Shown here piece by piece: positions 1-37,078 of a DNA stretch of 37,078 bases. The position numbers were made by a program, and so were the translations under genes. The stretch spans positions 1-37,078 of the forward strand of contig NZ_BMMS01000046.1 in assembly GCF_014646055.1 (NCBI RefSeq). Direction: 5' to 3'. The DNA is from Wenjunlia tyrosinilytica (lineage in GTDB: Bacteria; Actinomycetota; Actinomycetes; Streptomycetales; Streptomycetaceae). The notes under the pieces were generated by a model. It did not search any database. It saw nothing but the letters and a program-made list of their open reading frames with translations, and had not been told where the DNA came from. How positions within the stretch are numbered: position 1 is the first letter of the stretch; every line of letters starts with the position of its first letter.

Positions 1-1937
1 TCCCCCAACGACAACGCCCCGGCCACACACGCCGCAGCGATCTCACCCTGCGAATGACCGACGACGGCCGCGGGCCGCACTCCGTACGACTGCCACAGTT
101 CCGCCAGCGACACCATCACGGCGAAGAGCACGGGCTGCACGACATCGACGCGTTCGAGTCCGGGCGCGCCGGGCGCTCCTCTCAGGACGGCGAGCGCGTC
201 CCAGCCGGTCCACGGCTCCAGCGCCCGAGCGCAGCGCGTCATGGACGAACGGAACACCTCGCTGGAGTCGAGGAGTTCGACGGCCATGCCCTCCCACTGG
301 CTGCCCTGGCCCGGGAAGACGAAAGCCACGCGCCGGGGCTTGTCGACGGCACCGGTCAGTACGGCGGCCGACTGCTCACCGGCCGCGAGCGCGTCGAGAC
401 CTGCGAGCAGGCGCTCCGGACTCTCCCCGCTGACGGCGGCGCGGTGTTCGAAGGCGGTGCGTGTGGTGGCCAGCGACAGACCGACGTCACCGGTACGAGG
501 CCCGGTGGCCCGTACGTGGTCGGCGAGCCGCCGCGCCTGGGCGGCCAGGGCGCCGGCGGTCCGGCCGGACAGGATCCACGGTCCGTGGTCCGCCGCCGAT
601 GCCCTGGCGGGGGCCGTGGCCGGGGCGGTGGCAGGGGCTGGCGGGACCGGGTAATCGGTCAGGAGCACATGGCAGTTGGTCCCGCCCATCCCGAAGGCAC
701 TCACCCCGGCCGTGCGGGGTGTTTCCTCGGCCCAGGGCTCCGGCCCGGTGACGACCCGCAGTCCGAGCGCGTCGAGCGGGACGGCCGGGTTGGGGACCTC
801 GAAGTTCAAGCTGGCGGGCAGCAGACCGCGTTCGACGCTCAGCACCGCCTTGACGAACCCGGCGATCCCGGCCGCCCCTTCGAGGTGTCCGAGATTGGTC
901 TTCACCGAACCGACGGGCAGCGCGGCCGTCCTCCCGCCGTACACCGAGCCCAGTGCCGCGGCCTCGACAGGGTCACCGACCGCCGTGCCCGTGCCGTGCA
1001 GCTCGACATACCCCACGGCGTCCGGACCGATCCCGGCCGCGTCCAGCGCCGCCCGGAGCACCTCCTGCTGCGCCTGCCGACTGGGCGCGGTCAGGTGCTC
1101 GCCCCCACCGTCGTTGTTGACGGCGGTGCCGATAATCACCGCCCGCACCGGGTCACCGTCGGCCAGCGCCGCGGCGAGCGGCTTGAGCACCACGACAGCG
1201 CCGCCCTCGCCCCGGACGAAGCCGTTGGCCCGTGCGTCGAAGGTGAAGCACACGCCGTCCGGGGACAGGCCGCCGAACGCCTCGGCACGGGCCGCCGTCT
1301 CGACCGCGAGATTCAGATGGACCCCGCCGACCAGCGCGGCCCCGGACTCGCCGCGCCGCAGGCTCTCGCAGGCCAGGTGGACGGCGACCAGGGACGACGA
1401 CTGGCCGCAGTCCACGGTCAGACTGGGGCCGCGCGTCCCGAGGGCGTAGGAGACCCGGTTGGCGATCATGCCGCGCTGGACGCCGGCCATGGAGTGACTG
1501 GTGACCGCCGCGCTGCCGCGGGCCGCGAGCAGGGCCGCGTAGTCGTCCGCGATGGCGCCGACAAGGACCGCGGTACGGCTGCCGTGCAGAGCGGCAGGGA
1601 CGATGCGCGCGTCCTCCAGGGCCTCCCACGCGAGTTCGAGAGCGAGGCGCTGCTGCGGGTCCATGGCGGCGGCGGCCTTCGGCGGGATGCCGAAGAAGTC
1701 GGCGTCGAAGCCGGCGACGTCGTCGAGGAAGCCACCCCTGGCGGCGCCGGCGGGCACCGCGCCGGTACCGGCGCGGTAGGCAGGGCCGAGCCGCTCGGCC
1801 GGGATCGGCCCGACCGGACTGCGTCCATCGGCGAGTAACTCCCAGAAGGCGTCGGGGGTGGCAGCCCCCGGCAGTCGGCAGGACAGGCCGATCACGGCGA
1901 TGGGCTGGGCGGCCTCGGTCGTTCCGTCGCTGGACAC
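1..1937 (-). CDS. Type I polyketide synthase, KSQ-AT loading module (partial, runs off left edge)
   Basis: This is the first 645 codons of a modular PKS whose C-terminal part lies outside the window. A ketosynthase domain begins at about residue 11 (PIAVIGLSCRLPG). At the catalytic position it reads VDCGQSSSL, so Gln179 stands where an elongating KS has Cys; the two histidines remain at His314 (HGTGT) and His351 (GHLEG). This is the KSQ signature of loading modules, which decarboxylate a malonyl-type unit to make the starter. An acyltransferase follows, with GQGSQWEGM near residue 535 and Ser629 in GHSQGE. RVDVVQ upstream of that Ser and Gln after it are methylmalonyl-type features, so propionyl is the inferred starter. 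The second specificity motif (YASH/HAFH) and the expected ACP are off the edge. The GTG start follows a GAGG and leaves no N-terminal docking domain, as expected for the first PKS subunit. P450 genes lie just upstream on the same strand. Confidence 0.93.
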   Translation of the reverse strand, partial: MSSDGTTEAAQPIAVIGLSCRLPGAATPDAFWELLADGRSPVGPIPAERLGPAYRAGTGAVPAGAARGGFLDDVAGFDADFFGIPPKAAAAMDPQQRLALELAWEALEDARIVPAALHGSRTAVLVGAIADDYAALLAARGSAAVTSHSMAGVQRGMIANRVSYALGTRGPSLTVDCGQSSSLVAVHLACESLRRGESGAALVGGVHLNLAVETAARAEAFGGLSPDGVCFTFDARANGFVRGEGGAVVVLKPLAAALADGDPVRAVIIGTAVNNDGGGEHLTAPSRQAQQEVLRAALDAAGIGPDAVGYVELHGTGTAVGDPVEAAALGSVYGGRTAALPVGSVKTNLGHLEGAAGIAGFVKAVLSVERGLLPASLNFEVPNPAVPLDALGLRVVTGPEPWAEETPRTAGVSAFGMGGTNCHVLLTDYPVPPAPATAPATAPARASAADHGPWILSGRTAGALAAQARRLADHVRATGPRTGDVGLSLATTRTAFEHRAAVSGESPERLLAGLDALAAGEQSAAVLTGAVDKPRRVAFVFPGQGSQWEGMAVELLDSSEVFRSSMTRCARALEPWTGWDALAVLRGAPGAPGLERVDVVQPVLFAVMVSLAELWQSYGVRPAAVVGHSQGEIAAACVAGALSLG

Positions 1938-1964
1938 GCGTGATCACACCTCGGTTCGGTCAGG

Positions 1965-2580
1965 TCACCAGGTGACGGAAAGGCTTTGCACGCCGTGGAC
2001 GACCATGTCGTCGTGGAAAGCGACGTCGGCCATGGGCACTGCCGGCGTCAGCGCGGGCAGGCGGCGGGTCGGCGTTCCCCTCGCGCGACCCGGAGCTCCA
2101 GCCCGGCCAGTCCCTGTCCGGTGCAGTGGTGCACGCCGTGGCCGAGCGTCAAGTGGTCCCGAACCTGCCGGTGTACGTCGAAGCGGTCCGGCTCGGCGAA
2201 GACCGAGGGGTCGCGGTTGGCCGCGGGCAGCCGCACGATGACGCCCTCACCCGCGCGGACGACCGTGCCGCCGGCGTCGATGCCGGCGGTGGCCGCACGG
2301 CCGATGCCCCCCTGGGTGACGGTGTGGAAGCGCATCGTCTCTTCGACCTCGGCGGTCGTGTCGGAGCTGGACCGTACGTCGCCGAGCACCGCACGGGCGT
2401 CGTCGTACCGGGTGACCAGCCAGGCCGCCTCGCCGACGGGCGGGTGCGCCTCGACCGGTCCTCGCTGGGTCCGCCGGCGGCCGTACTCGGGCGCCGGGTC
2501 CATCGGGCAACTGCTGGGGCGGGCCTGCGGGAACGGAACTCCCGCCGGGCCTGCGGCCGTTCCGCGTTGACGGCGGTCAC
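1965..2580 (-). pseudogene. Cytochrome P450 pseudogene with internal deletion and frameshifts
   Basis: This is a degraded paralogue of the neighbouring P450. Its GTG start overlaps the stop of that gene, but the reading frame shifts near 2535. The second frame carries CPMDPAPEY and WLVTRYDDARAVLGDVRSSSD. It then jumps straight to the ExxR region (VEETMRF), so about 230 residues including the I-helix are missing. The haem loop survives as LTLGHGVHHCTGQGLAG. Just after GLELRVA the frame shifts again near 2085, and the true C-terminus (RRLPAL through DDMVVHG to VTW and a stop at 1965) is in the third frame. The stop lies 27 bases before the PKS start, so this was the gene between the intact P450 and the PKS in one transcript. 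With its middle gone it cannot be a working oxygenase. Confidence 0.88.
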
Positions 2581-3779
2581 CAGGTGACCGGGAGGACGCA
2601 CGGGCTGTAGACCATCGAGTCGTCGCGGAAGGGAAGTTCGCCTACCGGCACCGCGAGCCGCAGACCGGGAATCCGGCGGAACAGCGTGCCGACGGCGACT
2701 TGGATCTCGACCCGTGCGAGGAACTTGCCCACGCAATTGTGAATGCCGTGGCCAAAGGTCATCGGGTCCGGTCCCTGCCTGCCGATGTCGAGACCGTCCG
2801 GCAGCGGGTACGCGTCCGGGTCGCGACCGCCGGACGGGGTCAGCAGGATGACGCCCTCGCCGGCCCGGATGAGCTGCCCGGCCACTTCGACGTCCTCGGA
2901 CGCGACTCTGCCGACACCGTACTGGAGCACGTTCTGGTGCCGCAGCAGTTCCTCGGCGGCCGACGGGAGCAGCGCGGGTTCCGCCGTCAGCCGCTCGGCC
3001 TGTTCCGGGTTCTCCAACAGGGCGAGCACACTCAGGGCGATGGAACTGGCGGTGGTGTCGAAACCGGCCGACAACAGCATCAGGCCGATGACGACGACCT
3101 CCTGGCGGGTCAGTTCACCGTCGCGGATCTCGTTGCCGGCCAGCTGCCCGAGCAGGTCGTCGCCCGGCTCGGCCTCCTTCGCCTCCACCAGCGCGTACAT
3201 GTACGTGAAAAGCTGGGTCATGGCCTCGGTCTGCTGCTCGGACGAGGCGTCACGCCCGGTCAGGGTCAGGACCCACTTCCCGAACCGGTCCCGGTCGGGG
3301 TAGGGAACGCCGAGGAACTCGCAGATCACCATGGCGGGCAGGGGCGAGGAGAAGCGGGCCACCAGGTCGGCGGACGGTGGGCCCGCCAGCAGGTCGTCCA
3401 GCAGCGCGTCGACCATCTCCTGGATGCGCGGACGCAGGCGCTCCGCCGCGCGGCTGGTGAACCAGGACGCGACTGTGCGCCGATAGCGGGTGTGATCGGG
3501 GGGGTCCATCGCGACGAAGGCACCCGGCTGGCGCTCGCCCGGAACGTATAGACGCGGATATCCGGGGTGCGTCATGTCGGAGCTGAAACGCGGATCCACG
3601 AAAATCTCACGGATGTCGTCGTATCTGCTGACGAGCCAGGGCGAGTCACCGGTGGGAAGGGTCACGCGGACGACCGGCGAACGCTCGCGTAACGCGCGGT
3701 ATTCGGTCGGCGGGTCCATCGGACACTCGGACGCGCGACCGAAGGGAAATTTAACCGGGTTGACCGGGGAAGAATTCAC
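2577..3779 (-). CDS. Cytochrome P450 monooxygenase (CYP107-like), likely polyketide tailoring
   Basis: A full-length bacterial class I P450 of 400 residues. It would hydroxylate or otherwise oxidise its substrate using electrons from ferredoxin. Visible landmarks are the N-terminal ECPMDPPTEY block, the WLVSRYDDIREIF segment, the C-helix motif DPPDHTRYRR, the I-helix oxygen-activation motif GFDTT, the K-helix ExxR in EELLRH, and the haem loop FGHGIHNCVGK with ligand Cys349. The GTG start is chosen because GGGAGG lies six bases upstream and the protein then has the usual family length; an open frame upstream of this lacks P450 sequence. It is followed directly by the P450 pseudogene and the loading-module PKS on the same strand, so a role in oxidising the polyketide is inferred from context. 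Confidence 0.93.
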   Translation of the reverse strand: MNSSPVNPVKFPFGRASECPMDPPTEYRALRERSPVVRVTLPTGDSPWLVSRYDDIREIFVDPRFSSDMTHPGYPRLYVPGERQPGAFVAMDPPDHTRYRRTVASWFTSRAAERLRPRIQEMVDALLDDLLAGPPSADLVARFSSPLPAMVICEFLGVPYPDRDRFGKWVLTLTGRDASSEQQTEAMTQLFTYMYALVEAKEAEPGDDLLGQLAGNEIRDGELTRQEVVVIGLMLLSAGFDTTASSIALSVLALLENPEQAERLTAEPALLPSAAEELLRHQNVLQYGVGRVASEDVEVAGQLIRAGEGVILLTPSGGRDPDAYPLPDGLDIGRQGPDPMTFGHGIHNCVGKFLARVEIQVAVGTLFRRIPGLRLAVPVGELPFRDDSMVYSPCVLPVTW

Positions 3780-4397
3780 GACATACCTCCCTGCATTCAA
3801 ACGCGACGGACCGCGCCGCGCACCGCACGAGAAATATAAGAGGTCGCACACATTCGCTGGAGGGGCCACATACCCCAGGCGGAAAGGTACCCGAGGGCAG
3901 AAAGAACCCGGGATTCCCTCGTCATCGTGCCCCCCGGCTGATCCGAGTGTCAACACAGGCACTCAGACACCGCAACGCACGTGGCAGCGAGCCCCGGGGA
4001 CAACCGATCGAAAGCCGCCACACGCCCGACTCTCGCATACCGCTCACACCACCATCTAAGCCCCCGTAACATGAAACATTTCATGTGCAACGATCGGCAG
4101 CATAGAAACAAATATGACCTTCCTGCCGGAATATGCAAATGATTGCACGTGCGGGAACATAAACGTGACATAGCTCATGTTGCCTCGGTGCGCGGGGTGC
4201 CCCCATCTTGGAGCCGGAAGGCGTCGTGCATCCGGGACCATCCGGAACGGCACGTGACAGCCGGCGAGCCCGGCCGGCGTCCTCGAATCGTGGCCGCCCC
4301 ATTCCTCCTGCGCGAAGAAGAACTCACAAGCGGCGGCAGAATTGTCCCGCTGACCAGTCCTGTCCTGCCGGCGGCACACCGGCGTACGTCTCTGTCC
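3780..4397. other. Divergent intergenic region, relatively AT-rich
   Basis: About 620 bases between the P450 start (minus strand) and the ccr remnant (plus strand). I see no convincing gene here. The part from about 4060 to 4165 is clearly richer in A and T than the surroundings and contains an 18-bp perfect palindrome (annotated separately) and a GCACGTGC palindrome near 4145. This is where promoters and operators for the P450-PKS transcript would be expected. From 4200 to 4400 the sequence is GC-rich again with short open frames that match nothing I recognise. Confidence 0.55.
4069..4086. promoter_or_regulatory. 18-bp perfect palindrome, candidate operator
   Basis: ACATGAAACATTTCATGT is an exact inverted repeat with 8-bp arms and a 2-base centre. 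It sits in the AT-rich intergenic region about 290 bases upstream of the P450 start. Its size and symmetry suit a dimeric TetR-type repressor, including the gamma-butyrolactone receptor family that often controls Streptomyces antibiotic clusters. No regulator gene is in the window, so the binding protein is unknown. Confidence 0.45.
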
Positions 4398-4740
4398 ATG
4401 CCCGCACCCGATCGACGGAGCCGACAGTTGCGAGAACCGGCGGACACCGCTGAGTCCAGCGACCCGGACCCCGCGGTGTCCCCCGCGCTCACGGTTCCCG
4501 ACAGTTACCGCGCGGCCGTGGTCTTCGCGGACGAAAGCGCGATGTTCAAGGACGTGAGCAGGCAGGACAAGGTCCCCACAATCCCTGCATGTCCGCGAGG
4601 TGCCCACCCCCCGGCCCGCGCCCGGCGAAGTGCTCGTGGCCGTCATGGCGAGTTCGATCGGCTAGGACACCGTGCGGAGCTCGCTCTTCGAGCCGCTGCC
4701 GACCTTCACGTTCCTCAAACGCCTCAGCCGCGCGGACGCG
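4398..4740 (+). pseudogene. ccr: Crotonyl-CoA carboxylase/reductase N-terminal remnant
   Basis: The translation contains VPDSYRAAVVFADESAMF. After a one-base frame slip near 4575 it continues as LHVREVPTPRPAPGEVL, then VAVMASSIG, a TAG stop at about 4663, and DTVRSSLFEPLPTFTFLKRL. This order matches the N-terminus of crotonyl-CoA carboxylase/reductase, where the stop replaces a Tyr or Asn codon. That enzyme makes ethylmalonyl-CoA, a PKS extender unit, by NADPH-dependent reductive carboxylation of crotonyl-CoA. Only about 100 of some 450 codons survive; the nucleotide-binding and catalytic regions are absent. The start at 4398 is the first ATG in frame and is not secure. The gene most likely once served the adjacent PKS cluster. 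Confidence 0.8.
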
Positions 4741-4848
4741 GCTTCGGCGTGATCACCCGCTTCCAGACCTGAAATCCATCGTTCCAGCTGCGCCCCCGGC
4801 GTGTCCGGTGCGCCAAGGGCTCCGAACAGGAAGCTGAGGTACATCGCG

Positions 4849-5607
4849 ATGAACGGCACCGACCCGACGAGCGACTGGATCCGGCGTTTCCATCGATCGG
4901 CGAGCGCCACGTCGCGGCTGGTGTGCTTTCCGCACGCGGGCGGTTCCGCGAGCTACTTCCACGGCGTCTCCAAGTCGTTGACGCCGGACACCGAAGTGCT
5001 GGCCGTGCAGTACCCCGGGCGTCAGGACCGGCGCGGGGAGCCGCTCCTCGACAGCGTCGGCGCAATGGCCGATGCGGCGTACGAGGCACTCGCGCCGTGG
5101 ACGGACCGTCCGTTGGGGCTGTTCGGGCACAGCATGGGCGCGTTGGTGGCGTTCGAGGTGGCCGCCCGGCTGGCGGGCGACGGGGTGGTACCGGTGGGGC
5201 TGTTCGCCTCGGGACGCCGGGCACCGTCCTGCTACCGGGACGAGAACGTACATCTGCGGGACGACGCGGGTGTCATGGCCGAGTTGAACCGGCTCGACGG
5301 CACGGACTCCCGGCTCCTGGACGACGCCGAGTTGCGGGAGATGATCCTGCCTGCGCTGCGCAGCGACTACCGCGCGGTCGAGACATACCACTACACCCCC
5401 CGGCCGACGCTGGTCTGCCCGGTGTGGGCGCTCGTCGGGGACGACGATCCCAGGACGACGCTGGACGAGGCGCGCGCGTGGAGCGAACACACCACCGGGC
5501 TGTTCGAACTGACGGTGTTCCCGGGCGGCCACTTCTATCTCAACGCACAGGCCGACGCCGTGGTCGACCTGGTGCGCTCGCGACTCTCGGCGCACCGCAC
5601 ACCGTGA
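4849..5607 (+). CDS. Type II thioesterase (PKS-associated editing thioesterase)
   Basis: An alpha/beta-hydrolase thioesterase of 252 residues, the usual length for type II thioesterases, which clear mis-primed or stalled acyl groups from carrier proteins. The N-terminal CFPHAGGSASYF supplies the oxyanion region, the nucleophile is Ser95 in GHSMGALVAFE, the acid lies in the VGDDDP segment and the catalytic His in FPGGHFYL. The ATG at 4849 is preferred over the GTG at 4801 because GAGG lies nine bases upstream of it and the extra residues do not look like thioesterase sequence. It begins about 110 bases after the ccr remnant and ends 18 bases from the convergent PPTase gene. Together with the KSQ PKS and P450 this is a standard macrolide-type cluster edge. 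Confidence 0.93.
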   Translation: MNGTDPTSDWIRRFHRSASATSRLVCFPHAGGSASYFHGVSKSLTPDTEVLAVQYPGRQDRRGEPLLDSVGAMADAAYEALAPWTDRPLGLFGHSMGALVAFEVAARLAGDGVVPVGLFASGRRAPSCYRDENVHLRDDAGVMAELNRLDGTDSRLLDDAELREMILPALRSDYRAVETYHYTPRPTLVCPVWALVGDDDPRTTLDEARAWSEHTTGLFELTVFPGGHFYLNAQADAVVDLVRSRLSAHRTP

Positions 5608-5625
5608 CATCGAGGATTTTCGCCA

Positions 5626-6363
5626 TCAGGTAGGCGGTGACGAGCTACCAGGGAACGCATGCGCTGAACTGGACCGATGCGTCCATGGTCGTTGCCCTGC
5701 GGGACGGTGCAGTGCGATTGCCGTGATGACGAGATCCTCGCGGCACATCCAGCGGCCGGCGATGGCTTCGAGGGCATTACCGGCCACCTCCGGCGCTGGG
5801 ACCAGCAGCCGGGCGGAAAAGGTGCCCGCGTCCGGCTCGATCTCGATCTCGGCTTCGTTGAAGTCCAGTTCCCGCCGGGTCAGCGGGTACCAGACCTTGA
5901 ACACCGACTCCTTGGCACTGAACAGCACCCGGTCCCAGTGCACTTGTCTTCGGGCGGACCCGAGCGCGCGGACCCATGCACGTTCCCGTTCCAGCGAGAT
6001 GACTTCCAGGATCCCTGCCGGTAAAGGGCCGTTGGGCTCGGCGTCGATGCCGAGCGCCATGAAGTCGGCCGAGCGCGACACTGCGGCCGCCCGGTATCCC
6101 GCGCAGTGGGTCATGCTGCCCACCACACCAACCGGCCACTGCGGGGCCCCGCGTGTGCTCGACAGCAGCGGAACCGGCGGCAGACCCAGCGCGCCCATCG
6201 CGCGGCGCGCGCACCACCGAGCGGTCGCGAATTCACTGCGGCGGTCCGGCACAGCCAGGGCGATGGCGGCCTCCTCTTGCGGGTACAGGCCCTTCAGCGC
6301 CGCTTCCGGGTCGTCGAACGCCTCGGCCGCGGCGACCGGCGCGGGCAGGAGTTCCTCGATCAC
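5626..6363 (-). CDS. 4'-phosphopantetheinyl transferase, Sfp/EntD type
   Basis: Transfers the phosphopantetheine arm of CoA to a Ser of carrier proteins, converting apo- to holo-ACP. The 245-residue protein carries the family signatures: SMTHCAGYRAAAVS, the Mg-binding ALGIDAEPN, and FSAKESVFKVWYPLTRRELDF, with Asp of GID and Glu of KES as metal ligands. The GTG start is supported by GGGAGA five bases upstream and begins VIEELLPAP, typical of Streptomyces homologues; the ATCG after it overlaps the stop of the upstream metallophosphoesterase (GTGA), so the two were translationally coupled. All motifs are intact, so unlike several neighbours this gene looks functional and could activate the PKS carrier proteins. 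Confidence 0.92.
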   Translation of the reverse strand: MIEELLPAPVAAAEAFDDPEAALKGLYPQEEAAIALAVPDRRSEFATARWCARRAMGALGLPPVPLLSSTRGAPQWPVGVVGSMTHCAGYRAAAVSRSADFMALGIDAEPNGPLPAGILEVISLERERAWVRALGSARRQVHWDRVLFSAKESVFKVWYPLTRRELDFNEAEIEIEPDAGTFSARLLVPAPEVAGNALEAIAGRWMCREDLVITAIALHRPAGQRPWTHRSSSAHAFPGSSSPPT

Positions 6364-6899
6364 GGCGCTCTCCCGGAGTCCGGCCGGGGAGGAATCCGAC
6401 GCGGATGACTGCGGTCCGGCCAGAGCTTCCACTCGCGCGGGCAGCCGATCGAGACCTCCTCTAACCTCACCCCGTCGTACCAGGTCGTGCGGGGAAAGTG
6501 CGGGTGGTGCCCGTACACCACCGCGACAGCACACAAGCGCGTGTGCCCGCCGGCGGTCGGTTCCGTGCCGCACCACTGCGCGAACTCCGGGTAGCGCAGA
6601 ACGTCGGTCGGCCCGCGGACCAGCGGAAATTCGACCAGCCGCAGGTAGCGCTTCTCACCGCGCAGGTCGACCGGATCGCCGGGATGTGTCCACAACTCGT
6701 GGTTCCCCGGCGCCCGCACCGCCTTGGAGAAACGGCCGGAAAGCGGGGTCAGCGCCCACTCGACGTCCTCGAAAATCTCCGCGACATCGCCCGCGACGGT
6801 CAGCCAGTCGGAGTCGGACTTGGTGCGGAGAGAACCGACAATGGAACCATTCTCCTGGTAAGCGACGTTCAGGTCACTCACAGCCAATAAAATCCCCAC
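6360..6899 (-). pseudogene. Metallophosphoesterase with large in-frame internal deletion
   Basis: The N-terminus (LLAVSDLNVAYQE, AGDVAEIFEDVEWAL, APGNHELWTHPGDPVDLRGE) and C-terminus (PTDVLRYPEFAQWCGTE, VYGHHPHFPRTTWYDGV, EVSIGCPREWK) match the calcineurin-like phosphoesterases that often precede PPTase genes in Streptomyces. About 100 residues between RLVEF and PLVRGPTD are missing, leaving 179 instead of roughly 280. The first metal motif is DLN where the family has DxH, and the last motif is GHHPHF in place of the usual GHLHI. The missing part holds further metal ligands. The frame stays open, so a short protein may be made, but phosphatase activity is unlikely. The fourth codon is TTA, rare in Streptomyces. 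The GTG start at 6899 is inferred from the alignment with family N-termini. Confidence 0.75.
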
Positions 6900-7274
6900 G
6901 CCCCGGACAGCCCCCTCACACCCGTTGCCGGAGCTGTACTGAAGTCGCCCTGTGACAACCGGGGTCACTCTATCGTGCAAGCGGCACCATGCCCCGGCGG
7001 TGCAGCTTGCAAACCGGGTCGGGCGCGGACGAGAGGGAATTGAAATCGCGTCAGCCCGAGGCGGTCCGTGCCATCCCATGACCTCGACGGGGGTTGTGGG
7101 CTGGCCGAAGAAGGACGCGGGCACCGCGTCCGCCCCGACCTCTCCCCTGCCGACATCCCCCATCCGACGCCGCCGCACTGACGTCGGCCCGGGCGCGTCG
7201 GCCCGGGCCGACGCGCAACACCGGCCGGCGCGCCCTGAAGCCGCCCCCGCGGCGGAGCCCTGAAGGTGTTGCTG
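6900..7274. other. Intergenic region with no recognised gene
   Basis: About 375 bases between the metallophosphoesterase remnant and the end of the DUF2236 gene. Open frames here give low-complexity Arg/Pro/Ala-rich translations without family resemblance. The only clear structure is the long palindrome at 7193-7216, preceded by a partial direct copy of its left half (CGTCGGCCCGGGC from about 7182). Confidence 0.5.
7193..7216. terminator. 24-bp perfect palindrome, probable terminator of the prenyl operon
   Basis: Bases 7193-7204 are the exact reverse complement of 7205-7216, centred on CCCGGG. As RNA this gives a very stable all-GC-rich hairpin (about 10 bp with a 4-base loop). It lies about 60 bases beyond the stop of the minus-strand DUF2236 gene. 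There is no T tract, which is common for Streptomyces terminators. Confidence 0.5.
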
Positions 7275-8438
7275 CTACTGGCTGATGGTTGCCGACGGCG
7301 GAGTCCAACGGCTTTTGGGCGGGATGGTGCCGCTGACTCCGAAGTCGTTCTTGAGCTGTTCGGGGATGGCGTAGTGCATGACGCGGCCGCGGGTGAGGGA
7401 CGACAGTTCGAAGACGCTTGTCAGGTGTCCGAGTCGGTCCAGGGCCCAGCCCGCCAGGGGTGAGCGGTCCTCAATGGTTTCCAGCAGCCCCAGCAGGGCG
7501 GGGGCTGCCTTGACGACGGTGTCCCAGGTGGTGCGGGGGACCTGCAGCCAGTCGGCGCAGGTGTCACCGATCAGGTAGCGGATCAGGGCGGAGACGATCG
7601 GGTCGAAGAAGGTGCCGGGCACGACTTCCTCGTAGAGGTCGATGAGCTGGCGGGTGAGCTGGGCGCCTTCCTCGCTGGGGCCCATGTGGCGAGTCATGTA
7701 CAGGTCGGAGAACTCGCGGGCTGACTGCAGGTCCTTGGGGACATGGTCCTGGTCGATGCCGAGGATGGCGCCGACCACCCGCCAGGCGTAGTAGTAGGCC
7801 TCGGCGCCTTCGTTGCTCATGTGGATGCCAAGGCGGTGCAGGGCATCGAGGACCTGGATGGAGAACATCATCTGCCCGCCGATCATGTCCTCCTGACAGA
7901 TCGGCGTGCCCAGGGCGGCGGTGTCCCAGCGGTCCTCCCGCTTGAGGTGGTGGCGGATGGAGGCATGCAGCAGCCGCACTTTCTGGGCCGCGGGGATGAA
8001 ACGACTGCCGGCTTCGAACGCGCCGGGCTGCATGAGGTAGACGGTGAACTGGCCCGTCTCAGCCATCCGTTTGGAGGGGTACTTCAGCGAATGGGTGGAC
8101 GACAGCAGCTTGGCCACGTGGGGCAGGACGTAGCAGGCGGGCATCGAGGCGAACGAGAGCGCGGTGGAGATGTGCACGTTGTTGTCGATGAAGAACAGCC
8201 GTGCCTTCTCCATCTCACCCCAGTCCACCCAGGCCGGGGGCGTGCTGGTCTCGTTCAGGTACTCGCGGGCCACGTCCGGCAGCCCCTCGGGAAGCTCCTG
8301 CCCGACGGTGGAGACGTAGCGCATGAGCGTGTTGAACGTGCCGACCTCTCCGCGCTCGAACAGCGTCGCCACAGTCGCGTCGGCGAGTTCGTCCCCTTCG
8401 GTGCGCAGGGCGTCCATGGACGCCGCGGTGTAGGTCAT
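7275..8438 (-). CDS. DUF2236 rubber-oxygenase / MpaB-like haem oxygenase
   Basis: A 387-residue protein of the latex-clearing-protein/MpaB family (DUF2236), whose characterised members bind haem b and cleave double bonds of isoprenoid chains: Lcp acts on polyisoprene and MpaB' on a farnesyl side chain. The central region reads KVRLLHASIRHHL, where the His after RLL corresponds to the proximal haem ligand region, followed by PICQEDMIGGQMMFS and EGAEAYYYAWRVVGAILG, typical helical blocks of the family. There is no signal peptide or obvious membrane anchor. The ATG start follows a strong GGAGGAG. It is the last gene of an operon, 24 bases after a polyprenyl diphosphate synthase, so an isoprenoid made by that enzyme is the natural candidate substrate; this is inference. 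Confidence 0.85.
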   Translation of the reverse strand: MTYTAASMDALRTEGDELADATVATLFERGEVGTFNTLMRYVSTVGQELPEGLPDVAREYLNETSTPPAWVDWGEMEKARLFFIDNNVHISTALSFASMPACYVLPHVAKLLSSTHSLKYPSKRMAETGQFTVYLMQPGAFEAGSRFIPAAQKVRLLHASIRHHLKREDRWDTAALGTPICQEDMIGGQMMFSIQVLDALHRLGIHMSNEGAEAYYYAWRVVGAILGIDQDHVPKDLQSAREFSDLYMTRHMGPSEEGAQLTRQLIDLYEEVVPGTFFDPIVSALIRYLIGDTCADWLQVPRTTWDTVVKAAPALLGLLETIEDRSPLAGWALDRLGHLTSVFELSSLTRGRVMHYAIPEQLKNDFGVSGTIPPKSRWTPPSATISQ

Positions 8439-8462
8439 GGTGCTCCTCCGGTGGGGTGGCGG

Positions 8463-9515
8463 TCAGTGAGTGCGGGTGGCTGAGAGGGTCGCCAAGGCAG
8501 ACAGCGCGCGGCGGGCCTCGGTGGTCAGATCGGCGTCGGCCAGGGCGTCGTGTGCTTCACGCAGCCGGGCGGTGATCATGTCTTCGACGTGGGCGACGGC
8601 GCCGGTGCGGTGAGCGATCTCCCGGGCCCGTTCCACCTGCTGCTCACTGAGGTTCGCCTGCCCGAGCAGGTGGTGCAGCTCGCGGTGTTCCGCCTTGGTG
8701 GCGGACGTGAGCGCGTGGGCCATCAGAGCGGTGGGCCGGTTCCCGGCCAGGTCATCGGCCGGGTCCTTGCCGGTCTGCTCAGGATCACCGAACAGGCCCA
8801 GCAGGTCATCGCGCAGCTGGAACGCCTCGCCCAGCGGCACGCCGTAGTCGCTGTACGACCGCAGCAGCCGCGGTGGGGCACCGGCGAGAAGGCCGCCGAT
8901 CTGCAAAGGGTGTTCGACGGTGTATTTGGCGGTCTTGTAGCGGATGACCTTCACCGACGCGTCCGGGTCCGGCTCGGCTCCGGTGCGCAAGACCTCCAGG
9001 CACTCACCGGCCACCAGTTCGCGGGCCAGGACCGCCCACAGAGGCCGGGCCCTGCTCAGGTAGGCGCCGGGCAGGCCGGAGGTGGTGAACAGCTGCCCGG
9101 CCATCGACATCAGCAGATCACCCACCAGCATGGCCAGAGCCCGGGCGCCGGCCTTCGGCCGCGCATGATCGGTGAGGACCTCGCGCAGGGCGATGTGCCC
9201 GGTGGGCCGGCCGTGCCGGGTGCGGCTGTGGTCGATCAGGTCGTCGTGCACGACGGCGGCCGCGTGGACCAACTCGATCGCGCTGGCGGCGCTTACCAGC
9301 GCCTCGCTGTCGGGCTGCCCGGCCCCGCGCCAGCCCCAGTAGCAAAACGCCGCCCTGAGCCGCTTGCCGTGCCCGGCCGCGGCATGAAGCTGCTCGGCGA
9401 CCGGCGCCAGACAGGCGTCGATGTCGGCCAGAGCCTGCGCTTCCGCGGTAACGAACTTGCTGAGGACCTGGTCGATGCGCTTCTTCAGTAACGCGTGCTC
9501 TTCCCGTTCACTCAC
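8463..9515 (-). CDS. Polyprenyl diphosphate synthase (trans-isoprenyl type)
   Basis: Condenses isopentenyl diphosphate onto an allylic diphosphate to build a linear prenyl chain. The 350-residue protein has GKRLRAAFCYWG, the first Asp-rich motif HDDLIDHSRTRHG, the KTAKYTVEHPLQIG helix that binds substrate, and the second Asp-rich motif FQLRDDLLGLFGD followed by GKDPADDLAGNRPTAL. All catalytic aspartates are present. Product chain length cannot be read with confidence. The GTG start (VSEREEHALL) is chosen because it overlaps the stop of the upstream 94-codon gene by a few bases and gives the usual family N-terminus. It is the middle gene of a three-gene operon with the DUF2236 oxygenase downstream. 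Confidence 0.92.
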   Translation of the reverse strand: MSEREEHALLKKRIDQVLSKFVTAEAQALADIDACLAPVAEQLHAAAGHGKRLRAAFCYWGWRGAGQPDSEALVSAASAIELVHAAAVVHDDLIDHSRTRHGRPTGHIALREVLTDHARPKAGARALAMLVGDLLMSMAGQLFTTSGLPGAYLSRARPLWAVLARELVAGECLEVLRTGAEPDPDASVKVIRYKTAKYTVEHPLQIGGLLAGAPPRLLRSYSDYGVPLGEAFQLRDDLLGLFGDPEQTGKDPADDLAGNRPTALMAHALTSATKAEHRELHHLLGQANLSEQQVERAREIAHRTGAVAHVEDMITARLREAHDALADADLTTEARRALSALATLSATRTH

Positions 9516-9792
9516 TGCGGCTTCCCGCCTGGGTGCGAGCGGTGACGGTGCGGGCGAGGACCTCCAGGTGAGTGGGCGGCGCGGCCGCATGCCGGCCCAG
9601 GAGCAGGCGGCCGCGGGCCTTGGTCTCCTCCTGGCCGTCCACCAGAAGGTCCCCGATGTCGGCGCGGCGCAGCAGGCCGCTGACGCCGCCCACCGCGCTG
9701 CTCAGCCCGCACACGGCCAGATCGGCAAGGCCGGCCACCAGGGCCAACGTGTCTTCGGTCAGGCCCGGCTTGCGGCCGTCATGGTGTGTCAC
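9508..9792 (-). CDS. Small unknown protein, first gene of the prenyl synthase operon
   Basis: A 94-residue product that I do not recognise. The first two thirds (from DTLALVAGLADLAVCGLSS to LLRRADIGDLLVDGQEETK) look like amphipathic helices, with no Cys motif, signal peptide or clear membrane segment; the C-terminus is basic. The GTG start has GGGAGA a few bases upstream and the stop overlaps the start of the polyprenyl diphosphate synthase gene (GTGAGTGA), so the two are translationally coupled. That coupling suggests a partner or regulatory subunit of the prenyl synthase, although no homology supports this. Confidence 0.7.
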   Translation of the reverse strand: MTHHDGRKPGLTEDTLALVAGLADLAVCGLSSAVGGVSGLLRRADIGDLLVDGQEETKARGRLLLGRHAAAPPTHLEVLARTVTARTQAGSRSE

Positions 9793-10196
9793 AGCATGTC
9801 TCCCTGCATGGCAAGGCCCGCCCCGGCTCCGGCCGGTCGGCCCGGAGCAGCGCGTAGCGGCGTTCGGCACAACACGATTCGAGTCTGGCCACCGAACACG
9901 CCCCAGGCAGCCCATTTGCACCATCGAGTGATCTTCTTCAAAGATCCGCACAAGCAGTAAGGGGCACCTGTTACGGGACAAGAACCTGATCACGGCTGGT
10001 GCTTCGAGCGGCCGGCTGAAGCCCGCCGAGCGTCCGCGCCGAGCACTGTCGGCACCCACCACCGGTACGCGTGATCCGACGGCTCGGTCCGAGGCCGGGC
10101 CCCGACCTTCTGGCTCCGCGGGCCGAGGGACCCGGCCTCGGGCACCTTCTGCGCATGCGCCTTCCCCAGGGTGTGCTTACACTCATAAGCGGCAGA

Positions 10197-10220
10197 GCCT
10201 TCGGTCATTGATCCGAAGGC
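10197..10220 (+). promoter_or_regulatory. Inverted repeat in glycosyltransferase leader
   Basis: GCCTTCGG at 10197-10204 pairs exactly with CCGAAGGC at 10213-10220 around an 8-base loop. It lies about 80 bases before the glycosyltransferase start. It could be an operator or a leader hairpin; there is no T run to mark it as a simple terminator. Confidence 0.4.
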
Positions 10221-10281
10221 GACATCGAACCGGCTCCGACTCGGGCTGCCGCGCCACCCGCGGTGAATGGCCGACGAGTTT

Positions 10282-10296
10282 GGAGGTGCCACCTCC
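10282..10296 (+). promoter_or_regulatory. Hairpin that covers the ribosome-binding site of the glycosyltransferase gene
   Basis: GGAGGTGCCACCTCC ends directly before the ATG. The Shine-Dalgarno GGAGGT (10282-10287) pairs perfectly with ACCTCC (10291-10296) around the 3-base loop GCC. As RNA the ribosome-binding site would be hidden in a 6-bp GC-rich stem, so translation should need melting of the stem or an activator. Seen directly in the sequence; the regulatory role is inferred. Confidence 0.55.
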
Positions 10297-12909
10297 ATGT
10301 CAGTCCTCTGGGGTGTTTCCTTCGACGCCACGCCGTTGTCCGGGGTCGTCGTGGAATTCATCAAGGTCGCGAAGATCTTCCATTCCCGCGGCTACCGCGT
10401 CCACTTGGATCTCGGTTACGACATCAAGGCGGACAAGAATTCCTTCTTCCGCCCCTACACCGACGAGGCCGCCCTGCTGCCGGACTGGGTGCGCCTGGAC
10501 AGGGTCGAGGGGATCGACACGGTTCCCGGGTACGACGCCGCCGTGGTGGAGGCCGTGCTCCGCGAAGTCGTTCAGCAGGGGGACGGTGAGCGGTGGCGGC
10601 CGGCCGTCGCGTCGCTGACCGGCTGCCTGAGCGACCGGATCCTGGCGACGTGGGAACGGCTCGGGGTGTCCCTCGTCGTGGTGGAGAACGGCACACTTCC
10701 GGAGAACATCGCCTACACCCAGGCCCTTTACCAGGCCATCGAGGAATACGGCAGACGCCACCGGCTCGGCCGGTTCGTTCTGTGGCGCGATCACGACCTG
10801 ATGTGGCAGAGCGAGCCGAGTGCGGCCAAGTACGGCGCCTTCCCCTACGCGCACACGCCGAAGCCGCGGGATTCCTTATTCATCCACTACGCGGCGCTTC
10901 ACCACGAAGCGCTGCGCCGTACCGTGGCCTGGGCACCGGACCTGCGCAACATCGATGTCCTGCCGAATACCTTCGCCCACCGTCCCGCCCGCGTCGACGA
11001 GCGCGGCACCGCGTTCCGCCGCGACCACGGCATTCCGGATCAGGTGCCGCTCATCGCCCGTTTCACGCGGATCATTCCGCAGAAACGCATCGACAGGGAC
11101 ATCCATCTGCTGGCCGCGCTGGCCGACCGCACCGACGCCCACCTGTTCATTGCCGGAGACCCCGCGGAAGCCCCCGCCGAGCACGCCGCACTCGTCGCGC
11201 TGGCCGAGGCGCTGAAGGTCGGCGACCGAGTGGTGTTCGGCGGCCGACTGGCCCCGCACGAACGGGACGTCGGACGTTGTGCCGGAGGCGGGTACTCGGT
11301 CCGGGACCTGCTCGCACACGCCGACGTCGCGTCCTTCATGACCTCGCGGGACTACGAGAGCTACGGCAACCCGATCGGCGAGGCCATCGCCTCCCGCGTC
11401 CCCTACGTCACCACCCGGTACGACCTCTATGACGCCGTCTACGCGAGCAAGGGCTTTCGCGCTCCCGTGCTGGACACCCGGGCCCACGATCTGCCCGCGG
11501 GAGTCTTCCTGGACGAGGTGGCGGAACTGCTGACCGATGAAGGGCGGCGGATGCGGACGGCCGAGCACAACTACAGGCTGGGAGAGCGCCATCTTGGCCG
11601 GGCTCAGGCGGAAGGGCTGCTGGACCGGCTGTTCCTGACGCCGATGGCGGACCGGACCAGGATGAGCGTCGTCGTGCCGGTGTACAACGAGGCGGGCAGC
11701 CTGCCCACGACCTTGGAAGCGCTGTACCACCAGCGCGGCCCCGAGGGGCTGCTGGAGCGGTCGCTGTACGAGGTCGTGCTGGTCGACAACAACTCCACCG
11801 ACGACACGGCCGCCGCCGTCCGGCGTTTCGCCGCCGACCATCCCGATCTGGCGATCCACCTGCTCACCGAACCGGAGCAAGGCGTCTCCTGTGCCCGCCG
11901 GACCGGCATGGAGTTCGCGAGCACCCGCAGCCGGGGCCGTGGCGTCCGCGACGACGGGCGCTTCTACCTGGTCTCGGCGGACGCGGACTGCCGAGTCGCC
12001 CCGGACTGGCTGTGGCAGCTCTACACCGCGATGGAGTCCGGGAAGGCCGCCATCGGCGTGTGCGACTACACCTACGCACCGGAGCACTTCGCTCACCGGC
12101 CCCGCCTGTGGGAGGTGATCTCCCGCACCCTGCGCTGCCGGGCGGTGACCTTCGCGCTGTTCGGCGGCTTTCCCGACGGCAAGGGCTTCGCCGTGGACCG
12201 GGACGTCCACGACGCGGTGGGCGGCATCGAGGTCTTCTACCAACTGCGCGACGGGCAGTTCGTCAACCACCTCTCCGACGACTGGGACTTCGGCATCAAG
12301 GTGCGCAACTCGGGGGAGGACATCGTCTACGCACCCCTGTCCCGGGTGGAGATCAACCCCCGGAGGGTCGACCACGCCCTCGACGAGGTGATCACCGGCC
12401 GGGCATACGGCTCGGACGGTGTCATCGTCATGCGCGACATCCGAGCCCAGCGGTCGGCGGTGGACCAGGGCAGGGACCTCACCGAAGCCGAAGCGCGCGA
12501 GGCATGGGCGTTCTCCGTCAAGGACTTCGTCCCGAAGAACACCGTTCTGCCGGTTCTGCTGAGCCCGTCGCTGCTGGAGGACCACGGGGTGGCCGAGTTC
12601 TTCGGCCGCTCTCTGGCCCAACGCCTGGCGTGCCGGGTGGAGGAGGTCAAGGACGAGATGCGGATGATCGACTTCGCCCCGATCCACTCGTACAAGACAC
12701 CGTCGTACCGCCTGTACTTCGAGTTCGCCGACGAGATCTTCGCGCGGCTGCGCGCGACCGTGGGTGAGGACGTCGGACACCCGCCGCCGCTGCCGGCGTG
12801 CCTGCGTGACGTGCCACCGGAACGCTTCGCCGAATTCGTCCGGTACTACTGCGAGGACCGCGAGTCCGGGGAGGCGCACAACTACTTCGGAAACGGCGGG
12901 GTGTTCTGA
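10297..12909 (+). CDS. Two-domain glycosyltransferase (GT4-like + GT2-like)
   Basis: An 870-residue fusion of two glycosyltransferases. The N-terminal half (about 1-455) is GT-B fold, GT4-like: LSGVVVEFIKVAKIF near the start, LPNTFAHRPARV, a nucleotide-binding RFTRIIPQKRIDRDI segment and the E-x7-E pair in DYESYGNPIGEAIAS. The C-terminal half (from about 460) is GT-A fold, GT2-like: MSVVVPVYNEAGSLPTTL, VVLVDNNSTDDT, the metal site in SADADC and an acceptor-side DDWDFG. A roughly 150-residue tail follows. The ATG at 10297 is preferred to one at 10267 because GGAGG lies nine bases upstream. Codon 194 is TTA, so expression should depend on the bldA tRNA. The stop overlaps the ATG of the radical SAM gene (TGATGA). 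No signal peptide or membrane segment is visible. The sugar donor and acceptor are unknown. Confidence 0.87.
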   Translation: MSVLWGVSFDATPLSGVVVEFIKVAKIFHSRGYRVHLDLGYDIKADKNSFFRPYTDEAALLPDWVRLDRVEGIDTVPGYDAAVVEAVLREVVQQGDGERWRPAVASLTGCLSDRILATWERLGVSLVVVENGTLPENIAYTQALYQAIEEYGRRHRLGRFVLWRDHDLMWQSEPSAAKYGAFPYAHTPKPRDSLFIHYAALHHEALRRTVAWAPDLRNIDVLPNTFAHRPARVDERGTAFRRDHGIPDQVPLIARFTRIIPQKRIDRDIHLLAALADRTDAHLFIAGDPAEAPAEHAALVALAEALKVGDRVVFGGRLAPHERDVGRCAGGGYSVRDLLAHADVASFMTSRDYESYGNPIGEAIASRVPYVTTRYDLYDAVYASKGFRAPVLDTRAHDLPAGVFLDEVAELLTDEGRRMRTAEHNYRLGERHLGRAQAEGLLDRLFLTPMADRTRMSVVVPVYNEAGSLPTTLEALYHQRGPEGLLERSLYEVVLVDNNSTDDTAAAVRRFAADHPDLAIHLLTEPEQGVSCARRTGMEFASTRSRGRGVRDDGRFYLVSADADCRVAPDWLWQLYTAMESGKAAIGVCDYTYAPEHFAHRPRLWEVISRTLRCRAVTFALFGGFPDGKGFAVDRDVHDAVGGIEVFYQLRDGQFVNHLSDDWDFGIKVRNSGEDIVYAPLSRVEINPRRVDHALDEVITGRAYGSDGVIVMRDIRAQRSAVDQGRDLTEAEAREAWAFSVKDFVPKNTVLPVLLSPSLLEDHGVAEFFGRSLAQRLACRVEEVKDEMRMIDFAPIHSYKTPSYRLYFEFADEIFARLRATVGEDVGHPPPLPACLRDVPPERFAEFVRYYCEDRESGEAHNYFGNGGVF

Positions 12910-14393
12910 TGAGCACAGCGTACGAGCGGACACTGGACTCGCTCAAGGAGACGGACCCGTCCTGGCCCACCCCGGCCGTGGTCGACGCTCTGGCCGCGCC
13001 GGGCAATCGGCACCTGCTCACTTACGTCGCCGAGGACCCGTTCGGAGCCCACGTCTTTCCCGGCAATGTCGAGGGCTACGCGCCCGAGGACTTCCTTGCC
13101 GACCTGCAGGCACAGCTGACCGCGACCGCCCCCATCCACCTGTGGGCCTACATCCCCACCTGTGCCTACCGCTGCCACTTCTGCCAGTACCCCGTGGTGC
13201 TGGTCAAGGGCAGCCCGCAGGCCGCCGACGCCAAGGCCGGCCAGTGGGTGGACTGGAACATCCGGGAGGCCCGGCTCTGGCTTCGGCGGGTGCCCGCCTT
13301 GGCGACCGCGCCGATCGGCGAGTTCAACGTCTTCGGCGGAACACCGTCACTGCTGCCCCCGGACGCCCTGCGCCGGCTGATCGGCTTCTACCGGGAGAAC
13401 TTCGCGTTCGGTCCGGGGACGGCCATCCGCGTCGAGGGCGACCCGACCACCCTCACACCCGACAAACTCGAACTGCTGGCCGCGCTGGGGTGCACCAAGA
13501 TCTCCTGCGGAGTGCAGTCCTTCGACGACCCGGTTCTGCGCCAGTGCGGCCGCCGGCACAGCGCCCGAGCCGCTCTGGACTTCCTGCGCAACGCCCGGCG
13601 CACCGGATTCGAATGGATCAGCGTCGATCTGATGTACGGTCTGCTGGACCAGACGGTGGACAGCGTGCGGCGAGACCTGGATGTCCTTCTGGAGCACAGC
13701 CCCACCGCGGCGGTGTGCACGAAGCTGCACCTGAGGTCGTACTCCGACACCCGGACCGGCGTCACCGGCGTGCAGCCCGCGGCCTGGCAACTGCCCGACC
13801 ACCGGGAGCGGCTGCGGCGCAACGGGCGCCACTGGCCCTCCCTCGGCGAGCAGTACCAGATGCGGGAGATCCTCACCGACGGTTTGCGCAGGCACGGATA
13901 CACCGAGCACCCGACCATGTACTTCGCCCGCGACGGCCTCGGGCCGGAGACCTGGAAGTCCATCATGGTCGACCAGGACAAGCAGGAGGCCGAGGTGGCG
14001 ATCGGACTCGGGGGAAGTTCGAGCTGCCGCCGATCCGAGGCGATCACGGAGGTGGACTGGCGGCGCTACTCGGAGGCGGTCGATGCCGGCCGGGTACCGC
14101 TGCGGTCCGCGACCCGCTTCACGGCCCCGGCTCAGGAGGCGCGTGCCGTCAAGATGGCCCTGACCAGTCTGCGCCCCCTGGACGACCGGCTGCACCGACA
14201 ACGCCACGGCGGCCGATCCCTGTTCGACGAGCCGTGGCGCACCCGATTCGACTCGCTGGCCGAACGCGGACTGCTGGCAGTCGACGAGCGCATGGGCGAG
14301 GTGCGACTGACCAGCGATGGCGAAGTGCTGGTCGAGGCGGTCATCAACACCGAACTCGACAACGCCCAGGCCGAACGCCACCGCTGCCCGTAG
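12909..14393 (+). CDS. HemN/HemW-like radical SAM enzyme
   Basis: A 494-residue radical SAM protein of the coproporphyrinogen-oxidase-like (HemN) superfamily. The cluster motif CAYRCHFC (Cys85, Cys89, Cys92) binds the SAM-activating 4Fe-4S. It is followed by FNVFGGTPSLLPPDAL, the GGTPS region for SAM, VEGDPTTL, KISCGVQSFDDPVLRQCGRRH and WISVDLMYGLLDQT, all in the order expected for HemN-like enzymes. A C-terminal HemN-type domain ends near 480 (MGEVRLTSDGEVLVE). Relatives include HemW haem chaperones and class C radical SAM methyltransferases/cyclopropanases of natural-product clusters. Being coupled to a double glycosyltransferase rather than to haem genes argues against a housekeeping role. 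The substrate is unknown. Confidence 0.88.
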   Translation: MSTAYERTLDSLKETDPSWPTPAVVDALAAPGNRHLLTYVAEDPFGAHVFPGNVEGYAPEDFLADLQAQLTATAPIHLWAYIPTCAYRCHFCQYPVVLVKGSPQAADAKAGQWVDWNIREARLWLRRVPALATAPIGEFNVFGGTPSLLPPDALRRLIGFYRENFAFGPGTAIRVEGDPTTLTPDKLELLAALGCTKISCGVQSFDDPVLRQCGRRHSARAALDFLRNARRTGFEWISVDLMYGLLDQTVDSVRRDLDVLLEHSPTAAVCTKLHLRSYSDTRTGVTGVQPAAWQLPDHRERLRRNGRHWPSLGEQYQMREILTDGLRRHGYTEHPTMYFARDGLGPETWKSIMVDQDKQEAEVAIGLGGSSSCRRSEAITEVDWRRYSEAVDAGRVPLRSATRFTAPAQEARAVKMALTSLRPLDDRLHRQRHGGRSLFDEPWRTRFDSLAERGLLAVDERMGEVRLTSDGEVLVEAVINTELDNAQAERHRCP

Positions 14394-14414
14394 CGCCGCA
14401 CAGCGCGGACCTTC

Positions 14415-14433
14415 CGCCCAGGAGCCCTGGGCG
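14415..14433. terminator. Bidirectional terminator hairpin between convergent genes
   Basis: CGCCCAGG at 14415-14422 and CCTGGGCG at 14426-14433 form a perfect 8-bp stem with a 3-base AGC loop. It lies between the stop of the radical SAM gene and the convergent stop of the TIR/NB-ARC/TPR gene and can serve both strands. Confidence 0.6.
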
Positions 14434-14472
14434 CAGCCGCCAAACGGTAAAGATGTCGCCCGCGGCTCCGCT

Positions 14473-17346
14473 TCACGGGCAAGGACTGTATCCGCCTCCG
14501 CGGCGCCGCTCGAGCGCGGCGAGGGCGCGGGAAGTCGCGAGCGGGGCGTCCGCGGCGCTGCGGATGACTTCTTGAGCGCTTTTCGACGCCTGCGTGTCCG
14601 GATGGTCCTCGCCCAGGACGTCCCGTCGACGCTTGAGCGTGGAGCTCAGGAGGGAGCGCGCCGCGGTGTGCTGTCCTGCGCACCACGTCGCGAGAGCGAC
14701 GTTTCCGGACGAAGCGAGGGTGTCCGGGTGGTCGGGGCCGAGAATCCGCCGGCGTTGCGACAGCACCTCGTTCATGAGGGCGAACGCCCTGTCACGTGCC
14801 CCTGAACGGAAGAGGTCGACCGCGTAGTCGCCGGCGGAGCCGAGAGTGTCCGGGTGTGATTCGCCCAGGATTCTTCGACGCTGTTCCAGAGTCTGCTCCG
14901 CGAGTGCCAACGCCGCCTCAGTCTCACCGGCGTGGATGAGGTCGTTGGTCGCATTGCTCATGGAGGTCAAAGTGTCGGGGTGATCGGGACCAAGGACGCG
15001 CCGCCGCCGGTCAAGGGTGTCCTCGTTCATCCAGCGGGCGGCGGCGTGTTCGCCGAGGTGGAACAGGTCGTTGGCGAGGTTCCCGGCCGAACTGAGTGTG
15101 TCCTGGTGGTTCTCGCCCAACAGGCGCCTGCGCCTTTCCAGAGTGTCCTCGTCGCGAGCGCGGGCCCCGGTGTAGTCACCGGTGAGGAAGAGGCAGATCC
15201 CCATCTTGCTCGAAGACGTCAGCGTGTCGGGGTGATCGGGGCCGAGGATCCGCGTACGTCGGGCCAGGGTGTCCTCGTTGAGAGCCGATGCAGCCCGGAA
15301 CTCGCCCGCGTGCACCAGGTCGGTGACAAGGTTGCTCGCCGATCGGAAGGTCTCCTGGTGATCCTCGCCGAGGATGCGCCGCCGTCGCGCCAGAACCTCC
15401 TCGTTGAGGGCGCGTGCGGCCGCGTATTCGCCGACGTTGAAGGAGTCGGTGGCCAGATTGGTGGCGCACATCATGGTGTCGGGGTGGTCATCACCGAGCA
15501 CTCGGCGATAGCGCGCCAGTGTTTCCTCGCGCATGACCCTGGCAGCCGCGTAGTCGCCCAGCCAGTGCAGGTCGTTCGCCCATAGGTGCAGAGCCCACAG
15601 GGCATCGACGTCATCGGGACCGTGGCGGGTGACCAGGACGTCATGGGCTCGGGTCACCAGGTCCAGCGACGACTGGACGTCACCGCGCCGTGCGATGAAC
15701 TCGGCCGAGTCCAGGAACAACGCACGCGCCTGCCGGTCCCGGCTGACGATGAGATCGAGGCTGCGCACGTGCGGCAGCAGCGCGCTGTACTGGGCCCAGT
15801 TCTCCGGGTTTCGCGGCAGGCCGGGTCTGCAGGCGGCCACGAGGCGCTGGGCGATCGCGGTCCGCTCCGCTTGCTCGCCTTCGTCCATTCGGTCACGCAC
15901 GATGAGCCGGCCCAAGCGGTGCAGTTGCATCATTCGGGGCTCGACCTGGGCCAGCCCGTACCGCCGGATCCTTCTGACCGCCTGGTAGAACTGCAGCTCG
16001 TCGCCGATGACTCCCGCGCCGTGCTCGGCACCGGCCGCGAGCAGGTCGAGCGGGATTGGCTCGGGGGCCAGGGCCGCGGCCGTCTGCAGCAGGCCCAGCG
16101 CCGTCGGGTCTTCTTGGCGCAGGCGGTCCATGGCCAGTGCCCAACTGGCGGCGAGTGAGGCGGGACAGTCCTCGGGCGCGCCATCGGCGAGGACCGACGC
16201 CGACTGCTTGCGCAGTAGCTCAAGGTACTTCTCGACGGGCATGCCGGTTTCCGCGATGGTGCTGGCGGCCTGGGCCAGGGCCAGTGGCAGATGGTCCAGG
16301 TAGTCGGCGAGGGTACGGGCCGACCGGGTGTCCAGTTGCGGCAGCCGCCGTCGCAACAGTTCCAACGACTCGTTGACATGCAGGGCGTCGACCTTGACGA
16401 GTTCGCCGTATCCCTCCCAACCCGGATCGCGGGAAGTGATCACCACATGGCCATGACCGCTCGGCGGGACAAGACAGGCCGCGAGGCCGCGGTCGGTCAC
16501 ATTGTCGAGGATCAGGAGCCAGCGACGGCGCTGGGCGAGGGCCGCCACTACACGTTGGGCCGGGCTCTGTGAGTCTGTCCTGGGGACCACGCCAAGCCGG
16601 TCGCCCAGCACAGCGAGGCGTTCATTCGCCGTCACCGCGTTCTCCGCGGGAACCCACCATACGATGTCGTAGTCCTCGATTCGCTGGTACGCGTACTCGG
16701 TGATGAGTTGCGACTTGCCCACCCCGCCAGTGCCGTGCACGACCACGACACTGGGTGTGCGGACCGGGACCGGTCGGCTGAGCCGCTCCCCCAATTCCCT
16801 GAGGCTTTCGCTCCGCCCGATGAAGTGCCTGCTCCTGATGGGCAGCTCCCAGATCTCGGGCAGCTCCCGGGGGAAGACAGCGGCCGCTTTTCCCATGTCG
16901 AGCGCGCAGACGCGGCCGTTGGGAGACGCCGACGGTGCCCCGCCGACCGCGGCGGCCAGCCGTTTCGTCGCGGTGTCCTCGTCCGTGTCGGCCACATCCA
17001 CATAGGCGATCGGGCGCAGGAGCGGTGGCAGGGCGCACTGCTTGACGCGGATCCCGACCAGCTTCTTCATGTGCAGCGCTGACGTCCACTCGTACTCGCA
17101 CCAGCGTGAGCGGAAGTACTCTTCCGAATAGATCGCGACAACCGTCCGGGCGTGCGACAGTTGTGTGTTGATCCAGGCGACGAAGTTCCCGCCCGGGCGG
17201 GAGTCCCACTCCTGGATCCGCACCTTGTGGCCCAAGGATTCCAGGCTTTGCGCAACCCAGGAGGCCCACTCCAGGTCGAGCGCCGTGTAGGAGACGAAGA
17301 CATCGCAGTGCTCTGAAGAAGTATCTGAAGAAGTATCGGTTTTCAC
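14473..17346 (-). CDS. TIR - NB-ARC - TPR protein (STAND/NLR-like)
   Basis: A 957-residue protein with three parts. Residues 14-135 are a TIR domain (DVFVSYTALD, SHARTVVAIYSEEYF, WCEYEW, where Glu86 aligns with the catalytic Glu of NADase TIR domains). Residues 175-440 are an NB-ARC/STAND ATPase with Walker A GTGGVGKS at 205-212, Walker B LLILDN at about 277-282 and a GLPL-like LDHLPLALAQAA. The last third is eight exact 42-residue TPRs of the kinesin-light-chain type (GxDHPDTLxS...). This is the plan of bacterial NLR-like sensors and also resembles the large TPR protein of the FxSxx-COOH peptide system, but no such peptide, FxsB or FxsC gene is in the window. The GTG start follows the stop of the isomerase gene without a gap. 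Ligand sensing by the TPRs and TIR-driven NAD depletion are inferred. Confidence 0.88.
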   Translation of the reverse strand: MKTDTSSDTSSEHCDVFVSYTALDLEWASWVAQSLESLGHKVRIQEWDSRPGGNFVAWINTQLSHARTVVAIYSEEYFRSRWCEYEWTSALHMKKLVGIRVKQCALPPLLRPIAYVDVADTDEDTATKRLAAAVGGAPSASPNGRVCALDMGKAAAVFPRELPEIWELPIRSRHFIGRSESLRELGERLSRPVPVRTPSVVVVHGTGGVGKSQLITEYAYQRIEDYDIVWWVPAENAVTANERLAVLGDRLGVVPRTDSQSPAQRVVAALAQRRRWLLILDNVTDRGLAACLVPPSGHGHVVITSRDPGWEGYGELVKVDALHVNESLELLRRRLPQLDTRSARTLADYLDHLPLALAQAASTIAETGMPVEKYLELLRKQSASVLADGAPEDCPASLAASWALAMDRLRQEDPTALGLLQTAAALAPEPIPLDLLAAGAEHGAGVIGDELQFYQAVRRIRRYGLAQVEPRMMQLHRLGRLIVRDRMDEGEQAERTAIAQRLVAACRPGLPRNPENWAQYSALLPHVRSLDLIVSRDRQARALFLDSAEFIARRGDVQSSLDLVTRAHDVLVTRHGPDDVDALWALHLWANDLHWLGDYAAARVMREETLARYRRVLGDDHPDTMMCATNLATDSFNVGEYAAARALNEEVLARRRRILGEDHQETFRSASNLVTDLVHAGEFRAASALNEDTLARRTRILGPDHPDTLTSSSKMGICLFLTGDYTGARARDEDTLERRRRLLGENHQDTLSSAGNLANDLFHLGEHAAARWMNEDTLDRRRRVLGPDHPDTLTSMSNATNDLIHAGETEAALALAEQTLEQRRRILGESHPDTLGSAGDYAVDLFRSGARDRAFALMNEVLSQRRRILGPDHPDTLASSGNVALATWCAGQHTAARSLLSSTLKRRRDVLGEDHPDTQASKSAQEVIRSAADAPLATSRALAALERRRGGGYSPCP
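14614..15621 (-). repeat. Eight tandem 126-bp units encoding TPR repeats
   Basis: Within the NLR-like gene, eight consecutive 42-codon units run without any length change from 15621 down to 14614, followed by a partial ninth. Each protein unit begins G-x-D/S-H-P-D-T (the first is the divergent GPDDVDAL) and ends R-R-R-x-L. The units share a consensus but differ in many positions, so this is an old, selected array rather than a fresh expansion. Confidence 0.85.
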
Positions 17347-18180
17347 TCACGCCTCTTCGGTTCTTTTCCACGCGGTGCGCAGTACTTCGACGCCCGCTCC
17401 AGCGCTTTCGCCCCGTGTCTCGAAGGCAATGACTCCACGCCAGTTGACACGGTGGACGGCCTGGAGCAAATCCGCCACCACGAGGGTGCCGTGGTCGAGC
17501 CCCAGGTGGTCGTCGGCGCTGCCGTCGTTGTTGCTGAGCGACAGCGCCGCGATGGACGGTGCGAATTCCCGAAGGGCCGGCAGAGCCATTGACTGGTTGA
17601 CATTCGCGTGCCCGACATCCAGGATGAAGCGCGTCGTCGGGATCCGGGCGAGCACCTGCGCGTACTCCTCACGTCTGGTGAAGACGTACGTGAAGGGCCG
17701 GAAGCGAGGATAGTGCGACAGGTTCTCCAACCACAGCTCGGTGCCAAGCGAGGTGGCATCGGCCTGGGCCACTTCAAGTGTGCTGATGAACCGGGCCAAG
17801 GTGGCTTCTCGTCCGCTCCTGGTCGGCCGCGGCTCTACGTAAGCGCCGCCATGGATGATGACGGCAGGCGCATTCAGGTCGGCCGCGAGCCGCAACTCGG
17901 TCCTCAGATAGCCCAGTGCGGCGTTGCGCAGCTCGGTGATCTCTGTGGCGTAGGGCACCCGGAAATTGCCGTGGATGATCGGCGTCAGCCCGAGTGTGCG
18001 AGCTCGTGCCGCAAGGCCCCTGCGCCGGGCGCGCGGCCATTGATCGGGTAACTCGGAGGGTAAGCTCATATCGATGTACCAGTGCGTGCACCCCTCGGCA
18101 TACGCGGCGTCCAACCCTTCCTCGGCGGCGAGGTAGCGTTGAACCGCTATTCCCGAGACGAAGGGCAGTCCTGAATGCAT
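17347..18180 (-). CDS. TIM-barrel sugar phosphate isomerase/epimerase-like protein
   Basis: A 277-residue AP-endonuclease-2/xylose-isomerase-like TIM barrel. Strand-end segments carrying likely metal ligands are visible: AVIIHGGAYVEP, ELWLENLSHY, RFILDVGHANVNQ, AALSLSNNDGSADDHLGLDHG and GVIAFETRG. The ATG at 18180 is preferred (the adjacent ATG at 18183 is possible) because GGGGG lies four bases upstream. Codons 40 and 44 are both TTA, so the gene should depend on bldA tRNA. It ends exactly where the TIR/NB-ARC/TPR gene begins, so the two form an operon. Family members isomerise or epimerise sugars, inositols or hydroxypyruvate, and some are nucleases; the real substrate cannot be read from the sequence. 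Pairing with a TIR protein is unusual. Confidence 0.85.
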   Translation of the reverse strand: MHSGLPFVSGIAVQRYLAAEEGLDAAYAEGCTHWYIDMSLPSELPDQWPRARRRGLAARARTLGLTPIIHGNFRVPYATEITELRNAALGYLRTELRLAADLNAPAVIIHGGAYVEPRPTRSGREATLARFISTLEVAQADATSLGTELWLENLSHYPRFRPFTYVFTRREEYAQVLARIPTTRFILDVGHANVNQSMALPALREFAPSIAALSLSNNDGSADDHLGLDHGTLVVADLLQAVHRVNWRGVIAFETRGESAGAGVEVLRTAWKRTEEA

Positions 18181-18381
18181 CATTCCCCCTCGCTGAAGCA
18201 CTCATCCGCGCAGCCAATCCCTTGCGGGCAGCTTAGTACCGCGTCTGCGCTCATGGGCAGACTTTGACGCAGCGGCCCACGCGGGTTGTCCGCGCTCGGC
18301 ATTCTCCGCCGCCGGCCCCACTGGGCCTTTTCCAACCCGCGCTGCCGGATGGGCGGTTGGCCTGACGGTCAGTGAAGCAGG

Positions 18382-18540
18382 CCCACCGTGGTTCTCGTCC
18401 ACGGTCGCCTTCGCCGACGCCTCCGGCCGGACCGGTGCGGTCAAGCGCCCGCAGCTCGAGGGCTACCCGGTCAAGGCCCCGGGCCGTCCCCCTCCAGGTT
18501 CGGCCGCCGGAGCGCCGCCCTGCTGCGCACCTGGCCGCCC
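18382..18540 (+). pseudogene. Alpha/beta hydrolase N-terminal remnant
   Basis: Reading forward, PTVVLVHG appears from 18382. After a slip of frame at the following bases the sequence continues as AFADASGRTGAVKRPQLEG and YPVKAPG, then a decayed stretch resembling PLRSAAGDAALLRT. This is the characteristic N-terminus of actinobacterial alpha/beta hydrolases (VVLVHGAFADASGW...). The rest of the gene, including the nucleophile region, is absent. It lies in the 465-base stretch between the isomerase gene and the RDD gene; from 18181 to 18381 I see nothing else. Confidence 0.6.
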
Positions 18541-18578
18541 GCGCGGGCAGCAGCGCATCGATCAGCGACTCCCGCCCA

Positions 18579-18607
18579 TTGCCGCCGCTCCCCCTGTTCC
18601 GTATAGT
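18579..18607 (+). promoter_or_regulatory. Candidate sigma-70-type promoter of the RDD operon
   Basis: TTGCCG at 18579-18584 and TATAGT at 18602-18607 are separated by 17 bases, a good match to the vegetative consensus. The distance to the ATG at 18646 is about 39 bases from the -10 element, leaving a short leader. Confidence 0.45.
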
Positions 18608-18645
18608 CCTCTGCGTAATAGAGTTCTTGCCAATAGGGAGTGTCC

Positions 18646-19770
18646 ATGGAGCCAGATGCAGCATTGCCATGCGGCACGGGCCGCCCGGAGGTAGCCGGAT
18701 TGGGTGCCCGAAGCGGCGCCGCCGTGCTGGATGCGCTCGTCGCCTACGCGATCGTGCTGGTCTGCGGGTGGACCTGGATGTTCGCTAAGAATCCCCCGGT
18801 CACCTCGTCCTACCAGGCCGTTCCGGGCTATGTCAGCGCGACGGTCCTGATTGCGGTCTGGCTCTACCTCACCGGCACGACGGCCGGCGGTGGGACGCTG
18901 GGCATGCGGGTGGCCGGACTCCGCGTCCGCCACGCCGACAACGCCTCCCCGCCGGGCCTGGCCAGGGCAGCGGTCCGCTCCCTCGTCCTGGTCGCCGCCG
19001 TCTGGCTGCTTTCAGGGGTCCACTCGACGCTTGTCGTGGCGTACTTCCTGCTGATGCTGTTCATCCCCGGCCACCGCCTGCCACACGACCTGGCCGCGGC
19101 CACCACTGTGGTGCGCGTGGCAACCACAGCCGAGCCTCAAGCGGTCCCCCGAGCCGTGGCGGCCCGGCCGAACCTCGACCCCACCCGGGCCCGGGCCATC
19201 CTGACAGATCTCGAGAACCTGCGGCAGCGTTCCGCAGGGGACCTGCACCGCGCGTCGGTACCGTTGATCGTCCTTGGCCTGATCGAACTGGCCGGAGCGG
19301 GCGCCGACCTGCGGCAATTCGGCGACCTGTTCGTTCTTCCCTGGCTGTACTGGGTGGTCGCCGGGCCCGTCGGCCTCGCCGTCACAGCGTGGTGGTATCG
19401 CCGGTTCCGACGGCGTGACGGTGCCGGGCCGGGTGAGCGCGACATCGTCGTCATCGCCGTCCTGGTCGGCTGCGCGGCAGTCGTCTGCGCGTTCCTCCCG
19501 CTCGGCGGGGCGATAACCGCTGCCGGTTTCCTCGCCGTGGGGCTCGTCCGGCACAGCCGGGTCCTGACCGCTGCCGCAGCCGTATCGGGCATTGTCATCG
19601 GGTTGGAACAGCCGTTCCACGCGCTGTCGACCGGTCTGACCAACGCGTATCCGCACGTGCCGGCGGCCCACCTGCTCGATCAGCACGGGACCACCGTCGT
19701 CCTCGCGGTACTGGGCATGGGCCTGCTCGTCGCCGGCAGCCTCACGTTGCGCCGGGAGCTGAGTGCATGA
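18646..19770 (+). CDS. RDD-family membrane protein with extra C-terminal membrane domain
   Basis: A 374-residue integral membrane protein. The N-terminal 150 residues form an RDD domain: GARSGAAVLDALVAYAIVLV with the Arg and Asp that name the family, then the GGGTLGMRVAGLRVRHAD hairpin and two further hydrophobic segments. A soluble stretch of about 60 residues (AILTDLENLRQRSAGDLHR) links to a second set of about five to six membrane segments that I do not recognise. The ATG at 18646 is preferred over GTG at 18640 because GGGAG sits five bases upstream. Its stop overlaps the ATG of the winged-helix regulator (ATGA). Function is unknown; RDD proteins are often proposed to be transporters. Confidence 0.82.
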   Translation: MEPDAALPCGTGRPEVAGLGARSGAAVLDALVAYAIVLVCGWTWMFAKNPPVTSSYQAVPGYVSATVLIAVWLYLTGTTAGGGTLGMRVAGLRVRHADNASPPGLARAAVRSLVLVAAVWLLSGVHSTLVVAYFLLMLFIPGHRLPHDLAAATTVVRVATTAEPQAVPRAVAARPNLDPTRARAILTDLENLRQRSAGDLHRASVPLIVLGLIELAGAGADLRQFGDLFVLPWLYWVVAGPVGLAVTAWWYRRFRRRDGAGPGERDIVVIAVLVGCAAVVCAFLPLGGAITAAGFLAVGLVRHSRVLTAAAAVSGIVIGLEQPFHALSTGLTNAYPHVPAAHLLDQHGTTVVLAVLGMGLLVAGSLTLRRELSA

Positions 19771-20117
19771 GTGACGGACATGCGGAGCAGCCGCATCCTT
19801 CCGTCGGTCTCGACGACGTCGTGCACCACCGTGCCCGGCTCGGGATCCTGACCGTGCTCGGCCAGGTACGGAAGGCGACATTCTCCTACCTCAAGTCGCA
19901 GCTCCGGCTCACCGACGGCAACCTCGGCCGACACCTCGAGGTGCTGGCCGCCGAGGAACTCGTCACTCTCATCAAGGGGTACGAGGGCCGGCGGCCCCGG
20001 ACCTGGGTCGAGATCACCGATGCCGGCGATGCGGCGCTGGCCGCCGAAATCGCCACCCTCAAGCAACTCGTGAGCCGATTCGAGCAACACGGCGCCTTAC
20101 CTCGGCAAGACCGTTGA
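19767..20117 (+). CDS. Winged-helix transcriptional regulator
   Basis: A 116-residue DNA-binding protein. VVHHRARLGILTVLGQVRKATFS opens the winged helix-turn-helix. YLKSQLRLTDGNLGRHLEVL is the recognition helix region and LIKGYEGRRPRTWVEITDAG the wing. This is the pattern of small MarR/ArsR-like regulators (winged helix DNA-binding domain) common in actinobacteria. There are no metal-binding cysteines. The ATGA overlap with the RDD gene means it is translated from the same message, so it probably controls its own operon or senses something linked to the membrane partner. Confidence 0.87.
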   Translation: MSDGHAEQPHPSVGLDDVVHHRARLGILTVLGQVRKATFSYLKSQLRLTDGNLGRHLEVLAAEELVTLIKGYEGRRPRTWVEITDAGDAALAAEIATLKQLVSRFEQHGALPRQDR

Positions 20118-20159
20118 TCCCCTCGGGCGGCGCCTGCGGGGGCGGGGGCTCGCCACCCG

Positions 20160-20190
20160 CCACCGCCGGGACCACAGCTCCCGGCGGTGG
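20160..20190 (+). terminator. Strong hairpin terminator after the RDD-regulator operon
   Basis: CCACCGCCGGGA at 20160-20171 and TCCCGGCGGTGG at 20179-20190 form a perfect 12-bp stem with a 7-base loop, about 40 bases after the regulator stop. Only a weak T stretch follows. Confidence 0.7.
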
Positions 20191-20532
20191 TGTTCCCCAC
20201 CGTCCACTGCCTGCTGGGCATCTCCCGCCACCCCAGCACCCGGCAGCCCCGGCCCGGATGCTGGTCCGCGCGTTCGGGAACATCCTCGGCGTCATCGCCT
20301 ATGTGACGCACGGTCGGGACGCCGACCGACGAGTGCGGCCTCCCGCACCCGAGGCCGACGGAATCAACCGGACCATCCTCGTCTGCGGTGTGCGGCCCTG
20401 ATCCGTGCGGTGTTCCGGGCGGACCGATCTCCTGTGCTGAGGCCGGGTAGCATCGACCGAGCCGGGGATCACGGGCGCCACCAGCCACGGTTCCCGGCTT
20501 GGGGATGGACAAAACGAAGGGCGGGGCCGGGC
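20191..20532. other. Intergenic region upstream of the stressosome-like operon
   Basis: About 340 bases between the terminator and the PAS-STAS gene. Short open frames here (for example one starting at about 20259 on the plus strand) lack ribosome-binding sites and family resemblance. The promoter of the following operon is probably in its right half, but no consensus pair stands out. Confidence 0.4.
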
Positions 20533-21753
20533 ATGACGACGCCACCGGGAGGCGGCCGGGATCCGCAGGCGCTCCTGCAGGATCTCGAGACGATGCTCAA
20601 CGCGGTCACCGACCAGGCGATCGTCAAGCTGGGGCCGCACGGCGAGGTGGTCCGCTGGAGCCGCGGCGCCGAAGCGACGACCGGCTACGGGGAGAGCGAG
20701 GCCGTCGGGCGGTCGGTGTCGGTCCTGCACACCGAGGAGGACCGAACCGCCGCCCTGATGGAGCAGGAACTGGAATCGGCCCGCCGGAACGGACGGCGGG
20801 AGTTCCAGGGCTGGCGCGTCCGCAAGGGCGGGGAGCGGTTCCTCGCCCACATCACCCTGACACCTGTACGTGCCGAGGACGGCGCGGTGACCGGCTTCGT
20901 CAAGGTCTTCGGAGACGTCACCGAGAGCGCGCGGGCCGAGTCGCTGTTCCACGGCCTGCTGGAATCCGCCCCCGACGCCATGGTCATCGTGGGACAGGAC
21001 GCGCGGATCGTCCTGGTCAACCGGCAGGCGGAGGCCCTGTTCGGCTTCGAACGCGCCGAACTGGTCGGCCGCGAGATCGAGGTCCTGGTGCCGCCGCGGT
21101 TCCGCGACCGCCACGTCGGCCACCGCTCCGGCTTCCTCGCCGACCCCCGGCTGCGGCCGATGGGAGCGGGGCTGGAGCTGTCCGGGATGCGCCGGGACGG
21201 CACCGAGTTCCCCGTCGAGATCAGCCTGAGCCCCCTGGAAACGGTCGACGGCACGCTGGTGGCCGCGGCGATCCGGGACGTCACCGAGCGCCGGGAGACC
21301 GAACAGCGGCTGCTGCGGCAGCGTGACGAGATCCTGGAACTGTCCACACCGGTCATCCAGGTGTGGGACAAGGTGCTCGCGCTGCCCATCATCGGCACCC
21401 TGGACACGCTGCGGGCGACCCGGCTGACCGAGGGCCTTCTGGAGAAGATCGCCCGGACCCAGGCCGAGGTCGCCATCCTGGACATCAGCGGTGTGCCCAC
21501 CATCGACACCCAGGTCGCCCAGCACCTGCTGAAGACGGTCCAGGCCGCCGCGCTGATGGGGACGGTGAGCATCATGAGCGGGGTACGGCCGGAGACCGCC
21601 CAGTCCATGGTCCATCTGGGCATCGACATGGGGCGCCTGCGCTCCCGCAACACCCTGCAGGAGGCGCTGCAGCTCGCCTTGGCGGTGCTCGCCGAGCGCG
21701 CCGGGACCGCGGCCACCGCCGCCCGGCCTCTGATGTCGGGGGACTCGCGGTGA
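20533..21753 (+). CDS. PAS-PAS-STAS protein, RsbR-like stressosome component
   Basis: A 406-residue sensor with two PAS domains (about 15-130, FVKVFGDVTESARAES at its end, and 138-255, AAAIRDVTERRETEQ at its end) followed by a STAS domain (about 275-390). The STAS part reads LPIIGTLDTLRATRL and ILDISGVPTIDTQVAQHLL, where Thr326 is at the conserved phosphorylation site of RsbR-type proteins. In Bacillus, RsbR and RsbS form the stressosome that holds the RsbT kinase until stress. The ATG at 20533 gives the family N-terminus, although its ribosome-binding site is weak (AAGG further upstream). Its stop overlaps the GTG of the RsbS-like gene. The PAS domains would supply the signal input; I see no haem or flavin-specific residues that I can name. 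Confidence 0.88.
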   Translation: MTTPPGGGRDPQALLQDLETMLNAVTDQAIVKLGPHGEVVRWSRGAEATTGYGESEAVGRSVSVLHTEEDRTAALMEQELESARRNGRREFQGWRVRKGGERFLAHITLTPVRAEDGAVTGFVKVFGDVTESARAESLFHGLLESAPDAMVIVGQDARIVLVNRQAEALFGFERAELVGREIEVLVPPRFRDRHVGHRSGFLADPRLRPMGAGLELSGMRRDGTEFPVEISLSPLETVDGTLVAAAIRDVTERRETEQRLLRQRDEILELSTPVIQVWDKVLALPIIGTLDTLRATRLTEGLLEKIARTQAEVAILDISGVPTIDTQVAQHLLKTVQAAALMGTVSIMSGVRPETAQSMVHLGIDMGRLRSRNTLQEALQLALAVLAERAGTAATAARPLMSGDSR

Positions 21754-22136
21754 CCGACGACGTGGTTGCGGTCATGAAGATCGGTGACACGCTGCTGGTG
21801 GCGCTGCAGGGCGACCTGGACGACACCACGGTGATCCAGATCGAGGAGCAGCTCACCCGGGAGGTCGCCCGCACCGGCGCGTCGGGGATGCTGATCGACG
21901 TCAGCCGGCTCAGCGTGGTCGACTCGTTCATCGCCCGCGTCCTGGCCCGGATCGTGGCCATGGTCCGGCTGCTGGGGGCGCAGGCGGCCGTGGTCGGGAT
22001 CCAGCCGGCCGTCGCCATCACCCTGGTGGAACTCGGCGTGCAGATGGGGCACTTGGACACCGCGCTCAACGCCGAGCAGGGCCTGGCCCTGCTGGAGCGG
22101 CTGCGCCGCAACGACACCGGCACGGACCGGCCGTGA
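21750..22136 (+). CDS. STAS-domain protein, RsbS-like
   Basis: A 128-residue single STAS domain. The sequence GMLIDVSRLSVVDSFIARVLARI places Ser59 at the position of the RsbS phosphorylation site, which RsbT kinase modifies to release itself. IGDTLLVALQGDLDD and VGIQPAVAITLVELG complete the fold. The GTG start overlaps the stop of the RsbR-like gene (GTGA) and the stop overlaps the next GTG in the same way, so the three are tightly coupled. Confidence 0.92.
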   Translation: MTDDVVAVMKIGDTLLVALQGDLDDTTVIQIEEQLTREVARTGASGMLIDVSRLSVVDSFIARVLARIVAMVRLLGAQAAVVGIQPAVAITLVELGVQMGHLDTALNAEQGLALLERLRRNDTGTDRP

Positions 22137-22561
22137 CCACCGGTGCCGCGACAGCCCGGCAACCGTCCGTCTTCGACATCGTCGACGAATCCGACCTGAT
22201 ACGGGTGCGCAAGGTGCTGCGTTCCGAGGCCGAGTCGGTGCGGCTCAACCTCGTGGACGCGACGAAGCTGATCACGGCGGGCAGCGAACTGGCCCGCAAC
22301 ATCCTCTACTACGCCACCGGCCACCGTGGCCGCATCAGCGTCGAACAGGTCTGCCGGCAGGGCCGACGGGGGGTGCGGGCCACGTTCGCCGACGACGGCC
22401 CCGGCATCGCCGACATCGCGGCGGCGCTGACCGACGGCTTCTCCACCCGGGGCAGCCTCGGGCTGGGCCTGCCCGGGGCGCGGCGGCTGGTGGACGACAT
22501 GACCCTCACCTCCGCCGCCGGGTCGGGCACGACCGTGGTGATCGTGAAGTGGCAGCGGTGA
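22133..22561 (+). CDS. RsbT-like serine kinase (GHKL ATPase)
   Basis: A 142-residue switch kinase. The ATP-binding motifs are the N box SELARNILYYA, the G1 box FADDGPGIAD and the G2 box GSLGLGLPGARRLVDD. RsbT phosphorylates the STAS partners and, when free, activates a downstream PP2C phosphatase. Start GTG overlaps the RsbS-like stop. The order RsbR, RsbS, RsbT is the canonical module order. Confidence 0.92.
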   Translation: MTTGAATARQPSVFDIVDESDLIRVRKVLRSEAESVRLNLVDATKLITAGSELARNILYYATGHRGRISVEQVCRQGRRGVRATFADDGPGIADIAAALTDGFSTRGSLGLGLPGARRLVDDMTLTSAAGSGTTVVIVKWQR

Positions 22562-22579
22562 CGGCGCGGTGAAGAGGGG

Positions 22580-23626
22580 GTGGCGGCGCTGAGCGAGGGT
22601 GAACACCGCCGCCATGCGATCGGGGTCGAGGAGGACGTCGGCGCCCTGCGCCGGGCCGTGGCCAGACTGGCCGCCGGACAGCACGCGCTGCGCGAGGGCG
22701 TGGCCGAGCTGGTCGCCACCGAACTGGGCACCAATCTGCTCCGCCACGCCCACCCGGGCGGGTACGTGCTGGCCCGGAAGGCCGGCGACGGGATCGAGCT
22801 GGTCTCCGTCGACCACGGCCCCGGCATGACCGCCGCGGCATTCGCCCCGCCGCACGCAACGGGCTCGCCCGCCGTGCAGCCCCCCTACCGCGGGGGCGGG
22901 CTCGGGGCAGGGCTGAACGTCGTCCGCCGCAACGCCGCCGAGTTCGACTGGTACTCCACCCGGAACGGCACGGTCGTCTACGCCCGGCTCGGCTCCCCCG
23001 CCCCGGACGTGCACGCGGGGTGGCGTTTCGGCGCCGTCAACATCCCCCTCGGCGGCGACGGCGAGTCTGGGGACGCCTGGGCCGTCGCCCCCGGCCCGCG
23101 GACGGCCGCCTTGGTCGTCGACGGCCTCGGCCACGGCCCGGGCGCCGCCGTCGCGGCCCGCGCCGCGATCACCAGCTTCGAGCACGCCCAGGTCACCGAC
23201 CTCGGCCGGCTCCTCCAGAACACCCACGAGGCGATGCGCGGCACCCGAGGCGGCGTCCTGGGCGCCTGCCTGATCGACCCCGACCGCGGCGAGCTCGCGT
23301 ACGCGGCGGTCGGCAACATCACCGGACGGGTCGTCACCGGACGGGCCGTCACCGGCACCCGGTCCTTCCACCTGCTGGACCGCCCCGGCACCCTGGGCAC
23401 CCACCTCCCCGTACCTTCCCCTCGACTGCAGCACTGCCCATGGGAGCCCGGGGCGACGCTCGTCCTGGTCTCCGACGGGATCCATTCCGGCTGGAGCCCG
23501 GAAGACCACCCGCGCCTGCTGGAGCACCATCCGTCGGTGATCGCCGCCGTACTCCACCGCGAGTACGGCCGGCCCACCGACGACGCCACGGTGCTCGTGG
23601 TCCGCCAGGTCACCCACATGGCATGA
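22580..23626 (+). CDS. Anti-sigma-type ATPase fused to PP2C/RsbX-like phosphatase
   Basis: A 348-residue fusion. Residues about 15-135 are a GHKL ATPase related to RsbT/RsbW (AELVATELGTNLLRHAHPGG, SVDHGPGM, GGGLGAGLNVVRRNA). Residues about 150-345 are a PP2C-type phosphatase like RsbX (ALVVDGLGHGPGAAVAARAA, LAYAAVGNITG, LVLVSDGIHSGW, PTDDATVLVV), with metal-binding Asp residues in the first and third segments. In the RsbRST pathway RsbX resets the stressosome by dephosphorylating RsbR and RsbS; here kinase-like and phosphatase activities sit in one chain. The GTG start at 22580 has GAGGGG almost touching it and is uncertain by a few codons. It lies 18 bases after the RsbT-like gene. Confidence 0.85.
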   Translation: MAALSEGEHRRHAIGVEEDVGALRRAVARLAAGQHALREGVAELVATELGTNLLRHAHPGGYVLARKAGDGIELVSVDHGPGMTAAAFAPPHATGSPAVQPPYRGGGLGAGLNVVRRNAAEFDWYSTRNGTVVYARLGSPAPDVHAGWRFGAVNIPLGGDGESGDAWAVAPGPRTAALVVDGLGHGPGAAVAARAAITSFEHAQVTDLGRLLQNTHEAMRGTRGGVLGACLIDPDRGELAYAAVGNITGRVVTGRAVTGTRSFHLLDRPGTLGTHLPVPSPRLQHCPWEPGATLVLVSDGIHSGWSPEDHPRLLEHHPSVIAAVLHREYGRPTDDATVLVVRQVTHMA

Positions 23627-23664
23627 TGAGCCGGTTCCCGTCATCAGGCGAAGGGCGGTCAGAC

Positions 23665-24846
23665 ATGGGGGACGTACGCACTCCCCGGACCGCTGACAGC
23701 ACGGGCGACATGGCCGAGCGCCTGGCCGAACTGGAGCGCCGCGCGCGGCTGGCGGACGAGCTGAGCCAGGAGCTGGAGGACACCAACCGCGGCCTGATCG
23801 CCCTGCACACCGAGCTGGAGGCCCTCCGGGCGGCGGAGTCCCGGCTCGCGGCCATCGTGGCCTCGTCCGACGACGCCATGATCGCGGTGAGTCCCGCCCT
23901 CCTCGTCCAGACCTGGAACCCGGGCGCCCAGCGGCTGTTCGGCCACACCGAGCAGCACATTCTCGGCCAGCCGGTCGACACCCTCATGCCCGAGGCGGCC
24001 TCCGGCGTCTTCCGGGCAGTGGTGGAGCAGATCCGCTCCCACGGGCACGCCGACTCCTACCAGAGCCGCTGGCTGCGCACCGACGGCACGGAAGTCGACG
24101 TGGCCGTGACCGTCTCCCCGATGCGCGACGCCGACGGCGACCTGATCGGCTTCTCCACGGCCGCGCGGGACATCACCCACCAGCTCGCCGCGCAGGCCGA
24201 GCTGGCCGCCGCGCGTGCCGACCGCGAGGTGATGGCCGAGCGCGACCGCATCGCCCGCGACCTGCACGACATGGTCATCCAGCGGGTCTTCGGCGCCGGC
24301 CTCGCACTGCAGAGCATCACCGCCCGCATCACCCAGCCGGACACCGCCTCCCGCGTCCACAAGGTGATCGGCGAACTCGACGCCACCATCCGGGAGTTGC
24401 GCGGCACCATCACCAACCTCAACCAGCCCGCCCAGAAGGCGGCCAGCCTCCGCGCTCAGGTCCTCGACGAGACCAGCGCCGCACAGGACCGGCTCGGCTT
24501 CGCCCCCACGGTCGAGTTCGACGGCACCGTGGATGCCGCCCTGCCCGACGCGATGGCCGCCCACCTGCTCGCCGCGCTGCGCGAGGCCCTGTCCAACATC
24601 GCCCGCCACGCCCACGCCTCCGCCGCGCGGGTCGCCGTCCACGCCGGAGACGAACTGCTCCTGGAGGTCAGCGACAACGGCCGCGGCATCGACCCGTCCG
24701 TCACCCGCAGCAGCGGGCTGACCAACCTGCGCCGCCGCGCGGAGAAACTCGACGGCACGTTCGAGGTGACCCGCCGCCCCGAGGGCGGCACCCGCCTGCG
24801 CTGGCGCATCCCCCTCACCACCGGGGGCCCGGCCCACACCCGCTGA
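23665..24846 (+). CDS. PAS sensor histidine kinase, DevS/OsdK-like transmitter
   Basis: A 393-residue soluble histidine kinase. An N-terminal coiled coil (AERLAELERRARLADELSQ) precedes one PAS domain (about 65-180). The HisKA_3 helix ERDRIARDLHDMVIQRVFG has phospho-acceptor His201, and the ATPase carries EALSNIARHAHAS, VSDNGRGID and SGLTNLRRRAEKLDG. The RDLHDxVIQ pattern is that of the DevS/DosS and OsdK group, but the GAF haem domains of those sensors are missing. The start at 23665 has AAGGGCGG seven bases upstream; an ATG at 23623 that overlaps the previous stop (ATGA) is a real alternative adding 14 residues. No response regulator lies in the window. It links the RsbRST-like operon to the nar and arc genes downstream. 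Confidence 0.9.
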   Translation: MGDVRTPRTADSTGDMAERLAELERRARLADELSQELEDTNRGLIALHTELEALRAAESRLAAIVASSDDAMIAVSPALLVQTWNPGAQRLFGHTEQHILGQPVDTLMPEAASGVFRAVVEQIRSHGHADSYQSRWLRTDGTEVDVAVTVSPMRDADGDLIGFSTAARDITHQLAAQAELAAARADREVMAERDRIARDLHDMVIQRVFGAGLALQSITARITQPDTASRVHKVIGELDATIRELRGTITNLNQPAQKAASLRAQVLDETSAAQDRLGFAPTVEFDGTVDAALPDAMAAHLLAALREALSNIARHAHASAARVAVHAGDELLLEVSDNGRGIDPSVTRSSGLTNLRRRAEKLDGTFEVTRRPEGGTRLRWRIPLTTGGPAHTR

Positions 24847-25305
24847 CTTCGCCTCTGCCGACCGCCGCCGCGCGGGCCGAGCGCCGACTTGGACGTCCCC
24901 GGCATCATGCGGACCCGGCGCCTGCCGCGCCCGACCCAGGCGGCCGAGGCCCGCAACACGCTCCATCCGGCCCGCGGCGCCGAGGCGCGCACCTGGATCA
25001 CCCTCTTGGGCACGGACGCCGCCTACGGCATTCCCATCACCGCCCTGGGCCCTCGGCATGCGTCCGGACGGATACCGATGCGGGACTCCACCGGCGCACT
25101 GCCCACGCGCCGTGTCCGGGGTTCGAGGGGCGACAGCAGGATCCCAGCGCGAGGACCCTCCGCCCGGCGGAAGGGACCCTTGGCCCATGGCGCCCGGGCG
25201 TCCGGATGCGGACAGTGGCTGAAAGAGCGCCGGTCGCAGACGAGGAGCCTGGGTTCGCGTGCGATCCCAAGGCCGCGGCACCAGCATGAGAGAAGGACGG
25301 ACAGC
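24847..25305. other. Promoter region of narK, no gene seen
   Basis: About 460 bases between the histidine kinase and narK. The continuous open frame on the plus strand gives an Arg/Pro-rich translation without resemblance to anything I know. The notable content is a pair of GGGAC-like sites near 25152-25186 (listed separately) about 120 bases before the narK start. Confidence 0.45.
25152..25186. promoter_or_regulatory. Paired DevR/OsdR-like boxes upstream of narK
   Basis: GGGACCCTTGGCCC at 25173-25186 and a weaker AGGACCCTCCGCCC at 25152-25165 are 21 bp apart, two helical turns. The arrangement GGGAC-N4-GGCCC resembles the DosR/DevR box (GGGAC-N4-GTCCC) of mycobacteria and the related OsdR sites of Streptomyces, which often occur in pairs. 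A similar pair is found upstream of the arginine antiporter gene. Match by eye only. Confidence 0.5.
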
Positions 25306-26520
25306 ATGGACCAGCCGTCGAGCACGACGAGCGACAGCTCACCGGCGTCGGGGGCGCCCGAGGCCGGCCGGGCGTGGCTGATGCTGGCCTTGGCCACGAT
25401 CGGTTTCGCCGTGAACTTCTGGGCGTGGGCGCTGCTCAGCCCGCTCGGCCCGCGCTTCAAGGACAGCCTGGACCTGAGTTCCTTCCAGCAGTCGCTGCTG
25501 GTGGCGGTCCCGGTGGTGGTCGGCTCGCTGGGCCGGATCCCGGTGGGCACGCTGACCGACCGGTACGGCGGCCGGGTGATGTTCCCGATCGTGTCCGCGG
25601 CCACCATCGTTCCCGTGCTCTACCTCGGCCTGGCCGGCCACTCCTCACTCGCCGCCCTGCTGGTCGGCGGGTTCTTCCTCGGCATCGGCGGCACCGCCTT
25701 CGCCGTCGGCGTGCCGCTCGTCAACGCCTGGTTCCCGCCAGAGCGGAGGGGTCTTGCCATCGGGGTCTTCGGCGCCGGCATGGGCGGCACCGCGATCAGC
25801 GCCCTGAGCACCGTGAAGCTGGTCGACGCGCACAGCATGTCGACACCGTTCCTGATCACCGCCGCCGTGCTGGCCGTGTACGCCGTGAGCGCCGCACTGC
25901 TACTGCGTGACGCACCCGGCCGCACCGTGCCGACCGAGCCGCTGGCCCGCCGCCTTGCCTCCACCGTCCGGCTGGGCATCACCTGGCAGGCGTCCGCGTT
26001 GTACGCGGTGGCGTTCGGCGGGTATGTGGCGTTCTCCGTCTACCTTCCCACCTACCTCAAGACCGGCTACGGGCTGACGCAGGCGGATGCCGCGAACCGG
26101 ATGGCCGGCTTCGTGCTCCTCGCGGTGGCGATGCGGCCGACCGGGGGCTGGCTGTCGGACCGCATCGGCCCCGTCCGGGTGCTGGCCGGCTCGCTGTCCG
26201 TGGTCGTGGCCGGGGCGCTCGTGCAGTCGTTCACCCCGTCCCTGGCGCCGGTGGGCACCATCGCCTTCCTGGCCATGGCCGCCGCACTCGGCGCGGGCAG
26301 CGGCGCGACGTTCGCCCTGGTGACCCTGCTCTCCCCGGCGAACCAGGTCGGCTCGGTCACCGGCGTGGTCGGCGCCGCGGGCGGCCTGGGCGGCTTCCTG
26401 CCGCCGCTGGTGATGGGCTCGCTGTACGGCGCCTCCGGGTCGTACGCGGTCGGCCTCGCTTCGACCGCAACCCCTTCACCTGGCGGACGAGGCCGACACC
26501 GCGGGCCGCCCGGTCGGTGA
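25306..26520 (+). CDS. narK: NarK-type nitrate/nitrite transporter, C-terminally truncated
   Basis: A major facilitator of 404 residues. AWLMLALATIGFAVNFWAWALL opens transmembrane segment 1. The two nitrate signatures are present: GIGGTAFAVGVPLVNAWFPP with GLAIGVFGAGMGG, and VTGVVGAAGGLGGFLPPL. The ATG follows AGAAGGA. After SYAVGLA in what should be the last membrane segment, the sequence changes abruptly to a Gly/Arg/Pro-rich tail and stops, and narG sequence begins at this junction in another frame. So a deletion has removed the end of narK together with the start of narG. Eleven membrane segments may still fold, but function is doubtful. It would have exchanged nitrate and nitrite for the reductase whose remains follow. 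Confidence 0.8.
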   Translation: MDQPSSTTSDSSPASGAPEAGRAWLMLALATIGFAVNFWAWALLSPLGPRFKDSLDLSSFQQSLLVAVPVVVGSLGRIPVGTLTDRYGGRVMFPIVSAATIVPVLYLGLAGHSSLAALLVGGFFLGIGGTAFAVGVPLVNAWFPPERRGLAIGVFGAGMGGTAISALSTVKLVDAHSMSTPFLITAAVLAVYAVSAALLLRDAPGRTVPTEPLARRLASTVRLGITWQASALYAVAFGGYVAFSVYLPTYLKTGYGLTQADAANRMAGFVLLAVAMRPTGGWLSDRIGPVRVLAGSLSVVVAGALVQSFTPSLAPVGTIAFLAMAAALGAGSGATFALVTLLSPANQVGSVTGVVGAAGGLGGFLPPLVMGSLYGASGSYAVGLASTATPSPGGRGRHRGPPGR

Positions 26521-27048
26521 GCACGTGGTGGAGGAGCTGAAGCAGGGCGGTTGCGGTTCGCGGGCGAGGACCCGGACGCGCCCGAGAACTTCCCACGCGT
26601 CCTGAACGTGTGGCGGGCGAACCTGCTGGGATCCTCGGCCAAGGGCAACGAGTACTTCCTCAAGCACCTCCTGGGCACCGACCACGCTGTGCGAGGCGAT
26701 CCTGGCCCTGTCCGGCACCACCAACGGCCACCTGGCCACCCAGGGTTTCCATGCCCTGGAGGCCCGCACGGGCACACAGCTCGCGGACCTGGCCGCGGAG
26801 CACGAGGGCAAGCGGATCACCTTCGCCGACACCCAGGCCGCCCCGGTGCCGGTCATCACCTCCCCTGAATGTCCCGTTCGGAGACCGGCGGGCGCCGCTA
26901 CTCCCCGTTCACCGTCAACGTCGAGCGTCTCAAGCCCTGGCACACCCTCACCGGCCGTCAGCACTTCTACCTCGACCACGACTGGATGACCGCGCTCGGC
27001 GAGCAACTGCCCGTCTACCGGCCCCCGTTGAACATGAACGCCCTCTTC
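26462..27048 (+). pseudogene. narG: Nitrate reductase alpha subunit remnants
   Basis: Three pieces of NarG remain, in order. Piece 1, in two frames, reads [19 protein letters not shown], then [17 protein letters not shown] and [20 protein letters not shown]. After a deletion of some 250 codons near 26690, piece 2 reads [20 protein letters not shown] through [14 protein letters not shown] and VITSPE. A one-base loss at about 26870 (GAATGTCC where GAGTGGTCC is expected) shifts to piece 3, ETGGRRYSPFTVNVERLKPW to YRPPLNM. The molybdopterin- and FeS-binding N-terminal half of this 1200-residue subunit is wholly gone, as is the C-terminal fifth. It cannot encode a nitrate reductase. Confidence 0.87.
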
Positions 27049-28317
27049 GACGAGCTGCGGATCGGCGAGACGGGCGAACTCCTCCTCAACGAGGTCTCCG
27101 AGAAGATCAAGTTCGAGTTCGAGCAGACCTTCATGTTCTACCTGCCGCGGATCTGCGAACACTGCCTCAACCCGTCCTGCGCGGCCTCCTGCCCCTCCGG
27201 CGCCATCTACAAGAGGGAGGAGGACGGCATCGTCCTGGTCGACCAGGACCGCTGCCGGGGCTGGCGGATGTGCGTGACCGGATGCCCGTACAAGAAGGTG
27301 TACTTCAACCACCGCACCGGCAAGGCCGAGAAGTGCACCTTCTGCTTCCCCCGCGTCGAGGTCGGCCTGCCCACCGTCTGCTCCGAGACCTGCGTGGGCC
27401 GGCTGCGCTACATCGGCCTCGTCCTCTACGACGCCGACAAGGTCCTGGAAGCCGCCTCCACGCCCGACGACAAGGACCTGTACGAGGCCCAGCGGAAGGT
27501 CTTCCTCGACCCGGCCGACCCGCAGGTGACGGCCGAGGCCGAGCGCGCAGGCATCCCGCGGGACTGGATCGAGGCCGCCCAACGCTCACCGATCCACGCC
27601 CTGATCAACACCTACAAGGTGGCCCTGCCTCTGCACCCGGAATACCGGACGATGCCGATGGTCTGGTACATCCCGCCGCTGTCCCCGGTGGTCGACGCCG
27701 TCCGCGACACCGGCGAGGACGCCGAGGACCACCACAACCTGTTCACCGCCGTCGACGCCCTGCGCATCCCCGTCGACTACCTCGCCCAGCTGTTCACCGC
27801 CGGCGACCCGGCCCCGGTGGACGCGGTCCTGCACCGCCTGGCCGCCATGCGCGCGTACATGCGCGACATCAACCTCGGCCGCGAGCCCGACGCCGCCATC
27901 CCCAAGGCGGTCGGCATGGGCGAGGAGCAGATGTACGACATGTACCGGCTGCTGGCCCTGGCCAAGTACGACGAGCGGTACGTCATCCCGCCCGCCCACG
28001 CCGAACAGGCCCACCAGCTCGACGAGTTGGCCACCGAATGCAGCCTGGACCACGAGGGCGGCCCCGGTATGGGCGGTTCGGGCCCCTTCGGCGAGACCTC
28101 CGGCGGCGCCGCGCCGATCGCGGTGGAGAACTTCCACGCCCTGCGCGAGCGGCAGACCTGCGACACACCGGCCACGCCCAGCGGCAAGGCCGGCCGGGTC
28201 AACCTCCTGAATTGGGACGGCAAGGGCTCCCCGCCGGGCCTGTTTCCGCACAAACCGTCCGGCACGGGAAGCGCCGCCGACGACGTCGGCGGCGGGGAGA
28301 GCGAGCCGAAGCCATGA
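27049..28317 (+). pseudogene. narH: Nitrate reductase beta subunit, N-terminally deleted and fused to narG end
   Basis: From about 27049 the frame that began in narG (open since 26869) continues as NarH: KIKFEFEQTFMFYLPRICEH, then CLNPSCAASCPSG, CRGWRMCVTGCPYKK (the Trp replaces a Cys, as normal for the 3Fe-4S site) and CTFCFPRVEVGLP with CSETCVGRLRYIG. The C-terminus looks complete (FHALRERQTCDTP and a tail). The first about 150 residues, including the N-terminal cysteine motif of the other FeS cluster, are missing. The result is a 482-codon NarG'-'NarH fusion starting at ATG 26869 with no clear ribosome-binding site. It may be expressed but could not assemble a full electron path. Its TGA overlaps the narJ ATG. 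Confidence 0.85.
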
Positions 28318-28410
28318 AAAGGAGAACCACGCGCACCGCCCGCACCCAGTCCTTGCACTCCCACGCCTGGCAGGTGCAGTCCCTGCTGCTCGCCATCGCG
28401 GGCCTCCTAC
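28314..28410 (+). pseudogene. narJ: Probable narJ N-terminal trace
   Basis: An ATG overlapping the narH stop (ATGA) opens MKRRTTRTARTQSL and then HAWQVQSLLLAIAG. The position, the coupling to narH and the basic start followed by a QxxSLLL helix fit the nitrate reductase chaperone NarJ. Similarity ends after about 30 codons. The identification rests mostly on gene order. From here to 28600 I recognise nothing else; narI is not seen. Confidence 0.45.
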
Positions 28411-28727
28411 GACGGGGTCGGGCAGCCGGCTGGGCCTGGTGCGCCGCACATGGACGCCACGGCCGTCACCGGGCCGATGGTCACCGGCCCACGGTCCGCC
28501 CGGACTTGAACCGCGGCCCTGCAACGGCGGACGCCCCACGGGTGCGCGTCGGACGCGTTCGGGTGCCGACAGGGCGAGGCAGGGCCGGACGGTCACCCAT
28601 TGCCCGGGACCATCGGGCCTGGTGAGGGACGTGTGGCCGCTGACTGCGGGTGCGGCGGCGCATGAGGATCGATCTCGGATCAGGCGGATCTCAGTGGTCC
28701 GCGGCAACCGCATCAAGGAGCGCAGTC
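28411..28727. other. Promoter region of the arginine deiminase operon
   Basis: About 320 bases between the narJ trace and the antiporter start. No gene is recognised. The paired GGGAC sites at 28606-28638 are listed separately. Confidence 0.45.
28606..28638. promoter_or_regulatory. Paired DevR/OsdR-like boxes upstream of the antiporter gene
   Basis: GGGACCATCGGGCC at 28606-28619 and GGGACGTGTGGCC at 28626-28638 start exactly 20 bp apart, about 90-120 bases before the ATG of the antiporter. Both follow GGGAC-N4/5-GGCC, the same form as the sites before narK. Two pairs at two promoters of low-oxygen metabolism support a shared regulator. Confidence 0.52.
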
Positions 28728-30284
28728 ATGTCCAGTCCCACACGGAGCGGTTCACGACCGGCTCCCCCGGCGGCACTCGGCCTCCCCGCCGCGTCCGCCC
28801 TCGTGATCGGCAGCATCATCGGCACCGGCGTCTTCGCCCTGCCCTCCGCCCTCGCCCCCTTCGGGCCGATCTCGCTCGTGGCCTTCGTCGTCGTCACGCT
28901 GGGCGCGCTCGCGCTGGCCATGACCTTCGGGTCCCTGTCGAAGCGGACCCCGGCCAGCGGCGGGCCCTACGTCTACGCCCGTGAGGCTTTCGGCGAGTTC
29001 GCCGGGTTCCTCAACGCGTGGTCGTACTGGATCACCGCCTGGGCCGGAAACGCGGCGATCGTGGTCGCGTGGGTCGGCTACGTCGAGGTGTTCGTCAACA
29101 CCGGCCACCACAAGTGGATGTCCGTGCTCCTCGCGCTGGTCGGGCTGTGGATTCCCGCCGCGATCAACTTCACCGGAGTCCGCAACATGGGCGCCTTCCA
29201 GGTGATCACGACCGTGCTGAAGTTCGTCCCGCTGGTCTTCATGGCCACCGTCGGCCTGCTGTTCATCGACGCCCGCAACTTCGGCTCCTTCAACTCCAGT
29301 GGCCAGTCCGCGCTCGGCGCGATCTCGGCCGCCGCGGCCATCGCCCTGTTCAGCTACCTCGGCCTGGAGGCCGCCTCCGTGGTCGCCGGCCGGGTCCGGG
29401 AGCCCGGCCGCAACGTGCCGCGCGCCACCGTCTACGGCACGCTCGCCTGCGCCGTCATCTACATCCTGGGCACCCTCGCGGTCTTCGGCACCGTCTCGCA
29501 CAGCAAGCTCGGCTCCTCCACCGCGCCCTTCACCGACGCCGCGAACAACATCTTCGGCGGCAGCTGGGCCGGTGACATCGTCGCCGTCGCCGCGATCATC
29601 TCCGGCATCGGCGCCCTCAACGGCTGGACCATGCTGTGCGCCGAGATGCCGTACGCGGCCGCCCGCGACGGCCTCTTCCCGAGCGCGTTCGCGAGGCTGC
29701 GCGGCGAGGGCGGCGTCCCGGCCTTCGGCATCGTCGCCTCGACCGTGCTGGCCTCCCTGATCACCGTGTTCAGCTACACCCGCTTCGACGACGTCTTCAC
29801 GAAGATCGTGCTGCTGAGCGTGCTCACCGCGGTGATCCCGTACCTGTTCTCCGCCGCCGCCCAGCTGTACTGGCTGCTGGTCCGCGGCCGCGAGACGCTC
29901 TCCGCCCGCCGCCTGGCCCGAGACGTCACCGTGTCGGCTCTGGCGATGGCGTTCTCGTACTGGTCGATCCAGGGCAGCGGCTACCAGACCGTCTACTACG
30001 GCCTGTTCGTTCTGCTCCTGGGCATGCCGGTCTACGTCTGGCTCAAGCACGGCCAGGGCGTGTACGGCGAGACGGCCGCCGGCCAGTCCACCGCTGCGTC
30101 CGCCGTGGAGTCCGCCGTGGAGTGCGCGGTCGTCCCGCAGGCGCCCGCCGTCCCGGCCCCGTCCGCCGAACCTCCGACCCGCGCGCCGGAGACCCAGGTC
30201 GCCACCGAGCGCGCCACCCGTCGCAGCCGGACCGGACCGGTCGTCGACCTCCGGTCGATCACCCGACGCCGCCACCACAACTGA
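28728..30284 (+). CDS. arcD: APC-family amino acid permease, probable arginine/ornithine antiporter
   Basis: A 518-residue APC-superfamily transporter with about twelve membrane segments. [21 protein letters not shown] is the unwound first helix that binds the substrate amino group. [26 protein letters not shown] is the conserved segment 6 to loop. The ATG follows AAGGAG by seven bases. An Ala/Pro-rich hydrophilic tail of about 70 residues after the last helix is unusual and contains a short duplicated SAVES-type unit. It heads the arginine deiminase operon, 35 bases before arcA, so import of arginine against ornithine is the inferred role. Confidence 0.85.
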
Positions 30285-30319
30285 TCCACCCGCCCCACCG
30301 CACAAGGGACTTCACCACC

Positions 30320-31534
30320 ATGACCGCATTCCACGTCGACTCCGAGGCCGGCCGCCTGCGCCAGGTGATCCTGCACCGGCCCGGACTCGAACTCTCCCGC
30401 CTCACCCCGCGCAACGTCGACGCCCTGCTCTTCGACGACATCCTGTGGGCCAAGCGGGCCCGCGAGGAGCACGACGCCTTCGCCCAGGTCCTGCGCGACC
30501 ACGGCGCCCGCGTGCACTACTTCACCGACCTGCTCGCCCAGACCCTTGACGTCCCCGATGCCCGCGACTGGCTGCTGGACCGGGTGGTCACCCCGGCCAC
30601 CGTCGGCCCCGCCCTGATGGACCCGGTGCGCGCGCTGTGCGCCGACCTGGACAGTGAGACCCTCGCCGGCTACCTCATCGGCGGCCTCCTCAAGAGCGAC
30701 CTGCCGCTCGCCACCCCGCACAGCCTGGTCTGGAAGGCGCTGCAGCCGGACGACTTCGCGCTCGCCCCGCTGCCCAACCACCTCTTCCCGCGCGACAACT
30801 CCTGCTGGATCTACGACCGGTTGTCGGTCAACCCGATGGCCAAGCCCGCCCGCAGACGCGAGAGCCTGCACGCCGAGGCCATCTACCGCTTCCACCCGAT
30901 GTTCGCCGACGTCGCCCCGCAGCCGATCCTCGACGGCGCGGTGGGCACCCTGGAGGGCGGCGACGTCCACGTGCTCGGCAACGGCGCCGTCATGGTCGGC
31001 ATGGGCGAGCGCACCACCGCGCAGGCCGTGGAGAACCTCGCCGCCCGGCTGTTCGCGGGCGGTACGGCGACCCGGCTGATCGCCGTCCAACTCCCCGCCG
31101 CACGCGCCTATATGCACCTCGACACCGTGCTCACCATGGTCGACCGTGACGCCTTCGTCATCTACCCCGGCCTCGCCGACTCCCTTCGCTCATGGACGCT
31201 GACGCCCAGCGGCGAACGCGAGACCGGCTTCGACGTCGCCCCCGACTCGGATCTGGCGACCGCGCTGGCCCAGGCCCTCGACCTGGACAAAGTCCGGATG
31301 CTGTCCGCGCCGCAGGACATCCGCAACGCCGAGCGCGAGCAGTGGGACGACGGCAGCAACTTCCTCGCCCTCGCCCCCGGCGTGGTCGTCGGCTACGAGC
31401 GCAACGTCACCACCAACACCTTCCTGCGCAAGCAGGGCATCGAGATCGTCACCATCGCCGGCGCCGAACTCGGCCGCGGCCGGGGCGGCCCACGCTGCAT
31501 GAGCTGCCCCGTCGAACGCGACCCGGCCGTCTGA
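30320..31534 (+). CDS. arcA: Arginine deiminase
   Basis: Hydrolyses arginine to citrulline and ammonia, first step of the arginine deiminase pathway. The 404-residue protein has the guanidine-modifying fold motifs in order: [57 protein letters not shown] with the catalytic His, and the C-terminal [11 protein letters not shown] with nucleophile Cys393. Family length is normal and all catalytic residues are present. The ATG follows AAGGGA. It lies between the antiporter and arcB, all on one strand with gaps of about 30 bases. Confidence 0.96.
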
Positions 31535-31565
31535 CCGAGCCTGAAACCCAGCAAAGGGGACCATC

Positions 31566-32567
31566 GTGACCATCGACCTGCGAGGCCGCTCCTACCTGAG
31601 CGAACTCGACTTCACCGCCCCCGAGATCCACCACCTCCTCGATCTCGCCACCGACCTCAAGAAGGCCAAGCACGCCGGCACCGAACAGCCCCGCCTCACC
31701 GGCAAGAACCTCGCACTGATCTTCGAGAAGACCTCCACCCGCACCCGCTGCGCCTTCGAGGTCGCCGCCGCCGACCAGGGCGCACACACCACCTACCTCG
31801 GCCCCGGCGACACCCACATCGGCGCCAAGGAATCCATCGCCGACACGGCGCGCGTTCTCGGCCGCATGTTCGACGCCATCGAGTACCGCGGCTCCGCCCA
31901 GTCCCTCGTCACCGACCTCGCGGCCCACTCCGGCATCCCCGTCTACAACGGCCTCACCGACACCGCACACCCGACCCAGAGCCTGTGCGACGTCCTCACC
32001 ATGCGAGAACACAGCCCCAAGCCGCTGCCGGACATCGCCTACTGCTACCTCGGCGACGCCCGCAACAACATGGGCAACTCGCTGCTGTCCATGGGCGCCC
32101 TGCTCGGCATGGACGTACGCATCGCCGCGCCCGAGGCGCTGTGGCCGGACCCCGGGCTGGTCACGACGTGCCGTGAGCTGGCCGAACGCAGCGGAGCCCG
32201 GATCACCCTCAGCGAGGACGCCGAGACCGCCGTACGAGGAGCGGACTTCCTGCACACCGACGTCTGGGTCTCCATGGGCGAACCCGCCGAGACCTGGGGA
32301 GAGCGCATCGACCTGCTGCTGCCCTACCAGGTGGACGCCAAGGCCCTCGCTGCCACCGGCAACCCGGATGTGAAGTTCATGCACTGCCTGCCCGCCTTCC
32401 ACGACCGCCGCACACGCCTCGGCCAGGAGCTGCTGCGCAACTACGGGCTGGACGCACTCGAGGTCACCGACGAGGTCTTCTCCTCGCCCGCCTCGATCGT
32501 CTTCGACCAGGCGGAGAACCGGCTGCACACCATCAAGGCCGTGCTCGTCGCCACCCTGGAGGACTGA
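31566..32567 (+). CDS. arcB: Ornithine carbamoyltransferase, catabolic
   Basis: Converts citrulline and phosphate to ornithine and carbamoyl phosphate. The 333-residue protein shows the carbamoyl phosphate site [15 protein letters not shown], the [12 protein letters not shown] motif, [14 protein letters not shown] and the ornithine loop [12 protein letters not shown]. The GTG start follows AAAGGGGA. Placement between arcA and arcC shows that this is the catabolic enzyme rather than ArgF. Confidence 0.95.
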
Positions 32568-32571
32568 AGTC

Positions 32572-33495
32572 ATGCGCATCGTCATCGCCCTCGGCGGCAA
32601 CGCCCTGCTCCACCGGGGCGAACGCCCCGACGCCGATATCCAGGAGGCGAACATCGACCGGGTGGCGCCCGCACTCGCCGCCCTCGCCCAGGAACACGAG
32701 GTCGTCGTCACCCACGGCAACGGCCCCCAGATCGGCCTGCTGGCCATGGAGAGCTCCGCCGACCCCGCCCTCACCGCCCCCTATCCGCTGGACCTGCTCG
32801 GCGCCCAGACCGAGGGCATGATCGGCTCCCTGCTGGCCCGCACCCTGCACAACGCCCTGCCCGGACGCCGGATCGCCGCACTGGTCACCCACACCCTTGT
32901 CAACGCCGACGACACCGCCTTCGGGCGCCCTACGAAGTTCGTCGGCCAGGTGTACTCCCGCAAGACCGCCGAGGCGCTCGCCCGCAGGCTCGGCTGGCAC
33001 ATCGCCGAGGACGGCACGGGATGGCGCCGCGTCGTCCCCTCGCCGACACCCGAGCGAATCCTGGAGACGGACACCATCCACGAGCTTCTGGCCAGCGGCA
33101 CGCTGGTCGTCTGCGCCGGCGGCGGAGGCGTCCCCGTCACCGCGGACAACGACACCGGTGCGCTGACCGGCGTGGAAGCGGTCGTCGACAAGGACCTCAC
33201 CGCGGCCCTGCTCGCCGAGGACCTCAAGGCCGACTTCCTGCTCATCCTCACCGACGTCCCGTGCGTCTACGACGGCTACGGCACCCCCGACCCGAAGCCC
33301 GTCCTCGACGCCACCCCCGCCGACCTGCGCCGCGGCGGCTTCCCCGAAGGCTCCATGGGCCCCAAGACGGAAGCCGCCGCCCGGTTCGTCGAACGCACCG
33401 GAGCCCTGGCCGCCATCGGCGCCCTGGATGCGGCATACGAGATCGTCCACGGGAAGGCGGGAACCCTGGTGCGCCCCGATCTGGCCGTCGGCTGA
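32572..33495 (+). CDS. arcC: Carbamate kinase
   Basis: Transfers phosphate from carbamoyl phosphate to ADP, giving the ATP of the pathway. The 307-residue protein carries RIVIALGGNALLHRGE, VVTHGNGPQIGLLAME, VCAGGGGVPVTAD, EAVVDKDLTAALLAEDL and EGSMGPKTEAAARF, all standard for carbamate kinase. It begins four bases after the arcB stop. Confidence 0.95.
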   Translation: MRIVIALGGNALLHRGERPDADIQEANIDRVAPALAALAQEHEVVVTHGNGPQIGLLAMESSADPALTAPYPLDLLGAQTEGMIGSLLARTLHNALPGRRIAALVTHTLVNADDTAFGRPTKFVGQVYSRKTAEALARRLGWHIAEDGTGWRRVVPSPTPERILETDTIHELLASGTLVVCAGGGGVPVTADNDTGALTGVEAVVDKDLTAALLAEDLKADFLLILTDVPCVYDGYGTPDPKPVLDATPADLRRGGFPEGSMGPKTEAAARFVERTGALAAIGALDAAYEIVHGKAGTLVRPDLAVG

Positions 33496-33515
33496 CACGC
33501 CTCGGACCGCGCGAT

Positions 33516-33980
33516 TCAGCCGGCGCTCCCTGGGACGGGCGACACCCGCACCCGTCTTGCGGTCGGCGGCGCGACAGACGCCGCCACGCGCCGAGTGCCT
33601 GATCGCCCCGTGAACGGCATACCTGTCATGCAGGAGAACGTGCCCCGGCGCCTTCGGGGCTCCCCCGCCGCCGGGTCCGCGGTTCCAGGCAGCGGGAACC
33701 GCGTCCAGTACGGGGGACAGGACCACGGTTTGCGCGGGTCCTCGACCAGGGTGCCGTCGGGTGCTCGGAGCCTGAGCCGGTGGGCGCCGCCGTTGCCGAA
33801 GTACGGCACTTCGTCGAAGGCACCGTCGCGGTAGTGGACGAGGCTCCCCCGGCGGTGGGGCCGGTCGGAGAGGATCGCCGGACCGGGCAGCCCCGCGGTC
33901 GCCCGGTCGAGTGCCTCGGCGAGTTCCCGGAAGTGGTCGTCGCCGCGCGGAACGCCGACCTTGCGGTAGACCCGGGCCAC
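33516..33980 (-). CDS. Unrecognised protein
   Basis: A 154-residue product I cannot assign. The first about 95 residues look like real protein: VYRKVGVPRGDDHFRELAEAL, GPAILSDRPHRRGSLVHY, DEVPYFGNGGAHRLRL and PWSCPPYWTRFPLPG. The rest is Arg/Pro/Ser-rich with less coding character and overlaps the putative arc terminator, so the natural stop may have been lost. The GTG start is supported by GGGGAG four bases upstream, and third positions are strongly G/C in the first two thirds. Convergent with arcC. Confidence 0.5.
   Translation of the reverse strand: MARVYRKVGVPRGDDHFRELAEALDRATAGLPGPAILSDRPHRRGSLVHYRDGAFDEVPYFGNGGAHRLRLRAPDGTLVEDPRKPWSCPPYWTRFPLPGTADPAAGEPRRRRGTFSCMTGMPFTGRSGTRRVAASVAPPTARRVRVSPVPGSAG
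33565..33585 (+). terminator. Hairpin downstream of the arc operon
   Basis: GGCGGCG at 33565-33571 and CGCCGCC at 33579-33585 pair around a 7-base loop, 70 bases after the arcC stop. It overlaps the tail of the convergent minus-strand frame. Confidence 0.4.
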
Positions 33981-34400
33981 ATGGCTCCCCCCTGTGCGCG
34001 GACGGATTCCAGCGCTCGGTGCGGATCGCCGCCGCTGAGCGCGGCGTGGGCGAGGGTGGACCGGGCAAGAGACGCCCACCAGCTGTCGCTTGTGCCGGCG
34101 GCTGCCGCGCGCCCGAGCCCCATTCCCTCCGAACCGGCGCCGATGCGGCTCGAAGTCATTGCACTCCGAAACCCCTCAGTGGAGAACTTCATGCTCTCCC
34201 TGAAGCGCATATGGTCATATCTCCAGATGGAGTGGGATTTCTTGCTTCCAAGACTTGTAGGAGACGACGATTTTGGAAGCGCTCTCAGCCAAAAGTCTTG
34301 ACGTCATCCATGTGCATGACCACAGTGACGCCATCGAATGTCGGCCACATTCAGGTTGTGGGCGATCGCTCGACTCCCCCACTGCCTTGGAGGTCTTTCG
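33981..34400. other. Intergenic region upstream of the glucanase gene
   Basis: About 420 bases. The left half is GC-rich with no recognisable gene. The right half (34190-34390) is AT-richer and probably holds the glucanase promoter; it has an inverted repeat CAAGACTT (34249-34256) / AAGTCTTG (34293-34300), which may be an operator. No clear -35/-10 pair was found. Confidence 0.45.
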
Positions 34401-35879
34401 ATGGTGTCCCGTCGCGCGTTCCTCACCGCCTCGGGTGCGGCTGTGCTGTCCACCCCCGTGCTGGTCGGCCTGCTCAACTCGCGTGCCTCCGCCGGGCCCG
34501 CGACGTGCGAGCTCGCCCTGGAGAACACCAGCATCCCAGGCACGGTGAATGCCTACGTCACCGGCAGAGAGGTCGGCACCGACCGCGTGATGCTTCTGCG
34601 TGCGGACGGCAGCAAGTACTACCCCCCGTCGCCGTCGCAGACCCACACCCCACTGGGGGTGAACTGTGCGATCCCGCTGAACGCGGCCGGCGCCGGCCCG
34701 AAGGTGCTGACACTGCCGCAGATGTACGGGGCACGCGTCTACTTCGTCCGTGACGACACCCTGGACTTCTTCATCAACCCTGGACCGGCTCTCGTCGAAC
34801 CCGGATTCGCCACCTCGACGGACCCGAACTACAACAAGATCTGGTCCTTCTGCGAGTTCACGTTCAACAGCACGCAGCTCTACTCCAACGTGTCGTACGT
34901 CGACTTGGTGACCGCGCTGCCGATCGGCCTCAAGCTGACGGGGAGCGCGACGCACACCGTGCAGCCCATGTCGGAAGGGGCACTCGCCGGGATCGCGAGC
35001 GGTCTGTCCGCCCAGGCGGCGCAGGACGGGCAGCCCTGGGACCAGTTGGTGGTCAAGAACAGCGCAGGCACGCTGATCCGAGCCATCTCCCCGCAGAATC
35101 TGATGGCGCCGTACTTCGGCCAGCCCGATCAGATGCCCTTCCGCTCGTACTGGAACGCTTACATCGACAAGGTCTGGACGAAGTACAGCAGCACCGACCT
35201 CCGCGTGGACCTGCAAGGCGGCCGCGGCGTGTACACCGGACGCGTCACCGGTGGGCTGCTCACCTTCAATGACGGGTCCACCTTCGCCAAGCCCGCCTCG
35301 AAGGACATCTTCACCTGCGACCACGGACCCTTCGCCAACAACCCAGGTGACTCCGACATCAGGAAGGGACTGCTCGCACGGGTGGCGGCGGCGTTCAACC
35401 GCAGCACCCTGCTCACCTTCACCAACCAGCCGAACGGACCCACCGCCGCGGACTCCTACAAGGACGCCACGACCAACCACTGGGCGCGAATCGTCCATGC
35501 CAACTCCCCCATCGGTTACGCCTTCCCGTACGACGACGTGACCGGTGACGGCCAGCCCGACGTCTCGGGCGCGGCGATCGACCCGAACCCCACCCGCTTC
35601 ACCGTCAGCGTCGGCAACTCCGGCAGTGGAGGAGGAGGCGGCACCAGCGGCGGCACGAACGGCGGGACCACGGGCGGCACGACGGGCGGCACGAACGGCG
35701 GGACCACCGGCGGCGGAGGCACCTGCGGACCGGCCTGGAGCGCCAGCGCCTCCTACACGCCGGGAGACGTGGTCTCCTACAACGGCCACACCTACACCTC
35801 CACGTGGTACTCCACCGGTGCCGTGCCCGGCGACCCGAGCTCGTGGGCCTCGTGGACAGACGGCGGCACCTGCGGCTGA
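34401..35879 (+). CDS. Secreted GH64 endo-beta-1,3-glucanase with C-terminal carbohydrate-binding module
   Basis: A 492-residue exported enzyme that degrades beta-1,3-glucan such as fungal wall material. The N-terminus MVSRRAFLTASGAAVL is a twin-arginine signal, likely cut after ASA near residue 32. The GH64 domain runs to about 405. Its catalytic acids are Glu152 (WSFCEFTFN) and Asp168 (SYVDLV), 16 residues apart as in characterised GH64 enzymes. A Gly/Thr linker of about 35 residues follows. The last 50 residues (CGPAWSASASYTPGDVVSY, HTYTSTWYST, WASWTDGGTCG) are a CBM5/12-type module with two flanking cysteines. ATG is chosen because GGAGG lies six bases upstream. It stands alone, followed by a strong terminator. 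Confidence 0.93.
   Translation: MVSRRAFLTASGAAVLSTPVLVGLLNSRASAGPATCELALENTSIPGTVNAYVTGREVGTDRVMLLRADGSKYYPPSPSQTHTPLGVNCAIPLNAAGAGPKVLTLPQMYGARVYFVRDDTLDFFINPGPALVEPGFATSTDPNYNKIWSFCEFTFNSTQLYSNVSYVDLVTALPIGLKLTGSATHTVQPMSEGALAGIASGLSAQAAQDGQPWDQLVVKNSAGTLIRAISPQNLMAPYFGQPDQMPFRSYWNAYIDKVWTKYSSTDLRVDLQGGRGVYTGRVTGGLLTFNDGSTFAKPASKDIFTCDHGPFANNPGDSDIRKGLLARVAAAFNRSTLLTFTNQPNGPTAADSYKDATTNHWARIVHANSPIGYAFPYDDVTGDGQPDVSGAAIDPNPTRFTVSVGNSGSGGGGGTSGGTNGGTTGGTTGGTNGGTTGGGGTCGPAWSASASYTPGDVVSYNGHTYTSTWYSTGAVPGDPSSWASWTDGGTCG
35629..35720 (+). repeat. Gly/Thr linker repeat in the glucanase gene
   Basis: The linker codes for repeated GGT-x units. At DNA level GGCGGCACGAACGGCGGG occurs at 35649 and again at 35685, a 36-base period, with shorter GGCGGCACGA copies between them. 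Such a tract is prone to length change. Confidence 0.75.
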
Positions 35880-35922
35880 TCCCTCCACAAGCCCGCACTA
35901 CCACCGCAGGTATGTCCGCTAC

Positions 35923-35968
35923 CGAGGGCGACCCGGCTCCGTCGACGACGCCGACCGGGTCGCCCTCG
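35923..35968 (+). terminator. Strong terminator after the glucanase gene
   Basis: CGAGGGCGACCCGG at 35923-35936 pairs perfectly with CCGGGTCGCCCTCG at 35955-35968, a 14-bp stem around an 18-base loop that contains GTCGAC. It begins 43 bases after the glucanase stop and also lies beyond the convergent HEAT-like gene, so it may serve both strands. Confidence 0.7.
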
Positions 35969-36047
35969 ACCGGCTTTGACGCCGGCAAGCGCGGCGGGCT
36001 CGGCAGAAGTGGGAATGGTTGTGCTCGGATGCCGTCAAGGACTCCAA

Positions 36048-36788
36048 TCAATGCGTCCGCCGGCAGCGCCCAGCAGTCGGGCCAAGTGCGGTTTCTTGGT
36101 GGACCGCGGTGGTTCCCGGTCCGCCTCGGCAGACTTCGTTCACCGCAGGGCCGTCCAGATCCTGGGGCGTTGGAGCCGGCGGCTGAACGAGATGCGCGTA
36201 GGCGTTCTCGTGGTAGACCTGTTCTGCCAGAGCCCGCGCGAAGGAGGCGAGGCCGTCGTCAGCCTCCGTTAATGCGTGGGCTGCCAGCGGTCTTGCGAGC
36301 TGGGGCCACTCAGTCAGCATGACAGCGCGCAGAGCCGCTGCTCGCACCGGCGGCTCGGGCGCGAAGAGGGCCGACGTCACGGCATCCGCGACCTCGGGGC
36401 AGTAGCGATCCGGGGCTGACGCGGCAGCGGCCGTGAGGACCAGTGCCCTCGCTTCCCCTTTCGTCGCCCGCAACAGACCGAGAGCCTCTGAGACGGTGAA
36501 GCAGCGGAACTCCCGGAGCACCATAGCCTCTGCCTCGGCCATCGCACGCTGACGCACCTCCGGTTCGTCCGCGCTCACTTCGGCGAATGACACAGAAACG
36601 GTGTCCCCTGGGGAGAATCCGATGATCGCGCCGTCAAGGCTGTGCCACACGAGTGTGGAACCACGCCACTCGTGATTCTCGTGGCCCGCATACCACCAGC
36701 CCTCGCTGGACGCGAAGTCTGCGAAAACTCTGGTGTCCAGAGGGTCCCTGAAGGCGATTCTCCGCCACCGCCACCAGCTACCCGCCAT
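36048..36788 (-). CDS. HEAT-like repeat hypothetical protein
   Basis: A 246-residue protein of unknown function. The N-terminal third (FRDPLDTRVFADFASSEGWW, LVWHSLDGAIIGFSPGD) looks like a small beta domain. The rest is helical with HEAT-like pairs: SEALGLLRATKGEARALVL, CPEVADAVTSALFAPEPPVR, AAALRAVMLTEWPQLARPLA. No enzyme motif, signal peptide or membrane segment is seen. The ATG has GGGGG five bases upstream. It follows the partial ATPase gene on the same strand by 52 bases and may share its transcript. Confidence 0.7.
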   Translation of the reverse strand: MAGSWWRWRRIAFRDPLDTRVFADFASSEGWWYAGHENHEWRGSTLVWHSLDGAIIGFSPGDTVSVSFAEVSADEPEVRQRAMAEAEAMVLREFRCFTVSEALGLLRATKGEARALVLTAAAASAPDRYCPEVADAVTSALFAPEPPVRAAALRAVMLTEWPQLARPLAAHALTEADDGLASFARALAEQVYHENAYAHLVQPPAPTPQDLDGPAVNEVCRGGPGTTAVHQETALGPTAGRCRRTH

Positions 36789-36840
36789 GATTACCCCCAA
36801 CGGACATGATGACGTCCCGATCGAGTGCCACCTTGGACCG

Positions 36841-37078
36841 TCACGCCGGCACCGATGGGCTCAGGCGCGTGGGCAGACCTATCTCACACCAGATCCGTTT
36901 GCCTTCCCTGAGAGGATCCTGGCCCCATCGGTCTGCAAGTGTCTCCACCAGGCCCAGACCTCGCGCGTGCTCGTCATGCCCGACAGTTTTTCGCCGTGGG
37001 ACTGTAAATCGTTCGGTGTAACTCCCGATCGTGGAAGATGCATCGATGACCAGTGAGAACGTGTCCGAGTCCGAGACC
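36841..37078 (-). CDS. Anti-sigma-factor-like ATP-binding protein, C-terminal end only
   Basis: Reading in from the right edge on the minus strand, the last 79 codons give VIDASSTIG, GHDEHARGLGLVETLADRWG and EGKRIWCEIGL, then a short tail and TGA. ARGLGLVxxLADRWG with the following GKxxWxE is the C-terminal end of the RsbW-like GHKL ATPases (G2 box and final strand) that are numerous in Streptomyces. The N box and start are outside the window, so the partner and exact class cannot be judged. Confidence 0.72.
   Translation of the reverse strand, partial: VSDSDTFSLVIDASSTIGSYTERFTVPRRKTVGHDEHARGLGLVETLADRWGQDPLREGKRIWCEIGLPTRLSPSVPA

Follow-up and report, generated by a model that had tools for sequence, protein, structure and literature searches.

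A conserved gene pair of a fused glycosyltransferase and a HemN-fold radical SAM enzyme in Wenjunlia tyrosinilytica, possibly a mobile cassette for a modified soluble glycoside

The window, a stretch of 37,078 nucleotides from Wenjunlia tyrosinilytica, carries two adjacent genes (Table 1), one for a glycosyltransferase (GT) and one for a radical SAM enzyme (rSAM). The initial annotation had described a fusion of GT4 and GT2 modules followed by a radical SAM gene overlapping the GT stop by one base, and both the open reading frames and the Pfam domains agree with it: the GT stop and the rSAM start meet in a TGATG junction with one base in common, as they do by a 1-base overlap in 44/52 copies of the pair. 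The GT start that it had placed at 10297 is likewise that of the aligned family, which begins at this second ATG of the reading frame with a nearly invariant Met1.

Table 1. Coordinates of the two genes and of their parts in the window
Feature	Position	Strand	Remarks
GT open reading frame	10267-12909	+	880 aa counted from first ATG
GT4 module of fused GT	10297-11631	+	residues about 1-445; Pfam, predicted fold, motifs
GT2 module	11635-12849	+	Pfam Glycos_transf_2, E 1.5e-22; DAD and DDWD motifs
GT2 C-terminal tail CEDRESGEAHNYFGNGGVF	12850-12906	+	most conserved 19-aa window of GT
HemN-fold rSAM	12909-14393	+	494 aa; Pfam Radical_SAM, HemN Z 32.4, tree
rSAM CX3CX2C, C85-C92	13161-13184	+	in clade signature LW[SA]YIP[TC]CxYxCxFC; 22/22 rows

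A genome search with the rSAM as the only query gave 46 loci, of which 45 also carry the GT; the sole locus without it (L047) is a partial rSAM match that covers residues 155-483 only. Both genes occurred in the same 6 genomes of a 394-genome sample and on the same 10 plasmids, including symbiotic plasmids of Mimosa rhizobia. GT and rSAM distances were correlated among 15 actinobacterial pairs (r 0.89, Mantel p 5e-4) in a mirror test built on the 17 rows common to alignments A1 and A2, 15 of them actinobacterial. Given the 1-base overlap in 44/52 copies and the joint occurrence of both genes in different phyla, the pairing is more than chance, and the notion of a conserved two-gene system is strongly supported by this linkage and co-occurrence. 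The spread is patchy, covering Actinomycetota, to which most of the hosts found belong, and three classes of Proteobacteria; the cassette has passed between actinomycetes of the soil and bacterial symbionts of plants. No other gene family held a fixed place by the pair across genera in the flanks, which were clustered and in part annotated; the clustering relied on crude gene calls, which in 21 loci included a shadow ORF on the reverse strand of the rSAM. A phage or defence link was considered and rejected, as PADLOC matched neither gene, PHROG left the rSAM unmatched and gave a single weak GtrB-like match on the GT2 domain, and viral_contigs yielded no relative in one scan with alignment A1. 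We recognised no description of the cassette in the open-licence PMC literature and, as far as this literature shows, it is undescribed.

In the GT, Pfam placed Glycos_transf_1 and Glyco_trans_1_4 ahead of Glycos_transf_2. The first module belongs to GT4 by its predicted fold, which matched many GT4 enzymes in structure comparison (Z 23-31, top 30.9), and by its Ex7E motif (ESYGNPIGE), the first E of which is D in L041, P. phymatum and S. garamanticum and which is thus written [ED]x7E; its WRDHDLMW block is also conserved. The second module belongs to GT2 by its domain match and DxD, with SADADC and LSDDWDFGI conserved and ADADC invariant in alignment A2. Catalytic motifs are kept in both GT modules, as they are in the rSAM. 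GT4 and GT2 form a single ORF at 43/46 genome loci, and GT2 is a gene of its own in C. taiwanensis, R. jaguaris, Duffyella and Pseudochrobactrum. Hydropathy speaks for soluble proteins, with no 19-residue stretch averaging more than 1.33 in the GT or 1.12 in the rSAM. The alignments used for structure held 26 GT and 21 rSAM rows, plasmid loci excluded. The small-acceptor GT4 enzymes TreT, sucrose-phosphate synthase, BshA and MshA share the predicted fold of the cassette GT4 (Z 23-30) but are 11-19% identical to it, and the cassette adds a fused GT2. This fold match is generic, with HepE, BshA and PimA outscoring trehalose transferase, and the latter was rejected as a specific homologue because fold comparison does not separate it from other GT4 enzymes.

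Radical_SAM was the only Pfam domain of the rSAM. Its model (pLDDT 83) has the predicted fold of HemN (1olt; Z 32.4, rmsd 3.1, 415 residues; next best Z 15.0), and the cysteines of CX3CX2C (C85, C89, C92) are kept in 22/22 aligned rows, which together place it in the HemN-fold radical SAM superfamily. The label 'HemN-like' given earlier is thus borne out by the fold and by sub-threshold matches to hemN, HemW and STM4012. The same evidence might suit a haem enzyme, HemW or HemN, lying beside the GT by chance, but to this we give next to no credence and the housekeeping identity was rejected. The NCBIfam models STM4012, HutW, hemN, HemZ and HemW all match far under their cut-offs, with 86.1 bits for HemW (TIGR00539, cut-off 205.4), 91.5 for HemN (TIGR00538, cut-off 324.95) and 114.8 for STM4012 (NF006067, cut-off 380), the best NCBIfam match of the rSAM. 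A separate HemW above the curated cut-off was found in 6/7 cassette genomes examined, and W. tyrosinilytica has its own elsewhere in the genome (236.8 bits). A tree of 22 cassette rows (the window, 16 of 46 genome loci and 5 plasmid loci) and 13 references put the rSAM outside the HemW clade in a separate 100/100 group, apart from the HemW, HemN and STM4012 references; long branches meet in this tree, which holds no class C sequence and in which L080 is labelled HemN by eye. The joint presence of GT and rSAM in the same 6/394 genomes also speaks against a chance neighbour. STM4012 further differs in that it neighbours STM4011/4013/4014/4015 genes in Deinococcus, whereas the cassette rSAM neighbours GTs.

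The suggestion of a class C methyltransferase or cyclopropanase fared less evenly. The rSAM profile matched HemN at E 2.7e-32 and NocN almost as well, at E 8e-28, but the tyrosine that stacks on SAM II in HemN and NocN, and is reported to be conserved in HemN-like methylases, is an invariant Trp79 here (22/22 rows). HemN (1olt) shares with the cassette enzyme the whole-chain fold, CX3CX2C and the aligned radical SAM domain, and differs from it in using its own Tyr56 to stack SAM II and in the pairing of the cassette enzyme with GTs. Among the residues named for NocN/NosN (9p2u), the positions of Cys40/44/47, Glu132, Gly157, Arg171, His173 and Asp196 are kept, and Tyr34, Tyr96 and Arg153 are changed to Trp79, Phe142 and Lys197 (PMC12871812). 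The NocN alignment ends at residue 265 of the cassette rSAM, and no peptide substrate gene was seen with the cassette. As the exchange of Tyr for Trp79 is aromatic for aromatic, Trp79 may still stack on SAM II and the enzyme may bind two SAM; class C methyltransferase chemistry, in which an enzyme with two bound SAM passes one carbon to an sp2 carbon, is possible.

The most conserved part of the GT is its C-terminal tail. In the 19 fused rows of alignment A2, CEDRESGEAHNYFGNGGVF had an entropy of 0.082 against 0.287 for the next-best 19-aa window, and its cross-phylum identity was 93% against a protein mean of 46%. All 52 copies end in -NGGVF with the same final Phe, and 14/19 tail positions are invariant in them while the codons differ synonymously. 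As synonymous codons vary and the tail is kept where the genes lack the overlap, a DNA-level cause such as the gene overlap or a ribosome-binding site was rejected in favour of selection at the protein level. Such conservation, the predicted disorder of the tail (pLDDT <50), its retention on the GT2 gene where GT4 and GT2 are separate and the frequent 1-base gene overlap would suit a tail that is the target of the rSAM, as a RiPP-like substrate carried on the enzyme, or the dock of an obligate GT-rSAM complex. We consider this rather unlikely. C-terminal tails of GT-A enzymes can form lids on their own active site, as in GT6 enzymes, and a lid would explain the conservation equally well; no conserved flanking family could serve as protease or exporter; and the low pLDDT is weak evidence, since an invariant segment offers AlphaFold no covariation. 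Pfam found no glycyl-radical domain in the tail at E 0.001, and a loose R-x-S-G likeness is its only resemblance to a glycyl-radical motif. At a longer shot, the tail with its free carboxylate would be a built-in substrate or radical-bearing arm through which the rSAM activates or modifies the GT, leading to a new class of trehalose-derived metabolites; if so, actinomycetes and nitrogen-fixing nodule bacteria would have a two-protein machine in common.

The statement of the initial annotation that no transporter accompanies the pair is true of its immediate surroundings in the window, but several other lineages have genes of sugar uptake or of trehalose directly upstream. In Duffyella the cassette lies 148 bases behind treC of treR-treB-treC, with TreB and TreC over their NCBIfam cut-offs. 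In Pseudochrobactrum, sugar ABC genes and a ThuA precede a Gfo/Idh/MocA (ThuB-like) gene, and the cassette follows the latter at 15 bases. This ThuA has 68.6% identity to proteins of rhizobia that carry a trehalose utilisation annotation; the binding protein and the ThuB-like protein reach no trehalose model. In P. sabiae, treS lies 5.1 kb downstream of the rSAM with a transposase in between. Each trehalose link comes from a single lineage: Duffyella and Paraburkholderia with three plasmids each, and Pseudochrobactrum as one genus. An OtsA-like gene was present in 7/7 cassette genomes tested and discriminates little because OtsA is common. The upstream neighbours in actinomycetes are varied: a co-directional gene lies within 300 bp at 14/46 loci (45 genome loci and the window), and at four of these 14, about half of the 14 being searched by domain, it belongs to sugar uptake or breakdown (L028, L031, L042, L049). 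Directly upstream of the cassette are an importer that reaches a galactofuranose model in Kineosporia L042, a MalK-type importer in Lentzea L031 and GH43 glycosidases in Lentzea L028, which resemble arabinan enzymes and not trehalose genes. By title or abstract start, we found no open-licence paper on lentztrehalose biosynthesis.

Rhizopines offer a parallel for nutritional mediators, and the product could be of this kind, made by bacteroids under NifA, with sugar importers and ThuAB-type enzymes serving to recover it. In Paraburkholderia the cassette is carried by symbiotic plasmids, close to nod genes, and in Pseudochrobactrum it lies behind thu-type uptake genes. In published nodule data of P. 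phymatum, Bphy_7707 (log2FC -4.98) and Bphy_7706 (-4.07) are NifA-dependent, as is treS, and nodule trehalose is unchanged in the nifA mutant (PMC8305402); Bphy_7707 is also lowered (-3.6) in an rpoN mutant (PMC5979394). By their consensus sequences, however, no clear NifA or sigma-54 site was found upstream of the GT in P. phymatum: one sigma-54-like match reached 10/11 in S. garamanticum, the best in P. phymatum was 8/11, and the one NifA-type site was that of R. jaguaris. As the hosts found are mostly actinomycetes, any role in symbiosis would be a secondary one, and we regard a rhizopine-like product as improbable. Somewhat less remote, though still doubtful, is that the GTs add sugars to a macromolecule or a lipid-linked glycan, such as a surface polysaccharide or a protein, in which the rSAM modifies a sugar or lipid. 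Symbionts rely on surface glycans, modules of the GT2 and GT4 families are typical of pathways to such glycans, and in NCBIfam the GT best matches exopolysaccharide-type GTs, far under cut-off. The annotation of Bphy_7707 places it among cell-envelope genes (PMC5979394). Against this stand the neighbours in Duffyella and Pseudochrobactrum, which are genes of disaccharide uptake and breakdown, and clustered, partly annotated flanks that hold no family conserved across genera.

The reading we favour, tentatively, is that the two genes are an autonomous mobile cassette for a radically modified soluble glycoside, with trehalose the most likely acceptor. A GT4 and a GT2, both soluble and either fused or separate, would work one after the other on an acceptor of wide availability to give a small glycoside, to which the HemN-fold rSAM of the new clade would add a radical modification, afterwards or in between. 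Trehalose is favoured because actinomycetes make it, so that the pair would need no partner there, and because several Proteobacteria pair the cassette with genes of trehalose uptake, breakdown or synthesis. The product is probably a modified sugar compound, perhaps with trehalose as its base. The cassette presents a two-gene pathway that can be cloned and tested as it is, and for which we found no named product. It could yield a new radical reaction of the HemN type with a carbohydrate as substrate, assign a function to two genes already listed as NifA-dependent and reveal a possible trehalose-derived metabolite.

Both open reading frames lie where the initial annotation had placed them, as borne out by the ORF calls; in the upstream product a GT4 module precedes a GT2 module, and the downstream product is a radical SAM protein (rSAM). 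The source genome is 8.49 Mb in 172 contigs. The stop codon of the glycosyltransferase (GT) overlaps the start of rSAM by one base, and the same kind of overlap was found in 44 of the 52 copies compared. As the first recognisable gene to the left, encoding a polyprenyl synthase, is on the opposite strand and the right neighbour is convergent, the cassette is a two-gene unit. Hydropathy averaged over 19 residues did not exceed 1.33 in either protein, and neither has a segment that looks transmembrane by this measure.

Coordinates of the cassette, of the other genes in the window and of features at related loci
Feature	Location	Position	Strand
PKS-like KS-AT fragment, PptT-like phosphopantetheinyl transferase, MpaB-type oxygenase and polyprenyl synthase	Window	3-9590	-
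Polyprenyl synthase	Window	8463-9590	-
GT4-GT2 fusion gene	Window	10297-12909	+
Conserved C-terminal tail of the GT	Window	12850-12906	+
HemN-fold radical SAM gene	Window	12909-14393	+
TIR, NB-ARC and TPR protein	Window	14473-17346	-
Low-oxygen metabolism genes: nitrate reductase beta-like protein, amino acid permease, ornithine carbamoyltransferase, amino acid (carbamate-type) kinase	Window	26869-33492	
Partial rSAM match (residues 155-483)	L047, Streptomyces sp. BK340	about 9848-11014	
treB, annotated copy	L060, Duffyella plasmid	10370-13468	
treB, annotated copy	L060, Duffyella plasmid	29216-30637	

Among the other genes of the window, those for low-oxygen metabolism are clustered, and the polyprenyl synthase had mycobacterial FPP/GGPP and encapsulin-cargo models as its nearest, below their cut-offs. 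The convergent TIR protein scored 669.7 bits against the FxSxx-COOH system TPR model (cut-off 300), and its gene was not seen as a conserved cassette neighbour at other loci in the clustering of flanks.

The initial annotation had staked its proposal on conservation of the pair and on the position of rSAM outside the HemW clade. A scan of GTDB species genomes queried with rSAM only returned 46 loci, and a GT gene stood immediately 5' of rSAM at 45 of these. At the remaining locus, L047, rSAM was matched partially and no GT was found; it is possibly a decayed cassette. The hosts include Streptomyces, Actinacidiphila, Amycolatopsis, Lentzea, Kibdelosporangium, Actinokineospora, Nonomuraea, Kineosporia and others, together with a MAG of the Solirubrobacteraceae and, from the Alphaproteobacteria, Pseudochrobactrum, the sole carrier of rSAM among 297 genomes of its order. 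In one sample of the window's class, the GT2 module occurred in 6 of 394 genomes (four of the six in one genus) and rSAM in the identical six. Similarly, across 72,556 plasmids the best 10 matches to rSAM and to GT2 were the same records, from Paraburkholderia (three), Cupriavidus taiwanensis, Rhizobium jaguaris, Sinorhizobium garamanticum, Duffyella (three) and Pseudochrobactrum (one, with rSAM and GT2 scattered across several frames). Clustering of flanking ORFs found no third family with a fixed position next to the pair across genera; the recurring families were response regulators, SDRs, transporters or neighbours common within Amycolatopsis or Streptomyces. Since the pair is linked across hosts without any other fixed neighbour family, the cassette looks autonomous and horizontally spread. 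At six loci, five from Streptomyces and one from Nonomuraea (L012, L013, L014, L015, L016 and L054), the GT has beside it a divergently oriented gene of family 11, whose L016 member is an MFS transporter.

The predicted model of rSAM (pLDDT 83) matched HemN with a Z of 32.4 over 415 residues, the next best being 15.0, and its sequence profile matched both HemN (2.7e-32) and NocN, a class C methylase (8e-28). No NCBIfam cut-off was reached, the best model being STM4012 (114.8 of 380 bits). In a profile alignment, the cluster cysteines and NocN residues Glu132, Gly157, Arg171, His173 and Asp196 were retained in all 22 cassette rows. However, NocN Tyr34 (HemN Tyr56), the SAM II stacking residue reported in PMC12871812 to be conserved among HemN-like methylases, is replaced by Trp79 in all 22; Arg153 is replaced by Lys197, and Tyr96 aligns with Phe142. 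In a tree with 13 references, whose deep branches are long and meeting and whose references are without class C enzymes, the cassette rSAMs formed one group (100/100) separate from HemW (99/98), HemN and STM4012, and a separate HemW was above cut-off in six of the seven cassette genomes checked. With the pair conserved and rSAM apart from HemW, the proposal withstood both of these challenges.

A single ORF encodes the GT at 43 of the 46 genome loci, as it does in P. phymatum and S. garamanticum; C. taiwanensis, R. jaguaris, Duffyella and Pseudochrobactrum have one gene each for GT4 and GT2. Across 15 actinobacterial GT-rSAM pairs, the pairwise distances of the two proteins were correlated (r 0.89, Mantel p 5e-4). 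Of all 19-residue stretches of the GT, the best conserved is its extreme C-terminus, CEDRESGEAHNYFGNGGVF. In the 19 fused rows its mean entropy was 0.082, compared with 0.287 for the next stretch, and its cross-phylum identity was 93%, compared with 46% on average. Over 52 copies, 14 of its 19 positions are invariant with synonymous codon variation, and the same Phe is always the last residue. The tail, of pLDDT below 50 in the predicted model, may close over the GT2 site as a lid or may instead act on, or in, the partner enzyme.

Genes linked to trehalose lie next to or near the cassette in three lineages, each counting once. In Duffyella it follows treC of treR-treB-treC by 148 bases on the same strand, TreB and TreC both being above their model cut-offs; plasmid L060 has two annotated treB copies, one of them in the treRBC operon preceding the cassette. 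In Pseudochrobactrum, sugar ABC genes, ThuA (68.6% identical to proteins of rhizobia that carry a trehalose utilisation annotation) and a Gfo/Idh/MocA gene precede the cassette, which starts 15 bases beyond the Gfo/Idh/MocA gene; neither the product of that gene nor the binding protein reached a trehalose-specific model. The P. sabiae cassette has treS 5.1 kb 3' of rSAM, with a transposase between the two. Of the 72,556 plasmids, treS was on five, three of which, all Paraburkholderia, carry the cassette, and treC was on 76, at least three with the cassette (20 of the 76 examined). A co-directional upstream gene within 300 bp was present at 14 of 46 loci, the actinomycete neighbours being varied. 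With about half of the 14 searched, sugar uptake or breakdown genes were identified at four, namely GH43 enzymes (L028), a MalK-type importer (L031), an importer with a galactofuranose-type permease (L042) and the Pseudochrobactrum genes (L049); a sensor kinase and an epimerase-like protein were among the others.

Expression of the cassette genes in nodules of P. phymatum fell when nifA was mutated, by log2 -4.98 for Bphy_7707 and -4.07 for Bphy_7706, according to a table of PMC8305402 that also has nif genes and treS (-7.53); in PMC5979394, Bphy_7707 fell by -3.6 in an rpoN mutant. A full-text search of open-licence papers for these locus tags matched these two papers only, and the passages on the genes tabulate them and propose no function for the pair.

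An OtsA-like gene was present in all seven cassette genomes tested (one above the curated cut-off), TreY in five and TreS above cut-off in five; therefore trehalose is probably available in each of the seven, as in many bacteria. The GT4-GT2/HemN-type radical SAM cassette is genuine, cross-phylum and undescribed in the open-licence literature searched. Its product is most likely a radically modified small glycoside, and one reading consistent with the gene neighbourhoods is that trehalose may serve as the acceptor or precursor.
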